NCBI RefSeq assembly: GCF_007860095.1
Contig: NZ_SJPT01000017.1
Coordinates: forward strand, 1-64,000
Source of the DNA: Novipirellula galeiformis
GTDB taxonomy: Bacteria > Planctomycetota > Planctomycetia > Pirellulales > Pirellulaceae
Reading direction: 5' to 3'
Length of the DNA stretch: 64,000 bases
The notes under the pieces were generated by a model. That model searched no databases. It saw nothing but the letters and a program-made list of their open reading frames with translations, and had not been told where the DNA came from. Numbering within the stretch: the stretch's first letter is position 1; every line of letters starts with the position of its first letter. The translations under genes were made by a program, and so were the position numbers. Positions 1-64,000 of this stretch are shown piece after piece.

Positions 1-56
1 ACTTTTTTAACGGCAGCCAGTTTAAATTCTCGGCTGAATGTTCGACGCTTGTCCAT
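1..56 (-). CDS. IS3-family transposase OrfA, N-terminal fragment cut by window edge
   Basis: The minus strand reads ATG at 56-54 and stays open to the window edge, giving MDKRRTFSREFKLAAVKK. This is the typical first helix of the small helix-turn-helix OrfA of IS3-type elements, which binds the element ends; the catalytic OrfB would lie outside the window. A good ribosome site (AGGAGA, about 8 nt upstream of the ATG) supports the start. The element end should lie within roughly 57-120, but I cannot fix its terminal repeat without the other end. Family call is by resemblance of 18 residues only. Confidence 0.7.
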   Translation of the reverse strand, partial: MDKRRTFSREFKLAAVKK

Positions 57-149
57 GAATCGGATCTCCTGTCAGAGACAGTCTGACATCCGCCGGTCCA
101 CTGTCAACTTTTCGTGGGCAATTCCAGTATGATTAAGATTAGGATCAAT

Positions 150-171
150 GTAGGGCCGGTTCCCACCGGTC
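150..171. repeat. Element X, left terminus only
   Basis: GTAGGGCCGGTTCCCACCGG at this position matches the left terminal repeat of the 125-bp element best seen at 15568-15692. The following bases do not continue the family, so this is a truncated end. It lies between the IS3-type gene and the end of the sulfatase gene. Confidence 0.7.
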
Positions 172-228
172 CTAGGCTTGCTGTATCAGTCCAGGATTTA
201 AAGATAGTCGCCAAACGACCAGACACCT

Positions 229-1695
229 TCACCTATCGATTTCACGCCCCGAGCGATCAACGACAATCGGATCACCGACCTGAGTCTGCCACTGGCGTAG
301 CTTTGCTTGCAGTTGCATCTTGGTCTCGGCGTGCTGCGGCGTTTCTGCGAGATCGTTCCGTTCATCGGGATCGTTGAGCAAATCGAACAGTTGCCACTTG
401 TCGATCTGCGGATAGTGGATCAACTTCCAACGGTCACCACGAATCATGCGTTGAAAATTGCGAAAATATCCGAACACGTATTCGTGAACATGGTCCTGCT
501 CGCCACGTAGAACGGGAACCACACTGCGACCGTCAATTGGTTTAAGGGTTCCAGCAACGTCAGGAGCAACCGGCACGGGGATTCCCACCAAGTCGCAGAC
601 GGTGGGATACAAATCACGCAAGTACATTTGTGCGTCGAAGCGTTGATTCACGGGAATGCCGGGACCGCTGATCAGCATCGGCACGTTCATCGTGTGCTCG
701 TACATGTTCTGCTTGCCACGCAATCCATGACTGCCCATCGCCAGCCCGTGATCACTCGTGAAGATCACGATCGTGTTGTCTCGTTGGCCGCTGCCATCGA
801 GTGCTTTCAAAATTCGACCGACTTGTTGATCGAGGTGCGAAATCACGGCGTAGTAAACGGACAAGTCCTCGCGGACCTCTTTCCCAGTGCGAGGCAACGG
901 CAACAGCAGTTCGTCGCGTGAGTTTTCGTTGCCGTGATCGAAGGGGTGTCTCGCTTGAAAATTCTTCGGCAGTGGCATCGTCGCCGGGTCGTAGGCATCC
1001 TCAAAACCGGGAGGCAGCAACAGCGGATCATGCGGCGCGGTGAAGTTCACGTGCACAAAGAATGGCTTGTCGTGCGGCTGTCCGATCAACTTGATGCTCG
1101 CGTCTGCAAACTTTTCGCTGATGTCGCCCGTCAAACCGACGCCGAGTTCAGGATATTTTTCCTTGCCGTCGCTCGATTGGAAAATCCAGCCCGTGTAACC
1201 CGTGACAGGTCTTCCGTGCGCATCGACTTGATTTGGCTTCATCCATTTTGCGCCGCCGCCTCCGAATAGTCCGACGGTGTCCTGGTAGCCGTAGTCGCTC
1301 GGTCGGCCCTTGTTGTGCCATTTGCCAACGTACGATGTTTCGTAGCCGCCACGCTGCATCGTTTCGGCGAAGGAAACAAAGCCAGCCGGTTGTTTTCCGC
1401 CAAAATCCAGCACGCCGGTGCGGAAGCCACTGCATCCGCTCAGAATCTCTCCACGGCTCGGCGTACAGATTGGGTTTGCACAAACCGCCCGAGTGAACAC
1501 ACTGCTGCGTCGAGCTAAAGCATCCAGATTCGGTGTTCTAATCTGATCGTTGCCAAGCGCCGCGATCGTATCCGGTCGCTGATCATCCGAAACGATCATC
1601 AAAACATTCGGCGGCGCAGCGTCAGACGTCTGAGCCAACGCAGACGCCAGAATCACGAGCAGCAGGGTCGCAACGAGCGTTTGAATTTTCTTCAT
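229..1695 (-). CDS. secreted sulfatase (arylsulfatase/choline-sulfatase type)
   Basis: A 488-residue family S1-like sulfatase, predicted to hydrolyse sulfate esters outside the cytoplasm. The N-terminus is a classic signal peptide (charged MKK, long hydrophobic core, cleavage near ALAQTSDA). Directly after it comes NVLMIVSDDQRPD with the metal-binding Asp pair near residues 37-38. The sulfatase signature CTPSR lies at residues 77-81; Cys77 would be converted to formylglycine. A downstream TSDHGLAMGSHG block gives further metal ligands. Length is normal for the family. The start at 1695 is chosen because it begins the signal peptide. It stands alone on the minus strand, followed by the DUF1552 gene 230 bp upstream. 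Sulfatases of this kind are expanded in marine planctomycetes for degrading sulfated polysaccharides; the exact substrate cannot be read from the sequence. Confidence 0.92.
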   Translation of the reverse strand: MKKIQTLVATLLLVILASALAQTSDAAPPNVLMIVSDDQRPDTIAALGNDQIRTPNLDALARRSSVFTRAVCANPICTPSRGEILSGCSGFRTGVLDFGGKQPAGFVSFAETMQRGGYETSYVGKWHNKGRPSDYGYQDTVGLFGGGGAKWMKPNQVDAHGRPVTGYTGWIFQSSDGKEKYPELGVGLTGDISEKFADASIKLIGQPHDKPFFVHVNFTAPHDPLLLPPGFEDAYDPATMPLPKNFQARHPFDHGNENSRDELLLPLPRTGKEVREDLSVYYAVISHLDQQVGRILKALDGSGQRDNTIVIFTSDHGLAMGSHGLRGKQNMYEHTMNVPMLISGPGIPVNQRFDAQMYLRDLYPTVCDLVGIPVPVAPDVAGTLKPIDGRSVVPVLRGEQDHVHEYVFGYFRNFQRMIRGDRWKLIHYPQIDKWQLFDLLNDPDERNDLAETPQHAETKMQLQAKLRQWQTQVGDPIVVDRSGREIDR

Positions 1696-1744
1696 CGTGC
1701 TTCAGAACGAGAGGGTTCGGAAAGGGAAGCCAGGCACGAATGGC

Positions 1745-1853
1745 ACGGGTATTGAATGCTCGCTGCCGTTAGTGACAAATGGAGGCCGACCGGTGGATGA
1801 CCGGTTTGGTCGTTCGCGTATGACGAACGGACGGTAGGAACCGTCTCTACTTT
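1745..1853. repeat. Element X, copy with degraded left end
   Basis: The core ATTGAATG...CTGCCGTTAG.GACAAATG and the right terminus GGTAGGAACCGTCTCTAC match the intact copy at 15568-15692, but the left terminal repeat is replaced by unrelated sequence. It fills the gap between the sulfatase and DUF1552 genes. The small open frame across it (1692-1895, minus) has no recognisable content and I do not call it. Confidence 0.7.
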
Positions 1854-1926
1854 TACTCCGAAAACTTGCCAGCATTTTTTGCCATTACCGAGCACGGCAA
1901 TGGCAATAAACGTGTAATTCGTGCAA

Positions 1927-3261
1927 TCAGCTCAAATCGGGCAATTCTCCGGTGCTTTCGTTGAAGCTATCGATATCGTGGCCAAGCCGTTTCAAAATGG
2001 ATAGGTAGAGGTTACAGAGCCGGGTGTCTTCGGGGTACTTGATATGTCGGCCGGGATTGATCTGACCGCCCGCGCGGCCGGCCAACAGGATCGGCAGATT
2101 GGCGCTGGTGTGGGAGTTGCCGTCGCGCATGTTGTTGCCAAACATGATCATCGAGTTGTCGAGAAGCGATCTCTCGCCTTCCTTGATCGCGTGGAGTTTT
2201 TGCAGGAACTCGACATACTTCTTCACGCAATATTCATTCGCGATTTGATACCCCTCCAGCTTCTCTTTTCGCCCCGCGTGATGCGCCATCCCGTGGAGGC
2301 CGCCACATTTCTTGTCGACGAATGAAAAGTCGATGCTGCTCGAACTGCGTCCCATCATGAAGGTGGCGACTCGCGTGCGATCCGTCTGGAACGCCAGGGT
2401 CATGATGTCAATCATCTGGGTCAGGTGCTCGTCATGCGATTTGGCACGACCGGGCTCAGGCATGCGTCCCTCCAGCAGTGACTCCGGAACGGGGCGATGA
2501 TTCTTATCCGAGAATTCGAGTTTCTTCTCCAAGCTTCGCACGGAGGTTAGATATTCATCCAGGCGATGTTGATCGTCCTGTGACACCGTTTTCTTGAGAT
2601 CGTCGATGCTTTCGAGAGTCAGATCGATGACGCTGCGCGTGTCGCCCAGACCGGTGGTCTTGCCGAACAGACGGTCAAAGGCCAGTCGCGGAAAGCGTTC
2701 TCGGGCCAGCGGCGTGGTCGGGGTCAGCCAGGAAATGGAATTGCCATACAACTGGGTGATGCGCTCGCCGGTGTCGACGCCGGTCCACTCCGCTTCGGTG
2801 GAAAGCTCGAGGGAGGGCAATAAGGTCTGATCGGCCAGCTTCCGGGCGGCAGCCTGATCGACCGAAATGCCGCATTGAATATCGCTCCCCATGCTTCGCT
2901 TGACGCCCGTGCCAACCAGAAAGTTAGAGGTGCCGCCATAGTGTCCGCTGGTCGGGCGGTCGCGGCCTTTCTTGAGTTCGTGATTGAGATTGGTCAGGAC
3001 GAGAACTTCATCGCGGATCGGCTCCAGCGGCCGCAGAGTCTTCGACAATTGGTAGTCCGCGCCGGTCTGTTCCGGCGTCCATTCGTAGGGATTGATCCCG
3101 TTGGGCTGATAGATAACGCCAAAGCGCAGAGGATGCTTTTCGGCTTCCGCTTTATCGGCGCCCCAGAGCATCGTTTCCAGCCAAGGCAGGCCGAGGCTGA
3201 CTCCGGCAACGCCTTTCAGGACGCTGCGTCGGTTCAAGTTCCAAGTCTTTTTATTTTGCAT
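1927..3261 (-). CDS. DUF1552 domain protein, Tat-exported
   Basis: A 444-residue protein whose start NRRSVLKGVAGVSLGLPWLE is a twin-arginine signal, so it should be exported folded. The body matches the planctomycete/Verrucomicrobia DUF1552 family (RFGVIYQPNGINPYEWTPE near the N-terminus, ILLAGRAGG and YPEDTRLCNLYLSIL near the C-terminus). No catalytic mechanism is established for the family; it is almost always paired with a large DUF1592-type cytochrome protein, as here. Its ATG at 3261 lies inside the end of the upstream gene (11-nt overlap with that gene's stop), with AAGGAT upstream of it, so translational coupling is likely. The two products probably act together at the cell surface; that is inference from conserved pairing. 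Confidence 0.9.
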   Translation of the reverse strand: MQNKKTWNLNRRSVLKGVAGVSLGLPWLETMLWGADKAEAEKHPLRFGVIYQPNGINPYEWTPEQTGADYQLSKTLRPLEPIRDEVLVLTNLNHELKKGRDRPTSGHYGGTSNFLVGTGVKRSMGSDIQCGISVDQAAARKLADQTLLPSLELSTEAEWTGVDTGERITQLYGNSISWLTPTTPLARERFPRLAFDRLFGKTTGLGDTRSVIDLTLESIDDLKKTVSQDDQHRLDEYLTSVRSLEKKLEFSDKNHRPVPESLLEGRMPEPGRAKSHDEHLTQMIDIMTLAFQTDRTRVATFMMGRSSSSIDFSFVDKKCGGLHGMAHHAGRKEKLEGYQIANEYCVKKYVEFLQKLHAIKEGERSLLDNSMIMFGNNMRDGNSHTSANLPILLAGRAGGQINPGRHIKYPEDTRLCNLYLSILKRLGHDIDSFNESTGELPDLS

Positions 3262-6200
3262 CGGTTAGGTATCCTTGCTCTCGGCGATATCGGAACGGGT
3301 AGCTGTTGACGATGGCGGTGGCCAGAGCGGAGAAGCGGTAATCGTTTTCTTTCAAGTCCGCGACCGCTGTTTGGATAACGCTTTCGTCGTAATATTCAAG
3401 GCTGCGACCCAAGGCGAACCCGAGGCTCTTTTGCGCCATCTGATGCAGGAACGCGTCCCGCTTGGTGGTCATCAAGTAATTTTTCAATCCTGGCAGCCCA
3501 CTCAAATTCGGGCCGCCTTTGAGCTCTCCCGTTGAGTCGACCGCTTGGTCGCCTTCCATGGTCCGGAAGCGGCCAATCGCGTCATAGTTTTCAAGGGTAA
3601 ACCCAAACGGATCGAGACGCTCATGGCACACCGCGCAAGTCGCGTTCACGCTGTGCGCGGCGAGTCGTTCCTTCTTGCTCAGCGACTTGTCGCTAAGCTT
3701 GCTTTCATCGATCTCGATGCCGTCAGGCGGTGGCGGAACCTTGCTCCCGATCAAAGCATCGAGTATCCATTGACCTCGGATCACGGGGCTGGTTCGTCCT
3801 GGAAAAGAGGTCGCCACCAACACGCTGCCCATCGCCGCAAACCCGCCGCGTTGATCGGTGGTCAGCTCGACCTTGCGCATTTCGTCTCCCTCGATTCCGG
3901 CGATGCCATAGTGTTCGGCGAGCGTCTCATTGAGGAAGGTCGTTTTCGAATCCAAGATCTCCAGGACGCTTTTGTCCTGCTTAACGAGGTCGTCAAACGT
4001 CATCACCGCCTCTTGATACATGCTTTGTTCAAGTTGGTCGGTGTACGAGGGAAACAGATTCGAGTCCGGTTTCTTCTCGTAAAGGATTCTCCGGAATCCG
4101 AGCCATTGACTGGCAAATTCCTGCGCCAGCGAAATGGACTTAGGATCCTTGAGCATGCGCTGAACCTGTTCCTGCAACACTTTTTCGTCCTGCAGGCGGC
4201 CCTCTTGCGCCAGCTTCATGAGGGTTTCATCCGGCATCGAGCTCCATAGAAAATACGACAACCGGCTCGCCATGGCATAGTCGTCGACCTGCCGCGCGTC
4301 CTGTCCGGGGGCTTCGTCTTCAATTCGAAAGAGGAACTGCGGACGAGTTAACAGGCTTTGGACGATCAATTGCGCCGCTTTTTGAAAATCGTCGGTCTCG
4401 GCCATCGATTGGTCGTAGATACCGGTAATGATCCGGGCATCCTCCGCGCTGACGGGGCGGCGAAAGGCTCGACTCGCAAATGTCAGCAAGGCGTCTTTGA
4501 CCCGTCCGTCCATCTCCGCCTGAAAGGCTTCAGCGGCCTTGCTCAGGTCGTTCCACTGTTTCTGGTCGGCCTCGGAAAGTTCGGCCGGAGCCACGCGATC
4601 TTTTTCGGCGAGATCTGCGAGGGCCGGAAGTTCCTCTTTATTGGTTTTCAGCAGCGAAGCGAACTTTTTCTTTTTAACAAAGTCGAAGAAGTTCTTGATC
4701 GGCGTCCTTTTGGCATACTCGATTTCACGTTTGATCGATTCCAGTCGGGTCTTGTCCTCTTGGCTCAACGAGACGTCGATCATTTCCTTTGCACCGGGGG
4801 CTTTGCCGTAGCCGACGAGAGCTGCGTAAATGCCCCACCACTTTTTCGCAGCTTCGACGGAAGTGTTGCCCGGGCCGCTATAGAAATAGGAATGAGTGTG
4901 CTTTCCCTTTGGAAAGGGGATCTCTTCATCCGACGCATAGGCTTGCACCAGCCCCTTGCCTTCGGCCGACTTCTCCATCCCCATCGTGGAAGTGAATGAT
5001 TTCGCGCCGGCCGGCAGCCGGAAGGAGAGCAAGGCGGGAGCTTCAATATAGAAACCGCGTTCGATCTCGCCCGTCCCGGATGCCGAACTAACGAACTTAG
5101 TGCCGTCCGGAAAGTTGTCCCTGTGGATCGCTCCCTCGCCTTGCTTTTCAATCAGTTCAAGGTCGCCGAGATAAACGACGCTGCCGTCTGTTAACGTCAC
5201 CTTGGGGGCGTGCAGGACAATGCGATCAAACTCATGCCCCTCGCCCACGTCGCCGACGCTAAGGTACAACGCGTTCGCATCTTCGCGAATATCCGTTTTC
5301 ACCTCCATGCCCGGCTTGATCATCATTCCGGTGGCGGGAACGGAAAGCAGGACCTTTGCCGCAAAGTCATCGTGAAATGCCTGCAACTCGCTTTCGCTGA
5401 CCTTCTCCTTCCGGGATTGGAGCTCCAGCCAGGGATCGAGAACCCAATGCCCGTAGTGGTTGTCCCAGCGACTGGTTTTGATATCCTCGTCCGCATGAAG
5501 AAAGGCGATGGTCCATTTGTAGAAAACACTCGGCATCAACTTTTCGCGGATGGCCACATCATAGATTTCCCGGTCGCTGGCCTTGGGATTTTCCAGGGCC
5601 AGTTTCATTGCCGGCATGAGGTAGGGCTCGAAATCCTTCCTCGGATTGTAAGCAGGAAGTTTCTCGAAGAAGTCGTTGTAAAAGTTGGTCCGCTCGCGTT
5701 CCGCCCGAACTAGATAGACGCGCGGCGGATGAGTGGGCGAGGGATCGGCGCCGAAGGTGATGCCGCGTGCGTAGCTCACCTTGGCATGCTGCGAGATGTC
5801 CCGCGCCGCCTTGAAATATTTCTCCACCATCAGCGGCAGCATCGGCATGCCCTCGGCGTTGTTGTCGAAGCCCTCGCCGCCGCCGCCATCCCCTGAGAAA
5901 TACTGCGCCGGATTCAGGTCGACACCGGTAAGGTCTCGAATGGTATTGTTGTATTCGGCCTTGTTTAAGCGGCGCAGGTAATATTTGCCGGGATCCTTGA
6001 CGGACGCATAATCGAATTCATCGATCGTTCTTTTGATCCATGAGATGAGTTTGTCGACCTCTTCCGCCGTCGGCCGGTGCTCCTGGTCATCAGGAGGCAT
6101 GACCCCGGTTTCAACCTGATCCATGACGCTGAACCATTTCTGGAGGTCGACCAGAACATCCTGCTCCGTCTTGTAGATCTCAAAATTGAGGCCTCCTTTG

Positions 6201-6388
6201 TTCTCCTCGCTGTTGTGGCAATCGTTGCAGTACTCTTTGAGGATCGGTTTGATCTCAGCGAATCCCTCCTCGAATCCGGCCTGAAGATTTACGTGCGAGA
6301 AAAAGCCAAGCATCCCGGCGCCGACCCAAGTCGCCATGCGCCAACGGCTCCGCTTTTGTTTTGGGGTCACATTCATGGACGCATTCAT
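3251..6388 (-). CDS. planctomycete cytochrome c / DUF1587-DUF1592-DUF1588-DUF1585 protein
   Basis: A very large (about 1045 residues) exported protein. After an N-terminal hydrophobic segment comes CNDCH near residue 54, the heme-binding CxxCH of the planctomycete cytochrome C domain. Next is YLRRLNKAEYNNTIRDLTG (DUF1587), a long central region, then DUF1592/1588 sequence (SRLSYFLWSSMPDETLM; SPVIRGQWILDAL) and a C-terminal DUF1585 (SLGFALGRSLEYYDES). A second CxxCH (CAVCH) lies in the DUF1588 region. The frame is open to a TTG at 6439. I prefer the ATG at 6388 (or 6376) because either gives a normal signal peptide; neither has a well-spaced ribosome site. It is the first gene of a two-gene unit with DUF1552. 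Known of the family: widespread in planctomycetes, function unproven; electron transfer coupled to polymer oxidation is a guess. Confidence 0.88.
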   Translation of the reverse strand: MNASMNVTPKQKRSRWRMATWVGAGMLGFFSHVNLQAGFEEGFAEIKPILKEYCNDCHNSEENKGGLNFEIYKTEQDVLVDLQKWFSVMDQVETGVMPPDDQEHRPTAEEVDKLISWIKRTIDEFDYASVKDPGKYYLRRLNKAEYNNTIRDLTGVDLNPAQYFSGDGGGGEGFDNNAEGMPMLPLMVEKYFKAARDISQHAKVSYARGITFGADPSPTHPPRVYLVRAERERTNFYNDFFEKLPAYNPRKDFEPYLMPAMKLALENPKASDREIYDVAIREKLMPSVFYKWTIAFLHADEDIKTSRWDNHYGHWVLDPWLELQSRKEKVSESELQAFHDDFAAKVLLSVPATGMMIKPGMEVKTDIREDANALYLSVGDVGEGHEFDRIVLHAPKVTLTDGSVVYLGDLELIEKQGEGAIHRDNFPDGTKFVSSASGTGEIERGFYIEAPALLSFRLPAGAKSFTSTMGMEKSAEGKGLVQAYASDEEIPFPKGKHTHSYFYSGPGNTSVEAAKKWWGIYAALVGYGKAPGAKEMIDVSLSQEDKTRLESIKREIEYAKRTPIKNFFDFVKKKKFASLLKTNKEELPALADLAEKDRVAPAELSEADQKQWNDLSKAAEAFQAEMDGRVKDALLTFASRAFRRPVSAEDARIITGIYDQSMAETDDFQKAAQLIVQSLLTRPQFLFRIEDEAPGQDARQVDDYAMASRLSYFLWSSMPDETLMKLAQEGRLQDEKVLQEQVQRMLKDPKSISLAQEFASQWLGFRRILYEKKPDSNLFPSYTDQLEQSMYQEAVMTFDDLVKQDKSVLEILDSKTTFLNETLAEHYGIAGIEGDEMRKVELTTDQRGGFAAMGSVLVATSFPGRTSPVIRGQWILDALIGSKVPPPPDGIEIDESKLSDKSLSKKERLAAHSVNATCAVCHERLDPFGFTLENYDAIGRFRTMEGDQAVDSTGELKGGPNLSGLPGLKNYLMTTKRDAFLHQMAQKSLGFALGRSLEYYDESVIQTAVADLKENDYRFSALATAIVNSYPFRYRREQGYLTDAK

Positions 6389-6532
6389 ACCTCGGAGGGG
6401 CCACCGCTCGGAATCGCACAGTCCCGTCGCGATTGGCAACGGACGCGATGAAGTCGCAGCGGAGCTAAGTAAGGAATTCCAGGCAAGTCAGGGTGGGGGG
6501 GCCTATATGATACCAACAAATCTCGCCGCTTG

Positions 6533-6564
6533 CTGATCTCTCCGCTCGCTGATCTCTCCGTTTG
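6533..6564. repeat. 16-bp direct tandem repeat (two units)
   Basis: CTGATCTCTCCGCTCG is followed directly by CTGATCTCTCCGTTTG. It lies upstream of the DUF1592-type gene, outside any coding region. It resembles in style the 17-bp tandem repeat at 17301-17350 (both contain CTCCG.TT). Confidence 0.75.
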
Positions 6565-6673
6565 GCATTACACCGATTCAATCATTGCGATTGAGCGGCT
6601 CGATCGTTGGCGGAATTCAGCCAAGCAGGGCCGGTTCCCACCGGCCACGGGCATTAAATGTTCAGTGCGGTTA

Positions 6674-7192
6674 AGCAGGCAGGCAGGAATGATTGGGCGA
6701 AATCCCATCAGCCGCTTGGACGCTAGCCCCCGGTTGAACGTGGGAACCGTGGCTCGTGTTTTGTTACAGCCCGAGGTTAGGGTAGTGGACCAGGCGACGA
6801 GCTGTTGAACCCACAAATACGATTACGCCGGAGGTGTCCGCAGACATTAGCCGGCGGTCGAGCGCAGCGAACACCGCCGGAAACAGATCAAAACCTAAAC
6901 GTCGACCCCGAAGGTGGCCGGAGATCCATCACCAAGAATTCTACGACACCCTTCGGGGTCGACAGGATTCGCTTGGCTAATGACCACAGGTAGCGCTGCG
7001 CTTACCTGCGGCTAATGTCCGCAATCCCTACGGGATACTTGGGGGTAATCAACAGGAGGCGACGAGTCCCTTACCTACCACGAATCCCAGGGACTCGTTG
7101 CCTCGTCCACTACGGTCAAACCCTACTTTTTAGCTGTGACAAAGCACTCACGCCAAAACGGCTAATTTGCCGAGCGACTCCTGCCTACATGC
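6674..7192. mobile_element. Element Y: non-coding inserted element with long imperfect inverted ends
   Basis: The left end (AGCAGGCAGGCAGGAATGAT) and the reverse complement of the right end (GCATGTAGGCAGGAGTCGCT) align over about 45 bp, continuing through AAAT and AGCCG(C/T)TT.GG. TTA flanks both ends, consistent with a 3-bp target duplication. There is no coding region, so it would have to be mobilised in trans (MITE-like). The AGCCGTTTGG motif inside the ends recurs at the mlrC-like stop codon (23695-23724). Confidence 0.6.
6782..7113. repeat. Element Z: 332-bp inverted-repeat element inside element Y
   Basis: It begins GTAGTGGACCAGGCGACGAG and ends with the reverse complement of GTAGTGGACGAGGCAACGAG: two mismatches in 20. 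The interior holds three further hairpins: CCGGCGGT...ACCGCCGG near 6853-6881, GTCGACCCCGAAGG...CCTTCGGGGTCGAC (6901-6963), and CAGGTAGCGC...GCGCTTACCTG near 6986-7007. No open frame of interest. It is either a nested insertion or the structured core of Y. Confidence 0.6.
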
Positions 7193-7289
7193 TTAGTAAC
7201 AAATGGAAGGCGACCGAGATAACCGGTTTTGTCGTTCGCGCATCGGGAACGGCCGGTAGGAACCCGGCCCTACTTTTACCTGCCGCCAA

Positions 7290-8579
7290 TCAATTCCGCT
7301 CGATGAGCTTCATCATGTCTTCGGTGATGGGCATGACCTCGAAGTCCTTGAAGAACATTTCGCAGTCGGTGCCACCGTGCATTTGCAGGCCTAGCTTGCC
7401 CGTTTTCTCGCATGCTTCGTCGACGATATCCGACGTACAGAACCCGTTGAGCGTCTGGACTAGACGGTCGCCGTATGCGGCGGTGCAGGTCGTGTTCCAC
7501 TGGTCGTCCTTGTTGCGGACCTTTTCGACGAGCTCTTCATTCTTGACGACCCAGCCGCGACCGGGAATCGTCTTGCCGTCTACAATGCCGGCGGTGTGCC
7601 AGAGGGCGGAGTCCTTGCCGTTGTTGGCGATTTCATTTTGGAATCCACGCAGTACCCAGGGAGCGCTCGTTTCCTCGGCGCGGAAATACAATGCACTGTT
7701 GCCGCCGTGCATCCGGTACGTGACGCGAGCGATGAAGTTGTCGTAATTCTTGTTGGAAATAACCAGTCCATCCTTGCGTTGACTCTTGGGGTGGACGCCG
7801 TGCAGAACGCCCTCTTCGGTGAACGACCATTCTTCAGGGAGAACGAACTTGGCGTCGGCGAGTTGGTAGTTGCCATCGTCGCCTTTGACGAAGAATGACT
7901 CCCACTTGCTCTCGCCCAAATCCTTGACGCGGATATTCTTCCAAGCGACGGAACCGGACTTTCCGGAGTGAATCTGCAGTCCGATAAAGCCCTTCATCGT
8001 GAAGCTGTCGAACATATCGACGACCAACTTGCCGTTTAGCCAAGTCTTGATGGACGGTCCGACGCACTGAATTTCCACGTCGTTCCACTCACCTTTTTTA
8101 CAGCTTGCCTGAGCCGCATCGAGACGATCCTGAGGGGTGTAGGCATCGAGCCACACGATGCCAAATTTGTGGCCGCGACGCCCTTCATCATAGATGCGAC
8201 CGGTCGCGTTGCCGCCGGGACGCATTTCGTACTGATAGCCATAGACCCGCTCGCCATCGCCTTCGGGACGTGCGGCGGAGCGGAACTGGACACCTGAATT
8301 TCCATCTTCAATGAATTTGTATTGCAGCTTCAAAACGAAGTTGCCAAATTCCTTTTCCGAACACAGGAACGTATTGCCCGGCGTATTTGGAATGCATTTC
8401 CCGACGATCGATCCATCCTCGACCTCGTACTCCGCTGACCCGCCGCGTTTGACCCAACCGGAAAGGTCGTTGCCGTTGAACAGGGAGGTAAATCCATCTT
8501 CGACGTCCGCCGCCGATGCGGTCAGAACGCAGGGCATCATTAGCGCGATCATCATCGCAGCTACAAAAAGTTTTCTCAT
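7290..8579 (-). CDS. secreted protein with two DUF1080 (3-keto-disaccharide hydrolase-like) domains
   Basis: A 429-residue exported protein with a signal peptide (MRKLFVAAMMIALMMPCVLT, cleavage after ASA). Two DUF1080 domains follow. The first runs about 28-215, opening FTSLFNGNDLSGWVKRGG and containing NSGVQFRS and GEWNDVEIQCVG...NGK. The second, about 240-425, starts EEWSFTEEGVLHG and contains NSALYFRAEE and DQWNTTCTAA. DUF1080 is a concanavalin-like fold found in enormous numbers in planctomycetes; some members hydrolyse 3-keto-glycosides. The second domain has lost the FNG.DL.GW opening of the first, so the two may differ in ligand. A purine-rich AAGAGAAA precedes the ATG. It stands alone between repeat-rich gaps. 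Substrate unknown. Confidence 0.88.
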   Translation of the reverse strand: MRKLFVAAMMIALMMPCVLTASAADVEDGFTSLFNGNDLSGWVKRGGSAEYEVEDGSIVGKCIPNTPGNTFLCSEKEFGNFVLKLQYKFIEDGNSGVQFRSAARPEGDGERVYGYQYEMRPGGNATGRIYDEGRRGHKFGIVWLDAYTPQDRLDAAQASCKKGEWNDVEIQCVGPSIKTWLNGKLVVDMFDSFTMKGFIGLQIHSGKSGSVAWKNIRVKDLGESKWESFFVKGDDGNYQLADAKFVLPEEWSFTEEGVLHGVHPKSQRKDGLVISNKNYDNFIARVTYRMHGGNSALYFRAEETSAPWVLRGFQNEIANNGKDSALWHTAGIVDGKTIPGRGWVVKNEELVEKVRNKDDQWNTTCTAAYGDRLVQTLNGFCTSDIVDEACEKTGKLGLQMHGGTDCEMFFKDFEVMPITEDMMKLIERN

Positions 8580-8809
8580 CGTTGTTTCTCTTGGAAGGGG
8601 GGATTGTGGGTGGGGATGCGTCGGGCGATCAATGTCCTAGATCGCTGGAACACGTCGCAATGCTAAGTGACGCATTTAGTTTTAGCGGAAGTCGTCAAGA
8701 CTTTCGTTTTGCGGGATGACCGAAACGACCTCTGCATTAGCAGTCGACGTCTCCCGCGATCCATCGTTCTGATCGCGGAGCAATCAGCGACAATTGTATC
8801 GAACGATAC

Positions 8810-10993
8810 TTACTTCAACAGCCACTCGCTAGCCGCGGCCTGCTGTTTCGCTGCTTCGCCGGCAAAGGTCACCAATCCATCAACCTGGGAAGCATCATGA
8901 TACGCGGCGCTGATCAACGCAGGTTGTGAACCTTCGCCGGCGAGCCACAGCGGGTGCGGAGCATGCAGGGCGATCAAACCAGGCAGATCGAGATACTTCG
9001 CTCCACCGGGCAAGAACATCGGATCACGATAGTCGAGCAGGTGGCCGAAGCGAACCCCTTGAGTATCGATCGCGGTACGGTCGATGGCATCGCCAGCAAG
9101 CGCGCCGGCGGCGGCAACAATTGGCCCGCTGCCGTGCCATCCGGTAACGGCAATCGTTTTTACCGGATTCTCACAGGGGACGCCGTCCGCGTGACGCAGG
9201 AAACGGACAATGCTCAGCACATCGTGCGTGCGTTGGGCGAACAACGCGTGGTTGTAGCCGAACGTGTAGCCTGCGAATTCACGGGGATTGCCAACGACGC
9301 GAGCCTGCTTCACCGCTTCGCCACGCTGAAGAAACAAATCGGCGCCCACAACCGCTGCGCCCGCTTGAACCAACTTTTGTACTTCGGGGTTCACGCTGCC
9401 GTCGTCACTGCATACCGCAGCCTTGCCGTGATCATCGAGCCACAGGACCAAGCGGCCACTCGGTTGCTTTGGACACAACCAAACAACGTTCACCTCCTCG
9501 CCGTAGGTCTTATTGAGTAGCGTGCCGGTTCGTTTTACGTAGTCGCCGTGATCGTGCTCGTCTTTGAGTTCCCATGTCACGTCGCCTGCATTGGCGTACG
9601 TGCGGCCGATGGTCACCTCGACCGCCGGGAGGATCACGTCTCGCAGGCCTTCAGGTGTCGCTGCGGCATCGCGCAGTTGTCGCTCGGCGTCCTCATTAAG
9701 CCACGCCAGCAAGTTGCGTTCGAACTCCGGATCGGCGGCCTTGGGTGCGGGATGCTGGTCGTCCCAAACCGTGAGTTGCTCGGGCGGCAACGGATCGAAA
9801 TCGTGCTCGATCACGGGTGCCTGGGAACCGAGCTTGAAATGCTTATTCAAGAACGTGTAGAAGGCCGACCGAGTGACCGCGTTGTAGTTATGCGGGAAGT
9901 GTTCGCCACGTTTCAAAAAGACATCGTGCTGCTTGCCGTACGCCGCGTAGAGCTGTTGCAACTCCGGAAATCCCTTGGTCGCCATCTCCTTGGTCCAGTC
10001 GTTCGCAGTGTTCATCCCTTGCGGCCTCGGCGCGGCCAAGGCGGCGAACTCAACATTGCCGGTATTCACACGCAACAAACTCGCGTTTTCGCAGGTACAA
10101 CCACCCTGCATCGCGGTGCTAACCATGACGACCGGAAACGAGAGTTTGATGCGGTCATCGATCGCTGCCAAAACCATCGCCTGTGTACCACCGCCGCTCG
10201 CACCGGTGACGGCGACGCGTTGCGGATCGACCTCCGGCAAGCTGAGCAGAAAGTCGAGTCCGCGCACGGCATTGAGCGTCTGCAGGCCCATGACGTTCTG
10301 GCAATGTGCCTCGGCTTGCGGGCTGAACAGCCCCCAGTCCTTTGTTTTGTTCATCTCCGGCCGCTGTTTCGCAAACTTATGGACAAGCTCACGCGAGAGC
10401 TGAATCGAATCCGAGTCGCCGAGCATGTCCCATTGCCAAACCACGCAGCCCATCAAGGCCAATTGGCGACACTGCGATTGGTAGGTGCTACGCCCGGCCC
10501 GCTCAAAACGCTCCGCGCCGTCGGCAATTTGACTTCGCAACGTACTCTCGGGCGTCATGTCCAAACGCGCATCCTTGCGGTGGCCGTGCGCCAGCATGAC
10601 TCCCGGCACCTTGCCCTGGATGTGGGTCGGGCGGTACAGGTTGCCCGTCACGAAGAAACCGGGGGCGCTCTCGAAATAGACCTTCTCCACCGTGTAGCCA
10701 TCGCGTTGGATCTTGCCGTGCACGACTGGATTGAGAGGAGTTTTGGTCGGCATCGGCCAGAGTCCGGTCGCCACCAAAACCCGCCGCCGCACCTGCTCTT
10801 TACGCTGCTCCCACTGCTCGAGGGATTCCGGCGGATGGAAGGGAAAATAGCCATTCAGATCCTTGAGCGGCTGATGACGGACATCTTCGGCGGACGCGAT
10901 CACCGGGGCGAACACTGCTACAAAGAAGCACAGCAGAACGGCAATCGCGATGAAATGTTTCATGAGGTAGGACGCGGAGAAAGAACTCGTCAT
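8810..10993 (-). CDS. secreted alpha/beta hydrolase (acetyl-xylan-esterase-like), tandem domains, second one lacking the nucleophile
   Basis: A 727-residue exported protein. The first alpha/beta-hydrolase domain (about 90-390) has GVMLAHGHRKDAR for the oxyanion region and VTGASGGGTQ around the nucleophile Ser266, as in AXE1/dienelactone-hydrolase-like esterases. The C-terminal part (about 470-720) repeats the fold signals (RLVLWLDDHGKAAV; AVTGWHGSG at 616-623), but the elbow serine position is His620, so this half is probably non-catalytic. Two starts are possible: 10993, with AGGAAG upstream and an extended n-region, or Met11 (10963), which begins a standard signal peptide but lacks a ribosome site. 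I use 10993. A 516-residue open frame on the opposite strand is its shadow. Likely role: removing acyl groups from polysaccharide; inferred. Confidence 0.85.
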   Translation of the reverse strand: MTSSFSASYLMKHFIAIAVLLCFFVAVFAPVIASAEDVRHQPLKDLNGYFPFHPPESLEQWEQRKEQVRRRVLVATGLWPMPTKTPLNPVVHGKIQRDGYTVEKVYFESAPGFFVTGNLYRPTHIQGKVPGVMLAHGHRKDARLDMTPESTLRSQIADGAERFERAGRSTYQSQCRQLALMGCVVWQWDMLGDSDSIQLSRELVHKFAKQRPEMNKTKDWGLFSPQAEAHCQNVMGLQTLNAVRGLDFLLSLPEVDPQRVAVTGASGGGTQAMVLAAIDDRIKLSFPVVMVSTAMQGGCTCENASLLRVNTGNVEFAALAAPRPQGMNTANDWTKEMATKGFPELQQLYAAYGKQHDVFLKRGEHFPHNYNAVTRSAFYTFLNKHFKLGSQAPVIEHDFDPLPPEQLTVWDDQHPAPKAADPEFERNLLAWLNEDAERQLRDAAATPEGLRDVILPAVEVTIGRTYANAGDVTWELKDEHDHGDYVKRTGTLLNKTYGEEVNVVWLCPKQPSGRLVLWLDDHGKAAVCSDDGSVNPEVQKLVQAGAAVVGADLFLQRGEAVKQARVVGNPREFAGYTFGYNHALFAQRTHDVLSIVRFLRHADGVPCENPVKTIAVTGWHGSGPIVAAAGALAGDAIDRTAIDTQGVRFGHLLDYRDPMFLPGGAKYLDLPGLIALHAPHPLWLAGEGSQPALISAAYHDASQVDGLVTFAGEAAKQQAAASEWLLK

Positions 10994-11373
10994 GCGGGGC
11001 TTCCTAGATCGAGAGGCGGGAAGCCTCCAAGGCTACACCCCGGCAATCGTGTCTGCAAGCGAATCGGCGACAACCATCGGTCTCTCTCTGCAAACTAGCC
11101 GCGGTTGCGGCGGCAACGAAAGATTTCAAGCGGGGAAAAACGATAAGGAAAAATAGGGGCCAGGAGTTTCAAGATAGGTTTGGGGAAACGTGAGTGTACG
11201 GACATGCTTACTCACAGCGAGGATTCCAGATTGCACTTTCACGCCGTTAGCTCGCCCCAGACCCAACCTCCGAACGGCTGACTGCGGCGAATCGCACGGC
11301 AACGCTGCTCCTCCTCTTTCTCACCCATTGGCCGCTTGACTCAGCCCCCCTCTTCAGCAACCGGACAGGCCAA

Positions 11374-11503
11374 GCAGGGCCGGTTCCCACCGGTCGCGGG
11401 CATTGAATGTTCAGTACCGCTAGTTGCAAATGAAACGCGACGGGCGGATGATCAAGTTAGTCGGTCAGACATAAGGGGTCGGCCGGAGGAACCGGCGCTC
11501 CTT
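11374..11503. repeat. Element X, near full-length but diverged copy
   Basis: AGGGCCGGTTCCCACCGGTC at the left and GGCCGGAGGAACCGGCGCTC at the right enclose the family core (GCATTGAATGTTCAGTACCG). It is the main content of the 547-bp gap between the hydrolase and topB-like genes and ends about 40 bp before topB. The rest of that gap, near 11222-11243, has GGATTCCAGATTGCACTTTC, similar to part of the short repeat at 15412-15472. I see no gene in the gap. Confidence 0.75.
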
Positions 11504-11543
11504 CAACTCACTGAGGTCATGGACCTGATACGAAGGTGTTTTG

Positions 11544-13988
11544 ATGAAGGTAATCTTAGCAGAAAAGCCTTCGGTGGCTCGCGATTTGGCGTCGTTCCTC
11601 AGCGTTTCGGATCGCCGTGACGGATTCTTCGAGGGCGGAGGCTATCAGGTGACTTGGGCCTTTGGCCACTTAGTTGAGCTGAAGGAACCCGGTGACTATG
11701 ACCCGGCGCTGAAACGTTGGACACTCGAGTCATTGCCCTTCGTTCCCAAGAAATTTCAGTTGCGGCTGCGGGGTGATGACGGTGCAAAAAAGCAATTCGC
11801 AGTAATCAAACGGTTGTTTCTCGAGGCCACCTCATTGATCTGTGCGACCGATGCGGGGCGTGAAGGAGAACTGATCTTTCGCTACATCCAGTCGCTTACG
11901 GGGTGCACGAATAAGCCCGCCCAGCGGTTGTGGCTCAGTTCGCTAACCCCGACGGCAATCGGCGACGCATTTCGTATGATCCGTCCACTGTCGGACTACG
12001 ACAATCTTTACGCCGCAGCCAAGTGCCGAAGTCAAGCGGATTGGGTCGTGGGTATCAACGCGACTCGAAATTACACGGTGCGTTATCGATCGGCGTCCGA
12101 GCGTGGTGCGTCGGGGCTGCTGTGGAGTCTCGGTCGCGTACAAACTCCTGTGCTCACGATGATCACTCGCCGTGATGATGAGATCCGAACGTTCCAATCC
12201 GAGCCGTTTTGGGAACTGATGACCCAATATCGCGATGTCCACTTTCGGTACAGAGGCAAGCGGTTCGACGATCAAGAGAATGCACAAAGCGTACTTCAGA
12301 TAGCCAGCAAATATGACCTGACGATTCGAGAGATCCAAAGCCGTGCCGAGAAGTCGCAACCACCACAGCTCTACGATCTGACGGAATTACAGCGGGACAT
12401 GAACCGTCGTTTTGGTATCTCAGCCGCCGAAACCTTGACCACGGCCCAGTCACTCTATGAAGCGAAATTAATCACGTACCCGCGAACCGACTCGCCGTAT
12501 TTGAGCAAAGACATGCGGAAGGATATCCCCGGTGTCATGCGACAACTGAGTTCAATCAAAGCAAACGAGATCGCCAAACTCAACTTAGCCGCTTTGCCGT
12601 TCACAAGTCGTATCATCAACGACGCAAAGGTGACCGACCACCATGCGATCATTCCCACCGGCGCATCCGCGGGAGTACTCCGAGGGCGAGAACAACAGGT
12701 CTACAATGCGATCGTCGTTCGGTTCATCGCGGCATTCTATCCGCCGTGTGAAAAAGAGATCACGACGGTCGATGCAACGGCGGGCGAAATCGCGTTCCGC
12801 GCTCGCGGCGTGCGAGTCGTCGCACCGGGATGGACGCAGCTGTATCCGCGAAAAGCAAAAAGCGGTGAGCAGAACGAAGAGCAGCAGTCGTTGCCTGATT
12901 TCAAAAATGGAGAATCAGGGAAACACAAGCCCTTTATCAAATCAGGACAGACGTCGCCACCGAAGCATTTCACCGAAAACACCTTGCTCGGTGCGATGGA
13001 TACGGCGGGAAAACTCGTCGATGAAGCAGAGCTGAAAGAGGCGTTAAAAGAGAAAGGCCTGGGGACGCCGGCGACCCGTGCGGCAACGATCGAAACGCTG
13101 TTAAACCGAAAATACATCGTCCGTGATAAAAAGAATGTATTGGCCACCGACCTGGGACGCTACCTCGTCGCGATCGTCAGGGACCGCAACTTGACGTCAC
13201 CTGAACTTACAGGCGAATGGGAAGCGAAGCTGAAAAAGATCGAAGCCGGCCAGTTGTCGCCGGAAGTTTTCATGCACGAGATTGCAGATTACACCCGAGC
13301 CATTATTCAAAGTAGTGCCGCGGTGAGCGTCAATCAAGAAATTTACGGTTCCTGTCCACGCTGTGGTGAAAACGTGATCGCGGGGAAACGGGCGTTTGGA
13401 TGTTCGGGGTGGCGGAAGGGATGCAAATTTGTATTGCAGCCTTCCTACCGTGACGCCGATCTGTCGATGGATCAGGTTCGCGAGCTATTGCAGTTGAGAG
13501 TGACGAACCAACCGCTGACGATTAATGGTAGCCCCCCCTTCCTGCTGGCCATGTCGGAATCAGGAATGTTGGTTGAAATCCCCGTTCCGCAGGGTAGTGA
13601 ACAGGATGGTGGGGGAACTCCGTCAGGCCGGAAACGAACCAAACGCAAAAACGGAGCAAAAAAATCGGCCGCAACAAAGTCGGGCGGAAAGAAACAAAGC
13701 AAGACAAAAAAGGACGCAAATTCCAATACGACTGAGATTGGAGTTTGTCCGTTGTGCGGAAGTCCCGTGGTGGAACAGACGAAGTCGTATGCGTGCAGCC
13801 GATGGCGTGAGGGATGCGGGTTGACAATTTGGAAAACGATTTCGGGAAAGAAAATCTCCGTCAGCAATGCCAGGAAGTTGCTTCGTAGCGGCGAAACGGC
13901 GGTGTTGAAAGGTTTTAAATCGAAAGCGGGTAAATCGTTCGACGCTAAGTTGAAATTGAACGAAGGCAAGGTGCGTTTCGACTTTTAA
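11544..13988 (+). CDS. topB: DNA topoisomerase III (type IA)
   Basis: An 814-residue type IA topoisomerase, which relaxes and decatenates DNA by single-strand passage. The N-terminal Toprim domain opens MKVILAEKPSVARDLASFL, and TDAGREGE (Asp103-Glu107) supplies acidic metal ligands. The active-site tyrosine is Tyr312 in ITYPRTDSPYL. The LGTPATRAATIE block typical of TopB lies downstream. The C-terminus carries two zinc-ribbon-like units (CPRCG from Cys604 and CPLCG from Cys735, each followed by a G/RC pair spaced as in ribbons). A strongly Lys-rich linker separates them at about 690-730. The frame is open to a TTG at 11541, but the ATG at 11544 gives the canonical start, with GAAGGTG upstream. 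E. coli TopB is shorter (653 residues); the extra length is the C-terminal ribbons. It is single, not in an operon. Confidence 0.95.
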   Translation: MKVILAEKPSVARDLASFLSVSDRRDGFFEGGGYQVTWAFGHLVELKEPGDYDPALKRWTLESLPFVPKKFQLRLRGDDGAKKQFAVIKRLFLEATSLICATDAGREGELIFRYIQSLTGCTNKPAQRLWLSSLTPTAIGDAFRMIRPLSDYDNLYAAAKCRSQADWVVGINATRNYTVRYRSASERGASGLLWSLGRVQTPVLTMITRRDDEIRTFQSEPFWELMTQYRDVHFRYRGKRFDDQENAQSVLQIASKYDLTIREIQSRAEKSQPPQLYDLTELQRDMNRRFGISAAETLTTAQSLYEAKLITYPRTDSPYLSKDMRKDIPGVMRQLSSIKANEIAKLNLAALPFTSRIINDAKVTDHHAIIPTGASAGVLRGREQQVYNAIVVRFIAAFYPPCEKEITTVDATAGEIAFRARGVRVVAPGWTQLYPRKAKSGEQNEEQQSLPDFKNGESGKHKPFIKSGQTSPPKHFTENTLLGAMDTAGKLVDEAELKEALKEKGLGTPATRAATIETLLNRKYIVRDKKNVLATDLGRYLVAIVRDRNLTSPELTGEWEAKLKKIEAGQLSPEVFMHEIADYTRAIIQSSAAVSVNQEIYGSCPRCGENVIAGKRAFGCSGWRKGCKFVLQPSYRDADLSMDQVRELLQLRVTNQPLTINGSPPFLLAMSESGMLVEIPVPQGSEQDGGGTPSGRKRTKRKNGAKKSAATKSGGKKQSKTKKDANSNTTEIGVCPLCGSPVVEQTKSYACSRWREGCGLTIWKTISGKKISVSNARKLLRSGETAVLKGFKSKAGKSFDAKLKLNEGKVRFDF

Positions 13989-14368
13989 CCGATTGCAAAT
14001 CGGTCTTGGACCGAGCGAATCGATGGATTGACCATTTCCATATCTTTCCCCCTGATTCGTTGGGATGGATAAAGGTCAGGACTCGATTTCCATTTCCTGC
14101 TCCGCTGACGGCTTTTTCTGGGGTCGTCCCCGAAGCCGCAATGTGGACTCGAGACGCAACGCAAAAAATTGCTCACTCCGCCGTGCTCGTTTGGACGGAG
14201 CACCAAGGCCCTTCGCACGAATTATTAACGTAAGGGAACTCACGCGAGAGTTTCGACCTGTTCGGCGATCCGCGTCTAGTGACGTTTAGTGAAACGACCG
14301 TCATGGAACCATCAACCTCGAAGGGGGTCGCCGTGTATACTTGACTGCTTTCCAAAGGCCCGCAAGAC
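13989..14368. other. intergenic gap, no gene seen
   Basis: Apart from a short palindrome directly after the topB stop (ACCGATT-TGC-AAATCGGT, without a T-run), I see no repeat family member and no convincing open frame. Confidence 0.5.
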
Positions 14369-15352
14369 ATGAACAATACTAACTTGATCTTCGCCGGCGT
14401 TCTTTTCGCCTGTCTGTTCAATGGCCTCCAGGCGGATGCTCAGTCGGGGGCGGCGAGCGGAATCGTGGTCGAGAAGTACGCGCCGCAGAGTGGTTCGTTT
14501 CCGGCGTGCACGCATATCGACCACAGTAGCAAGACCGAGATCGTGACCAGCGGCGACCGACTGTTTTTTCGAACCGATGCGAAGTCACCGTTTCGCCAGT
14601 CGCCGATCAGTGTCTTGTCCGACGCCCACTCCGTCGTCTTCAACCCCATCGAGAAACGTTTCTACGCAACCGATACCGGCAACCATCGATTGATCACTTT
14701 TGCCGATCCCGCAAGCGACCCGTGGGAGACGTTTGCAACATCGATGGCCGGTATCAAGTTGCAGCGTCCGCACGACATCCTGTTCGACGATGCAACCGGT
14801 TGGATGTACACGCTCAATCCCGACAACGGCCAGGTGTTTCGGTTCAAAGGAACCGGCGACAGTGCCGCGGTGTTGGATCTATCCAAGCACTTGGGCTATT
14901 CTCGTGCGCTGACGATTGCCGGGGGGACGCTGTACGTGATCGGATCCAGTCATGGTGTGGTGGTCGAAGTAACCGACTTCGAAAAGCAAGAGTTCCAAAT
15001 CCACAGCAGCTATGGAAAAAAAAGGAACGCCGTCGCAGGCAGCTGGCAGGGAACCGGCCTGGTCCTCAACGACGTCGATTACTACCAGGGGCACTGGTAC
15101 GCGACCAGCTATTTCTGCCCGAGCTATGCTGGCGAAAACAACTGCGACGAACACAAATTCATCCGCTTCAAAACCTGGCGTGACTTTAAAGAAGGGACCT
15201 GGGACGACCTCAGTCACTTGCTCCCCAGCAAAGTGGTCCCCTACTTCCTAACGCCGCATTCCGCGGGCCTGGACATCGGCGTCTTCAGCCACGAATCTCG
15301 CGGCACCGCGGCCAGCATCTACCGCCTAACCCTAGCCCCTAACACGCCGTAA
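14369..15352 (+). CDS. secreted beta-propeller-like (NHL/SMP-30-like) protein of unknown function
   Basis: A 327-residue exported protein: a signal peptide (MNNTNLIFAGVLFACLFNGL, cleavage near ADA), then a mature chain with several repeated blade-like segments of the form HSVVFNPIEKRFYATDTGNH, HDILFDDATGWMYTLNPDNG and ALTIAGGTLYVIGSSHG. The NP/D...YxTDxGNHRI pattern is typical of NHL-like or SMP-30-like six-bladed propellers. Four cysteines are present in the mature part; CPSYAGENNC suggests a disulfide, as expected for an exported protein. No catalytic motif can be named. It is alone on the plus strand between topB and a minus-strand hydrolase. Fold assignment is by pattern only. Confidence 0.7.
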   Translation: MNNTNLIFAGVLFACLFNGLQADAQSGAASGIVVEKYAPQSGSFPACTHIDHSSKTEIVTSGDRLFFRTDAKSPFRQSPISVLSDAHSVVFNPIEKRFYATDTGNHRLITFADPASDPWETFATSMAGIKLQRPHDILFDDATGWMYTLNPDNGQVFRFKGTGDSAAVLDLSKHLGYSRALTIAGGTLYVIGSSHGVVVEVTDFEKQEFQIHSSYGKKRNAVAGSWQGTGLVLNDVDYYQGHWYATSYFCPSYAGENNCDEHKFIRFKTWRDFKEGTWDDLSHLLPSKVVPYFLTPHSAGLDIGVFSHESRGTAASIYRLTLAPNTP

Positions 15353-15411
15353 GTTCGCGGCCTCTCAACTCCGGCAAAGGAAAAGGGTCAGCCTCATTGG
15401 CTGTTGGGGAA

Positions 15412-15472
15412 ACACTTGCGTGGACGACCACGTTTTCACAAGGCCTGGATTGCAGATTGCACGCTCATGCGT
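15412..15472. repeat. short interspersed repeat (pair with 44090-44146)
   Basis: ACTTGCGTGGACGACCACG followed by a GGATT.CAGATTG block occurs here and again at 44090-44146. CGTGG-acga-CCACG forms a small hairpin. A shorter piece (GGATTCCAGATTGCACTTTC) is at 11222-11243. It lies in the gap 15353-15796, which otherwise holds only element X. Confidence 0.6.
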
Positions 15473-15567
15473 TCGAACCGACTCACCCCAAATCACCGAA
15501 GGACTGACCTCGTTCGATCGCTCAGCGAAGCGGCTCTTTCCCTTTCCCCCGACTCGCAAGGAGTCAT

Positions 15568-15692
15568 GTAGGGCCGGTTCCCACCGGCCACGGTCATTGA
15601 ATGTTCGCTGCCGTTAGTTGCAAATGCGGGCGACAGGGATGACCGGTTTTGTCGTTCGCACATGGCGGACGGCCGGTAGGAATCGGCCCTAC
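15568..15692. repeat. Element X, best preserved copy (125 bp)
   Basis: Left end GTAGGGCCGGTTCCCACCGG and the reverse complement of the right end, GTAGGGCCGATTCCTACCGG, differ at two of 20 positions. The interior carries CATTGAATGTTCGCTGCCG, GTTAGTTGCAAATG and GACCGGTTTTGTCGTTCGC, shared with the other copies. It is non-coding with terminal inverted repeats and so MITE-like. I used this copy to define the family. Confidence 0.8.
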
Positions 15693-15796
15693 TTTTACTG
15701 GAACAAAATATGGATCCAATCTCAGTTCGCCAGGATCTCATCTAGCCATTCGAATCTCGCTCAACTGACAACCAATGCAAACCCGGCGGTGGACGC

Positions 15797-16936
15797 TTAA
15801 AATTTCCAATCGCGTGGTTCGAGTTCGAGTTGTTCGGCCAGCCACTGGTATGCTTGGCGCATCGAGTCTTGGGTAGGCGTGTGGCCGCTGGCATGATCGA
15901 TCATCCCCAGCGCGTGTTCGCGCCCGAAGAGCGAATACACTGGCCTCGCGGCGTTCAGGTATTGCCAGCTCTCCGGCTTGTCGTATTGGCCGGCCACGAT
16001 CAAGAATGCCCTCGGTGCATGCAGGGCCAATAGCTGATGATGGGCGAGCGAAAACCCCTGGCCGGTGATCTTGTCTCCGAGATACCAAGGATCGCTCCAA
16101 TTGGTGAAATCCCACCCGATGCCAAAGTCGGTCGCAATCGTCGCTTTGACGCGCGGGTCGAGGCAGCCGGTGTAGAACGCCATTTTGCCGCCCAGCGAAT
16201 GCCCGATAAGCGCGATGCGATCACGGTCGATGTCCGGCTGCTCCAATAGCAGATCGATCGCCCGTTGCGTATCGTGGACAAGCTTTCCCATGCCGGTCCA
16301 GTTCGGGTGATCTTGATGAATCTTTTCTGCGGCAACTCGCCAATGATTCAACCCCCGACTGTTCGCGGGCTGAGGCACGGTGTTGTAGGGGAAGGCTTCG
16401 GGACAGACCACGACGTAGCCCTGCTGAACGAGGTGCCTGCCAAATTGAGTCGCGACCTTTTCAGTGATCCGCGTCCGCTTCGCGAGATCGAATCCCGCCA
16501 TCGCGTCGGGATGATAGAACGGCACCACCGCACCGGGACGCGGCGAAATCGTAACGTTCTTCGGCTCCATCACTAGAACCAGTTGCTGAGCGCCGTCCGG
16601 TCCCGTCGGCTGCTGCAGGATCGTGCCACGGAACTCCGGCTGCTCGAACGTCTCGATCACTTTTGCGGTCTTATCGTAGGCACCGGGTGCAAACTCAGGT
16701 TTGCCAAGTAGTTCATCCCAGCTCTTGCGCAACGCGGGACGCTGTTGTTCCCAGACGCTCTTATCGGGCTTGCCGGCAAACAGCGGTGCAAGCTCCTGAT
16801 CCTTGCCAAGATCATCATAGCTGGGCTTGCTCAACTTCTCAGATACGGGAAACTCCGCTAGCGCTGCGCTGGGAATTGCGAAACCGAGAACGAGCGATAA
16901 ACACTTGATCACACTGCTAAGAATTTGCTTTTTCAT
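15797..16936 (-). CDS. secreted alpha/beta hydrolase (dienelactone-hydrolase/prolyl-peptidase-like fold)
   Basis: The frame is open to 17098, but Met55 (16936) starts a standard signal peptide (MKKQILSSVIKCLSLVLGFA, cleavage near AALA), so I take that start, giving 379 residues. The catalytic core shows GYVVVCPEAFPYN in the oxyanion region, ALIGHSLGGKMAFY with the nucleophile serine, DFGIGWDF, and a late histidine in MIDHASGHTP. The family includes dienelactone hydrolases and secreted carbohydrate esterases; the N-terminal cap (about 25-120) resembles other planctomycete secreted esterases. It is convergent with the propeller-like gene and has no operon partner. Role inferred: extracellular ester hydrolysis. 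Confidence 0.82.
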   Translation of the reverse strand: MKKQILSSVIKCLSLVLGFAIPSAALAEFPVSEKLSKPSYDDLGKDQELAPLFAGKPDKSVWEQQRPALRKSWDELLGKPEFAPGAYDKTAKVIETFEQPEFRGTILQQPTGPDGAQQLVLVMEPKNVTISPRPGAVVPFYHPDAMAGFDLAKRTRITEKVATQFGRHLVQQGYVVVCPEAFPYNTVPQPANSRGLNHWRVAAEKIHQDHPNWTGMGKLVHDTQRAIDLLLEQPDIDRDRIALIGHSLGGKMAFYTGCLDPRVKATIATDFGIGWDFTNWSDPWYLGDKITGQGFSLAHHQLLALHAPRAFLIVAGQYDKPESWQYLNAARPVYSLFGREHALGMIDHASGHTPTQDSMRQAYQWLAEQLELEPRDWKF

Positions 16937-17183
16937 ACGGCTGACTACCAGGAATTTGCTTTTAATGCTTGCCGATCCATCTCCACGCATCGCCCCAGGT
17001 TGCAGGGGGACGCCGAGATAAACGGACGGGGGTTGATTGGACATCAGTGTAAAACGAAATCGTTCAATAGGATACTTCTCGAGCCCTTCGGCTAGCACTC
17101 GAACGAAGGCTTCATAATCTCGAGCCTTGTGTAAGATTTATTGTCGCTGATTGCCCCGGTTGAGAGCGTGATCGATCGGCCCC

Positions 17184-17226
17184 ACCGTTCGCGCATCGGG
17201 GGGCGGCCGGCAGGAACCGGCCCTAC
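17184..17226. repeat. Element X, right end only
   Basis: CACCGTTCGCGCATCGGG followed by GGCCGGCAGGAACCGGCCCT and AC matches the right half of the family. The left half is absent. It lies in the 16937-17418 gap. Confidence 0.65.
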
Positions 17227-17300
17227 TTTTGCGGTTCACCGCAAGAAGAGATGAACCAACAGGAGGGAACCCAGAGAACAGAGGCGGACTTAGCCAGCGT

Positions 17301-17350
17301 CTCCGTTTACTCAGCTTCTCCGTTTACTCAGCTTTTCCGTTTACTCTGGG
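17301..17350. repeat. 17-bp tandem repeat, three units
   Basis: CTCCGTTTACTCAGCTT occurs twice without gap (17301-17317, 17318-17334), then a third, partly diverged unit TTCCGTTTACTCTGGG. It is non-coding and lies about 70 bp beyond the stop of the beta-helix gene. Copy number could vary between strains. Confidence 0.85.
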
Positions 17351-17418
17351 ACTTCCAGTTCAAGCCAACGGCGATGATCGTCTTAGAAGTATTAAATGTC
17401 TGAATGGTGGGCGGCACC

Positions 17419-18591
17419 TTACTCGACATCAGGTGTCGGAGCGATCACGTCGGAAACCACACTCTCCGTGCGCCGCTGGAGCAACGGCTGCGAAGCTTTC
17501 AACAAGTTACCATCGATGCGGACGTTTATCGCTCCGTTGAGAGAAATCGCGTGATCGGCGGCGCTGATTTGATTGCCGCTGATGAGAACGTCTTCGCCGG
17601 GTTGGTCGTTGTAGCGTGACTTTCCCCATACATAGAGTCCGGTCGGATTGTTTTCCGTTCCCAAAATCATATTACCTCGGATTGTCAGGCCTTTGGTATA
17701 CCCAAGCTGGACGACGGCTCCGGAATTGTCGCCTGCGCGAACGAGGTTGTCACTGATCAGCAGATTGGAGTTACCGTTGCCGACGATTTTTCCTGTGACG
17801 GTATTGCCTCGAATGATCATGCCATCCACTCCACCGGCAAGGATCGATTTGCGACACTGGTTATTTTCGATGATTACATTTTTCAGGCCACGAGCGTGTT
17901 CGACATGGATTGTGGAACCACCGGGTTTTACGGAATGTTCGAGGTCACGGCAGCCGGTCACCAGATAATCGCGAGAACCAGGGCTGCCTCCCATCTGAAT
18001 CCCCTGTCGAATGAAATTCCGCAGCGTACAGTCACGAACGGTGATGCTTCGACAATTGTACGAAAATGCCATGCAGTCGCCGGAGAAGTTTTCGGCAAAG
18101 ACATTGACCACGGTCACGTTCTCGATCACATGATCCTTGTTATAGAACCAAAGGCCGGCATTGTGCTCGGGCGTCTCGCCCTTGACGTACTCGGAATGCG
18201 TATTTGAACCATCCAGATGCAGGTCACGGATCACGACGTTTTTTGTTCCGCCTTTGACCGGTGCGCCGATCATTCGCCAAAAGTTGCTCTGATTGACTTC
18301 CGCTGCGAACTTTAGAATCGATGCGGCTCCCTCCCCTCGAAGAATTGTATTAGGAGGAATTTCAAGAATCGGCGATTCACTATTCCGCCGCGACAGCATG
18401 AATGTCCCCGCCGGAACAAACACGGTGCCGCCTCCCGCATCGGCGCATGCGGCCAGCGCATTCTCCATGGCCAATGTATCATCGCTCTGGTCCCCCGCCG
18501 TCGCTCCGAAATCAGTGATATCGTAGTCGCCTGCGGTGGCTGGAATCGCCACGCCAACCACAAGCAACAGGATGGTTGCGATCGATTTCAT
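17419..18591 (-). CDS. secreted right-handed beta-helix protein, pectate-lyase superfamily
   Basis: The frame opens at 18663, but the ATG at 18591 follows GGGGAAAGT and begins the signal peptide MKSIATILLLVVGVAIPATA, so I use it (390 residues). The mature protein begins YDITDFGATAGDQSDDTLAM, the standard opening of the Pectate_lyase_3 (PF12708) family: Asp-Phe-Gly-Ala, then a run for building the first helical turns. GGGTVFVPAGTFML follows. Many beta-helix turns come after (ENVTVVNVF, ITVRDCTLRNF, NVIIENNQC, MIIRGNTVTG, LLISDNLVRAG, LTIRGNMILG, VLISGNQIS), with the Asn ladder visible. Such proteins are polysaccharide lyases or glycosidases. I cannot identify catalytic residues, so the substrate is open. 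Alone on minus. Confidence 0.85.
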   Translation of the reverse strand: MKSIATILLLVVGVAIPATAGDYDITDFGATAGDQSDDTLAMENALAACADAGGGTVFVPAGTFMLSRRNSESPILEIPPNTILRGEGAASILKFAAEVNQSNFWRMIGAPVKGGTKNVVIRDLHLDGSNTHSEYVKGETPEHNAGLWFYNKDHVIENVTVVNVFAENFSGDCMAFSYNCRSITVRDCTLRNFIRQGIQMGGSPGSRDYLVTGCRDLEHSVKPGGSTIHVEHARGLKNVIIENNQCRKSILAGGVDGMIIRGNTVTGKIVGNGNSNLLISDNLVRAGDNSGAVVQLGYTKGLTIRGNMILGTENNPTGLYVWGKSRYNDQPGEDVLISGNQISAADHAISLNGAINVRIDGNLLKASQPLLQRRTESVVSDVIAPTPDVE

Positions 18592-18712
18592 ACTTTCCCC
18601 CATCGTCTCGATTGAATGTGTTCGACGACCGCATGATACCTTTCCTTGCCATGCAATGCGCAACGGGGGGAATCAGACCTGCGGCGGGGGGCGGTCTCAG
18701 ATTTCGAGGATC

Positions 18713-18748
18713 ACACCGCATCGCGTTTCGATGCGGCGGTGTTTTTTT
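18713..18748 (+). terminator. hairpin followed by T-run, no plus-strand gene upstream
   Basis: ACACCGCATCG-CGTTT-CGATGCGGCGGTGT is followed by TTTTTTT: the shape of an intrinsic terminator reading plus. The nearest plus-strand gene ends more than 3 kb away, and both neighbours are minus-strand genes. It might end a short untranslated transcript arising in about 18600-18712, but I see no direct evidence of one. Confidence 0.45.
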
Positions 18749-18782
18749 CATGAGCGAGTGGATAGGGCAGGGTATTCAGGAG

Positions 18783-18807
18783 GGACGGCCGGCGGGAACC
18801 GGCCCTT
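18783..18807. repeat. Element X, right terminus only
   Basis: GGACGGCCGGCGGGAACCGG followed by CCC matches the right terminal repeat of element X. It is the most distal of the seven loci; none is seen after it. Confidence 0.55.
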
Positions 18808-18851
18808 TTACTTTTCCTCCCGCACACATCGCACGCCAGCAATGACGGGGT

Positions 18852-19919
18852 TCATTCAGGCAGTATCTCGCCGAAGAACCGCATCCAATTACCGTGCATG
18901 ATTTTCTCAATGTCGGCTTGGGAATAACCGCGATCCGACATGCCTGCTAGAAGTGCCGGCGGCAAGTCGGTGTAGCGGTTTAAATCCGTTGGCGTTTGCT
19001 CGTACCCGAATCCGCCATCCAAATCGGTGCCGATGCCGACGTGGTCGGCATTACCGGCAAGCTGGCAAACAATGTCGATGTTTTCGATGGCGGCATCGAT
19101 CGTCGCGACCGGTTCGGATTTTCCCTGAGTGTATCCGTGCTGCATCATGATCGCGTCGAATGCGATCCCAATCACACCGCCACGCTGGATGACCAGACGA
19201 TACTGATCGTCGCTAAATTGGCGCTGCCAATTGCTGATCCGGCGAGAATTTTGGTGACTAGCGTGGATGCGACCACCAAATCGCTCGGCCACTTGCCAAA
19301 ACGATTTATCGGATAAGTGGGTCATGTCAACCGTCATTCCCAATCGCTCAATGTGGCTGAGCAGATCCACCGCATCGAGCGCCAAGCCATTTTCGCTTCG
19401 CGTGCCGCCCCCGTACCGGTTGCCGCCATAATGCGTCAAACCGATTGCTCGCAGCCCGTGTTCGTAGAACTCATCGATGGTCCCAGGCGTCAATAGTGGG
19501 TCAGCACCCTCCATGGCCAGAATGAATCCGAGAGGTTCGCTATCGGGTTGCGCGCTGTACTTTTGCCAATGCTCACGGAGCTCGGACTTTGTCTTGATCA
19601 TCCGCATCCATCCGCTACGCTCCATCGCGCGGTAGTACGCCAAGTGGGCGTGCGCGTAAGCATAGCAGGCTTCGGCGGTGATGTGACCGAAATCGTGTCC
19701 TACGTTCGGCTCCAATCTTGCCAACAACGTCGTCAAACAAACCGCAACGCCAGCATCGCGAAGTTCGGGAAAGCTGAGCGTGTTTTTACAACGCCCCAAA
19801 ATGCCGTCCATCCCCGCGACTCGTTCTTGGACGCGAATATCGTCCACGGCCTGGCGAAAATCGCGGTTCAAATCAACCCCGTTGAGGGCAAGATCTAAAT
19901 GAGCATCAAATAAAAGCAT
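18852..19919 (-). CDS. membrane dipeptidase (renal dipeptidase), peptidase family M19
   Basis: A 355-residue zinc amidohydrolase-fold dipeptidase, without a signal peptide. Family motifs visible: FDAHLDLA (His7/Asp9, first metal ligands), LAMEGADPL (bridging Glu), AIGLTHYGGN, HASHQNSR for the second histidine set, and HVGIGTDLDGGFG near the end. M19 enzymes hydrolyse dipeptides, often with D-residues in the second position. The stop of the RraA-like gene upstream is 15 bp before this start, so the two form a minus-strand operon. With D-threonine-aldolase-like, RidA and M81 genes in the divergent cluster, a peptide or D-amino-acid breakdown role fits; that is inference. Confidence 0.9.
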   Translation of the reverse strand: MLLFDAHLDLALNGVDLNRDFRQAVDDIRVQERVAGMDGILGRCKNTLSFPELRDAGVAVCLTTLLARLEPNVGHDFGHITAEACYAYAHAHLAYYRAMERSGWMRMIKTKSELREHWQKYSAQPDSEPLGFILAMEGADPLLTPGTIDEFYEHGLRAIGLTHYGGNRYGGGTRSENGLALDAVDLLSHIERLGMTVDMTHLSDKSFWQVAERFGGRIHASHQNSRRISNWQRQFSDDQYRLVIQRGGVIGIAFDAIMMQHGYTQGKSEPVATIDAAIENIDIVCQLAGNADHVGIGTDLDGGFGYEQTPTDLNRYTDLPPALLAGMSDRGYSQADIEKIMHGNWMRFFGEILPE

Positions 19920-19934
19920 AGCAACACGAAAACT

Positions 19935-20684
19935 TTATAGAACACCAAAACGTTGATAGGCCGCGGTGGCCGACATTCCACCCTGAACTGCGATCCGCAT
20001 TTCGTTCTCGGCATTGGCTTTCGCCCAGGCTGCGAGAATGACCTCGCTCTGCATCGCCTGAGGTACGATCACAATTCCGTCGTCGTCCGCTGCGACAATG
20101 TCACCGGGATGAACGTCAACGCCGCCGAGATTGATGGGCACATCGTAGCGAACCACTCGCTGTCGGTTGCGACTGTCGTAGGGACTGGTTCCACGCCCGT
20201 GAACCGCAAAGTTCATCTCCCGCATCTTATGCCGATCACGCACCGCTCCGTCGACCAGGACGCCGCAACAACCTCGATTCATCGCGGCACCGGAAAGCAA
20301 CTCGCCCCATACGCCTGAGCGCATCGATCCGTTCGCAGCACAGACGATCACGTCATCGGGTTGGCAAGAGTCGATGGCCTCCAACTCCAATTCGTAGGGA
20401 TTTGGGTCTTCATAGTTGAGGTCCTCCCAGGCCGTCGTCTTGGCGCGGCCGATCAAGAGTGTGCCCTCGGTGGTCAATGGCCTGATCGGCAAACACGGCG
20501 ACTGATTGCGATAGCCGGCCTCATCCAACGCATCGCATAGCAGCGGCACGGTCAACTTTTGCCGCAACTCGTCAAGCGGTATCGGCAACTCCGCAATCGC
20601 TGGCGTCGGCGTTGCAGGTTGGTTGGGTTCCCCTGACCGCAGCCCATTTTTGTTGCTGGATTGATCCGAAGACTGATTCGTCAT
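19935..20684 (-). CDS. RraA-like family protein (HMG/CHA-aldolase or oxaloacetate-decarboxylase type)
   Basis: 249 residues. The core matches the RraA-like fold: LTVPLLCDALDEAGYRN, DDVIVCAANGSMRSGVWGEL, GCCGVLVDGAVRD (G...R-D motif that binds the metal and keto-acid) and HPGDIVAADDDGIVIVP. The GAVRD Arg-Asp pair is kept, consistent with a metal-dependent aldolase or decarboxylase acting on 4-hydroxy-4-methyl-2-oxoglutarate or oxaloacetate rather than an RNase E regulator. The N-terminal 30 residues are Ser/Asn/Gln-rich and probably disordered. First gene of a two-gene unit with the M19 dipeptidase. No strong ribosome site before the ATG. Confidence 0.85.
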   Translation of the reverse strand: MTNQSSDQSSNKNGLRSGEPNQPATPTPAIAELPIPLDELRQKLTVPLLCDALDEAGYRNQSPCLPIRPLTTEGTLLIGRAKTTAWEDLNYEDPNPYELELEAIDSCQPDDVIVCAANGSMRSGVWGELLSGAAMNRGCCGVLVDGAVRDRHKMREMNFAVHGRGTSPYDSRNRQRVVRYDVPINLGGVDVHPGDIVAADDDGIVIVPQAMQSEVILAAWAKANAENEMRIAVQGGMSATAAYQRFGVL

Positions 20685-20834
20685 AGGTATTAAGGCGGTA
20701 AGTCCGGCTTCTCCTGTTGAGTTTGAAGTGTTTAGGAAATTGCTTGAGATCCTTCAAGCAACTGTCGTATCCATTTTGTTGGAACGTTGTCGTCTTTAGT
20801 TCTTACCGTTGGCACCGACAAGCGGATTACGGCA

Positions 20835-20876
20835 AAAACCTCGTCGTTGTCGAAAACCTTGTCGTTGTCAAAAACC
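20835..20876. repeat. 18-bp tandem repeat
   Basis: AAAACCTCGTCGTTGTCG is followed directly by AAAACCTTGTCGTTGTCA and a third AAAACC. Non-coding, about 150 bp upstream of the RraA-like start. Confidence 0.8.
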
Positions 20877-21509
20877 GATGCACCGAAGCAAAAACTTCTG
20901 CCGCGTTTCCGGGCCGCGTTTCCAGTAGGAACGACACGATCGCGTCCGCCCGTGCGGCGCGGAAACAGGGGACACGCATCGGTGGCGAAACGGCCCGTCG
21001 AAGTATGTTAGCAGTTTCAATCACGTGCAGGTAAAACATCGTTTCGATCCCCAAGTGGATTGCCTCGTCCGTTGACTTATCCCCCCTCGCATCACGGGGG
21101 CGGCGACCGACACCCCAATCCGGGCTGTTCGCTGCCAACGGCAACGTTTCACCATCCCCGCTTGCCCGGCACGTACCACCAAAGTTAGCGGTGCATCCAA
21201 GCGTGCAGAGCGTTTTAACGCAGCCGGTGTGCCGGCGACTTGGGCAAGCCTACTAGAGCGGCGAGCTCGATCAACGAGATCCATTCCGGGGGAGTGGCCG
21301 TTGCCTCCAAATTTGCGAACACCTTCAGCAATGTGAGCTGATTTTACGACAAACGTCCCACAAGCTAGCGTTCCTCGCGCAGGAATGCTAGCATCCTAGA
21401 GGTAAGTTTTTAATGAATTGATTTCACCTTAGAGCATTTCAAAAATTGAGGCACGTCAATCGTCGGCTTTGCGACAAACCGATGTTTTCACAAACACGGC
21501 GGTGCTTCG

Positions 21510-21638
21510 ATGAAGACGATTGGACGTGGACATGCGCGCGAGCGGATGCGGGCGGCCGTGCTCAAGGGCGATGAGAACATGCCAAAGATTGCAGCCAGGT
21601 TTTCGGTCAGTCACAACGTGGTTCAAAAACTCCAATAG
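21510..21638 (+). pseudogene. transposase-like helix-turn-helix remnant
   Basis: A 42-residue frame beginning MKTIGRGHARERMRAAVLKG. Its second half, NMPKIAARFSVSHNVVQKLQ, has the shape of the N-terminal helix-turn-helix of IS630-type or similar transposases (IAARFxVS...V). It ends at TAG with no catalytic domain after it. It could also be a chance frame; the HTH resemblance is the only evidence. Confidence 0.4.
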
Positions 21639-22104
21639 ACCAGTGACGTGATCTCGGGACCTTGCACATCCCGAGACCGTGCACTCTTCACTCCCACACG
21701 CTTCAGTCCCACAAGGTCGGTCGCAAACGGTGCTTAACGCAGTAACGAACCGAGCGTTTGGATGCGCTAACTTCGTCAGGATCCAAGCTTGACGTTGGAG
21801 CAACTTCGCGCGAAATGTACGCGTAAAACATACGTGTGACCTGTTCACTAACAACGAAAAGGGACAGCACATGTTAAACTCAAAAACCCTCTAGCCGACC
21901 GGCCCCTCATGGTAACTCGACGCGTCAGCGAACGGATTCACGCGGCCATCCTTCGCTTATGGGGCGTTGAAAAGTACAAACCCCAAATTCTGGACGCACA
22001 ATCCGTGTTCCTCTTGACGGACCGGATTCAGGTGGCTCGAATGCAGCCCGACCGAGAGTTGGCCGGTCGCGACGACATCTCACTCCGGCGAGAGACAGAG
22101 CATC

Positions 22105-23709
22105 ATGATTCCTACTAAAAGTGATTCGATAACGAACACACGGCCCCGCGTCTTGATCGCTGGCCTTTTCCACGAGTCACACACGTTCGTGGAAGGGCCG
22201 ACGCGATGGAGCGAGATGACGGTCTACCGCGATGATGAACTGCTCAAGCTCAGCGGCGACGCGTCCCCGATGGGTGGAGTCCTGGAGTTTGCCGCCGCGG
22301 AAGGCTGGGACGCGCTGCCGACGATCTACGCCGCGACCACGCCGGGCCCAACGCTCGATGACGACGTCTTAGAAAACTTCTGGTCGGAGTTTCAACAGCG
22401 GGCTGTGCGGTTCGGTTCCGATTCACGTGAGCTTGCGTCGCCTGGGATCGATGGCATCTTCCTTGTACTCCATGGCGCATCGGTGTCGCGTTCGGTTGCC
22501 GATGTCGAAGGGGAACTGCTAGCCCGAATCCGCGGCCTCGAGGGCTTCGAAACGCTACCCATCTTTGGCGTGTACGATCTTCACGCGAACTTTTCCGATG
22601 CGATGGCAAAGCACTCCAATTGTCTGGTGGGCTACCGAGAGAACCCCCACACCGACGCACGGGAGTCATCGATTCGGGCGGCGAAGCTACTCAGCCAATC
22701 ATTGCAAACGGGCGTCCGCCCGCGTCAAATCGTGTCACGCCCAGGCATCGTTTGGCCGCCGACGGGGACCGCGACGGCCAGCAAACCGATGTCCACATTG
22801 TTGACGAGGGCACGCCAACTCGAGCGAGATCACCCCGACTTCTTGGCGGTCAGCGTTAACGCGGGGTTCTCTTTTGCCGACACAGCCGATACCGGCGTTT
22901 CGTTCTTGATTTCCACTGCTGGCGATCTTCAGGAAACGCAACCCGCGATCGAATCCCTCCATGCCCTAGCGTTTGAGAACGCGTCCGTTGGCAACGCGAC
23001 CGACGAACCGATAGCAGCGGTGATGGAGCAACTAGAGCAGTTAAAAAAACTCGGCCAACTCGATGGTTTAACATTACTGATCGAGCCCTCCGATAACGTT
23101 GGCGGCGGCGCGCCGGGCAGCGGTATCACGATGCTCCGTGTTTTGATCGAAGCTGGCTACACCGGCATTGGCGTCTGCTTGTGGGACCCGCCGGCCGTCG
23201 ATGCTGCCTCGCAAGCAAAGCCTGGAGACGTGATGACGCTCCAGCTCGGCGGTCGCGGCAGCAGCCTACTCGACCCTCCAATCAATCTCCAGTGCGAATT
23301 ACTGCATTTCGGTGACGGCGTGTTTGAATTAGAGGACAAGCAAAGTCATTTGGCATCCTGCGTCGGCGACCATTTCGACATGGGCCAAGTTGCCGTCGTT
23401 CGCGCGACCGACCCAAACATGTCTGGCGGCGAGGCAATCATCTTGTTGACCACCCTCCGCACTCCACCGATGGATTTGGGCTCATGGCGACACGTCGGAA
23501 TCGACCCAGAATCTTTTTCGGTCATGCCAATCAAGGCGGCGGTCTCCCACCGCCAGGCCTACGATCCGATCGCCAAACGTCAGTTTTGGGTTGATACTCC
23601 GGGGCCATGTTCCTCGCGATTGGAGTCCTTTGCGTTTCAAAATTTAACCCGCCCGATTTATCCACTCGATCCACTCGCCGAAGTGATCGGCAACCGCCCA
23701 AACGGCTGA
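22105..23709 (+). CDS. M81-family metallopeptidase (MlrC-like, DUF1485)
   Basis: 534 residues. It begins a few residues before PRVLIAGLFHESHTFV, the hallmark HE..TF opening of DUF1485/MlrC proteins. Further family segments are GDASPMGGVLEFAAAEGWD, GIDGIFLVLHGASVSRSVAD (H-G-A), IFGVYDLHANFSDAM (D-H-N), LVGYRENPHTDARE (P-H.D), and PSDNVGGGAPGSGITMLR at the start of the C-terminal domain. MlrC itself finishes linearised microcystin degradation; most relatives are amidohydrolases of unknown substrate. GAGAGACAG precedes the ATG. It is the first gene of a plus-strand run (M81, RidA, D-threonine-aldolase-like, MFS). A perfect hairpin straddles its stop codon. Confidence 0.88.
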   Translation: MIPTKSDSITNTRPRVLIAGLFHESHTFVEGPTRWSEMTVYRDDELLKLSGDASPMGGVLEFAAAEGWDALPTIYAATTPGPTLDDDVLENFWSEFQQRAVRFGSDSRELASPGIDGIFLVLHGASVSRSVADVEGELLARIRGLEGFETLPIFGVYDLHANFSDAMAKHSNCLVGYRENPHTDARESSIRAAKLLSQSLQTGVRPRQIVSRPGIVWPPTGTATASKPMSTLLTRARQLERDHPDFLAVSVNAGFSFADTADTGVSFLISTAGDLQETQPAIESLHALAFENASVGNATDEPIAAVMEQLEQLKKLGQLDGLTLLIEPSDNVGGGAPGSGITMLRVLIEAGYTGIGVCLWDPPAVDAASQAKPGDVMTLQLGGRGSSLLDPPINLQCELLHFGDGVFELEDKQSHLASCVGDHFDMGQVAVVRATDPNMSGGEAIILLTTLRTPPMDLGSWRHVGIDPESFSVMPIKAAVSHRQAYDPIAKRQFWVDTPGPCSSRLESFAFQNLTRPIYPLDPLAEVIGNRPNG

Positions 23710-23724
23710 TTAGCCGTTTGGGCG
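23695..23724. repeat. perfect 13-bp hairpin over the M81 gene stop codon
   Basis: CGCCCAAACGGCT-gatt-AGCCGTTTGGGCG; the loop and the last stem base contain the TGA stop. There is no T-run, so it is not a classic terminator. The AGCCGTTTGG core is shared with the ends of element Y near 6710 and 7160, so it may be a member or relic of the same repeat family that supplied the stop region. It could also protect the mRNA 3' end or reduce read-through into the RidA gene. Confidence 0.75.
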
Positions 23725-23789
23725 TGAACCGTGGTTCCGGCATCCAATCCTTATCTCAACTCAAAACAGTTACTTCAGAAGTTCGATCC

Positions 23790-24179
23790 ATGTCCAATTC
23801 CCAGGTTTCTTATCCTCGCGACGCCGACACGCCGGTTTCCCACCTACCATTCAGTCCGTGTGTCGTCGTTGGCAATCTCGTTTTTGTCTCCGGCCAGGCA
23901 TCCGTCGACAAGACCGGCAAGATCATCTCGGGTGACATCGAAAGCGAATTCCGCCGATCGATAGAAAACGTGGAAGCCGTTTTGAAGACGGCCGGTACGG
24001 ATTTGGCCCACGTGGTTCAAACTCGCAATTACGTTCGCGAGGAAAGCGACTTGGCGAAATACAACGAGTTGTACGCCGAGTATTTCAAAGATCCGAAACC
24101 CGCGCGCACGACGATCGTGAAGTGCTTAGGCGACAACCTTCGCTATGAAGTCGAATGCATCGCCGTCCTACCGGAATGA
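23790..24179 (+). CDS. RidA/YjgF/UK114 family enamine/imine deaminase
   Basis: Using the ATG at 23790 gives 129 residues, the normal size for RidA; the longer open frame from 23607 runs back through the M81 gene and is not needed. Motifs: VVGNLVFVSGQASVD, the ENVEAVLKTAGTDLAHVVQ helix, FKDPKPARTTIVKC with the carboxylate-binding arginine, and YEVECIAVLPE at the C-terminus. RidA hydrolyses reactive enamines released by PLP-dependent dehydratases and aldolases, which fits the PLP enzyme encoded directly downstream. Spacing: 80 bp after the M81 stop, 34 bp before the next start. Confidence 0.93.
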   Translation: MSNSQVSYPRDADTPVSHLPFSPCVVVGNLVFVSGQASVDKTGKIISGDIESEFRRSIENVEAVLKTAGTDLAHVVQTRNYVREESDLAKYNELYAEYFKDPKPARTTIVKCLGDNLRYEVECIAVLPE

Positions 24180-24213
24180 TCCACCCGAACCTCCCGCGCA
24201 GAAGCGAATCCCC

Positions 24214-25320
24214 ATGTCGGCTTGGTACGAAGTCTCCAACATCAACGATGTTCCGTCACCCTCGGTTTTAGTTTATCCCGATCGCATCGATTTCAATTTG
24301 CAAATGATGATCGATCAGGCTGGCGACGTTCGCAAACTTCGTCCCCATGTTAAAACCCACAAATTGCCCCAGGTCGTGCGAATGAAGTTGTCGCACGGCA
24401 TCACGAAGTTCAAGACTTCGACGATCGCCGAGGCGGAAATGGTGGCAATCGAAGGTGGTCCCGATGTGATGTTGGCCTACCAACCCGTTGGCCCCAACGT
24501 GCCAAGGCTGATTAAGCTGATTCAGACGTATCCACAAACGCGGTTCGCGGCGCTGGTGGATTGTGTTGATTGCTTAGACGTGATCGCGGCGGCGGCGGTC
24601 GCAGCCAACATATCGGTGCCATTATTCGTCGACTTGAATGTCGGCATGGACCGCAGCGGAATCGTGCCTGGGGATGAAGCGTTTGATTTATTCATGCGGA
24701 TCGCGTCCCTCGATGGCGTCGAAGCCGCCGGACTTCACGCTTACGATGGGCACGTGCACGACTCCGATCCGAACGCGTTGGAGGCGAAGATTCAAGCGGC
24801 GTTCGCCCCCGTCTGGCGATTGAAGGAATCGATCGAAAACGCTGGAATGTCAGCCGGAACCATGGTCGTCTCGGGCACGCCGACTTCGTTTTCGATGGCA
24901 CACCGGCATGACGTCGAAGTGGGCGCTGGCACGTCGGTGCTGTGGGACACAGGCCAACCCAAAATTTCTCCTGATCTGAATTTTCAAAACGCGGCTGTGT
25001 TGATTTCGCGAGTCATCAGCCACCCCACGCCCAACCGGATCTGCGTCGACCTGGGGCACAAAGCGGTTGCCTCGGAGTTCGATCATCCCCGCGTCACCTT
25101 CCTTGGACTCGACAACGCGTCGGCGGTGATGCACAGCGAAGAGCACTTGGTGCTCGAAGTCGACGACGCCCAGGCCTATCCCGTAGGCACGGTGTTGTAT
25201 GGACTGCCGCGACACGTCTGCCCCACGATGGCACTGCATCAACAGGCATGGTGTGTTCGCGAAGGTCGCGCAGTTGAAACTTGGCCGATCACCGCGAGAG
25301 CTCGATGCCTGACGATCTAA
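24214..25320 (+). CDS. D-threonine aldolase / D-serine dehydratase-like PLP enzyme (alanine-racemase fold)
   Basis: 368 residues from the ATG at 24214 (the open frame extends to 24145 inside ridA). SPSVLVYPDRIDFNLQMM and KLRPHVKTHKLPQV mark the N-terminal fold-type III barrel; the lysine in HVKTHK carries PLP. VPLFVDLNVGMDRSGI and VVSGTPTSFSMA follow, and the C-terminal ALHQQAWCVREG has the His...Cys pair that binds the divalent metal in this family. Such enzymes cleave D-threonine-type beta-hydroxy D-amino acids or deaminate D-serine. The RidA neighbour suits an enamine-producing enzyme. Its 3' end overlaps the MFS gene by 16 bp. Confidence 0.88.
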   Translation: MSAWYEVSNINDVPSPSVLVYPDRIDFNLQMMIDQAGDVRKLRPHVKTHKLPQVVRMKLSHGITKFKTSTIAEAEMVAIEGGPDVMLAYQPVGPNVPRLIKLIQTYPQTRFAALVDCVDCLDVIAAAAVAANISVPLFVDLNVGMDRSGIVPGDEAFDLFMRIASLDGVEAAGLHAYDGHVHDSDPNALEAKIQAAFAPVWRLKESIENAGMSAGTMVVSGTPTSFSMAHRHDVEVGAGTSVLWDTGQPKISPDLNFQNAAVLISRVISHPTPNRICVDLGHKAVASEFDHPRVTFLGLDNASAVMHSEEHLVLEVDDAQAYPVGTVLYGLPRHVCPTMALHQQAWCVREGRAVETWPITARARCLTI

Positions 25321-26762
25321 ATTCACCGGAACATTTCAGGGCCACCGCCGGTGAACCCGTTCCCGACGCCCACGATGCCGATTTGTCCGAACTTGCTCGC
25401 AAGCTGCCCGATGCTGGCGGACGCGCGACCACCGTCCGGTACCGCGTCATCGGTGTCAGCGTGTTGATGGCGTTCATCCTCTATCTGGACCGCGTTTGCC
25501 TGGGAGAGATCGTCAAGCTGGAGATGTTTCTGGCAGATTTTAGCGGCGATGCCACGGGCGTCGAGATGGACCAGGATGTGTTGCGGGCTCGAATCGGTGA
25601 CACCTTGGCGGCCTTCTTCTGGACCTACGCTAGCTTTCAAATCCCAGCGGGTTGGGCCAGCGATCGGTTCGGCGCCCGCAAGATGTTAACCTTCTACATC
25701 GCAGCTTGGTCGCTGATGACAATTGCGACCGGGTTAGCCGCCACGTTGACCGGGCTATTGTTCGCTCGCTTGGCATTGGGGCTGGCCCAGGCAGGTGCAT
25801 ACCCGACATCGGGCGGCGTGATCCGCCGCTGGTTTCGAACCGAGAACCGCTCCATTGCCAGCGGTTGGGTGTCGATGGGCGGACGTATTGGCGGTGCCGT
25901 TGCGCCGGTGCTGACCGTTTTCGCGGCCAACCAAATTGGATCGTGGCGAATCGTCCTCGGCATCTACGGGATCGTCGGCTTGGCCACCGCGGCGATCTAC
26001 TACTGGGTTGTGCGAGAACGCCCCTCCGAACACCCGGACGTCAATGAAGCCGAAGCGAAATGGATCGGATCGCCTGCAGACGACCATCGCAGCGAAGTCG
26101 GCGACATTTTGCCGATGCTGTGGGCTTGTTGCCTCAGCCGAACATTGTGGTTGAATTCAATCGTTCAGTTTGCGACGAACGTGGGCTGGGCATTTCTGAT
26201 CACGTGGCTGCCAACCTATTTGATCGACCGCGGGCTCAGCGAGTTCAACGGCGGGGTGCTGCTGACGATTATATTGGGTGTCGGAATTCCAGCCCAATTG
26301 ATCGGCGGATGGATCGGCGATTGGTGCGTGATCCGCTACGGAATCCGTTGGGGCCGTGTGCTGCCGGTCGCCGTAAGCAGCATGATCGCGGGACTCGCGT
26401 ACGTCGCCTGCATCGGGTTCGATCAAGTTTGGATGGTGGTGACCTGTTTTGCGATCGTTTCGTTCATGACGGATGTCAAGAACCCACCGTTCTGGGCACT
26501 GATTCAAGACATTGGTGGCCGCAATACGTCAGGGATCTTCGCGTGGTCCAACATGTGGGGCAACTTTGGCGCGGCATTGACGTCATCGGTGCTGCCAAGA
26601 TTAGCGACACTCGGTGCCAGCATGGGGTACGGCAATGGCGATTCGTTCATGTTTGTATTCCTGGGCGGCGCCTTCTTTTTGTCCGGCATCGCGGTGCTGG
26701 GGATGGACGCTACCAAACTAGTACAGCCGCCTCGGGACGCCGACTCCGGAGCATCCTCTTGA
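25305..26762 (+). CDS. major facilitator superfamily transporter (anion:cation symporter type)
   Basis: About 485 residues. A polar N-terminal tail of 45 residues is followed by roughly 12 hydrophobic helices. Family signals: FILYLDRVCLGE in helix 1, FQIPAGWASDRFGARKM (the loop 2-3 motif G..sDR.G.R), and LGLAQAGAYPTSGGVIRRWF as in glucarate/galactonate/phthalate-type ACS transporters. An unusual 30-residue insertion with acidic residues follows helix 1. The open frame begins at a TTG (25281); the ATG at 25305, with GAGAG upstream, is preferred, giving a 16-bp overlap with the preceding gene. As the last gene of the cluster it probably imports the substrate handled by the M81/PLP enzymes; the substrate itself is unknown. 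Confidence 0.88.
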   Translation: MPDDLNSPEHFRATAGEPVPDAHDADLSELARKLPDAGGRATTVRYRVIGVSVLMAFILYLDRVCLGEIVKLEMFLADFSGDATGVEMDQDVLRARIGDTLAAFFWTYASFQIPAGWASDRFGARKMLTFYIAAWSLMTIATGLAATLTGLLFARLALGLAQAGAYPTSGGVIRRWFRTENRSIASGWVSMGGRIGGAVAPVLTVFAANQIGSWRIVLGIYGIVGLATAAIYYWVVRERPSEHPDVNEAEAKWIGSPADDHRSEVGDILPMLWACCLSRTLWLNSIVQFATNVGWAFLITWLPTYLIDRGLSEFNGGVLLTIILGVGIPAQLIGGWIGDWCVIRYGIRWGRVLPVAVSSMIAGLAYVACIGFDQVWMVVTCFAIVSFMTDVKNPPFWALIQDIGGRNTSGIFAWSNMWGNFGAALTSSVLPRLATLGASMGYGNGDSFMFVFLGGAFFLSGIAVLGMDATKLVQPPRDADSGASS

Positions 26763-26771
26763 GTTTTGCGA

Positions 26772-26826
26772 TTGTGTTAAACACACGCTAAACGCGGGAG
26801 ATCACGCGACGGCTCCTCAATTCAAC
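26772..26826 (+). promoter_or_regulatory. conserved 55-bp upstream element, copy A (before sialidase 1)
   Basis: TTGTGTTAAACACACGCTAA ... CTCAATTCAAC. Ungapped alignment to copies B (30510-30564) and C (34637-34691) over all 55 bp. It lies 73 bp before the sialidase ATG. It contains TGTGTT-A-AACACA, a perfect inverted pair that copies B and C have only in part. TGCTACGAT about 20 bp beyond the element resembles an extended -10. Operator/promoter role is inferred from position and conservation. Confidence 0.6.
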
Positions 26827-26899
26827 CTCGTGGCAAACAATTCGGGATCATGCTACGATCCACGACGACACGTCTCCCACCTTAGAAAAAATCATCACC

Positions 26900-28066
26900 A
26901 TGCGACTTCACTGCTCAGCTTCGATTTTTGCCCTATCCATCGCGACTTGCCTTGTGGCCGCGACCGCTCACGGCCAACAGGCAACGCCACAAGGCGTGGC
27001 CCCAGGGATCGAAAAACCACTGCGGATTTCCCCCCGACCTGAAAATGGCCGGAACAGCGAGGGAGATTTTATCCAACTCAAAGACGGACGACTTTTGCTC
27101 GTTTACACGAAGTTCATCGGTACCGGCGATCACGCTCCCGCCGAACTCGTGGCACGGCACTCCACAGACGGTGGCGAGACGTGGAGCGAAGAGGATATGC
27201 CGATTCTCTCACGAAAGTCGGGCGAGACGAACTTGATGTCGGTTTCACTGCTGCGTCTGCAAGATGACCGGATCGCACTGTTTTATGCCCTAAAATATGT
27301 GGGTCCGCCGGGAACAAAGTATTCACAACTGGATCATATCGTGATGCGCACCAGCGCTGACGAAGGGGCGACATGGTCGGAGCCGACCTACGTAGTGCCG
27401 AAAGACCAACCGGGCTATCGCGTACTCAACAATGACCGCGTGATCCAGCTGAAGTCTGGTCGGCTGGTGGTGCCACTGGCCGTTCACTATCTACCAGGTT
27501 GGTCGGGGTGGCGGAACTCGGCGCAGATCGTTTGTTACCTATCCGATGACAATGGCAAGACATGGCGCGCGAGCACCAGCACGCTGGAATCCGAACTACT
27601 GGCTCAGGAACCCGGCGTGGTGGAATTAAAGAATGACGAATTGATGATCTTCTGTCGCAGCCGTGATTGCCAGCTCGTCTCGCATTCCAAAGATGGTGGC
27701 GAGACGTGGTCCGCGCTGCAGCGATCGAACATCGCTCAACCAGCCACCTCGCCGGCTTCGATCGAACGAATCCCATCAACCGGTGATTTGCTATTGGTGT
27801 GGAATAATGGCGACGACCCACTGGCCGCCGTCAAGCCGACCGGCCGTCGCCCATTTACAGCGGCGATCTCTAAAGATGAAGGTGCCACGTGGCAGCACAT
27901 GCGGAACATCGGCACCGATCCACAGGGTTGGTATTGCTACACGGCGATCGAGTTCGTTGGTGATCACGTGGTGCTGGGCCATTGCGAATACCCCGGCTTG
28001 AATTCACTGCAAATCACTCGTTTCCCGGTCACTTGGCTGTACCAGTCAAGCGACGCCGCCGAGTGA
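26900..28066 (+). CDS. secreted sialidase-fold (BNR/Asp-box) protein, copy 1
   Basis: 388 residues: a signal peptide (cleavage near residue 25, ATAHG), then a six-bladed sialidase-type propeller. Five Asp-boxes are visible (S-x-D-x-G-x-T-W) at about 88, 152, 215, 263 and 324. VLNNDRVIQLKSGRLVVPLA and MRTSADEG are typical of exo-sialidase-like proteins widespread in planctomycetes (DUF/BNR_2 group). True sialidases need an Arg triad, Tyr and Glu that I cannot place with confidence, so the substrate might be another glycoside. Copy 2 at 30639 differs at about 17 residues. Before this ATG the sequence is AGAAAAAATC; copy 2 has AGAAAAGGTC, so the ribosome site is weaker here. Preceded by regulatory element A. 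Confidence 0.85.
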   Translation: MRLHCSASIFALSIATCLVAATAHGQQATPQGVAPGIEKPLRISPRPENGRNSEGDFIQLKDGRLLLVYTKFIGTGDHAPAELVARHSTDGGETWSEEDMPILSRKSGETNLMSVSLLRLQDDRIALFYALKYVGPPGTKYSQLDHIVMRTSADEGATWSEPTYVVPKDQPGYRVLNNDRVIQLKSGRLVVPLAVHYLPGWSGWRNSAQIVCYLSDDNGKTWRASTSTLESELLAQEPGVVELKNDELMIFCRSRDCQLVSHSKDGGETWSALQRSNIAQPATSPASIERIPSTGDLLLVWNNGDDPLAAVKPTGRRPFTAAISKDEGATWQHMRNIGTDPQGWYCYTAIEFVGDHVVLGHCEYPGLNSLQITRFPVTWLYQSSDAAE

Positions 28067-28193
28067 CTCACGCCACTTAGTTCGACGTTCGCAGCTTTAC
28101 TGCTGCTTGTTAGCAAACCTTTTAACGAAAACGGCCTCCGGGTTGCAGGCGATTGCCTGTGCTTACCCCCCCCATTCAAGGAGGCCGCTTTCA

Positions 28194-28800
28194 ATGGACA
28201 TTGCAACATCTCTTATGCCACTTCAGCAAGCCTTCACCGCCGCGATGACCGAGCCAACCGCCCAGTCGTTTCGGAAACCCATCGTCGGCTGAATCATCGC
28301 GCCTAGGTGAACCATCCTGGGCGGAATTTGAGCCACCAACGCAACCAAGCATCACAGCGCCTACCACGGTGTCTTTGCTTCGGCGCGATGGTCGATCGAG
28401 CTGGCCTGGCTCTGGTTGATCGGGTCGTCAACGATACCGATCAAGCCACCGATTATCTCGTCGGTGATGACACGCTCATCCACAAGACAGGATTGAAGGT
28501 CGACGGCGCAGGCATGCGCCGCGATGCCTGCCAAAGCTCCAGCGGCTTCACCTAAAACCAAGACGAACAAGAAGCTCCGCCGCGAGCACCACCAGAAAAC
28601 CGACTGGACGCGAGAGATGATCCATCATTCTGGCAGATCATGCGGCCGACAAATCCTTGCATTTCCTGGGTAATTCGGCCCACACCAGCGGCCGAACGCT
28701 CGCTCGACCGCCGGTGTGCATGTCGCCAGCCGCATCGGCAAAGACGCTCGACGGTGTAGCGCCCTCTCGCCTGCGTAGTGCCTTAAAACGGATGCCATCG
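28194..28800 (+). pseudogene. decayed DDE transposase (IS701/IS4-like), inserted in module 1
   Basis: It starts with an excellent ribosome site (AAGGAGG) and the frame MDIATSLMPLQQAFTAAMTE, then PTAQSF, typical of the N-terminus of this transposase group. The same frame continues through in-frame stops: IVG-stop-IIAPR-stop-TILGGI-stop, then ATNATKHHSAYHGVFASARW. The stops sit where a functional copy would have GW and RR. After a frame shift, YLVGDDTLIHKTG and KVDGAGMRRD give the first catalytic Asp region. An inverted pair CGGCCTCC...GGAGGCCG (28134-28184) precedes it. Module 2 lacks this insert, which accounts for most of the longer gap (28067-29058). The end coordinate is approximate; nothing is seen from about 28800 to 29058 except a GCCTGCCCG...TTTGAT stretch shared with module 2. 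Confidence 0.6.
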
Positions 28801-29058
28801 GTATCCCTACCTCGCTGCTAACCACCGTCGGAGGCAGGCAATTCACCGCAATCACCGGTGGGCACCGGAGCCTGCCCGCTTTGGCCTTGATGCAGAAAAA
28901 GCCAGCGGATCAGCTACCCAAGAATGCGAGTTGTTTTTTGTTGCACCTGAGATCATTCTACAATACGCTTTAGCGTCAGCTTTCGTCACGCTATCGCGAA
29001 ACTAGGGGCTCACAGCATTCCCTTTCACTTGCGTCCTCATTTCCAACGGAAGAACTTC

Positions 29059-30006
29059 ATGAACGACCTCCTCCCTCAACGCTCCAGAGCGCAGCACTCG
29101 CGCGGCTTTACCCTCGTTGAATTACTTGTCGTCATCGCCATCATCGGAGTGTTGGTGGGACTGCTGTTGCCGGCCGTGCAAGCGGCACGCGAAGCGGCAC
29201 GGCGGATGCAATGCTCGAATAATTTCAAGCAAGTGGGACTGGCCATGCACAATTACCACGACTCACATCTTAAGTTTCCGATGGGCGCCGGAATTACGGG
29301 TGGGTGCAGCGGAGAAACCGGGCGTCACATTTTTTCATGGGGTGTTCACATCCTGCCTTACCTGGAACAGGCGAGCCTCTACGATAACGTAATCTTTGAA
29401 AGCTCCGGGGATGTGGTCAATCTGGCAGCCAATTACACCACGGACAATTTTTTAACGCCTGTAGAGGCGTACCTTTGTCCCAGCAATCCCCAGGGTGACA
29501 AATTGGTCAATTCCGGGTTCAGTGCCGCCTTGAATGGAATCGGAATGCCGCGCACGGACATGGCGGGCGTGGCCGACTCTCGCAGTTGGAAATGTTTTTA
29601 TTCCTCGGGTACCGAGGGTGTGCGACCGACGCCTTCAGGAGATGGCGTTTTGTATGCATTCTCAAAAACAAAGTTTCGCGACATCATCGATGGAACGTCG
29701 AACACATTGATGGTGGGAGAAATCACAGGAGACCCCCGGACCGCAACCGGCAATGCAAACTTGAACGGCACTTCCTACACGGTATACGACGTTTACGACA
29801 CATCGGCCGGTATCAATGGACCTTTTACGGTTCCAGGCGGTGGCCCCTATGCGTTCCGACCCCAGGGATTTTCCAGCTTTCACCCAGGTGGGTGTCACTT
29901 CCTCTTCTCTGACGGCTCCGTTCACTTCCTGTCGGAAAACATGGACTCGGGAATTCTCGCAGCACTGACAACACGCTTGAATGGCGAAACGATCGGTGAA
30001 TTTTAA
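29059..30006 (+). CDS. DUF1559 protein with prepilin-type N-terminus, copy 1
   Basis: 315 residues from the ATG at 29059 (the frame reaches back to a TTG at 29029). The N-terminus has RGFTLVELLVVIAIIGVLVG, the class III/type IV prepilin cleavage site (G|FTLVE) plus hydrophobic helix. LLPAVQAAREAARRMQCSNN, the DUF1559 signature, follows. The C-terminus has HPGGCHFLFSDGSVHFL: H, nine residues, then DG, the H-X9-DG motif of planctomycete pseudopilin-like proteins. These are exported and probably assembled at the cell surface; function unproven. It follows sialidase 1 with the transposase relic between. Copy 2 lies at 32097. Confidence 0.92.
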   Translation: MNDLLPQRSRAQHSRGFTLVELLVVIAIIGVLVGLLLPAVQAAREAARRMQCSNNFKQVGLAMHNYHDSHLKFPMGAGITGGCSGETGRHIFSWGVHILPYLEQASLYDNVIFESSGDVVNLAANYTTDNFLTPVEAYLCPSNPQGDKLVNSGFSAALNGIGMPRTDMAGVADSRSWKCFYSSGTEGVRPTPSGDGVLYAFSKTKFRDIIDGTSNTLMVGEITGDPRTATGNANLNGTSYTVYDVYDTSAGINGPFTVPGGGPYAFRPQGFSSFHPGGCHFLFSDGSVHFLSENMDSGILAALTTRLNGETIGEF

Positions 30007-30055
30007 GAAGTTTTCCAGGAACCGGAGACGCTCCTTACTGGCGCGTCATGATTAG

Positions 30056-30494
30056 CACCGAGGGACAGAGCATCGTTCCAGGCCACGTGTATCACCCTAC
30101 TGGGGTGTGGCGATGGCTTGGGACGTTTTGTGATTTGAAAAACGGTGTTGAGGTGTTAAATCGCTTCGAAATGATACTCATGTCGCAGTTCCGGCGACAC
30201 GGTTTCCTAGCTCCATCGTCGGATCGTTCAAGCTGGATTCAGCACTCGATGAATCATCGCCACGGACGATCGCCCCGCCGCCAGAAGTTCGCGTGCCCCG
30301 CGACAAAGGTAGTACCGCCGCAGCGCTCGGTGACAGCACATTGAATCTGCGCGGCACAAAACAGACCTGAAAAACACAAGATGCACTATCTGCTCGGGGC
30401 CAAACCGGGCGATCACAAATACTTGTTTGACCAAGTGATTGACGAAATGTCGACCGTGGCTTGGCTGACTCGCTGGCCACCGGAAACCATCACG
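30056..30494 (+). pseudogene. degenerate transposase fragment, module 1 copy
   Basis: This block (from CACCGAGGGACAGAGC) aligns over about 430 bp with 33741-34183, after the second DUF1559 gene. Its last part, from ATG at 30381, reads MHYLLGAKPGDHKYLFDQVI, then DEMSTVAWLTRW. LGAKPGDHxxLF is typical of DDE transposases. The rest has no continuous frame. Because both modules carry it at the same relative place, the insertion predates the duplication. Fills the gap 30007-30509. Confidence 0.55.
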
Positions 30495-30509
30495 CAACTC
30501 TTTTTGTGT

Positions 30510-30564
30510 TTGTGTTAGATAAACGCTAAACGCGCGAGATCACGCGATGGTTTCTCAATTCAAC
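30510..30564 (+). promoter_or_regulatory. conserved 55-bp upstream element, copy B (before sialidase 2)
   Basis: TTGTGTTAGATAAACGCTAA ... CTCAATTCAAC; seven differences from copy A by my count, no gaps. It ends 74 bp before the sialidase 2 ATG. TTGCTACGATCTT downstream matches the extended -10-like sequence of copy A. Confidence 0.6.
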
Positions 30565-30638
30565 AAGCGTCTGGTGCATGTTCGGGATCTTGCTACGATC
30601 TTCAACGACACGTCTCCACCTTAGAAAAGGTCATCATT

Positions 30639-31805
30639 ATGCGACTTCACTACCGAGCTTCGATCTTTGCTCTGTCCATCGCGACTTGCCTTGTGGCCGC
30701 GACCGCTCACGGCCAACAGGCAACGCCACAAGGCGTGGCCCCAGGGATCGAAAAACCACTGCGGATTTCCCCCCGACCTGAAAATGGCCGGAACAGCGAG
30801 GGAGATTTTATCCAACTCAAAGACGGACGACTTTTGCTCGTTTACACGAAGTTCATCGGTACCGGCGATCACGCTCCCGCCGAACTCGTGGCACGGCACT
30901 CCACAGACGGTGGCAAGACGTGGAGCGAAGAGGATATGCCGATTCTCTCACGAAAGTCGGGCGAGACGAACTTGATGTCGGTCTCCCTACTGCGTCTGCA
31001 AGATGACCGGATCGCACTGTTTTATGTCCAGAAATATGTGGGTCCGCCGGGAACAAAGTATTCACAACTCGATTATATCTTGATGCGCACCAGTGCTGAC
31101 GAAGGGGCGACATGGTCGGAGCCGACCTACGTAGTGCCGAAAGACGAACCAGGCTATCGCGTGCTCAACAATGACCGCGTGATCCAGCTGAAGTCTGGTC
31201 GGCTGGTGGTTCCGCTGGCTGTTCACTATTTACCGGGCTGGTCGGGGTGGCGGAACTCGGCGCAGATCGTTTGCTACCTATCCGATGACAATGGCAAGAC
31301 ATGGCGCGTGAGCACCAGCACGTTGGAATCCGAACTGCTGGCCCAGGAACCCGGCGTGGTGGAATTAAAGAGCGGTGAACTGATGATGTTCGTTCGCAGT
31401 CGCGATTGTCAACTTGTCTCGCATTCCAAAGATGGTGGCGAAACGTGGTCGGCGATGCAGCGATCGAATATCGCCCAGCCGAGCGCCTCGCCGGCTTCGA
31501 TCGAACGAATCCCATCAACCGGTGATTTGCTATTGGTGTGGAATAACGGCGACGACCCGCTGGCCGCAGTCAAGCCGACCGGCCGTCGCCCATTTACAGC
31601 GGCGATCTCTAAAGATGAAGGTGCCACGTGGCAGCACATGCGGAACATCGGCACCGATCCACAGGGTTGGTATTGCTACACGGCGATCGAGTTCGTTGGT
31701 GATCACGTGGTGCTAGGGCATTGCGAGTACCCCGGTTTGAATTCACTGCAAATCACTCGTTTCCCGGTCACTTGGCTGTACCAGTCAAGCGACGCCGCCG
31801 AGTGA
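30639..31805 (+). CDS. secreted sialidase-fold (BNR/Asp-box) protein, copy 2
   Basis: 388 residues, same architecture as copy 1: signal peptide ending near ATAHG, then five Asp-boxes at the same positions. About 17 amino-acid differences from copy 1, clustered at residues 96-173 and 223-283; a 240-bp stretch near the 5' end (30675-30914) is identical in DNA to 26936-27175. AAAAGG stands 9 nt before the ATG, a better ribosome site than in copy 1. The DUF1559 gene follows after 291 bp without the transposase relic found in module 1. The changes include GGETWS to GGKTWS in the first Asp-box and FCRSRD to FVRSRD. Substrate as uncertain as for copy 1. Confidence 0.85.
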   Translation: MRLHYRASIFALSIATCLVAATAHGQQATPQGVAPGIEKPLRISPRPENGRNSEGDFIQLKDGRLLLVYTKFIGTGDHAPAELVARHSTDGGKTWSEEDMPILSRKSGETNLMSVSLLRLQDDRIALFYVQKYVGPPGTKYSQLDYILMRTSADEGATWSEPTYVVPKDEPGYRVLNNDRVIQLKSGRLVVPLAVHYLPGWSGWRNSAQIVCYLSDDNGKTWRVSTSTLESELLAQEPGVVELKSGELMMFVRSRDCQLVSHSKDGGETWSAMQRSNIAQPSASPASIERIPSTGDLLLVWNNGDDPLAAVKPTGRRPFTAAISKDEGATWQHMRNIGTDPQGWYCYTAIEFVGDHVVLGHCEYPGLNSLQITRFPVTWLYQSSDAAE

Positions 31806-32096
31806 CCCACATCACTCAACGTGGCCACCGCCCGCACCCCCACCGGGCGGGCAGTCACCGTAGGGGCTAGGCAATCCACCGCTGTCACCGGTGAGCCTGC
31901 CCGCCTTGGCTTTGATTTTCATACTGAAAACCAAAAAGGGATCAGCCACAGAAAACATGCATTAATCCCCGTTGCCCTAAAGATCGTTTTGCAATAGGTT
32001 TTGACAGCATTCCTTACCACATTAGCGTGCCGTTGGTGACTCCCGCTTCCCGTTTCACGAGTCACTAGCGACCTCATTTCCCAACATAATAATCTC

Positions 32097-33065
32097 ATGA
32101 ACCACATCCACCCTCAACGTTACCACCTCCTCCCTCAACGTTCCGGAGTCCAGCACTCACGCGGCTTTACCCTCGTTGAATTACTTGTCGTCATCGCCAT
32201 CATCGGAGTGTTGGTGGGATTGCTGTTGCCGGCCGTGCAAGCGGCACGCGAAGCGGCGCGACGGATGCAATGCTCGAATAATTTCAAGCAAGTGGGATTG
32301 GCTATGCACAATTACCACGACTCACATCGTGTGTTTCCGATGGGTGCCGGAATCACGGGTGGGTGCAGCGGAGAAACCGGACGCCACATTTTCTCGTGGG
32401 GGGTCCACATCCTTCCCTACCTGGAGCAGGCGAGCCTCTACGACAACGTGATCTTTGAAAATTCAGCGGAAGTGGTCAACTTGGCTGCCAATTACACCAC
32501 GGACAATTTCCTAACGCCTGTAGAGGCTTATCTTTGTCCCAGCAATCCACAGGGCGACAAACTGGTCAATTCCGGGTTCGGTGCCTCGCTAAACGGAGTT
32601 GGGATGCCACGCACGGACATGGCGGGCGTAGCCGATTCTCGCAGCTGGAAATGTTTTTATTCCTCGGGTACCGAGGGTGTGCGACCGACGTCTACTGGAG
32701 ATGGCGTTTTGTATGCATTCTCAAAAACAAAGTTTCGCGACATCATCGATGGAACGTCGAACACGTTGATGGTGGGAGAAATCACTGGAGACATCCGAAC
32801 CGCAACCGGTTTTTCAACCTTGAACGGAACCTCGTACACGGTATATGACGTTTACGACACATCGGCCGGAATCAATGGCCCCTTTACGGTTCCAGGCGGT
32901 GGCACCTTTGCGTTCCGCCCCCAGGGATTCTCCAGCTTTCATCCAGGTGGGGGACACTTCCTCTTCTCTGACGGCTCTGTTCACTTCCTGTCGGAAAACA
33001 TGGACTCGGGAATTCTCTCAGCACTGACGACACGCTTAGGTGGCGAAACGGTCGGCGAATACTAA
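32097..33065 (+). CDS. DUF1559 protein with prepilin-type N-terminus, copy 2
   Basis: 322 residues. It starts MNHIHPQRYHLLPQRSG, with a seven-residue extension compared with copy 1, then the identical prepilin segment RGFTLVELLVVIAIIGVLVG. The DUF1559 core closely follows copy 1, with scattered substitutions (GDPRTATG to GDIRTATG; ANLNGTSY to STLNGTSY). The C-terminal H-X9-DG motif is HPGGGHFLFSDGS. The cysteine of copy 1 (HPGGC) is replaced by Gly here. It is followed by a small lipoprotein gene that module 1 lacks. Export and surface assembly are inferred from the pseudopilin-type start. Confidence 0.92.
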   Translation: MNHIHPQRYHLLPQRSGVQHSRGFTLVELLVVIAIIGVLVGLLLPAVQAAREAARRMQCSNNFKQVGLAMHNYHDSHRVFPMGAGITGGCSGETGRHIFSWGVHILPYLEQASLYDNVIFENSAEVVNLAANYTTDNFLTPVEAYLCPSNPQGDKLVNSGFGASLNGVGMPRTDMAGVADSRSWKCFYSSGTEGVRPTSTGDGVLYAFSKTKFRDIIDGTSNTLMVGEITGDIRTATGFSTLNGTSYTVYDVYDTSAGINGPFTVPGGGTFAFRPQGFSSFHPGGGHFLFSDGSVHFLSENMDSGILSALTTRLGGETVGEY

Positions 33066-33319
33066 AGAGTTTTTCAGGAAGCCGGAGACGCTCCTTACGG
33101 TCACGCAATGATTGGCCCCAAAGAGGCCAATCATTTATCCTCGAGTGGAACTCGGGGACGTGAGGCTCACGAGCGTTTCCAGCCTCGATAAGGGTGATCG
33201 CACAACCTGACTGCAAACTTGCGGTCCCCACGGTCGAAACGACATCGTGGCCAATCGCAAACTCCGGCGCTCCCACTACAACAACGAAACAACCCAACTT
33301 CATTTAGCAGGATAAACTG

Positions 33320-33736
33320 GTGTTCAAAACTGTATCAATGTGTGTACTGGTCTGCTTGACCATCGGGTGCGGAACAGAGAACGAGATCGGTCGGCGACCG
33401 GTCAACGGAACCGTGACATTCGACGGCAAACCGCTTGCGTCCGGCCAGATTCGATTTGTTCCCGTGCCGTCCGGCCCCGTGGGCGTTGCTGCCATTTCCC
33501 AGGGCAAGTATGAAGTCACGAACAAGGGCGGCGTTCCGTTGGGCGAAACCAAAGTGGAAATCGTCGCCACCAATGATGCGGCTCCAATGACGCTTGAGGA
33601 AATGGATGCCAACCCCAATTCCAAACCACCACAGGCTCTCGTCATTCCGCCTAAGTACAACCAGGCATCAGAACTGCGAGCCACCATCGAATCTGGCTCC
33701 GGCATGCAAACAGCAGACTTTGAGCTGACGAAATAG
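33320..33736 (+). CDS. small lipoprotein of the DUF1559-associated type
   Basis: 138 residues from a GTG at 33320, with AGGA 8 nt upstream. MFKTVSMCVLVCLTIGCGTE is a lipoprotein signal: the lipobox LTIGC puts the lipidated cysteine at about residue 17. The mature part, RRPVNGTVTFDGKPLASGQI, then RFVP, is the carboxypeptidase-regulatory-like (beta-sandwich) start typical of the small lipoproteins encoded after DUF1559 genes in planctomycetes; KYEVTNKGGVPLGETKVEIV continues the fold. The role is unknown, probably structural at the membrane. Module 1 has no counterpart; its sequence jumps from just after the DUF1559 stop to CACCGAGGGACAG. Confidence 0.82.
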   Translation: MFKTVSMCVLVCLTIGCGTENEIGRRPVNGTVTFDGKPLASGQIRFVPVPSGPVGVAAISQGKYEVTNKGGVPLGETKVEIVATNDAAPMTLEEMDANPNSKPPQALVIPPKYNQASELRATIESGSGMQTADFELTK

Positions 33737-33740
33737 AAAG

Positions 33741-34183
33741 CACCGAGGGACAGAGCATTGCTCCTGAGCACATGAATCACCCTATTCGGAGGTGGCGATG
33801 GCTTGGGACGTTTTGTGATTTGGAAAACGGCATCGAGGTGTTAAATCACCTCGAGACAATGCTCATGTTGCGGTTCCGGCGACGCGGATTCATAGCTCCA
33901 TCATCGGATCGTTCAACCTGGATTTTGGACACGATGAAGCATCGCCACGGACGATAGATCAGCCGCCAGAAGTTCGCGAACTCCTCGGCAAAGGTGGCAC
34001 CGCCGCAGCGTTCGGTAACAACACACCGAGCCTGCGCCGCACATAGCAAACTTGCAAAACACAAAATACACTATCTGCTCGGGGCCAAACCGGGTGATCA
34101 CAAACACTTGTTTGCTCAAGTGATTGACGAAATGTCGACCGCGGCTCAGCTGACTCGCCGGCCACTGGAAACCATCACGTGAC
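33741..34183 (+). pseudogene. degenerate transposase fragment, module 2 copy
   Basis: Counterpart of 30056-30494. The end encodes HYLLGAKPGDHKHLFAQVID, then EMSTAAQLTRRPLE; the initial ATG of the module 1 fragment has become ATA. It runs to CATCACGTGAC (34173-34183), where a second, unrelated remnant begins. Confidence 0.55.
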
Positions 34184-34624
34184 GCTCGACGCTTGTTGCC
34201 TGACCTCCTCGTAAACTCGCAAGATGACTGGTGCGATATGCGAGCGTGTTGACCAACCAAGACTGAGTTCGAGGGCTTGCCAACCATCCATGAACCACTT
34301 GATCGCCCGATCGACTCCAAACCGCCATACGAAAAACCAGGCCTTGAGCAAGTCACTCTAAATCACCTTAAGCCGAACATCCGATGGCCATCGCGAAGAC
34401 TCGGTCGCGAATAAGTTCATCAATTGCATATCGAATGCGATCAGGACGCCTCGGATCGCTGATTCCTTTAGCGATGCCGTCGGTCAACCCGAGTCTGTGA
34501 TTAGCGTCACGAAGTAGAATCACATCAGCATTGGAGGTGAGCCGTTGGCAAGCTGCCTGGACCTCGATGGGACGATTGAAATCTGGTTCAAAAAGAGTAT
34601 CTTGTCGTTCGCCCATCACGTGAC
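34184..34624 (-). pseudogene. IS1380-type transposase N-terminal fragment plus second remnant, flanked by 11-bp direct repeats
   Basis: From the ATG at 34616 the minus strand reads MGERQDTLFEPDFNRPIEVQ, then RLTSNADVILLRDANHRLGL, TDGIAKGISDPRRPDRIRY and a stop after 83 residues. This is the start of an IS1380-group transposase, which is normally about 450 residues. Beyond the stop, about 34180-34350, another frame encodes LLKAWFFVWRFGVDRAIKWF and ILRVYEEVRQQ, a C-terminal fragment of something I cannot name. CATCACGTGAC stands at both ends (34173-34183 and 34614-34624). The module 1/2 junction has a single CATCACG at this place, so the segment is an insertion. Confidence 0.65.
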
Positions 34625-34636
34625 TCTCGCTTGTGC

Positions 34637-34691
34637 TTGTGTTAGAGACACGCTAAACGAGAAAGGCCACATGACGGTTTCTCAATCCAAC
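34637..34691 (+). promoter_or_regulatory. conserved 55-bp upstream element, copy C (before symporter operon)
   Basis: TTGTGTTAGAGACACGCTAA ... CTCAATCCAAC; about 12 differences from copy A, no gaps. It ends 82 bp before the symporter ATG, much the same spacing as before the sialidases. The downstream extended -10-like TGCTACGAT of copies A and B is not conserved here. Confidence 0.55.
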
Positions 34692-34773
34692 AAGTGCTTG
34701 GTGAGTGATTCGGTTTTAAATCAATTGCATCGCTCAAGCTCACAATCGACTTCAACTAACTCGATCGCTCATC

Positions 34774-36273
34774 ATGGCCCCTATTGATTGGATCATCCTG
34801 CTTATCTACGCGTTGTCGACCATTGGCCTGGGATGGTATTTTGGTCGCAAGCAAGAGAGCTCGGACGAGTATTTCGTAGGCTCGGGAAAGATGAACCCGA
34901 TCTTGATCGGCGTTTCATTGTTCGCGACCTTGCTGAGCACGATCAGCTATCTGGCGCTGCCGGGTGAAGTTGCTGGAAAGGGTCCGAGTTTTCTGACTAA
35001 CTACCTTGCCTACCCCTTCATCTATCTATTCATCGCGATGATTCTGTTGCCCGTTTACATGCGACAACGGGTCACGAGTGCGTACGAGCTATTGGAGAAT
35101 CAGTTGGGGCTGAGCATCCGGATGCTGGGCGCAACGATGTTCCTGCTGTTGCGACTGGTTTGGATGTCGGTGTTGGTTTATCTGACCGCCAAAGCGATCG
35201 CGACGATGATCGGCGTGGGCGACGAAATGGTGCCTTGGATTGTCTTGGTCACCGGCGCCTTCGCCATCACGTACACGTCGCTAGGTGGGTTGCGTGCCGT
35301 TGTGATCACCGACCTCATGCAAACGGTGCTGCTTTACGGCGGTGCGCTGCTGGTCCTGGGGACCATCACATGGAACATGGGCGGGTTTGGCTGGTTCCCG
35401 ACGCAGTGGCAATCGGACGTCTGGGATAGGCAGCAAATTTTCAGCTGGGACCCGGCGACCCGAGTGACGGTGTTTGGTTCGATATTGTCGGTATTCTTAT
35501 GGACGGTTGCCACTGCGGCAGGCGATCAGGTGGCCGTGCAGCGATTCATGGCGACCAAGGACGCAAAAACGGCGCGACGAGCGATCGCAATCCAGCTAGC
35601 AGTGGGGGCGATCGTTGGAATCACCCTGGGTTTGGTAGGGGTCGCATTACTGGGATACTACCAGGCCAACCCCGAATTATTGCCACGCGACACAACGTTA
35701 CGGCTCCAAGCCGACGAATTGTTTCCGTACTTCATCGCCAACCGGCTTCCCCCGGTCATCACCGGTTTGGTCGTGTCGGGATTGTTTGCCGCCGCGATGT
35801 CTAGCATCGACTCAGGCGTCAACTCAATCACTGCCGTCGTCATGACCGATTTCCTAGATCGTTTCGGATGGAAACCATCAACGCAAGCCAAGCATCTGCT
35901 GTTTGCGAGGTTGTTGGCAGTCGCAATCGGTGCCGTTATCGTTCTGTCGAGCAGTCTGATTCAGTACATTCCCGGCAACTTCTTGGCGATCACGAACAAA
36001 ACCGTCAACCTGCTCTCGATCCCGATTGCATTGCTGTTTTTCTTTGCACTGTTTGTGCCTTTCTCCAACGCAATCGGCGTTTGGATTGCCACAATCGCGA
36101 GCGTTAGCGTGGCTGTGTTGGTTGCTTTCTCAGGCGTGATTTTTGGGGTGAATCCCGAAACGGGCAATGATCCCATCAGCTTTCAATGGATCCAACCAGC
36201 CGCTTTGTTAACCGGTGTCAGCGTCGGCCTCGTCGCGTGCAAACTATTTTCCAAAGAAGAACCCGCCCCATAG
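34774..36273 (+). CDS. sodium:solute symporter (SSS family)
   Basis: 499 residues, about 13 transmembrane helices. IDWIILLIYALSTIGLGWYF and SDEYFVGSGKMNP are the usual first helix and periplasmic/cytoplasmic loop of SSS proteins. FATLLSTISYLALPGEVAGK lies in the helix with the sodium-site serines. SLGGLRAVVITDLMQTVLLY is the most conserved family motif, and SGLFAAAMSSIDSGVNSI is the late Ser-rich motif. Members import sugars, sialic acid, amino acids or vitamins with Na+. First gene of a five-gene run (symporter, aldolase, SDR, deacylase, PLP lyase). The 55-bp element upstream is shared with the two sialidases, which suggests that it imports what they release. No good ribosome site before the ATG. 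Confidence 0.9.
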   Translation: MAPIDWIILLIYALSTIGLGWYFGRKQESSDEYFVGSGKMNPILIGVSLFATLLSTISYLALPGEVAGKGPSFLTNYLAYPFIYLFIAMILLPVYMRQRVTSAYELLENQLGLSIRMLGATMFLLLRLVWMSVLVYLTAKAIATMIGVGDEMVPWIVLVTGAFAITYTSLGGLRAVVITDLMQTVLLYGGALLVLGTITWNMGGFGWFPTQWQSDVWDRQQIFSWDPATRVTVFGSILSVFLWTVATAAGDQVAVQRFMATKDAKTARRAIAIQLAVGAIVGITLGLVGVALLGYYQANPELLPRDTTLRLQADELFPYFIANRLPPVITGLVVSGLFAAAMSSIDSGVNSITAVVMTDFLDRFGWKPSTQAKHLLFARLLAVAIGAVIVLSSSLIQYIPGNFLAITNKTVNLLSIPIALLFFFALFVPFSNAIGVWIATIASVSVAVLVAFSGVIFGVNPETGNDPISFQWIQPAALLTGVSVGLVACKLFSKEEPAP

Positions 36274-36336
36274 CCGCGTCATCTTTCATCATTCGAAACC
36301 CAGCTCCACAAACCCAAACACCTGTCGATTCAATCA

Positions 36337-37098
36337 ATGAGAACAAGCAAAACACTTGCGAAAATACGCAGCGGTGAGATCATTCGCACGTGCGTCATGG
36401 GACATTACATTCCAGCCTATGTCTGCCACGCAGCACGAGCGGGATACGACTGCATCTGGGTCGACCTGGAACACCGAGCGATGACGAGTCGCGAAGTGGA
36501 AGCCTTGCTCGCATTCTCGCATCTGTACGACATCGACATCATGCTCCGTCCTCCCACATTGGGGAAAACGCGACTGTCTCGTTATCTCGAGGACGGTGCT
36601 GCGGGGCTGATGATTCCGCATGTATCAACGGTGGACAAAGCCAAGATGTTGGTGGATGCCGTCAAGTTTCCTCCGCTAGGAGATCGCGGACTGGACAATG
36701 CTGGATTGGACGCCGACTTCCATATCCATGACGCCGATGAGTACGTTGCCTGGGCGAACCGCGAAACGTTTTTGTGTGTGCAAATCGAAACGCCAGAAGG
36801 CGTTCGCAATGCGGACGCCATTGCGGCTGTTGAAGGTGTCGACATGATTTTTGTCGGTCCAGGAGACCTTGGACTTCGACTTCGTCAGAGCGGAGAGATG
36901 ACGCTCGACGAAGCATGGGAGATCATTGCCACGGCGTGTCGCAAACACAACAAGGCATTTGGTGGCCCGGTGGTCGCTGATGGCGAGATGCAGAAAAGAA
37001 AAGACCAGGGTGCGAAGCTGCTGGTCAACAGCAGCGAATTCCATGGTTGGTCCACCTCCCTATCACAAGACAGTCTGAAATTTGATGCCCTCCGATGA
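36337..37098 (+). CDS. HpcH/HpaI-family class II aldolase
   Basis: 253 residues of the pyruvate/phosphoenolpyruvate TIM-barrel superfamily. GYDCIWVDLEHRAMT contains the catalytic-region D-E-H, DGAAGLMIPHVSTVDKAK the conserved barrel strand, FLCVQIETPEGVRNADAI the metal-binding glutamate (Q-I-E-T), and VDMIFVGPGDLGLRL the metal-binding Asp (GP.DL). These enzymes cleave 4-hydroxy-2-oxo acids to pyruvate plus an aldehyde with a divalent metal, as in 2-keto-3-deoxy-sugar-acid or homoprotocatechuate catabolism. It ends 5 bp before the preferred SDR start. The substrate is probably the 2-oxo acid derived from the imported compound; inferred from the operon. Confidence 0.9.
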   Translation: MRTSKTLAKIRSGEIIRTCVMGHYIPAYVCHAARAGYDCIWVDLEHRAMTSREVEALLAFSHLYDIDIMLRPPTLGKTRLSRYLEDGAAGLMIPHVSTVDKAKMLVDAVKFPPLGDRGLDNAGLDADFHIHDADEYVAWANRETFLCVQIETPEGVRNADAIAAVEGVDMIFVGPGDLGLRLRQSGEMTLDEAWEIIATACRKHNKAFGGPVVADGEMQKRKDQGAKLLVNSSEFHGWSTSLSQDSLKFDALR

Positions 37099-37102
37099 AC
37101 CC

Positions 37103-37897
37103 ATGCGTCTGAATTCCAAACGGGCACTCGTCACGGGGGCTGGTAAAGGCATCGGTCGAGGCTGTGCCCTTGAGCTGGCGCGGGCGGGTGCTGACCTGAT
37201 TCTCAATGATCGCCCGGGCAGTCAAGAGCTCGCACAGACGGCTGACGACATTCGCGCACTGGGGCGCCAGTGCTGGACTGTAGAGGCCGACGTGTTTTCA
37301 CCTGACGGCTGCGCCGCGCTGATCCAATCAGCGATTCAGCAGGCTGGTGAAATCGATATTCTGATCAGCAATCCGGCCTACGGAAAACGAGATCGCTTTC
37401 TGGATTTTTCGACAAGCGAGTTCGACAAGGTAATCGACGCCACGTTCAAGTCTGGCTTTCACATCGCCCAAGCGATGGCCCGCCATCGCGTTGAACTTGG
37501 GGGCGGCGGCAAGATCTTGTTCATTACCAGCGTTGTGGCGGAGATGCCGTTTGAAGAGTGTTCACCTTACAGCGCCGCCAAAGCAGCGTTGAATCAACTC
37601 ACACAGTGCATTGCCGTGGAGTTATTCTCACACCGAATCAATGTCAACGCAATCGAACCGGGCTGGATCGACACGCCAAACGAACGCGTGACCTTCTCCG
37701 ATGACGTCATCGACTCGAGCGGCGCTAGCCTGCCTTGGGGTCGACTCGGCACGCCAGCTGATATTGGTAGAGCAGCGACGTTTTTAGTATCCGATGCTGC
37801 GGACTACATCACCGGCACCGTGCTTCCTGTTGACGGCGGATTTCGATTCAAGGACATGCGCAGTGTTTCTCAATTGGCACCCAAAAAAGCGACATGA
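37103..37897 (+). CDS. short-chain dehydrogenase/reductase (SDR)
   Basis: 264 residues from the ATG at 37103. The frame also holds an ATG at 37085 and a TTG at 37082, both inside the aldolase gene; 37103 places RALVTGAGKGIGRGCALELA at the usual distance. The TGxxxGIG nucleotide-binding glycine motif, ISNPAYGKRD (in place of the common NNAG), FITSVVA with the catalytic serine region, and YSAAKAALNQL (Tyr-x-x-x-Lys) are visible. INVNAIEPGWIDTP and the C-terminal GTVLPVDGGFRFKD are classical-SDR signals. It oxidises or reduces a hydroxyl, probably of a sugar or sugar acid in this pathway. It overlaps the next gene by 4 bp (ATGA type). Confidence 0.9.
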   Translation: MRLNSKRALVTGAGKGIGRGCALELARAGADLILNDRPGSQELAQTADDIRALGRQCWTVEADVFSPDGCAALIQSAIQQAGEIDILISNPAYGKRDRFLDFSTSEFDKVIDATFKSGFHIAQAMARHRVELGGGGKILFITSVVAEMPFEECSPYSAAKAALNQLTQCIAVELFSHRINVNAIEPGWIDTPNERVTFSDDVIDSSGASLPWGRLGTPADIGRAATFLVSDAADYITGTVLPVDGGFRFKDMRSVSQLAPKKAT

Positions 37898-38859
37898 ACA
37901 TGACAGATGCCTCGCTGTTTGACTATCGAGAATTTACCAGTGACTGCGATGGCCCCCGGTTGCTGATCACTGCTGGGATTCATGGTGATGAGTATCTGCC
38001 GATGCTGGCAGTGAAGGAATTGATCGATCGATTTGATACCGACGCTGAGCTTCGTTCGAGCCTACGCGGCAGCCTCACGTTGATTCCGATTGCCAACCAG
38101 GCGGCCTTTGAACGAGGCAATCGATGCGGTGCGGATAACATCGACCTTGCCCGCGTCTTCCCAGGAACGCCTAACGGCAATCCGACGGAGCAACTTGCCT
38201 GCGCGTTAAGTGACCAGATTCGCAGAGCCGATTTTTTCGTCGATCTGCATACCGGAGGCACCGAGCTGTGCGTCTTTCCAATGGCAGGATACACCCTGCA
38301 TTCGGATCAGTCCATTTTGGAGCAACAACGTCAATTAGCGGTTGCATTTGGGTTACCGTTTGTCTGGGGAACGTCTGCCGAGTTGCAGGGACGCTCGCTA
38401 TCGCTGGCTCGCGATTGTGGAGTCCCCGCGATTTATGTCGAGTACCTGGGTGCCCACCGCGAGCTCGCGGAGGCCATATCTGGGGCCGCACAATCGCGGA
38501 CGCCCGATCATCCGCTGGTAGCGGGCTGCTTGAACGTGATGCGGCATCTGGGCATCTTGCCTGAAATCGCGGAACCGTTGCCTGCAGCCTGCGATGTTGT
38601 CGAAGATGAAAGACCCGGAGCGGGTCACATGCAAGCAGGACCCTCCGCACCCGCAACCGGTTTCCTTGTACCGGCCGTCGAACTAGGACAATCAATCGCG
38701 AAGGGTGATTTGCTGGCCGAGATCGTTACCGCAACCGACCGCACAAAGCATCAAGTACTATCACAGCAAAGTGGCCGAGTTCTGGTCATTCGTGACTATC
38801 CAAGAATCAATCAAGGCGAGGCCGTAGCGGTGGTTGCCGAAAGCGTTAAAGCAGAATGA
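37894..38859 (+). CDS. AstE/AspA-family metal-dependent deacylase (M14-like)
   Basis: 321 residues. RLLITAGIHGDEYLPMLAVK carries the HxxE zinc site (His-Gly-Asp-Glu), and ADFFVDLHTGGTELCVFPM carries the third zinc ligand histidine (D-L-H-T-G). GADNIDLARVFPG is the conserved N-I-D-L-A-R segment, and PAIYVEYLGAH has the catalytic glutamate region. The C-terminal beta domain (about 240-321) is the lipoyl-like or barrel-sandwich cap seen in N-acyl-diaminobutyrate deacetylases. The family removes acyl groups from N-acylated amino acids (aspartoacylase, succinylglutamate desuccinylase, DoeB). It starts ATGA overlapping the SDR stop and ends ATGA overlapping the PLP gene, so the operon is tightly coupled. 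Substrate not determinable here. Confidence 0.88.
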   Translation: MNMTDASLFDYREFTSDCDGPRLLITAGIHGDEYLPMLAVKELIDRFDTDAELRSSLRGSLTLIPIANQAAFERGNRCGADNIDLARVFPGTPNGNPTEQLACALSDQIRRADFFVDLHTGGTELCVFPMAGYTLHSDQSILEQQRQLAVAFGLPFVWGTSAELQGRSLSLARDCGVPAIYVEYLGAHRELAEAISGAAQSRTPDHPLVAGCLNVMRHLGILPEIAEPLPAACDVVEDERPGAGHMQAGPSAPATGFLVPAVELGQSIAKGDLLAEIVTATDRTKHQVLSQQSGRVLVIRDYPRINQGEAVAVVAESVKAE

Positions 38860-39929
38860 GCGTTTGGAACTGGAGTGATCGCTATTCACCAATCGTCGAC
38901 CCAGGCTTTCAGGTGACACTCGGCGAAGGACACACCGCGTGCGTCCGATCCCGGCGGATTGGGCCCGCGTTGGGAATCAAAAATCTGTACTTCAAGCTCG
39001 AATCGACCAACCCCAGTGGATCGTACAAAGATCGCTTTGCGGCGCTGGCGGTCAGCCACATGCTGCAGCGTAATCAAAGCACTTGCATTGCGACATCAAG
39101 TGGAAACACCGGCGCCGCCTTGGCCGCCTATTGTGCTGCGGCAGGAATTCGATGCCAGATTGCAGTTGTCGAATCAGCCCCGCTGGCCAAATTGCAACAA
39201 ATGATGGCCTATGGAGCCGAAATCCAGAAAGTCCGTGGCTTTGGGATGGACGCGGCGATTACGAATCAGGTCTTTGATCGCTTGCACCAACTTGCGGAAA
39301 GTCCTGAATGTGAATTGCAGATCAGCGCTTATCGTTTAAGTCCGTTGGGCATGCAGGGGGTCGAAAGCATCGCGTTTGAAATCCAAGCACAACTTTCTTC
39401 TTCGGATCGTTCGGTCGATCATGTCTTTTGTCCGGCAGGCGGGGGCGGATTGACGTTGGCAACGGCTCGCGGCTTCCTGAAAACTCCCGCAAGACCCGCC
39501 GTGCATTGTGTTCAGCCGGAAGGGAACGACACGATCGCCAGCCGGTTGCGCAATCGCAGCGATCAAGCCACCGACGTGCAGTGCACCACCTCGATCAGCG
39601 GTTTGCAAGTGGCCTCGGTGATCGACGGCCACGAGGTGATCGCGGCCTGCAGGGCATCGGGAGGCACCGGATATACCGTCAGTGATGCCGAAACGTTTGA
39701 AGCTCAAAAGCGGCTGGCGCGAGAAGAGGGCGTCTTCTGCGAACCTGCGGGTGCGGTTGCACTAGCGGGAGCTCTGAACGCGTTCCGCAAGGGCGAACTG
39801 GCGCCCGAGGCGTCTGTCGTCTGCATTGTTTCGGGCAGTGGATTCAAAGATGGCACCTCCGTTGAACGCATGAACCAGCATAGCGGCTATCAGCTTGTCG
39901 AGCTGGAGGATCTTTTCCAATCACAGTAG
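38856..39929 (+). CDS. threonine-synthase/dehydratase-like PLP enzyme (fold type II)
   Basis: 357 residues. KNLYFKLESTNPSGSYKDRF contains the PLP lysine (SGSYKDR), STCIATSSGNTGAALAAYCA the phosphate-cradle SSGNTG, and VFCPAGGGGLTLA the glycine-rich PLP-phosphate loop (GGGG). SGSGFKDGTS at the C-terminus resembles the S/T-G-x-G-x-K end of threonine synthases. The enzyme should catalyse beta- or gamma-elimination/replacement on a hydroxy-amino acid, such as threonine, serine or hydroxy-aspartate. Last gene of the operon; its stop is about 20 bp before the GGGGACAG array. A deacylase followed by a PLP eliminase suggests the pathway frees an amino acid and deaminates it; that is inference. Confidence 0.88.
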   Translation: MSVWNWSDRYSPIVDPGFQVTLGEGHTACVRSRRIGPALGIKNLYFKLESTNPSGSYKDRFAALAVSHMLQRNQSTCIATSSGNTGAALAAYCAAAGIRCQIAVVESAPLAKLQQMMAYGAEIQKVRGFGMDAAITNQVFDRLHQLAESPECELQISAYRLSPLGMQGVESIAFEIQAQLSSSDRSVDHVFCPAGGGGLTLATARGFLKTPARPAVHCVQPEGNDTIASRLRNRSDQATDVQCTTSISGLQVASVIDGHEVIAACRASGGTGYTVSDAETFEAQKRLAREEGVFCEPAGAVALAGALNAFRKGELAPEASVVCIVSGSGFKDGTSVERMNQHSGYQLVELEDLFQSQ

Positions 39930-39947
39930 GCAGCTCGAGCTCGGAGC

Positions 39948-40272
39948 TCGGGGACAGCTCGAGCTCGGGGACAGTGATAGCTCGGGGACAGGATCAGCTC
40001 GGGGACAGTGATCGCACAGACAGAGATCGGGGCCCCAGGTCGGGGACAGTGATCGTACGGAAGCCGTTGAGCACGGAAAGAGCTCGGGGACAGTGATCGC
40101 ACAGACAGAAACAGCTCGACAGATCGGGGCCCCAGGTCGGGGACAGAGGTCGGGGACAGTGATCGTACGGAGCTCGGGGACAGTGATCAGCTCGGGGACA
40201 GTGATCGCACAGACAGAGATCGGGGCCCAGGTCGGGGACAGTGATCGTACGGAAGCCGTTGAGCACGGAAAT
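39948..40272. repeat. REP-like array: 11 copies of GGGGACAG in direct orientation
   Basis: Eleven GGGGACAG motifs, mostly inside (AGCTC/AGGTC)GGGGACAGTGATC(G), at irregular spacing. Two blocks of about 85 bp (near 39995-40079 and 40188-40272) are almost identical and end GGAAGCCGTTGAGCACGGAA; a partly rearranged third block lies between. GGGGCCCC and GAGCTC palindromes are interspersed. The array lies 3' of the RAYT gene and faces the four inverted copies on its 5' side. The remaining gap to 40444 has no visible feature. Confidence 0.85.
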
Positions 40273-40444
40273 GACAACTTCGATTCGGATCGACACTCGG
40301 TCTTGACAGTGCTGTAGCTATTTTACGAGTGCCTGAGCGCCCTAAACATGTCGCGTCTCGCCCACTTTTTCTGCTTCGCTTGTAGCGGTAGCCCCGCAGT
40401 GAGGCGTCTGCCTGCTGTCGAAGCGTCACAACTTGAAATTGAAC

Positions 40445-41545
40445 TCACAAGCGCTCGCTCAGTGGCGTCCGAGTGACGGACGGCGACACAGGCTGCTGAG
40501 CGACTTGCCGCTGAGCGGCGAGCCGGGCGCGCACGGCGCGACAAGCATGCTGACCGAGCTGGGTTTGACAGCGTCTGCTATAGCGTCTGTGCCGCTCCTG
40601 TAGCTCCAAGACGTTCACTTCTTTACCGTCTAAATAAATCGGCGTTTGCAGCTTGTCTTTCGTTAACATTTCGCTCGCCTGCAGCTCCGGTCGGGATTCC
40701 AGTGCTAGCTGCCACAATAGGCGTTCGTAAGCCTCAAGCGCCATCGGCAAACAACCAAGACGCGTTAAGATCTCCGTGCGATTAGCTGATCCCACATCCG
40801 TTTTGCTTGAGTTTTCTGCTACAGGATTTAGCGGTTGCGCGACCACTTCGCTGGCCAATTCCAGTGGCGCCAACCACTCCGAAGTGTCCGGCACGCCGCC
40901 GGAGAGTGTCCGCAAACGCTCGCCGATCGAAACTTCACTGTAGTCATCGAGCGAATCGGCCAATCCGGCGCGAAGCGGATTGAGATCGACGTACGCCATA
41001 CAGGCCAGCACTGCGGGCTCATCTTCGAGGCGTTTCAGTTTAAAACGCTCTTCAAAGAACCGCCCCGTGCACTCGTCTTCTAAGTTACATTCACGCGCAA
41101 TCGTCTGACACATCAAGCGGATAAACCACGAAATATCCGATAGCCTCAATCGAAGCTCGGCAACACGCGAGGGGTCGCTCGTGATTTGCGTGATTTCACT
41201 TCCTTGGATTTCTCCTCCAAGTTTGTTTTGACAGCGCTTTCGCGAAGTCAACGAGAGCCAGCGCACCGCGACCTGCCGATCGCTTAACGCCCGGACTAGG
41301 TCGGGGCGGTTGCGTAGCACGCAGTGCCAATGGTTCGGGATGATAGCAAAGGCAAGCACATCGATACAGAATCGCTGGGCCAGGAACTGCATTCGCTGGC
41401 GAAACCGCTCGCGGCGGTAGCCATAGTCGATGCCGGTGAGCGGATCGACTCCGTGCAAGTAGCTTCGTCTGACGGTGCGATTAAACGCGTGGTAAACCCC
41501 CACTTCATCGCGTGCAAACGTACAACATCGACTTGTCCGGGACAT
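40445..41545 (-). CDS. REP-associated tyrosine transposase (RAYT, IS200-like Y1 family)
   Basis: 366 residues. FAIIPNHWHCVLR contains the HUH pair (His72, His74) that binds the metal, and MAYVDLNPLRAGL contains the likely nucleophile Tyr185 in the Y-x-x-x-NP setting typical of RAYTs. CTGRFFEERFKLKRLED lies between. The N-terminus RDEVGVYHAFNRTVRR is also usual. The C-terminal 150 residues are longer than in minimal Y1 transposases and are Arg/Gln-rich at the end. RAYTs cut single-stranded DNA at hairpins beside REP sequences and are usually immobile domesticated genes. Here the gene is flanked by inverted GGGGACAG arrays (11 copies 3', 4 copies 5'), presumably its substrate. It stands between the PLP gene and sialidase 3. 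Confidence 0.88.
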   Translation of the reverse strand: MSRTSRCCTFARDEVGVYHAFNRTVRRSYLHGVDPLTGIDYGYRRERFRQRMQFLAQRFCIDVLAFAIIPNHWHCVLRNRPDLVRALSDRQVAVRWLSLTSRKRCQNKLGGEIQGSEITQITSDPSRVAELRLRLSDISWFIRLMCQTIARECNLEDECTGRFFEERFKLKRLEDEPAVLACMAYVDLNPLRAGLADSLDDYSEVSIGERLRTLSGGVPDTSEWLAPLELASEVVAQPLNPVAENSSKTDVGSANRTEILTRLGCLPMALEAYERLLWQLALESRPELQASEMLTKDKLQTPIYLDGKEVNVLELQERHRRYSRRCQTQLGQHACRAVRARLAAQRQVAQQPVSPSVTRTPLSERL

Positions 41546-41787
41546 CGCATCGATCCCCTAAAGAAGAGTAAAGATGGAGCAACCTCGCCTCTATCATACC
41601 GCTGCGTCTGGCGGGTACAGCCGAGAATCCACAAATGGGGAGCTTACAAATTCGACTTGTCGATCTAGGTCCAGTAGATGCCTGCACTTGCGACGCAAAA
41701 AGTGCTTCGCCCCGCAGCTCCTGCTAGCACTACATGTAGACTGGCCACCTGGATACTCAAACCAGTTGGCAAGCAAGTACCTGCATG

Positions 41788-41865
41788 CACTGTCCCCGAT
41801 GCACCCGATGCAGATGCATGCACTGTCCCCGACCTTCACTGTCCCCGACCTCTGCACTGTCCCCG
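41788..41865. repeat. REP-like array: 4 inverted copies (CACTGTCCCCG)
   Basis: CACTGTCCCCG at 41788, 41821, 41837 and 41855, mostly followed by ACCT. This is the reverse complement of the motif in the 39948-40272 array, so the arrays point toward each other across the RAYT gene. The last copy ends 12 bp before the stop codon of sialidase 3. GATGCA repeats lie between the first two copies. Confidence 0.85.
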
Positions 41866-41877
41866 ACCTCTCTTCAA

Positions 41878-43767
41878 TTAACGATAAAACCAAGTGACGG
41901 GCAGCGATCGAAATCGGCACGAGTACCCGCCTTTGCCCTGGTCCCAATAGCTCATTACCGCCCGGTCGCCCACAAAGATGAGACTGATGTACGAAAACGT
42001 GCGACTCGAATCAGACTCCAAGTTGCCCACCACCGTCCACGTTTCACCTTCGTCACGCGAGATGGCCGCCGTCAATGGAGTTCGCTTGCCGCCATGCCCC
42101 GCTCCGGGGGCATAGGTATTGTTCCAGATTAACAGCAGGTCCCCCGTGGACGGAATCCGCCGCAAGGTAGTGGGAGCCTCTGGCCCCTGAATCCCCAGCG
42201 ACGTCATTGGTCCCCAGGTGTCTCCGCCATCCTCCGAATACGCTTTGCCCGGATAACCTAGCTGAGTCCTGACGAGCATCATGATGCGGCCATCCTTTAG
42301 TTCGATGACTTCCGGTTCCATCGCTCCGCGTTTGTCCGCGTCCACCTTGCCTTTGCTATCTCGCCACGTTTTCCCCCCGTCATCGGACAGAAAGCAGTGC
42401 GATTGAAAGTGATTGTTAGTCGCTACATCTGGTGTCGATGCGGCGGGCAGCAACAGACGTCCGGTCGATAAAGCCGTGATGCGATCGTTGTTGACAACGT
42501 GGTAACCGGCGGCCGTAGACACCTTCACCGGTTCTCCAAACGTCGCCCCTTCGTCTGTGGAGATTCGCAGGTACGGGGTCAGCTCGCTGTGACTGTTTTT
42601 CTGCAGATAGACCATCCCAATCGAACCATCGGCCAATCGCCGCAAGGTGACGCTCATCACATTCATGCCGCCCGTGTTGGGCTGCAGTACGCGAGACGCT
42701 GACCACGTCCGGCCACCATCGGTGGACTGGCGTGCCACCACATGCGCCTGCGCAAAATCACTGCCACTGCCGTGAAATTCGGTGACGGCAAACAACAGCG
42801 AACCATCATTTAAGGCCACGATCGAACCCTCGGTGTAACGAGGATGCTCAGGCTTGGCTTGATACACCAGCGTTGAAACGTCAGCGTCGCTCGGTTCCGG
42901 CACAGGCCCGCTCAAAACCAATAGCGACTGCGCCGCGCGATAAGATGTGTCTGCGTTCTCGTCATCGAGAAGCTGCTTGAGGGAATCCACGACGCCGGTG
43001 GCCCAAGCGTCCCCAGCGAACGTGGCTGCATAGGTTCGCACAGCCGGGTCCGGTGCGTGCAAGTTTGCTGCCAAGGCCCGCAGCCCCTCCGCGTCGCCCA
43101 GCGCCGCCAAGGAATGATGGACATACGCTTTCTGTATGGCATCGTCGCAGCGTGGCAGTTGAGCTTTGATCTGCGGGATGTCCGCTGCGTTTCCAATCCG
43201 CCCCAAAATCCACACCGCAATTCGAAGTACATCTAGGTCTTCGCTATTTAATGAGTCGCGGAGAAACTGCATCGCATCCGGATTACCGCAGCGGCCCAGC
43301 GCGGCAGCTGCCATCAGCTTGAGTATTCGCATATCATCGGTAGTTGCGAACGCCTTTCGCAGGGCCACACCGTCACCAATCTCGACTACTTTGTAGAGGC
43401 TCTCGGCTGCGTGAACGTGACCGTAGGGATCGTCGCCAGCCAGTATGTCCAACATCACCGTGGTGCGAGCTTTGTCACCGGCACGAACGAGTTCGCGAGC
43501 GATCCCACAGCGCCGTTGATCGTCTTTTTCTGCCGCCAGTTTATCAGTCAGGTAATCGCGGACTTCGTCGCCGTAGCCGGCCAGCGTCAGCCCCTCGGCT
43601 GCATGAATCGACGGCCAGAACTCGTCGCTGCGTAGCCCAGATCGCAAAATCTCTAGACACCGCTGACGCGTCGGCTCGTCCAACGAGATCGGCGTCCGCT
43701 CGGCTGCCGATAGGTTGACTGACAACAATGTGATACTGATCAATAACGGATATACAAGTGTGTTCAT
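41878..43767 (-). CDS. secreted HEAT-repeat / sialidase-fold fusion protein
   Basis: About 629 residues from the ATG at 43767, which starts the signal peptide MNTLVYPLLISITLLSVNLS (AAE). The frame extends to a GTG at 43851 without a ribosome site at either. Residues about 35-290 are alpha-helical HEAT-like repeats (IHAAEGLTLAGYGDEVRDYL, HVHAAESLYKVVEIGDG, LMAAAALGRCGNPDAMQFL, AVWILGRIGNAADIPQI, SLAALGDAEGLRALA). The C-terminal half is a sialidase propeller with five Asp-boxes (STDGGRTWS, STDEGATFG, SDDGGKTWR, SEDGGDTWG, SRDEGETWT). The propeller resembles the two duplicated sialidases (VVNNDRITALSTGRLLLPA; RRIPSTGDLLLIWNN). The HEAT part probably mediates protein contact. The RAYT array begins right after its stop. 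Confidence 0.85.
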   Translation of the reverse strand: MNTLVYPLLISITLLSVNLSAAERTPISLDEPTRQRCLEILRSGLRSDEFWPSIHAAEGLTLAGYGDEVRDYLTDKLAAEKDDQRRCGIARELVRAGDKARTTVMLDILAGDDPYGHVHAAESLYKVVEIGDGVALRKAFATTDDMRILKLMAAAALGRCGNPDAMQFLRDSLNSEDLDVLRIAVWILGRIGNAADIPQIKAQLPRCDDAIQKAYVHHSLAALGDAEGLRALAANLHAPDPAVRTYAATFAGDAWATGVVDSLKQLLDDENADTSYRAAQSLLVLSGPVPEPSDADVSTLVYQAKPEHPRYTEGSIVALNDGSLLFAVTEFHGSGSDFAQAHVVARQSTDGGRTWSASRVLQPNTGGMNVMSVTLRRLADGSIGMVYLQKNSHSELTPYLRISTDEGATFGEPVKVSTAAGYHVVNNDRITALSTGRLLLPAASTPDVATNNHFQSHCFLSDDGGKTWRDSKGKVDADKRGAMEPEVIELKDGRIMMLVRTQLGYPGKAYSEDGGDTWGPMTSLGIQGPEAPTTLRRIPSTGDLLLIWNNTYAPGAGHGGKRTPLTAAISRDEGETWTVVGNLESDSSRTFSYISLIFVGDRAVMSYWDQGKGGYSCRFRSLPVTWFYR

Positions 43768-43950
43768 CGCAAGCATTCGTTGAAGCCGACTGAGCGGCAA
43801 AGATACATCGGAGCCCTGTTCTGGTAGGCTATATTGAGACCATGTCGCCACATCTTACACGGTTTGCACCTTCGGTGTGGACCTTCAGTGCCGAGTTTTC
43901 AGCCCGCCGAGTTCAGGTCCCCCGAAAGAGAAAAAGTGGAATGTCGAGCA

Positions 43951-44050
43951 ATGGCTTCGCGCCCCCCGCTCTGCATCACTTTGGCATCGGGCATCGTCCG
44001 GGCGGCAACGCCCCAGGCCGCCCCACCGAATATCGTGTTCGTGTTGTGGA
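43951..44050 (+). pseudogene. truncated sulfatase N-terminus
   Basis: The frame from ATG at 43951 reads a short hydrophobic leader, then TPQAAPPNIVFVL, the standard start of a mature planctomycete sulfatase, which should continue with a D-D or D-Q metal motif. Instead it reads WTGKGGRS and runs into the short repeat at 44090. The beginning of a sulfatase has therefore been joined to unrelated DNA. Only about 30 residues support the call. Confidence 0.45.
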
Positions 44051-44089
44051 CCGGAAAAGGGGGCAGGAGCCTAATTGAAAGATTGGAGG

Positions 44090-44146
44090 AACTTGCGTGG
44101 ACGACCACGCATTCTCAAGATGGATTACAGATTGTACTTTCGTGTT
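44090..44146. repeat. short interspersed repeat (pair with 15412-15472)
   Basis: ACTTGCGTGGACGACCACG, then GGATTACAGATTGTACTTTC, as at 15412-15472. The rest of the gap 43768-44620 (about 44150-44620) shows no gene; the open frames there (44115-44627 minus, 44215-44718 plus) lack recognisable content. Confidence 0.55.
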
Positions 44147-44620
44147 TTGACTCGGCCCAGCCACTCCGGTAACCGAACAAGTCAACCGGGTAGTTCTGGA
44201 GCCCTTCATCGCGGTTGCCCTTCGCCAGCCGCCTCGTCTCCGATGATTTGCATTGGCAAGGCAAAGGGAAGTCTATCCCTTCAACGCGACTAGCCCTGAA
44301 ACAGGCAACTCTTGATCTTACCCCTACTCTTACACCTTCAATCCCGTCTGCGCAAGCTCCGCTGGACCGCCACCAACCGGAGAAGGCTAGGATTAAGAGC
44401 AAGGCTACGATTAAGAAACAAAAGGAGGCAAAGCCATGCGACCGTTTCGATCCAAGAAACGGGATATCGTCATTCACCTGCAATCGACCGTTACTACCGC
44501 ATGCACCCGTACCAAGAATGGCGTCGATCTCCCGTCCAGAGCCCATCGCCTCTAAAATCTTCGCTTGTTTAAGGACGAGCGTTTTACCCAACAATACCTT
44601 TGGCGTTAGCGGGCTAAGGA

Positions 44621-45934
44621 CTAGCAATCACAACGGTCGCGACTTGCCGAACCACAAGCGGTTCCTTCACCGCGATAAGCCAAGTCGGTGGAGCAGACGC
44701 CTGTCTGTGGCAGGGTGAGCTCCACTCGCCGCGCGGATTCGAGGTCGCCGGCCAACTCCGCAGCAACCGAACGCACTTGTTCATACCCTGTTCGCAGCAA
44801 AAACGTGGGTGCACGACCGTAGCTTTTCATGCCAACGATATAGAACCCATTCTCTGGGTGCTTCAGCTCCTCGGCTCCGTGTGGCGAAACCGAACCGCAA
44901 CGATGGTGATTGGGGTCAATCATGGGACCGAGTCGTTTTGCCGCTTCAGTCGAGATATCCAGTTCAAGGCGTAGCTCTCGAAGCATTTCTAAGTTAGGAC
45001 GTGAACCTGCGGCAACGATGACTTCGTCCACAACCACCCGCGACACCCCTTCAACGTCAACCACCTCGATTCCTTCACCAGGACGCTCCTCGAGTGCACT
45101 GATTGACAACCCCGTTAGCAGCGACACGAGCCCCGACTTCACCACGGAATGCACACGGGTTCCGAGCGCACCGCGTTCAACAATTTCGTCCGCGGAACCA
45201 CCTCCCCAAAGCTTTGTGGGGTCGGTTCGCCGGATGCCCCACACGATTGAGGTCGCAGGGTCCTCCTGCCTGAGCTTCTCCAAACTCAATACGCTCCCGA
45301 TCGCCGAATGCCCCGACCCCACCACCAAGACGCGTTTTCCCGCATATCGCTCTCGCTCTTGTCCCAACACATCGGGCATCCCATAGCGAATGTGCGATTG
45401 AAGTTTTTGCTCGCCATCGGCCATGACGCCCCCAGCGCCAAGCGGATTCGGAGTCGTCCAGGTTCCCGACGCATCCATGACCGCTCGCACTTTGAAGCGT
45501 CGCGGGCCCTCCGGCGTCTCCGCAACGATTAGAAACGGAGCGTCGTTGCGGTTGCCGTCTGCCATGCGATCATGTCCGTCACGCGAAACGGAAACCACTT
45601 TATGTTCAAGCTTGATGTGAGCGGCGATCGCGTGGTGTGCCGCCAGCGGATCAAGCAGCCCCTCCACAAGTTCTTGTGCGTAGGGAACATCCTCTCCATT
45701 GGGTTCTTTCCAGCTTCCATCTGCTTGAAGCAATCTTTTGCTTGCCGGATCAATCAGGAAAGACCATGGCGTAAACAATCGAACGTGCCGCCATTGCCAG
45801 ACGCTGGCGGCAATTCGAGGCCCCGCCTCAAAAACCAGGGGAGTCAGCCCTCGTTCGACCAAATTTGCTGCAGCAGCAAGCCCGATGGGCCCTGCACCAA
45901 TCACGGCGATGGGCAACTTATTTGACTCTGTCAT
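44621..45934 (-). CDS. FAD/NAD(P)-binding flavoprotein (monooxygenase-like, ArsO-type)
   Basis: 437 residues from the ATG at 45934, chosen for its GAGAG ribosome site and because it starts directly before the dinucleotide fold; the frame extends to 46018. PIAVIGAGPIGLAAAANLVE is the FAD-binding GxGxxG motif with a following ERGLTPLVFEAG, and RVLVVGSGHSAIGSVLSLEK is a second Rossmann motif for NAD(P)H. DASGTWTTPNPLG and VIVAAGSRPN are typical of flavin-containing monooxygenase/thioredoxin-reductase relatives. The C-terminal ELTLPQTGVCSTDLAYRGE resembles flavoproteins often found in arsenic operons; no ars genes are seen nearby, so that link is weak. Most likely an oxidoreductase of unknown substrate. 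Not operonic. Confidence 0.75.
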   Translation of the reverse strand: MTESNKLPIAVIGAGPIGLAAAANLVERGLTPLVFEAGPRIAASVWQWRHVRLFTPWSFLIDPASKRLLQADGSWKEPNGEDVPYAQELVEGLLDPLAAHHAIAAHIKLEHKVVSVSRDGHDRMADGNRNDAPFLIVAETPEGPRRFKVRAVMDASGTWTTPNPLGAGGVMADGEQKLQSHIRYGMPDVLGQERERYAGKRVLVVGSGHSAIGSVLSLEKLRQEDPATSIVWGIRRTDPTKLWGGGSADEIVERGALGTRVHSVVKSGLVSLLTGLSISALEERPGEGIEVVDVEGVSRVVVDEVIVAAGSRPNLEMLRELRLELDISTEAAKRLGPMIDPNHHRCGSVSPHGAEELKHPENGFYIVGMKSYGRAPTFLLRTGYEQVRSVAAELAGDLESARRVELTLPQTGVCSTDLAYRGEGTACGSASRDRCDC

Positions 45935-46555
45935 GCTCTCTCGATCCGCAGGATTCGCGTTTGGGTAAGTAAAAATACGCCGGGCATTGGGAGCAGCGTC
46001 GTTGTGGCTCCACAACATTCCACCATCGCAGCGGCTCGCGGACTTCGCACCGGCTCACCTATGTAGACGCAGGTATTCTGGGAAAGATGCAACACGAATC
46101 AAGTTTGATTCGAAAAAATTGCGATTTGGCATCAATCCAGCATGAGTCGCCCCCCATGAAATGAATCCCGCCGCTCCGATCGCGTATAGCGTTTGAATCG
46201 ACAAAATGGAGAGGTTACGACAGACAATCTGCGGGCTGGCCCCCGTTGGATAGAGCCTCAAGCAAGAAAGCCGTCTCGGTGGGGAAAACCGGGGGGGCGG
46301 GGAAGTCGACGCGTGTCGGCTCAACCTCGAATCGCCCCTAAGTCCGCGTGGTCGCCCGAAAGTACGAAGGCAACCTGAGAAAAACAAGGATTTCTGCACA
46401 CTCTTGTCTTTCTGCGTCTTACTTTCAGGACTTGCGTCATGCATTCAGGACTGGGGCGATGAACAAACACGGAGTTTTCACACAACCGTGCTGGAAGCGT
46501 TTACAATGTCACCCTCCCTACCTCTCCCCCCACCTTTTGACGCAAGGATCACTTT
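45935..46555. other. intergenic gap, no gene seen
   Basis: Divergent region between the flavoprotein and the Gfo/Idh/MocA gene; it must hold their promoters. I see no repeat-family member and no convincing small gene (the 46055-46444 frame is low-complexity Arg/Ser/Pro). Confidence 0.5.
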
Positions 46556-48034
46556 ATGAGCCACAAACCGATTTCCAAACCGACACGCCGCAATTTCCTG
46601 AAGACCACCTCGGCGATCGGCGGATCGCTGATCATCATGGGAACCAAAGCAACCGCAGGGATCAAAGGCGCTAACGATCGCGTGCGGATCGCGGTGGCTG
46701 GAGTGAACGGCCGAGGCAATGCCCACATCGGCGGGTGGATGAAGGCCGAGAACGTGGAGCTCATTTATGTAATCGATCCCGCAGAGAACGTGCTACAGAA
46801 TCGCTTGAAGGGAATCGAAAAACGCGCCGAGGGAAAGTTTACCACCAAGGGCTTGTCGGACTTTCGCGAAGCGCTCGACGACAAGTCGCTCGACGCCATC
46901 TCCATTGCGACTCCGAACCATTGGCATTCGCTGATGACGATTCGGGCCGCTCAAGCCGGCAAGCATGTGTATGTGGAAAAGCCGCTCAGTCATGATGTCG
47001 CCGAGGGACGCGTCGCGGTCGAAGCACAAAAGAAATACGGCATCGTGGTTCAACATGGAACTCAGCGACGAAGCGATTCCGGCATCGCAGGGCTTCACGA
47101 ATTGCTCAAGTCCGGCGACTTGCCGAAGCTGAAGATTGCCTATGGCTATTGCTGCAAACCAAGAGGTAGCATCGGTACGAAGCCAAACGGAGCGCCACCC
47201 TCGAATTTGAATTGGGATCTTTGGAAAGGTCCCGCGGTGATCGATCAATACCATGCCAATTACCACCCCTACAATTGGCACTGGTTCTGGGAAACCGGCA
47301 ATGGCGACCTCAACAACCAAGGCACCCACCAATTGGACATCGCACGCTGGGCGATCGACGACGACCAAACGCATCCGGTGCGTATGATGGCAATGGGGGG
47401 CCGGTTCCAATGGGATGATCAAGGCGAGACCCCTAACACGATGTTCTCGATGGCCGAATATCCCAACGGCCAGCAGGTCTTCTTTAATGTTCGCAACGTG
47501 AACCACGAAGGCTACAAGACCCAAGTCTACAACGAGTATTATCTCGAAGACGGCAGCGTGATCACGGGCGAAGGACGCTACAAGATCTTGCGTCCCGGTG
47601 CCGACAAACCCGAAGAGCTAAAGGTGCCATCCGGAAACGTAACCCCCGGCGGCCATTTCAATGCGTTCATCAGCGCGGTTCGCGCGAACGATCCGAGCAT
47701 GGCCAATGGGAACGTCATGGACGCCCATTACGGTTGTGTACTCGGTCACCTGATGAATAACTCGTACCGCTTAGGCAGCGAGGTTCCATTCAACGCCAAA
47801 GCAGGCCAATTCGGTGACAACAAGGACGCGGCAATCCACTTTGGCAAGCTACACTCGATCATGAAGGACGGCGTTGGCGTGCCCGAGAACGAGGCTAAGT
47901 ACGTTGTTGGCCCCACATTGACGTTCGATCCGGAAACGGAAAAACACACGGGCGAATTCGCAACCGAGGCCAATCAATTGCTCAAGGACCCCAACAACGC
48001 GAACTTCAAGATCCCCCAGATCTCTGAGGTCTAA
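46556..48034 (+). CDS. Tat-exported Gfo/Idh/MocA-family oxidoreductase
   Basis: 492 residues. SKPTRRNFLKTTSAIGGSLI is a twin-arginine signal, so the enzyme is exported folded with its NAD(P) bound. VRIAVAGVNGRGNAHIGGWM is the dinucleotide-binding motif. SLDAISIATPNHWHSLMTI and GKHVYVEKPLSHDVAEGR (E-K-P) are the diagnostic Gfo/Idh/MocA segments. NWHWFWETGNGDLNNQGTHQ, then LDIARW, holds the catalytic histidine region (G..H..D). The C-terminal part, YYLEDGSVITGEGRY, is the open-sheet domain. Exported members of this family are numerous in planctomycetes and may oxidise sugars or glycosides (3-keto-glycoside chemistry, which would link to DUF1080 proteins); that is inference. It is convergent with the acidic RraB-like gene. 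Confidence 0.92.
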   Translation: MSHKPISKPTRRNFLKTTSAIGGSLIIMGTKATAGIKGANDRVRIAVAGVNGRGNAHIGGWMKAENVELIYVIDPAENVLQNRLKGIEKRAEGKFTTKGLSDFREALDDKSLDAISIATPNHWHSLMTIRAAQAGKHVYVEKPLSHDVAEGRVAVEAQKKYGIVVQHGTQRRSDSGIAGLHELLKSGDLPKLKIAYGYCCKPRGSIGTKPNGAPPSNLNWDLWKGPAVIDQYHANYHPYNWHWFWETGNGDLNNQGTHQLDIARWAIDDDQTHPVRMMAMGGRFQWDDQGETPNTMFSMAEYPNGQQVFFNVRNVNHEGYKTQVYNEYYLEDGSVITGEGRYKILRPGADKPEELKVPSGNVTPGGHFNAFISAVRANDPSMANGNVMDAHYGCVLGHLMNNSYRLGSEVPFNAKAGQFGDNKDAAIHFGKLHSIMKDGVGVPENEAKYVVGPTLTFDPETEKHTGEFATEANQLLKDPNNANFKIPQISEV

Positions 48035-48091
48035 GCGAGAACGTCGAAAGCAAAGGCAAGGAAACCCCACTGCCTTTCGGGCTTGGATAAC

Positions 48092-48134
48092 AAAAAACGA
48101 GGCGGCCGTCCGCGCTGGGACATGCCGCCTCGTT
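48092..48134 (-). terminator. intrinsic terminator for the minus-strand RraB-like gene
   Basis: On the minus strand, AACGAGGCGGC (48134-48124) pairs perfectly over 11 bp with GCCGCCTCGTT (48106-48096), followed by TTTT (48095-48092; T-run TTTTTTG overall). The loop is 17 nt. It lies 120 bp beyond the stop of the gene at 48257-49024. It may also slow plus-strand transcripts from the convergent oxidoreductase gene, but the T-run faces minus. Confidence 0.85.
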
Positions 48135-48256
48135 GTCGTTTCGTAGAAACCCTGGTTTTCCTTACCCACTCCGGCTCCGCAGCACTCCGTTGCATTGCCA
48201 TTTCACGATCGTTGCAAAACGGGATTCAATCTCGCGTGATTCCCGCGTGTGCAAGA

Positions 48257-49024
48257 TCACGACTCGTCTTCGTCGCTGTCGCCATTCTCGTCGCCATCAC
48301 CGTAGACATCGTTGAAATCTTCTTGGTCGAGAAACTGAATCCCCACCACTTCGGAGTTATTCGACGCGGCGATAGCGTTAATACGATCATTCATCGCCAC
48401 CAATTCCGCTTCGTTATTCTTGCCTTCGATGAACAAGCACAACCCGTAATTGCCATCTTCGTCAGGTTCGTCGTAGCTTTCGATCGTGCCTAATTTCTCG
48501 TTATCCAATGCCACCGTCAACGCATCCAAATCGTCCTTGGCAGTACAGAACAACAAGAACAACCAGGGCAAGTCGCTATCGACTTCTAAGCCCGATTCGG
48601 TGAAGTGTTGCAATCGCAACTGGGCATCTTCGATCGGCATCCAGTCAAAAAAGTCATCTTCGTCGATCGGGTCAAAGGCGGTCACATCGGCGAGCATCAA
48701 ACCGAACTCCTTCGCCAAGGCATCGACTTCATCGGCACATGCCTTCACTTGCTCGGGGGTCAACGCTTCACAGCGATGCAGCGACAACATGGGGCCGCTC
48801 ATCGTGGAGTTCCCCTCGTCATCGACGTGCTCGACCTCTTCTTCAATATCAAACCCGTAGCTCTCTGGGACCCGTTCACCGATTTTTTCAAGCAGCGCTA
48901 TATCGGTGCTCTCAATTCCAAAAACCCACTCCAGCGGCTCGTCGGTTTTATAGTCAAGATTGTTGACCATGTGATCAAACAGCTCATTGATCTGAGCGTG
49001 GAAGTCATTACTCGATTCGTTCAT
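48257..49024 (-). CDS. acidic RraB/DUF695-like cytoplasmic protein
   Basis: 255 residues from the ATG at 49024; the frame extends to 49144 but those residues are not needed and no ribosome site favours them. It is very acidic, with a C-terminal tail of almost only Asp/Glu/Gly/Asn/Ser. The middle, about 55-100, YGFDIEEEVEHVDDEGNST, then LSLHRCEALTPEQVKACADE, resembles the RraB (RNase E inhibitor B) / DUF695 ferredoxin-like fold (a strand, then T.EQV...DEVDALA). LLFCTAKDDLDALTVALDNE may be a second copy of the fold. No signal peptide. Function unknown; a regulator binding a basic partner is conceivable. Clear terminator downstream. Confidence 0.6.
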   Translation of the reverse strand: MNESSNDFHAQINELFDHMVNNLDYKTDEPLEWVFGIESTDIALLEKIGERVPESYGFDIEEEVEHVDDEGNSTMSGPMLSLHRCEALTPEQVKACADEVDALAKEFGLMLADVTAFDPIDEDDFFDWMPIEDAQLRLQHFTESGLEVDSDLPWLFLLFCTAKDDLDALTVALDNEKLGTIESYDEPDEDGNYGLCLFIEGKNNEAELVAMNDRINAIAASNNSEVVGIQFLDQEDFNDVYGDGDENGDSDEDES

Positions 49025-49498
49025 CTTTGCCGCAGTTGTAATTGGGTAAAAGCCATCTGGCAGTTGTATTTTCGCGTAGCATAACAGACGTACCCAAATT
49101 CGGGAGCGGACGAAAAGGCTCAATTCGGGCATTGTTTCGCTCACCTAGGGGCGATCGATTTCCGCTGGATCCAATGACCGACGCGTTCGTCCTACCGCAT
49201 TAAATTTCGCCGCCGCGAATCGAAGCGTGAATGGTTAAATGGGACGCCAAACAGCGCGACTCGAGGGAGAATTGCCCCCGTTCACGATCACTCTCCCGCT
49301 GGCTTGCCAGTGAGCGTTTCCCCCCAAGATCGGAGTCTCGTTGCCGCCCGTTTTCCTGGCAAAGGGGGCAAGCTTTCCTTTTTCGGCCCCCATGGCGCTT
49401 GAAGTTGAATTTCCTGGTATTCTGTTATCACCAATAGGCGGATGCTTTCGTCGCCAAACCACTCCACGATTGACTACCTCTTCAGCGAAGGATGTTGC
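49025..49498. other. divergent intergenic region before the MoxR operon, no gene seen
   Basis: It must contain the promoters for the RraB-like gene (minus) and the MoxR operon (plus). I see no repeat and no strong hexamer pair that I can defend. Confidence 0.45.
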
Positions 49499-50563
49499 AT
49501 GTCCGCAGACGCCGCGGCAAATCAAAACGGGATCAGCGAGGCAGACTCGAAGCTGTTACATGACGCTCGCAAGCGGATTATCGAGCAGTTGGGCAAAATC
49601 ATCGTGGGCCAGGAAATCGTCATCGACGAGATCATGATCTGCCTGTTCAGCCGTGGTCACTGCATGCTCGAAGGGGTACCGGGGCTGGCCAAGACGTTGA
49701 TGATCAGCACGTTGGCCCAAACGTTGGACCTGTCCTTCAGCCGCATTCAATTCACCCCCGACTTGATGCCCGCCGATGTGACAGGAACGGAGATCATCGA
49801 AGAGGATCGGGCCAGCGGGAAACGCGACTTCCGATTTATGGAAGGGCCGCTGTTTGCCAATGTCGTGTTGGCGGATGAAATCAACCGCACCCCACCCAAA
49901 ACGCAGGCCGCATTGCTCGAAGCGATGCAGGAGCGGCAAGTCACGGTGGGGCGTCATCGCCACGTCTTATCCGATCCGTTTTTTGTGTTGGCGACTCAGA
50001 ACCCGATTGAACAAGAGGGAACCTATCCGCTTCCCGAAGCCCAACAAGATCGCTTCATGTTCAAGGTCTTTGTGGAATACCCCAGCTTCGACGAAGAATT
50101 CGAAGTAGCGCGTCGCACGACGGGCAAGGCTGCTGAAAAGGTCGAAGCGGTGTTGGGAGCCGAAGAGATTCTGCGACTGCAAGAACTGGTTCGCCAAGTC
50201 CCTGTCAGCGACCATGTCGTTCGCTACGCCCTTTCGCTGGTCCGGCAAACCCGCGTCGGAGGCGACGGCGTCCCCGACTTTGTCGATGAATTGGTCGGTT
50301 GGGGAGCGGGTCCACGGGCAGTTCAGTTCCTGATTCTCGGTGGCAAGGCACGGGCACTTTTACAAGGACGTTTTCATGTGCAAATCGAAGACATTCAATA
50401 CTTGGCCAAACCGGTGCTCCGGCACCGCATGGTCGTCAATTTTGCTGCCGAAAGCGACGGCGTGACCAGTGACGACGTGATTGAACGGATTATTGCCGCG
50501 ACGCCAACGACCGAGGATGAACTTTCCCGCGATGCCCGCTTCCAAAAAATATTTGCGTCCTGA
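49499..50563 (+). CDS. MoxR-family AAA+ ATPase
   Basis: 354 residues from the ATG at 49499, with GAAGGA 8 nt upstream. GVPGLAKT (59-66) is Walker [16 protein letters not shown] Walker [21 protein letters not shown] sensor 1, and [13 protein letters not shown] the arginine-finger region. [19 protein letters not shown] is the C-terminal lid. MoxR ATPases are chaperones that insert metal or mature vWA-domain partners; the next three genes encode DUF58 and vWA membrane proteins, as in the Bat (aerotolerance) operons. Its end overlaps the DUF58 start by about 32 bp. First gene of the seven-gene plus-strand run to 62251. Confidence 0.95.
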
Positions 50564-51434
50564 GGTTACCGCCCGCATTCGTCGTCTGGAGTTGTCGGCG
50601 AGGCGAGTGGTCGAAGGATTTTTGTCGGGAATGCATCGGAGTCCCTACTTTGGGCAATCGATCGAATTCCTGCAGCACCGCCAATACACTCGAGGCGACG
50701 AGATTCGTCACATCGATTGGAAGGTGTATGCACGTCAAGATCGTTTGCACATCAAGCAATACGAAGAGGAAACGAATCTTCGCTTGACGCTGTTGGTCGA
50801 TCGCTCCGCTAGCATGGCGTACGGTGATGGCGACTCGAATAAATTTGATTATTCAGCATCGATTGCCGCATCACTTGCCTATCTGGCGTTGCGGCAAAAG
50901 GACGCGACCGGACTCGTCACGTTTGATACCAAGGTGCGGGCGACCGTGCCGGCGAAAAGTAATCAACAACAATTGACGCGAATCCTCTCGATGCTCGATT
51001 CGGTCGGCGCCGACGGACGCACCGACTTGTCCGCAGTCGTGAAGGAGATTTCGCAAAGCATTCCACGCCGTGGGTTGGTCGTGATCATTTCTGACTTGCT
51101 CGGCGTCGACTCATTGTTGGAAGGGTTGCGAATGCTTCGCCAACGTGGCCATGACGTGGCGATGTTCCATATTTTACACGATCATGAAATGGATTTTGAA
51201 TTTAGCGGCGCCACGCGATTCGAAGGACTCGAAAGCGATGACTTTCTCAATTGCAACCCTCGCGCTTTGCGAGAAGGTTATCTCGAAGCGTTGCAAACGT
51301 TCTTGAGCCAAACCAAAAAAGCGTGCGGGCGATTGTCGATCGATTATTTACAGGTTCGCACCAGCGAACCGTTGGACGCCGTGCTCGCCAAGTTCCTCGC
51401 CGCGCGCCAATCGCTCCCTAAACTGAAACGCTAG
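50532..51434 (+). CDS. DUF58 / vWA-like protein
   Basis: 300 residues from ATG 50532 ([12 protein letters not shown]); ATG 50517 ([11 protein letters not shown]) is equally open and neither has a well-placed ribosome site. The DUF58 signature is [20 protein letters not shown] and [20 protein letters not shown]. The vWA metal site follows: LLVDRSASM (Asp90-x-Ser-x-Ser94), then [11 protein letters not shown] (Thr) and [11 protein letters not shown] (Asp). A normal-length cytoplasmic partner of MoxR. Overlap with moxR suggests coupling. Shared role with BatA-type proteins unknown in planctomycetes. Confidence 0.93.
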
Positions 51435-51503
51435 TCACCGCGGGCCTTCGCTCGGCTACCGCTTCCATCATTTCAACCTCACCTTATTCACGTTAAACTT
51501 CCC

Positions 51504-53903
51504 TTGTTTCTCTACCCCGCATTAACGATCGGCTTCTTGTTCGTCGCCGTGCCCTTGTTGGTCCATTTGATCAACATGCTTCGGCACCGACGACAAAAGT
51601 GGGCCGCCATGGACTTTTTGCTCGCGAGTTACCGCAAGCAGAAAAAGTGGATTCGCTTGCGCCAACTGCTGTTATTGTTGGCTCGTTTGGCGGTGGCCAC
51701 GGTCTTGATTGCGATGTTATGCGGATGGACCGGCGGCGGACAAATGCTCGGCGTGCTGGGCGGAACCACCACCCATCACGTCGTCGTGTTGGACGACAGC
51801 TACTCGATGGGAGATTCGAGCGGCGGTTCGCTCGCCTATGCGAGGGCCTTGCAATCACTGCAAGATCTGACGCGGCGTTTGGCAACCGATGACGGCAACC
51901 ATCAATTGACCGTGATGCGATCGAGTCGGGCGGCGCTGACCGTCCGTGGAGGAAGCGAATCGGGTGATTCCGCAGCCGATTTGTCCGCTCAAACGATCAC
52001 CTCCGATTCACGCTTAATCAGCCGCGTGATGTCGACGGACGCCTCGTCGTTGCTGACCGACCTGGTTCCCGCCTTGGATTTGGCGAGCAAATTGATCCAA
52101 TCGACTCCCGCGGACCAGAAAGTTTTGTATATCGCCAGCGACTTTCGCGACCGTGATTGGGCAGCGCCGCAACGCTTGGCCGAATCGATGCGAGCGATCT
52201 CAGCGGACGATGTCTCGATCCGCTTGATCGATTGTGCCGCCGTGGAAGCAGCGAATCTAGCGGTCACCGATCTCTCACCGGTACAAGACGTCTGGGTCGC
52301 TGGCGTGCCGGTGGTGATCCATGCCACCGTTCGCAATTACGGTTCCAACAACGTCAACAACGTCTCGCTCGACGCACGCGTTTACCACTATCCAAGCGAC
52401 ATTCCTCAGCCCGATCCGACCTTGGTGACCAGCGGGCGGGTCGAACCGCTTCCAACACGCGTGATCGAATCGATCCCGGCGGGCGAAGAGGTCACGGTGA
52501 CCTTCCAAGTCTTTATTGCCGAACAGGGAACCCACGCGATCGAAGTGTCGCTACCGGATGACGCTCTCTCGATCGACAATACACGCACCTGTTCCCTGCC
52601 ACTCTCAGATGCAGAAAAGGTGTTGATCGTGGATGGCGATCCCGACGCGCGCGGTGCGTACCATGTCGCGTCAGTACTCGATCCAGGGAGCCAGGTTCGG
52701 ATCGGAGCCATTCCCGATGTCCAGCCTCCTTCGTTTTTAAGATCGGCAACGCTGGAAACCTTCGCCGCCTATCGCGCCGTGTACTTGATTAACTTACCCG
52801 AGATCAATGAAAACGTCGCCGATGCATTGGATCGTTACGTGCGACGCGGCGGCGGGGTGGCTTGGTTCTTGGGCGACGACGTCAATCGTGATTCGTACAA
52901 TCGCAATTTACTTTCCAACGGACGACGACTGTTGCCGATGCCGTTAGGAGAGTCCGCGCCGGTGGCCCATGCGAGCGGCGACGCGTCGGCCGATGTGGTC
53001 TTTGGGGACGCTCCGGAGCTTCTCGCGCCGCTGAAAGCGGGCGGAGACGCGGCATTGTCGCTGATCGGTTTGACGCGTACATGGACGCTCCAGTCACCGG
53101 CGATGGCGGAGGAGCTTGATCCCAATGGCCCGCGTGTAAAAACCGTCTTAAAGCGTCGTGACGGCAATCCCTTTGTGACTCAGCACGATGTCGATCGAGG
53201 TCGCGTGATCACCGTGCTCAGCGGAATTGATGGGCAATGGACCAATTGGCCGGGGGATCCCACTTTTGTGGTGTTCCTGTTGCAGGCCAATGCGGATTTA
53301 TGGAGTGGTGCAGCCCCTGCGACGCATCGCTTTATCGATGATCCCGTCGAGCGAATCCTAGCCCTGGATCAATACGCTCCCGAAGCAACCTACTTGCCTG
53401 CGACCGAGTCCCCTCCGCGAGTGCCGATCGAATTGGTCGCCGAACCGATCGCTGACGGTGACAACGCCGGCGTGCTCGCACGCGTGGCTTTGGATCCGAT
53501 GGAGATGGTGATTGCGGATGAGGCGAGCGTGAACGATGTGTTGAACCCCGGTATTTCCGAGTGGGCGATCACCCAGACCGATGGACGTGTCAAAATCGTC
53601 CCCGTGGCGTCCGTGATTCGAACGGGCGAAGGAAACTTAAAACGCACCGACCCCGCAATCATCCAACAAGGATTGTTGCCAGTGGAAGTCAAATTTTTGA
53701 GCAGTGAAGCATGGAACGCCGAGAATCAAACGGCCGGCAGTTCGACGTTGACGTTGTTCTTGCTGGGATTATTGATCACGCTGCTGGCGGCCGAACAAGC
53801 CCTTGCCTACTGGGCTAGCTATCACACGGCATCCCCCTCAACGACCGACGGCAAACGTGCGGCCAGTCATCTCGGAGCCTTTTCGTTGCGAGCTGCCAGA
53901 TGA
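51504..53903 (+). CDS. BatA-type membrane protein with vWA domain
   Basis: 799 residues. The start is a TTG: no ATG lies near, and the conserved BatA N-terminal domain (FLYPALTIGFLFVAVPLLVH, then HRRQKWAAMDFLLAS) begins right at this TTG, so the TTG is probably real although no ribosome site is visible. Two N-terminal membrane helices (about 5-25, 50-75), then a vWA domain with VVLDDSYSMGD as MIDAS, a CARDB-like middle (AGVPVVIHATVRNYGSNNVN) and a glutamine-amidotransferase-like region (VYLINLPEINENVADAL; GGGVAWFLGDDV). A C-terminal helix (TLTLFLLGLLITLLAAEQAL) anchors it. Its end overlaps the next gene by 4 bp (ATGA). Confidence 0.88.
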   Translation: MFLYPALTIGFLFVAVPLLVHLINMLRHRRQKWAAMDFLLASYRKQKKWIRLRQLLLLLARLAVATVLIAMLCGWTGGGQMLGVLGGTTTHHVVVLDDSYSMGDSSGGSLAYARALQSLQDLTRRLATDDGNHQLTVMRSSRAALTVRGGSESGDSAADLSAQTITSDSRLISRVMSTDASSLLTDLVPALDLASKLIQSTPADQKVLYIASDFRDRDWAAPQRLAESMRAISADDVSIRLIDCAAVEAANLAVTDLSPVQDVWVAGVPVVIHATVRNYGSNNVNNVSLDARVYHYPSDIPQPDPTLVTSGRVEPLPTRVIESIPAGEEVTVTFQVFIAEQGTHAIEVSLPDDALSIDNTRTCSLPLSDAEKVLIVDGDPDARGAYHVASVLDPGSQVRIGAIPDVQPPSFLRSATLETFAAYRAVYLINLPEINENVADALDRYVRRGGGVAWFLGDDVNRDSYNRNLLSNGRRLLPMPLGESAPVAHASGDASADVVFGDAPELLAPLKAGGDAALSLIGLTRTWTLQSPAMAEELDPNGPRVKTVLKRRDGNPFVTQHDVDRGRVITVLSGIDGQWTNWPGDPTFVVFLLQANADLWSGAAPATHRFIDDPVERILALDQYAPEATYLPATESPPRVPIELVAEPIADGDNAGVLARVALDPMEMVIADEASVNDVLNPGISEWAITQTDGRVKIVPVASVIRTGEGNLKRTDPAIIQQGLLPVEVKFLSSEAWNAENQTAGSSTLTLFLLGLLITLLAAEQALAYWASYHTASPSTTDGKRAASHLGAFSLRAAR

Positions 53904-56704
53904 ATGAAACGCTAAATCCAAACGTGAATGAAACTCTCACTTCCGCGGTGACGGACTCCGTCAATCGCGACACTCAGCACGTGGTTTACGAATTCGCCCG
54001 AGCGGCCACCTTGGAAGGTTGGTGGTCGTGGGCGTTGTTGATCGGTGCGCTCGCCGCGATCCTGTTTGTTTGTATCCGTCTTTATCGTCGCGATACAAAC
54101 GCCTTGGCCGTGATCACCGGGCGAACGTTGATCGGATTGCGATTGGTCACGATCGCAGCCCTGATTTTTTTCTTCTTTGATCTCCATCGCCGCACCGAAC
54201 GGATGGTCACTCGGCCGAGTGAAGTGGCGATTTTGGTCGACACCAGCCAGAGCATGTCGTTGCCGGCCGGATCGTTGGCAAGCACCGAGAGTCGCTCCGA
54301 GCGGGTGGCGAGTTTGCTTGGAAAAACGGATCTGCTGAAACGACTCGAAGGCGAACATCGCGTCAGTGTTTATGCATTTGACCAAACCAGCGAACCGAAA
54401 TTATTGGAATCGCGTGGAGGACTCTCCGCTACGAATTCCGATCCCTCCGAAAAGGACCTTGCGCAGCCGGGGATCTCGAAATGGGCAGTCGGAGGCGTGC
54501 TACTGATTGGTTTAGGAACCGTCTTTTCGATCTTGTCGCTGCTATTCGGAGTTGCCGGACGGGTCGAGCCGATCGGTTGGTGCGTCGGCGGCGCGGCACT
54601 CTCGCTGGCGCTGGGAATCGTATGCCTTGGCGGCGTCTACGCGATCGAGACCCAGTACAGTTTGGCACAAATACTCGGTCGAGAGCCAAGTCCGGCGGAC
54701 CCCGGTTTAGAGCGAGACCCTGTGGACGAGGAAACCGACGAATCGGCAACCCCGCTTCGCGTTTCCGATTGGAGCAAAGAGATTGCGGCGACCGGCACCC
54801 AAAGTCGCATCGGCGACGCCCTGCGAAGCGTCTTGGCCGACCACGATGCTTCCACGCTCGCCGGCGTGGTTTTGCTCAGTGATGGCCAAAATAACGGCGG
54901 CGCGGGCATGACCTCGGCGATCGCCACGGCGACACGTAGCGAAGTTGCGGTATTCCCAGTCGGCTTGGGTAGCAGCAGTGCCCCGACCAACATTCGTGTC
55001 GTCGATTTGGATGCACCACGCCGCGTCTACCCAGGCGACAAGTTCGCGATCACGGCGATGCTACAAGCCAGCGGTGCGAGCGACTTGGAGGTCGACGTTC
55101 AATTGCTCGACAAGCTCGATGACGATGCCGGGAACGAGGAAACCAACGCGCCGGCGAACTTGGGCGAAGTCATCGATAGCCAAAAGGTCAAAGTCACCAG
55201 CGACGGAACGTTGACAGCGATCCGATTTGAAATGCAGCCCGAATCGGTCGGCCGTCGACGTTTAGCAGTCCGTGTCGTCTCGCCCGCCGAAGATCAAAAC
55301 AAACGCGACGATACCAGGGACGCGCGTTACGAGGTCGTTGCCAAGAAGCTTCGCGTCTTGGCGATCGCAGGCGGCCCCACACGTGAATATCGTTTTGTCC
55401 GCAATTTACTGTTCCGTGATAAATCCATCGAGTTGGATGTCTGGTTACAAACCGGTAAACCCGGAATGAGCCAAGACGCCGATCAAGTGCTGCAAGCGTT
55501 TCCATCGCAACCCGAAGCGTTGTTTGAATACGATACGATCATGGTGTTTGATCCCGATTGGACCGCGATCCCAGCGGAATCATTGGATTTGATGGATCGT
55601 TGGATCAGCCAACAAGCGGGCGGATTAATCATTGTCGCAGGCCCGGTCTACCATCCTCAATGGACCCGTTTGCGAACCGACCCGCGGGTCAGCCGAATCT
55701 CGGGCTTCTTTCCCGTCAACCTCTCCACTCGCGGTGCGTTGCTAAGCGGCGGACGCCAAGGTGGCGACAATCCGTGGCCTCTGGAATTCACCGCCGAAGC
55801 GCGTCGCGCGGAGTTCCTTTGGATCGCCGAAGATGCCAAGGAAAGCTTCGAGATTTGGCAACAATTTGGTGGTGTCTATGATTTTGTGGGCGTCAAAAGT
55901 GCCAAGCCCGGCGCCAAGGTGTATGCGAATTTCTCGGATCCCACGACCGAAATCGGGGGTACAAAACCGGTCTATTTAGCGTCTCACTTTTATGGTGCCG
56001 GTCGGGTCTACTTCCAAGGCAGCGGCGAAATATGGCGTTTGCGTGGCGAGAGTGATGCCTATTTCGATAGCTACTACACCAAGCTCGTGCGGTGGGTCAG
56101 CGAAGGGCGGTTGATGCGTGACAGCACGCGAGGCGTGTTGTTGGTCGATTCCGCACGCGCGATGGTGGGCGAGACGATCACGGTCCGCGCCATCTTGACC
56201 GACGATCAATTTGAACCGCTGAACGTTCCCGAAGTTTCCGCCAAACTACTGGCACCGAGCGGCCGAATCGACGACATCCAATTGTTACCACTCAAAGGCG
56301 AACCGCGACCGGGAACCTATGGCGGTCGGTTTGTGGTCCGCGAGGCGGGCAGCTATGAATTACGACTGACACTCGGCGATGCATTGGAGGAACAAGTGCT
56401 GCGGCAAAGCGTCCAAGTCCGCTTGCCCACCGTCGAACTCGAACGACCGCGACGCAACGACGACGAACTGAAACAACTCGCCGACGTGACCGGTGGAACT
56501 TATTCTCCGATGTCGGAAGAAACCAGTCTCGAATCGCTCTCGGGGTCACTTGTTTCGTTTTTAAAACCGCAACCTCAAACCACCGTATTGCCAGGAACGC
56601 CGGACATCGATTTCAACCGTCGTCGCAACATCGTGCTGATGTGGCTGATCGCGACCATGTTGACGATGGAATGGGTAACCCGGCGATTGCACCGATTGGC
56701 TTAG
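53900..56704 (+). CDS. large vWA membrane protein, glutamine-amidotransferase-like region
   Basis: 934 residues. Membrane helices near 40-62 (WWSWALLIGALAAILFVCIR), 75-95 (TGRTLIGLRLVTIAALIFFF), about 195-245 (two) and a final one near 910-925. The vWA MIDAS sequence AILVDTSQSMSLP is at about 110; TLAGVVLLSDGQNNGG is the later vWA strand. The 470-680 region (LRVLAIAGGPTREYRFVRNL; TIMVFDPDWTAIPAESLDLM; QQAGGLIIVAGPVYHPQWTR) resembles a class-I glutamine-amidotransferase-like fold without obvious catalytic residues, as in planctomycete Bat-like proteins. The C-terminal YELRLTLGD beta domain is likely periplasmic. It overlaps BatA by 4 bp; the next gene's ATG follows its stop directly. Confidence 0.85.
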   Translation: MNETLNPNVNETLTSAVTDSVNRDTQHVVYEFARAATLEGWWSWALLIGALAAILFVCIRLYRRDTNALAVITGRTLIGLRLVTIAALIFFFFDLHRRTERMVTRPSEVAILVDTSQSMSLPAGSLASTESRSERVASLLGKTDLLKRLEGEHRVSVYAFDQTSEPKLLESRGGLSATNSDPSEKDLAQPGISKWAVGGVLLIGLGTVFSILSLLFGVAGRVEPIGWCVGGAALSLALGIVCLGGVYAIETQYSLAQILGREPSPADPGLERDPVDEETDESATPLRVSDWSKEIAATGTQSRIGDALRSVLADHDASTLAGVVLLSDGQNNGGAGMTSAIATATRSEVAVFPVGLGSSSAPTNIRVVDLDAPRRVYPGDKFAITAMLQASGASDLEVDVQLLDKLDDDAGNEETNAPANLGEVIDSQKVKVTSDGTLTAIRFEMQPESVGRRRLAVRVVSPAEDQNKRDDTRDARYEVVAKKLRVLAIAGGPTREYRFVRNLLFRDKSIELDVWLQTGKPGMSQDADQVLQAFPSQPEALFEYDTIMVFDPDWTAIPAESLDLMDRWISQQAGGLIIVAGPVYHPQWTRLRTDPRVSRISGFFPVNLSTRGALLSGGRQGGDNPWPLEFTAEARRAEFLWIAEDAKESFEIWQQFGGVYDFVGVKSAKPGAKVYANFSDPTTEIGGTKPVYLASHFYGAGRVYFQGSGEIWRLRGESDAYFDSYYTKLVRWVSEGRLMRDSTRGVLLVDSARAMVGETITVRAILTDDQFEPLNVPEVSAKLLAPSGRIDDIQLLPLKGEPRPGTYGGRFVVREAGSYELRLTLGDALEEQVLRQSVQVRLPTVELERPRRNDDELKQLADVTGGTYSPMSEETSLESLSGSLVSFLKPQPQTTVLPGTPDIDFNRRRNIVLMWLIATMLTMEWVTRRLHRLA

Positions 56705-59047
56705 ATGGGAACACCACTTTCACTTGACCCGAAACTTCGACGTCTGATCGATTCGCTACGCCAGCGGATTCGTCGGTATGTCATCGTGGATTCGCTGCTG
56801 GCGATTGCCGCGGTGGTGTTAGCCGCGTTCTGGCTCGGGCTAGCGTTGGATTACGGGCCGGTGTTGTTAGGCGGCACCGAAATGCCGCCACTGGCGCGTT
56901 TGATTCTGTTGCTGGTCGTTGCCGTGACCGTGCTGATGATGGTCGCTCGTTTGTTGATCGGACGCTTGCGTCGTCCGTTGCCCGATGACAGTTTGGCCTT
57001 GCTCGTCGAACGCCAACATCCGCACCTGGGCGGCCGCTTGGTGACGACCGTCCAACTCAATCGTAGCGACCGAGACAACGACTCCCATGCCCCGGAATTG
57101 TTAAAGCGAGTCCATCTCGAAGCGACCGCGGCGATTGACCAAGTTGACACCACCCGCATTTTCACGTGGCAACCGATCCTGCGAAAAACGATGTTCGTGG
57201 CCCCGATGTTGCTTGCGGCGCTGGCGTTGTTGCTGCTCAACCCGACGGCCTTTGCCCGCGCCACCACTCGTTTGACGCTGTTATCCAATGATCCTTGGCC
57301 ACGCCGTGCCACGCTTGACATGGTCGGCATTGAGTTGCCGGTCATCTCGGCCACCGACGAAGAAGCATTGGCGCCGACGTTGGTCGAGTTTGAAGAAAAG
57401 GTGATCCAGCTTCCGCGCGGTAGCAGCGGCACCTTGCGAATTCGGGCCCTGGCCGAAGCAGCCGAAGTCCCGGTCGTGTGCACCGTTTACTATCGCAGCG
57501 ACGATGGAACGCGTGGGCAATCGAATATGCGACGCATTGGACGCGTGGTCGATGGATATCAATCGTTTGTACTCGATGGCCCGCCGTTGGCCGGACTCAG
57601 CGATTCGATGACGCTCAGTGTCCGAGGTCTTGATGCTCGACTAGACGATTTTCGGATCGAAGCGGTTACGCCTCCGGCGATCACCCGCATGAATGTCTCG
57701 GTCCGTTATCCCGAATACCTACGCCCCGAAGCCCCCTCGGAATTTGATCTCCGCACCGACTACCAAGCGGGCTTGCGGTTACGCGAGGGCAGCGAAGTCG
57801 TATTGACGGCGACCAGCAGCGTCCCGTTGGGCGATACCGAAGTCGTGCTGCGGACCGACTCGGGCGAATTCGAGCGCGCCCAATGGATCCCCAGTGAAGA
57901 TCGGCGCGAAGGACAAATCGTGCTCAACGACTTCACCCGCTCGACCGCCGTTCGCATTGTCCCGCGAGATCAACAAGGCATCTCGGCCCAAGCCCCCTAT
58001 CGATACTTCTTCGGCGTCGTGACGGACGAACCACCCGAACTACAGATGCGACTGCGTGGCATCGGCACCGCAGTCACTGCGATTGCCAAAATGCCAGTGG
58101 AGGTGGTTGCCAAGGACGATTATGGAATCGAGTCATTGGAGGTTTCGGTGACCCCGTTAGCCATCCGTGACCCAACCGAAACACAAGAGGCCCCAGGGGA
58201 CCCGGCCTCGGATCCTGCGGGCGTCAGTATGCCGCTAAAGTGGGACCGCCAAGGGGATGCCGCCACGGAGATCGATTTGCGTGAATGGGCTGCCCAAGAA
58301 CGCCTAGCGGAACTCGCCCCAGGAAGTGTGATCAATGTTTTTGCTGAGGCCCGCGATGGCTACGACCTTGGCAAATCTCACCTAACTCGTAGTGAATTGT
58401 TCCGTCTCGAAATCGTGACCCCTGAAAAATTGTTAGCGTTATTGGAACGGCGTGAATTGGCACTTCGGGGACGTTTGGAACAAACGATTGATGAAACAAG
58501 AAATCTGCGTGACACGCTCGATCGGTTGCGCCGCATCGGATTCGAGGAAGTGACCGACGCGGTCGGCGAAGAGGCCGATGACACGCGAACCACGCAAGTT
58601 CGTTTGCTGCGAGTCCAACAAACCGGGCTGCAAGCAAACAAAACAAGCGAAGAGTTATCGGGAATCGCAGCGTCGCTGGACGATTTGTTGCAAGAGATGA
58701 TCAACAATCGAGTCGATTCGGTGGATCGTCGCGAACGGATTGGCGAAGGGGTGCGTGACCCGCTGAAAAACATCGTTTCCGGACCACTGCAGCGTTTGAA
58801 AGACCAAATTCACGGCATCGAACAGAGCATGGAAGTGACGCAGGAGGCTGCTCGAAAAACGGGCGAAGCGGTGCAAACGGCGGAGGATGTTTTGCTGCAA
58901 TTGACCGCCGTACTGGAAAAAATGCTTGATTTAGAGAGCTATAATGAAATCCTTGACATGGTGCGTGAATTGATCGAGGACCAAGACGAGCTATTGGAAG
59001 AAACGAAGGCGGAACAGAAAAAACGCGTCTTGGATTTGTTTAAGTAG
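56705..59047 (+). CDS. DUF4175-like membrane protein with C-terminal coiled coil
   Basis: 780 residues. Three N-terminal hydrophobic helices (VDSLLAIAAVVLAAFWLGLA; LARLILLLVVAVTVLMMVAR; MFVAPMLLAALALLLLNPTA). PDDSLALLVERQHPHLGGRL lies between the second and third. The long middle part is beta-rich and periplasmic (ITRMNVSVRYPEYLRPEAPS; VEVVAKDDYGIESLEVSVTP). The C-terminal 180 residues form coiled coil (LLALLERRELALRGRLEQTI through LELVRELIEDQDELLEETKA-like heptads). The layout matches DUF4175-type proteins of Bat-like clusters. The ATG directly follows the preceding TAG. Function unknown; probably part of one membrane complex with the vWA proteins. Confidence 0.7.
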   Translation: MGTPLSLDPKLRRLIDSLRQRIRRYVIVDSLLAIAAVVLAAFWLGLALDYGPVLLGGTEMPPLARLILLLVVAVTVLMMVARLLIGRLRRPLPDDSLALLVERQHPHLGGRLVTTVQLNRSDRDNDSHAPELLKRVHLEATAAIDQVDTTRIFTWQPILRKTMFVAPMLLAALALLLLNPTAFARATTRLTLLSNDPWPRRATLDMVGIELPVISATDEEALAPTLVEFEEKVIQLPRGSSGTLRIRALAEAAEVPVVCTVYYRSDDGTRGQSNMRRIGRVVDGYQSFVLDGPPLAGLSDSMTLSVRGLDARLDDFRIEAVTPPAITRMNVSVRYPEYLRPEAPSEFDLRTDYQAGLRLREGSEVVLTATSSVPLGDTEVVLRTDSGEFERAQWIPSEDRREGQIVLNDFTRSTAVRIVPRDQQGISAQAPYRYFFGVVTDEPPELQMRLRGIGTAVTAIAKMPVEVVAKDDYGIESLEVSVTPLAIRDPTETQEAPGDPASDPAGVSMPLKWDRQGDAATEIDLREWAAQERLAELAPGSVINVFAEARDGYDLGKSHLTRSELFRLEIVTPEKLLALLERRELALRGRLEQTIDETRNLRDTLDRLRRIGFEEVTDAVGEEADDTRTTQVRLLRVQQTGLQANKTSEELSGIAASLDDLLQEMINNRVDSVDRRERIGEGVRDPLKNIVSGPLQRLKDQIHGIEQSMEVTQEAARKTGEAVQTAEDVLLQLTAVLEKMLDLESYNEILDMVRELIEDQDELLEETKAEQKKRVLDLFK

Positions 59048-59202
59048 CAAGTCCATCCGAGGGCGGAGATTGCATCCCAACGACTCAAAATGTCTTGACC
59101 GCTTGACCAACAAAGCGTTGCCCATTTTGAATGAGGTACGGAATCAAAATCCCCCGACGCGTCCGTCGTGAAGTTGCGTTATTGCAGTTTCCCCCAACAA
59201 AT

Positions 59203-59268
59203 CATAACCCGACGCGTAAGCGTGGGACCGAGTCGAGAGTGAATTCCTCGCTCACGCTGCGGGTTATG
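59203..59268. repeat. 66-bp hairpin repeat (CATAACCCG...CGGGTTATG)
   Basis: CATAACCCGACGCGTAAGCG at the left pairs with the reverse complement of the right end, CATAACCCGCAGCGTGAGCG: few mismatches over about 22 bp. It lies in the 258-bp gap inside the MoxR run. The element is non-coding and REP/MITE-like, and may separate the operon or add an mRNA hairpin. I see only this copy in the window. Confidence 0.8.
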
Positions 59269-59305
59269 AAACAAGGTGCTGCGCCACAATCATAATGAGT
59301 TAACC

Positions 59306-61078
59306 ATGATCCCAACCAAGACTCTCACCTCCTTCGCAATCGCGTTCTCCTTGGGATTGCTGTTCGGTGGCGATGCTTTTGCCCAAGAGTCGAATCTTCC
59401 CGAACGCCAAACGGGAGTCGCGACGCGCTACGAGCGGCTCGAAGAATTGTTGCTGCGGTTGGCGGAAATTGAGGGTGCCGAAAATCCCGAGCGGGCTGCT
59501 CTGTTGCGCCGCGCCGCGCGGCAATCACGCGATCAATTCGTCTTAAGCCAATTAAAGGATGCCACCGAAGCGCTTCGCAGCCAACGCTTTCAAGAAGCAG
59601 TTGACAAACAAAAAGGAGCCTCCGAGGGACTCCAAGGATTGTTGCAACTGTTGATGAGCGAGGACCGCTCCAAACGCATTCGGGATGAAAAGGAACGCAT
59701 TGCCAATTTGATCAAGGATCTCAAACGAGTCGAACGGTCCGAACGAAGTACGCGTGCACGAAATGAGAATGGTGCCGATTTGAAGGAGGTCCAAGCCGAA
59801 CAAGAGGCGATCACCAAGCGAAGTGAAGCTCTCCGAGCCGAGTTGTCCGACCAGGACGCCGAAGATTCATCGGCAGAGGAAAAAGGCGACGACGGATCGG
59901 ACGACAAGCAGGACCAAGGCGAGAAGAAACCAACCGAGCCGGGCGAAAAATCGGATTCGCCCCAGGACTCAAAGGATCCGAAATCGGGTGACGCCAAATC
60001 GGACGATGGCAAGTCCGCGAAAGGGGACAACATGGACCCCCAGGATCCGAGTGAGCAAAAGTCGGGCGATTCCGGGGATCCATCCGAGAACAAACCGAGC
60101 GACTCCGAAGCCCCCAAACCATCGGATGCCAAACCATCGGACTCAAAGCCGTCGGATTCCAAACCCAGTGGCGATCCATTGCAGTCGCCCCCCAGTGGCG
60201 AATCGCCACCGGAGTCATCCGCTTCGCCCCAGGATCAAGCTCCGTCGCCACAAAGTCCTCAGCAACAAGCCGAACAGCAGTTGCAAGAGGCGATCGAGAA
60301 GATGAAGGAAGCGGAGCAAGAACTCGAACAAAACAAACGTGCCGACGCGACGGAGAAGCAACGCGAAGCGGAAGACAATTTACGCGAAGCGATCGATCGC
60401 CTCGAGCGCATTTTGCGTCAATTGCGTGAAGAAGAGATGCAGCGTGAGTTGGCGAAGCTCGAAGCACGGCTGCGACGGATGGCGGCGATGCAATCCAAGG
60501 TGCTCGATGACACGATCGCGTTGGCCGCCACGCCGCAATCCCAGCGCAATCGTCAAACGGACCTAAAAGCGGGCGATTTGGCGTTTGAAGAGAAGAAAAT
60601 TACGCTCGAAGCCGATCGGGCCATGCTATTACTGCGTGAAGAAGGTTCGAGTGTCGCATTCCCCGAAGTGGTTTCGCAAATTCGTCTGGATACCACCCAT
60701 GTGGCTGAAAGACTCTCCGAAACGAAGATTGACGCCGTGACGCAAGGGATCCAGCAAGACATCCTGGCAGCGCTCGAGGAGATGATTGCCGCCACTCAGA
60801 AGGCCCAACGCGATCTTGAAAAGAAGCAACAGCAACAGCAGGGACAGCCCCAACAGGGGGGAAAACAGGAGCAACCGCTCGTCGAAGCCCTAGCCGAATT
60901 GAAATTGATCCGTACGATGGAAACACGGATTAAAACGAGCACGTCCCGCTATGCGGACCTGCTAGAATTAAACGAATCAACGGCAGAGGAGACATTGCCA
61001 TTGCTTCAAGACTTGTCCGAACGTCAAAATCGACTGTATCAAATCACTCGTGACTTGGTGCTCAAACGCAATCAATAA
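59306..61078 (+). CDS. exported low-complexity / coiled-coil protein
   Basis: 590 residues from the ATG at 59306 (the frame reaches a GTG at 59276), which begins a signal peptide (MIPTKTLTSFAIAFSLGLLF, cleavage near AFA). Then an alpha-helical region (about 20-180, RLEELLLRLAEIEGAENPER) and a disordered Asp/Ser/Lys/Pro stretch (about 185-310, with PSDAKPSDSKPSDSKP repeats). A long Glu/Gln/Arg coiled coil (about 315-540, MKEAEQELEQNKRADATEKQ) contains a QQQQ-rich hinge, followed by a helical end. Mature part strongly charged; no enzymatic motif. Conserved as a partner of Bat-like operons in planctomycetes, function unknown. Followed after 9 bp by the next gene. Confidence 0.8.
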   Translation: MIPTKTLTSFAIAFSLGLLFGGDAFAQESNLPERQTGVATRYERLEELLLRLAEIEGAENPERAALLRRAARQSRDQFVLSQLKDATEALRSQRFQEAVDKQKGASEGLQGLLQLLMSEDRSKRIRDEKERIANLIKDLKRVERSERSTRARNENGADLKEVQAEQEAITKRSEALRAELSDQDAEDSSAEEKGDDGSDDKQDQGEKKPTEPGEKSDSPQDSKDPKSGDAKSDDGKSAKGDNMDPQDPSEQKSGDSGDPSENKPSDSEAPKPSDAKPSDSKPSDSKPSGDPLQSPPSGESPPESSASPQDQAPSPQSPQQQAEQQLQEAIEKMKEAEQELEQNKRADATEKQREAEDNLREAIDRLERILRQLREEEMQRELAKLEARLRRMAAMQSKVLDDTIALAATPQSQRNRQTDLKAGDLAFEEKKITLEADRAMLLLREEGSSVAFPEVVSQIRLDTTHVAERLSETKIDAVTQGIQQDILAALEEMIAATQKAQRDLEKKQQQQQGQPQQGGKQEQPLVEALAELKLIRTMETRIKTSTSRYADLLELNESTAEETLPLLQDLSERQNRLYQITRDLVLKRNQ

Positions 61079-61087
61079 CCTGCGAGG

Positions 61088-62251
61088 ATGTCTGTGGTTT
61101 CACCCAACACGTCTCGACCAGCTCTCCCTTCCGCTGCGTCGGGTCCTTTGCGCCCCAGTGCGGTGGGGGCTCAATCAGCTCGCCAAACCACGGTCCATCG
61201 CGGGATCCTCGCCCTCTTTGTTTGGTGCTCGATGGCGGTTGCCGCTACGGTCGCATGCGGCGCGGATGTGTTGGAGCGGCGTGCGAGTTGGCAGGCCTAT
61301 AACGTCGAAACGATGTCGCGAATGCTGCGTTCCTCGCTCGACGAACTGGGGACGGTTCCCGAGCGGATGGACCAAGCTTCGGACGAATTCATCTCGGCAA
61401 TCGAAAAAGAGGACACCGATCCCCTCGACGCGTTGGTGGCAACGATTCGCGTCATCGTCCCTTCGGTCGAGAAATTGGTTAGCTCCACGCAAAAGAGCCT
61501 GGATAGTTTGGCTGCAGCCGGCGCCAGCATCGATCCCAATACGTCGGCTTACGGCGAAATTGAATCGCTGCCCAAAACGATGCGGATGAGCGTCCGCACA
61601 TGGTTGGGACGCGAGCTAGTACGCAATCGGCTCTACGACGAAGCGCTGCCCGTGATTGCCGAAGTCGACCCTACCGAATCGATCGATCCTGCGGCGGTCC
61701 TTTTCTACCGCGGTGCCTGCTATCACGCGATGCTGATGAAGAAGGAAGCGTTGGCGGATCTACGACGTCTACTCGAAAACGAAGACGATTGTCCCGTCCG
61801 GTTTTCTCGCACCGCTACCATGATGGTGGCCGACATCAAACCGCTCAAAGAAGATTCCCTGGACGAGATTTCTCGGATTATGACCGATGTGACGCGGCGT
61901 TTGGATCTAGGCCGCAGCGACGAGGAAGTCAAAAAACGAGAACAAGAGATCATCGACAAGTTGACCAAACTGATCGATAAAATCGAAGAGCAACAACAAC
62001 AGCAACAACAATCCAGCAGTGGTCAGGGAGGCCAAGGTGGCCAAGGCGCGCCGATGAACGACAGCCAAGCGGGAGGCGCCAGCGGCAAAGGGGATGTCGA
62101 CCCCAAGAAGATGAAGGATCGCGATGGCTGGGGGAACTTGCCACCGGCCGAACGCAACGAGGCGCTGCAACAGATCAGTCGCGATTTGCCCACCCATTAC
62201 CGCGAAGCCATCGAAGCTTATTTCCGAAAGCTTGCGACCGAGGGGCAATGA
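61088..62251 (+). CDS. exported TPR-like / low-complexity protein, last gene of MoxR run
   Basis: 387 residues. After a 36-residue Ser/Pro/Arg-rich start comes a hydrophobic segment (ILALFVWCSMAVAATVACGA) that can act as signal or anchor. Helical repeats of tetratricopeptide type follow: GRELVRNRLYDEALPVIAEV and AAVLFYRGACYHAMLMKKEA. The region 290-340 is Lys/Glu then Gln/Gly-rich (EEQQQQQQQSSS; GQGGQGGQGAP). The C-terminal DGWGNLPPAERNEALQQISR and LPTHYREAIEAYFRKLA form two helices, seen at the end of many such proteins in Bat-like operons. The cytosines in the hydrophobic part do not make a clear lipobox. Role unknown. The stop TGA is inside a 20-bp tandem repeat. Confidence 0.8.
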   Translation: MSVVSPNTSRPALPSAASGPLRPSAVGAQSARQTTVHRGILALFVWCSMAVAATVACGADVLERRASWQAYNVETMSRMLRSSLDELGTVPERMDQASDEFISAIEKEDTDPLDALVATIRVIVPSVEKLVSSTQKSLDSLAAAGASIDPNTSAYGEIESLPKTMRMSVRTWLGRELVRNRLYDEALPVIAEVDPTESIDPAAVLFYRGACYHAMLMKKEALADLRRLLENEDDCPVRFSRTATMMVADIKPLKEDSLDEISRIMTDVTRRLDLGRSDEEVKKREQEIIDKLTKLIDKIEEQQQQQQQSSSGQGGQGGQGAPMNDSQAGGASGKGDVDPKKMKDRDGWGNLPPAERNEALQQISRDLPTHYREAIEAYFRKLATEGQ

Positions 62252-62294
62252 GCCCGATGGACGACGTTTGAGCCCGAGGGACGACGTTTGAGCC
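62249..62294. repeat. 20-bp tandem repeat at the stop codon of the last MoxR-run gene
   Basis: TGAGCCCGATGGACGACGTT, TGAGCCCGAGGGACGACGTT and a partial TGAGCC. The first TGA is the stop codon. Spans into the gap 62252-62565, which otherwise holds only the inverted repeat at 62416-62464. Confidence 0.85.
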
Positions 62295-62415
62295 ATCAAT
62301 CCACCGGCTCGCTTCTCTTTACGCCAACGGCGGTAAACCACCTCGTGCTGCCGTCCAGTTTAGGCATTGGGGTTGAAGCGTTTTGACGCTGCACGAGCGC
62401 ATTTGTAATTTTGAT

Positions 62416-62464
62416 GTAGCTACCGTCGCCAGACGGTGGACCGCGTTCTGGCGAACGCAGCTAC
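62416..62464. repeat. 49-bp inverted-repeat element (GTAGCT...AGCTAC)
   Basis: GTAGCTACCGTCGCCAGA and the reverse complement of TCTGGCGAACGCAGCTAC differ at three positions of 18. A hairpin with a 13-nt loop, non-coding, between convergent genes; REP-like. Confidence 0.75.
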
Positions 62465-62565
62465 GGCTTGAATCCCACGCCATCTGTCACATTGCTCGAG
62501 TGAACAATTCCAGCGCACGCACAAGCGATTGCCTTGCGAGCCAAAGCGCCGGGCTGCCGCCCGAC

Positions 62566-63999
62566 TTAAAACTTCCAACGGTATTCCATCCGAGTCCCGT
62601 ACACGTCCGTTAGCTCGCCTCGCCATCCATACATCACGTCAAAACGTAACAACGTGGCGTTGCTCAACGGGACCTGGTAACGCGTTCCAGCAGCAAATTG
62701 GTCATCGGGAACCGCCGGGTTACCATTGCCATGCGGTGTCACGTAGGCCAACTCGAGCAGCCACTGGTGCCCAAAATCATCCGCGATCAAATCCACGCCC
62801 ACGGCACCTCCGGCGGTGTCCGCCGCGGTGGGGTCGAGCGTGGCGAAACCGTTCAGCCCATCCGATTCGAAGTTGATCCCGGTGTTCCGCAAAATGCCTC
62901 CCGATCCGGCGGCCCGGGCGACCGATTGCGGTCGATCCCAACCATAGAAAAAGTTGGCATACGGCACGACCGTCAACGGCTTCGCCGTGATCCAACTGTT
63001 TTCGACCAATAGCAATCCACCATCGGCCGTCCGTTGATCCTTGTCGAGATCTTGGCCGCTATTGACGATCACGCGAACGCTGTTGCTGATCCGATCGAGA
63101 TAGCGACGCGTGAAGCTTGCGGTGATGTTGTGATAGCTCCGCTCGCTCGCGTTGCGATCGCGAACGTACGCGTAGCCGGTTTCGATATAGCCACCATAAG
63201 CATCGATAAACCAAGCGGTGCCAAAGGCTTGAGCGGCGTGCTCGTCGCTGCCGAACGCAGCGCTGTTCAATTGATCCACCACCGCAAAGAACGTTGCATC
63301 GTAGTTGGCCCAATTGAGCAACCGACTGTGGCGCGCGGGCAAGGCGAATGCGGCCCCCGTCACGGCGTCTTCCATCCAAATGCCATTTTGGAATAACAAC
63401 GGCACCAATCCGATCGTGAACGGCAACTCGAAGGGAGAGGTCCGCGATTGCGAAGCGCCCATCAATACGCCGAGATCCCCTTCATAAAAGCCGGTCACGG
63501 GGGTCAGATCGAATTCGCTGCGATACTTGATATCGTCGCCCACCTTTTCCCAGCGGGTGAATTGATTGTTGTTATCGAGCGGACCGACGAAACCGTGAAA
63601 GCGGTCGGTATCGGTCAATTGCAAGTCGAGATCAAGATTCAACCGACTGGCCCAATTATCGGTACGCCCCTGGGCATTCCGCCCTCCGGCGACCCCGGTT
63701 CGATAATCACCGTACATATAAAACTTGGGACGAACGAGATTCGTCGGCCCGAACCAATCGATTCCTTTGGGGGTGATGCCATCGCCGTACCACTCTCGGC
63801 CCCATTGGATCAACGGATACTGAGTCGCCACATCATGCTTGGCGTCATAGGCCCATTGCTCTCGTTGGCCATCATGGATCATCGACGCGTTAGGAATCGG
63901 CGTTGGCGAAAAGTCGTCCGCATAGTGAGCGGAGAAGTCCCGCGAAAAATCGCCCTCCGTCTCGACACTTGGATCGAGCGAGCTGCGACCGGCAAACAA
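62566..63999 (-). CDS. outer-membrane beta-barrel (porin-like) protein, N-terminus beyond window
   Basis: At least 477 residues; the frame is open to the window edge and the first codon there (TTG) is probably internal. Alternating polar/hydrophobic strands with Trp/Tyr at the ends (RLNLDLDLQLTDTDRFHGF, AWFIDAYGGYIETGYAYVRD, WLLELAYVTPHGNG, ATLLRFDVMYGWRGELTDVY, TRMEYRWKF) and a C-terminal phenylalanine are typical of outer-membrane proteins recognised by the Bam machinery. An acidic N-terminal half (PSVETEGDFSRDFSAHY) precedes the barrel. Substrate unknown. Convergent with the MoxR run. Confidence 0.75.
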   Translation of the reverse strand: MFAGRSSLDPSVETEGDFSRDFSAHYADDFSPTPIPNASMIHDGQREQWAYDAKHDVATQYPLIQWGREWYGDGITPKGIDWFGPTNLVRPKFYMYGDYRTGVAGGRNAQGRTDNWASRLNLDLDLQLTDTDRFHGFVGPLDNNNQFTRWEKVGDDIKYRSEFDLTPVTGFYEGDLGVLMGASQSRTSPFELPFTIGLVPLLFQNGIWMEDAVTGAAFALPARHSRLLNWANYDATFFAVVDQLNSAAFGSDEHAAQAFGTAWFIDAYGGYIETGYAYVRDRNASERSYHNITASFTRRYLDRISNSVRVIVNSGQDLDKDQRTADGGLLLVENSWITAKPLTVVPYANFFYGWDRPQSVARAAGSGGILRNTGINFESDGLNGFATLDPTAADTAGGAVGVDLIADDFGHQWLLELAYVTPHGNGNPAVPDDQFAAGTRYQVPLSNATLLRFDVMYGWRGELTDVYGTRMEYRWKF

Positions 64000-64000
64000 C

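Follow-up and report, generated by a model that had tools for sequence, protein, structure and literature searches.

A five-gene operon of Novipirellula galeiformis and a proposed phosphate-free route for the breakdown of N-acetylated amino sugars

Background

Which compound is broken down by the products of five closely packed genes of Novipirellula galeiformis, and by which steps, is the question raised by the locus described here. The genes lie in a 64,000-nt stretch of DNA (the window), and a first-pass annotation had read them as an unusual catabolic operon acting on an acylated amino sugar or a hydroxy-amino acid, different from the sialic-acid route (NanA/NanK/NanE) and from the ectoine set. 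According to sections of a report on ong, the oxidative chitin pathway of the marine bacterium Pseudoalteromonas prydzensis, the catabolism of GlcNAc, GalNAc, ManNAc and MurNAc begins with phosphorylation, to which GlcNAc1A stands in contrast, and the ong pathway cannot do without its RidA protein, OngD (PMC9537276). Two other reports place NanA in some Planctomycetes and Verrucomicrobia (PMC2693436), and NanA together with NanK in a planctomycete isolate (PMC11929135); the ordinary lyase step thus does exist in the phylum. In the open-access literature we found neither an assay of any enzyme from the clades considered here nor an aminoaldonate route built from these families.

Results

The five open reading frames are arranged head to tail on the forward strand. 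The first (34774..36273, +) encodes an SSS-family Na+ symporter of 499 residues (Pfam SSF, 113.4 bits), a candidate importer; it is followed by an HpcH/HpaI class II pyruvate aldolase (36337..37098, +; 253 residues; HpcH_HpaI, 88.7 bits against a cut-off of 25), a candidate 2-keto-3-deoxyaldonate aldolase, and by an SDR dehydrogenase (37103..37897, +; 264 residues; adh_short_C2, 192.3 bits), a candidate amino-sugar 1-dehydrogenase. The last two genes encode a deacylase of the AstE/AspA zinc family (37894..38859, +; 321 residues; AstE_AspA_cat, 89.5 bits), a candidate N-acetyl-aminoaldonate deacetylase, and a fold-type-II PLP enzyme (38856..39929, +; 357 residues; PALP, 253.4 bits), a candidate aminoaldonate ammonia-lyase; all five Pfam scores are above cut-off. 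The ATG of the SDR gene at 37103 is 4 bp past the HpcH stop, and the SDR/AstE and AstE/PALP junctions are both ATGA overlaps, which bears out the earlier description of an operon with coupled genes in its reading frames, families and overlaps. The SDR frame can also be listed from an earlier TTG at 37082.

In the deacylase, His30, Glu33, His119 and Glu183 are invariant among 10 aligned orthologues. Its best NCBIfam model is DoeB (TIGR02994), but the score of 79.2 bits is far below the cut-off (402.7), in agreement with the separation from the ectoine set that had been claimed. The PLP enzyme had been called a threonine-synthase-like lyase, and the likeness of fold stands: the top structural match of its model is the threonine synthase 6nmx_A (VIA-align Z 42.5, rmsd 2.2, 335 aligned). 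Identity with threonine synthase does not stand. Gly165 aligns with ThrS Arg160 (T. thermophilus numbering), a residue that presumably binds the substrate phosphate, and this position is occupied by Gly (40), Ser (3) or Ala (2) in 45 distinct rows, never by Arg; the protein reaches 143.3 bits with the ThrC model TIGR00260 (cut-off 167.1), and a separate ThrC with 218.8 bits is encoded on contig C1 of the same genome. These three observations rule out that the PLP enzyme is the housekeeping threonine synthase. A separate ThrC over cut-off was present in all five genomes tested. EutB is also among the NCBIfam matches of the PLP enzyme (60.1 bits against 413). In a plasmid collection, all matches to AstE (552 records) and PALP (125 records) were below 60% identity.

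The best solved relative of the symporter is SiaT (5nv9, E 5.4e-48). Arg135 of SiaT, which according to part of its report forms a salt bridge to the sialic-acid carboxylate (PMC5931594), corresponds to Trp130, and Trp occupies this position in 17 of 17 distinct homologues (23 rows), which rules out SiaT proper. An invariant Arg127 is found three positions ahead of Trp130. The aldolase is related to YfaU and GarL; it belongs to the same HpcH/HpaI family as the non-phosphorylative sugar-acid aldolases YfaU/RhmA and GarL and retains their Glu, Asp, Arg and His positions, as His46, Arg71, Glu151 and Asp177, which we take to be the metal and catalytic positions, occur in 26 of 26 distinct rows. 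In contrast, its NCBIfam scores against these enzymes (84-101 bits) are far under the cut-offs (369-441), which indicates a separate subfamily. The SDR resembles glucose 1-dehydrogenase, KduD and rhamnose 1-dehydrogenase in NCBIfam, with all listed models below cut-off; its specificity is not readable from the sequence, and amino-sugar 1-dehydrogenase is a proposed role.

Rhodopirellula solitaria has all five genes in the same order, with a RidA gene immediately upstream and an M81 gene before it; the window carries the counterparts of both, encoding an M81 (MlrC-like) metallohydrolase (22105..23709, +) and a RidA-family enamine/imine deaminase (23607..24179, +; taken from the first start codon, the true start being probably later). 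All five genes are also found together in two Verrucomicrobiales MAGs, one of which keeps the order and the overlaps with one HEAT-repeat gene inserted, and in one planctomycete MAG. Among 80 AstE-clade loci, the five genes are on a single strand in four (L128, L131, L133 and L150), with a HEAT gene after the symporter in L131 and L133. SDR and AstE are adjacent in 35 loci (in one, L201, the SDR is only 30% identical), AstE and PALP in 23, and HpcH, SDR and AstE in 13. Neighbour counts by tblastn gave SDR1 in 42 loci (38 at 50% identity or above), HpcH in 30 (21), SSS in 13 (10) and PALP in 34 (all); the label BNR between SSS and HpcH/SDR in these counts denotes the HEAT half of the HEAT-BNR seed. 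No searched family adjoins AstE in 20 of the 80 loci, some of which are on short contigs. In a control that used the window seeds only, 20 AstE relatives from outside the clade had no partner within ~1.5 kb, whereas at least one was found beside 10 of 10 within it (window included), the sole hit in five being an SDR at 25-26% identity.

Across 246 planctomycete genomes, an AstE orthologue is present in 10, PALP in 12, and both in nine (p = 2.8e-13, uncorrected for kinship); G152 is without this PALP, and G216, G061 and G130 have it but no AstE-clade member. Scattering of the set in related genomes had been named as a refutation of the earlier reading, and this applies in part: G024 and five genomes of one genus (G048, G069, G181, G227 and G238) have the genes divided among several loci, but R. 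solitaria and the three MAGs keep all five together. In that genus the AstE-SDR pair is found with an SSS gene, and with a NagK-like kinase (5/5) and MurQ (4/5) on the opposite strand. The nine genomes with both enzymes have as aldolase HpcH only (two), a DapA-like protein only (six, five of one genus) or both (one); none has neither. HpcH and the DapA-like aldolase belong to unrelated families. Among solved structures, the DapA-like protein is closest to YagE keto-deoxy-sugar aldolases; NanA entries come lower in the list, and we favour an aldolase filling the HpcH slot over NanA. RraA, a third pyruvate-aldolase family, is part of a same-strand RraA-M24-AstE-SDR2-PALP-M81 run in 3 of the 80 loci; of the 34 PALP loci, 16 show neither HpcH (at least 50% identity) nor RraA in the available stretch and two show both. 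NagB is over cut-off in 10 of 15 genomes, a census that did not discriminate, so many hosts may have the ordinary amino-sugar route alongside.

The 55-bp element that the first-pass annotation had seen as shared is real, as a 63-nt element with three forward-strand copies: upstream of a first sialidase-fold gene (26764..26826), of a second one (30502..30564) and of the operon (34629..34691). The best pairwise matches among the three upstream regions are 54, 47 and 51 of 63 positions, against a maximum of 32 in a shuffle control (n=60; operon upstream versus that of the first sialidase gene). The core motif (at most 3 mismatches) occurs three times in the 7.4-Mb genome, always in this region, and its reversed control pattern does not occur; in 11 other loci the best matches, 31-33 of 63 (33 in R. 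solitaria), are at about the shuffle level, with no conserved copy. The three copies sit within a tandemly duplicated region, so duplication rather than regulation may explain part of the sharing.

The two genes encode a BNR/GH33-fold sialidase-like protein (26900..28066, +) and its duplicate (30639..31805, +). The model of the former retrieves GH33 sialidases first (Foldseek E 1.2e-17 to 2bzd_A, TMq 0.74) and indicates a putative sialidase with the β-propeller fold and an Arg triad; the candidate residues are Arg26, Arg228 and Arg291, plus a Glu, an Asp and a Tyr at matching spacings, from which we assume their GH33 roles. Arg26 is not conserved in the aligned G181/G069 homologues. A HEAT-repeat/sialidase-fold fusion is encoded at 41878..43851 (-); some relatives have the HEAT part as a gene of its own, within their operon or close to it. 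The earlier link to sialidase-fold genes is supported by the shared element and the GH33 fold, although just 4 of 80 loci have a sialidase domain near AstE; M81 is found in 11 and M24 in 12.

Discussion

The families, their linkage and conservation, the retained candidate catalytic residues and the alternative aldolases in one slot give about even support to the proposal that the operon directs the import of an N-acetylated amino sugar and its full oxidative breakdown without phosphorylation. The catabolic reading of the first-pass annotation is coherent, and it is unlike NanA/NanK/NanE, since NanE was found in none of 15 genomes. The symporter would take up the sugar or sugar acid, and the SDR would oxidize C1 of an N-acetyl-hexosamine to N-acetyl-2-amino-2-deoxyaldonate. 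This compound is an N-acetyl α-amino acid. AstE would remove the acetyl group to give the aminoaldonate, from which, as a 2-amino-3-hydroxy acid, the PLP enzyme would eliminate OH and NH3 in the manner of a threonine dehydratase; RidA would aid enamine/imine hydrolysis, and the aldolase would cleave the resulting 2-keto-3-deoxyaldonate to pyruvate and glyceraldehyde. We infer substrate, reaction order and stereochemistry: deacylation, then β-elimination, then aldol cleavage is the likely order, and an amino sugar has an even chance of being the substrate.

The closest known system is ong, with similar chemistry and unrelated D-type enzymes. As described in sections of its report, it has, at the family level, the same SSS importer and a RidA protein, it resembles amino-acid breakdown, and its deacetylation of an N-acetyl-aminoaldonate and PLP-dependent deamination to 2-keto-3-deoxygluconate are the steps proposed here (PMC9537276). 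In contrast, its deacetylase is the D-aminoacylase-type OngB and its deaminase the fold-type-III OngC, against AstE_AspA_cat and fold-type-II PALP, and it uses a KDG kinase (PMC9537276); the operon has no kinase among its five genes, but an SDR and an aldolase that would release pyruvate directly. A PF01168/PF14031 protein is, however, encoded at 24145-25320 of the window. The operon is real and probably represents a new variation on oxidative amino-sugar catabolism. If this is right, it would be a second, independently assembled phosphate-free route, in Planctomycetota and Verrucomicrobiota; two new enzyme activities would be defined, and the names threonine synthase and succinylglutamate desuccinylase would be corrected for these clades. 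It could also answer how planctomycetes with sialidase-fold genes and undetected NanE might use the released products.

A narrower version starts from sialic acid and is a tentative one, weaker than the general amino-sugar reading: sialidases would free Neu5Ac, a lyase would yield ManNAc, the SDR would be an N-acylmannosamine 1-dehydrogenase, AstE would form mannosaminate, PALP would form KDG, and HpcH would release pyruvate and glyceraldehyde. Mannosaminate is L-configured at C2, which would suit the L-specificity of characterised AstE/AspA enzymes and most fold-II dehydratases; the gluco acid, which is D-configured, is handled in ong by enzymes of the D type. The element common to the operon and two sialidase-fold genes, the GH33-like model and the kinship of the symporter to SiaT point the same way, as does NanE, with hits in none of the 15 genomes but in 8 of 14 controls (6 over cut-off). 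The likeness to the Nan pathway extends to the presumed amino-sugar target and ends at NanE and at the kinase, of which the five genes include none. Against it stand the Trp in place of the carboxylate-binding Arg of SiaT, although the invariant Arg is nearby, the few loci with a sialidase domain, and the lyase itself: inspection by eye of 8 of the genome's 10 DHDPS-family matches showed no clear NanA, and the one paralogue scanned (C7:26568) stayed under the cut-offs of two NanA models (93.8 of 281 and 71.1 of 382 bits). The corresponding general claim, a PVC route from ManNAc, hence sialic acid, through N-acetylmannosaminate and mannosaminate to KDG and NH3, then pyruvate and glyceraldehyde, is rather doubtful. 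If true, it would replace NanK, NanE, NagA and NagB, give a physiological pathway to N-acylmannosamine 1-dehydrogenase, an orphan activity of Flavobacterium, and bring in two enzymes beyond those known, an aminoaldonate ammonia-lyase of fold type II and a sugar-acid deacetylase of the AstE type.

It is unlikely that the same three steps serve another N-acylated β,γ-dihydroxy amino acid (for example from cell wall, opine-like compounds or secondary metabolites), first cut from a peptide-like conjugate by M81, M24 or M19 hydrolases. The chemistry of AstE, PALP and the aldolase needs no hexose, M81 and M24 recur at the loci counted above, and the window has genes for M19 and M81 ahead of the operon; however, the SDR adjoining the deacylase and the MurQ and NagK-like neighbours in one genus favour a sugar. 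Breakdown of an N-acyl diamino acid as in ectoine or hydroxyectoine catabolism, with AstE and PALP as analogues of DoeB and EutB and, in related genomes, M24 as one of DoeA and an aldehyde dehydrogenase or class-III aminotransferase as those of DoeC/DoeD, is very improbable: the deacetylase and dehydratase families are shared and M24 occurs near AstE, but the DoeB and EutB scores are far under cut-off, the only M24 protein scanned (G152) is PepQ-like (106.5 bits; DoeA models 45 and 22), the five genes include neither a ring hydrolase nor a DoeA-type gene, and they include an SDR and a pyruvate aldolase, a step that to our knowledge has no place in ectoine breakdown. On the sub-cut-off scores and the PepQ-like M24 we reject both a DoeB identity for AstE and an ectoine operon.

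The proposed scheme gives no function to the neighbouring M81, M24 and class-III aminotransferase genes.

Organization of the operon and assignment of its products

The five genes of the operon are all on the forward strand and encode an SSS symporter (34774-36273), an HpcH/HpaI aldolase (HpcH, 36337-37098), an SDR (37103-37897), an AstE/AspA deacylase (AstE, 37894-38859) and a fold-type-II PLP enzyme (PALP, 38856-39929), as the first-pass annotation had placed them. The tight coupling that it described is also observed: the SDR/AstE and AstE/PALP junctions are ATGA overlaps, and the ATG of the SDR gene (37103) is 4 bp past the HpcH stop codon; the symporter and HpcH genes are 63 bp apart. Each product scores over the Pfam cut-off for its own family; among the NCBIfam matches listed, no equivalog was above its cut-off (best scores, 25 of 229 for the SDR and 25 of 44 for PALP), so the database names are family guesses.

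The contig, C17, belongs to a 7.4-Mb genome, and among named relatives, Rhodopirellula solitaria was the nearest found, its proteins being 79-88% identical. Two more SDR paralogues, with 55% identity to the operon SDR, are present in the same genome (C2:591316-592080 and C12:115058-115768, loci L118 and L119); the C12 copy has an in-frame TAG within its reading frame, and the C2 copy has a sialidase-fold gene and a gene of DUF1559 type in its vicinity.

Conservation and linkage of the gene set

The AstE orthologues form a sharply bounded clade found in 10 of 246 planctomycete genomes (E <= 1.5e-69; next match, 4.9e-34), and those of PALP are found in 12 (E <= 1.1e-109, none further up to 1e-45). 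Both occur together in nine genomes (p = 2.8e-13, a value that ignores kinship, five of the nine being from one genus); beside this value stands G133, a genome from a different family of the phylum, in which the M81, AstE, PALP and SSS genes lie together. None of 20 AstE relatives outside the clade has any partner family within about 1.5 kb, and at least one is found at this distance in 10/10 clade members, the window included; the outcome was unchanged with seeds from the window only, when five of the ten show just an SDR, of 25-26% identity.

A scan with the AstE alignment, using one genome per species, yielded at least 501 relatives, of which the best 80 loci were kept; both short contigs and the restriction to the best 80 influence counts over these loci. 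In this set (best 80 of at least 501) a same-strand SDR adjoins AstE in 35 loci, PALP adjoins it on the same strand in 23, and the run HpcH-SDR-AstE is present in 13. The full set in order occurs in four of the 80: R. solitaria (L128), two Verrucomicrobiales MAGs (L131 and L133), both with a HEAT-repeat gene inserted after the symporter, and a planctomycete MAG (L150). L133 retains the 4-bp SDR/AstE and AstE/PALP overlaps even at a protein identity of just 53-74%. M81 and RidA genes directly precede the five genes in R. solitaria; in the window, RidA and the symporter are separated by genes for a D-serine-dehydratase-family protein, an MFS protein, two sialidase-fold proteins and two proteins of DUF1559 type (named by eye).

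Other genes recur around these loci. In relatives (L129-L133 and others), a HEAT-repeat gene separates the symporter from HpcH or SDR; the window and L195 have it as a fusion with a sialidase domain. Of the 80 AstE loci, 14 encode a beta-propeller protein with 'WPQFRGP' (by eye, of PQQ type); in L161 its gene immediately precedes HpcH, and L032 has a similar one ahead of the SDR. RraA homologues occur in the vicinity of AstE in 8 of the 80 loci and M81 homologues in 11, and the window carries M19 dipeptidase and RraA-family aldolase genes at 18852-20684 on the reverse strand.

The deacylase and the PLP enzyme

AstE residues His30, Glu33, His119 and Glu183, at the metal and catalytic positions of the family, are kept in all 10 aligned orthologues. 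In the PLP enzyme, Lys58 and the SGN of the SSGNTG motif are kept in 45/45 distinct rows, and the predicted fold resembles threonine synthase (6nmx_A; Z 42.5, rmsd 2.2, 335 aligned positions), the values against threonine deaminase (8zkv_B) being Z 34.1, rmsd 3.0 and 309. Arg160 of Thermus thermophilus ThrS aligns with Gly165, a position occupied by Gly in 40 rows, Ser in three and Ala in two; besides, a separate ThrC is over the cut-off in the five genomes tested, where the operon enzyme, like its four orthologues, falls below it. The PLP enzyme is therefore probably a ThrS-fold enzyme of different function, and its assignment as ThrC was discarded. Within this superfamily, a common alternative reaction is the beta-elimination of 2-amino-3-hydroxy acids.

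Three aldolase families occupy the same slot

HpcH residues His46, Arg71, Glu151 and Asp177, presumably with metal and catalytic roles, are kept in 26/26 distinct rows. An aldolase is present in all nine genomes with AstE and PALP: two have only the HpcH orthologue (G024, G133), six only a DapA-like protein (G048, G069, G121, G181, G227 and G238, five of them from one genus), and the genome of the window has both. The DapA-like gene neighbours PALP in the G048 group, and the best solved relatives of its product are YagE keto-deoxy-sugar aldolases. A third pyruvate-aldolase family, RraA, leads the run RraA-M24-AstE-SDR2-PALP-M81 in three loci (best 80 of at least 501). Among the 34 PALP loci, 16 have neither HpcH nor RraA in the available stretch and two have both. 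HpcH, DapA-like and RraA proteins belong to unrelated families that can cleave 4-hydroxy-2-oxo acids to pyruvate plus a second carbonyl compound. The presence of three such families in the slot argues that the PLP step would yield a 4-hydroxy-2-oxo acid, so that its substrate would be a 2-amino-3,4-dihydroxy acid and AstE would act on the N-acyl derivative.

A candidate amino-sugar substrate

On sequence grounds, N-acetyl-2-amino-2-deoxyaldonate is a candidate that would fit this N-acyl compound exactly, and the SDR beside AstE would oxidize the parent N-acetyl-hexosamine. Independent support for an amino-sugar substrate comes from one genus (G048, G069, G181, G227 and G238) in which an SSS gene is close to the AstE-SDR pair, and the opposite strand carries a NagK-like kinase gene (5/5) and murQ (4/5). 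In G069, the only genome of the genus scanned, MurQ exceeds its cut-offs (411-426 bits), and the NagK-like kinase (108.7 of 370) and a nearby ROK regulator (144.3 of 650 for NagC) are below theirs. Of 15 genomes, 10 have a NagB over the cut-off; the operon route may thus often exist alongside the NagB route instead of replacing it.

According to PMC9537276, in the ong pathway of marine chitin oxidation GlcNAc1A is imported by an SSS transporter, deacetylated by an enzyme related to D-aminoacylases and deaminated by a fold-type-III PLP enzyme to KDG, which is then phosphorylated. The operon would work similarly, and a RidA gene accompanies it, as one does in the ong cluster; in contrast, three of the ong features tested (deacetylase family, PLP fold type and KDG kinase) were not found in the operon, which is thus not a member of that system. 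A predicted archaeal GlcNAc route (PMC12343721) also differs. The first-pass view that this is neither the NanA/NanK/NanE route nor the standard ectoine set holds, given that Nan and ectoine assignments, like that of ThrC, each fail on tested features. No paper naming this gene set was found in the open-access library searched.

Upstream, at 22105-26762, M81, RidA, D-serine-dehydratase-family and D-galactonate-type MFS genes lie in a row. The MFS product resembles D-galactonate transporters (154.2 bits against a cut-off of 395), and the neighbouring gene (24145-25320) encodes a member of the D-serine dehydratase/alanine racemase-type family; this block may be a D-type, ong-like counterpart of the operon.

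Relation to sialic acid and repeats around the operon

It was also considered that the operon serves sialic acid, with ManNAc coming from sialidase action. The 55-bp element on which the proposed sialidase link was based is found here as a 63-nt element, and it does tie the operon (copy at 34629-34691) to two sialidase-fold genes (26900-28066 and 30639-31805, preceded by the copies at 26764-26826 and 30502-30564). The protein model for 26900-28066 (pLDDT 84.5) has GH33 sialidases as first matches, and Arg26, Asp52, Glu212, Arg228, Arg291 and Tyr320/322, which are candidates for sialidase roles, are at the expected spacings; in addition, NanE was not found in 15/15 genomes. Linkage is less favorable: the HEAT half of the third sialidase-fold protein (41878-43851) is near AstE in 15 of the 80 loci and the sialidase half in four, the available stretch of the other 76 (best 80 of at least 501) showing no sialidase domain. 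Furthermore, the position of SiaT Arg135 is Trp in 17/17 distinct SSS homologues, and no clear NanA was recognized by eye among 8 of the 10 DHDPS-family proteins of the genome. We consider this role unlikely.

The region 26764-34038 is a tandem duplication of the 63-nt element, a sialidase-fold gene and a DUF1559-type gene, with 300-nt blocks 96%, 92% and 83% identical; judged from the sequence, it is recent. Immediately downstream of the operon, an ORF on the reverse strand (40445-41545) with the motif NHWHCVLR resembles, by eye, REP-associated tyrosine transposases, and had no Pfam match at 1e-3. Units of CTCGGGGACAGTGATC are repeated beside it, with repeats at 39992-40271 and inverted arms at 40170-40204 and 41836-41870, which together make a possible REP/RAYT element.
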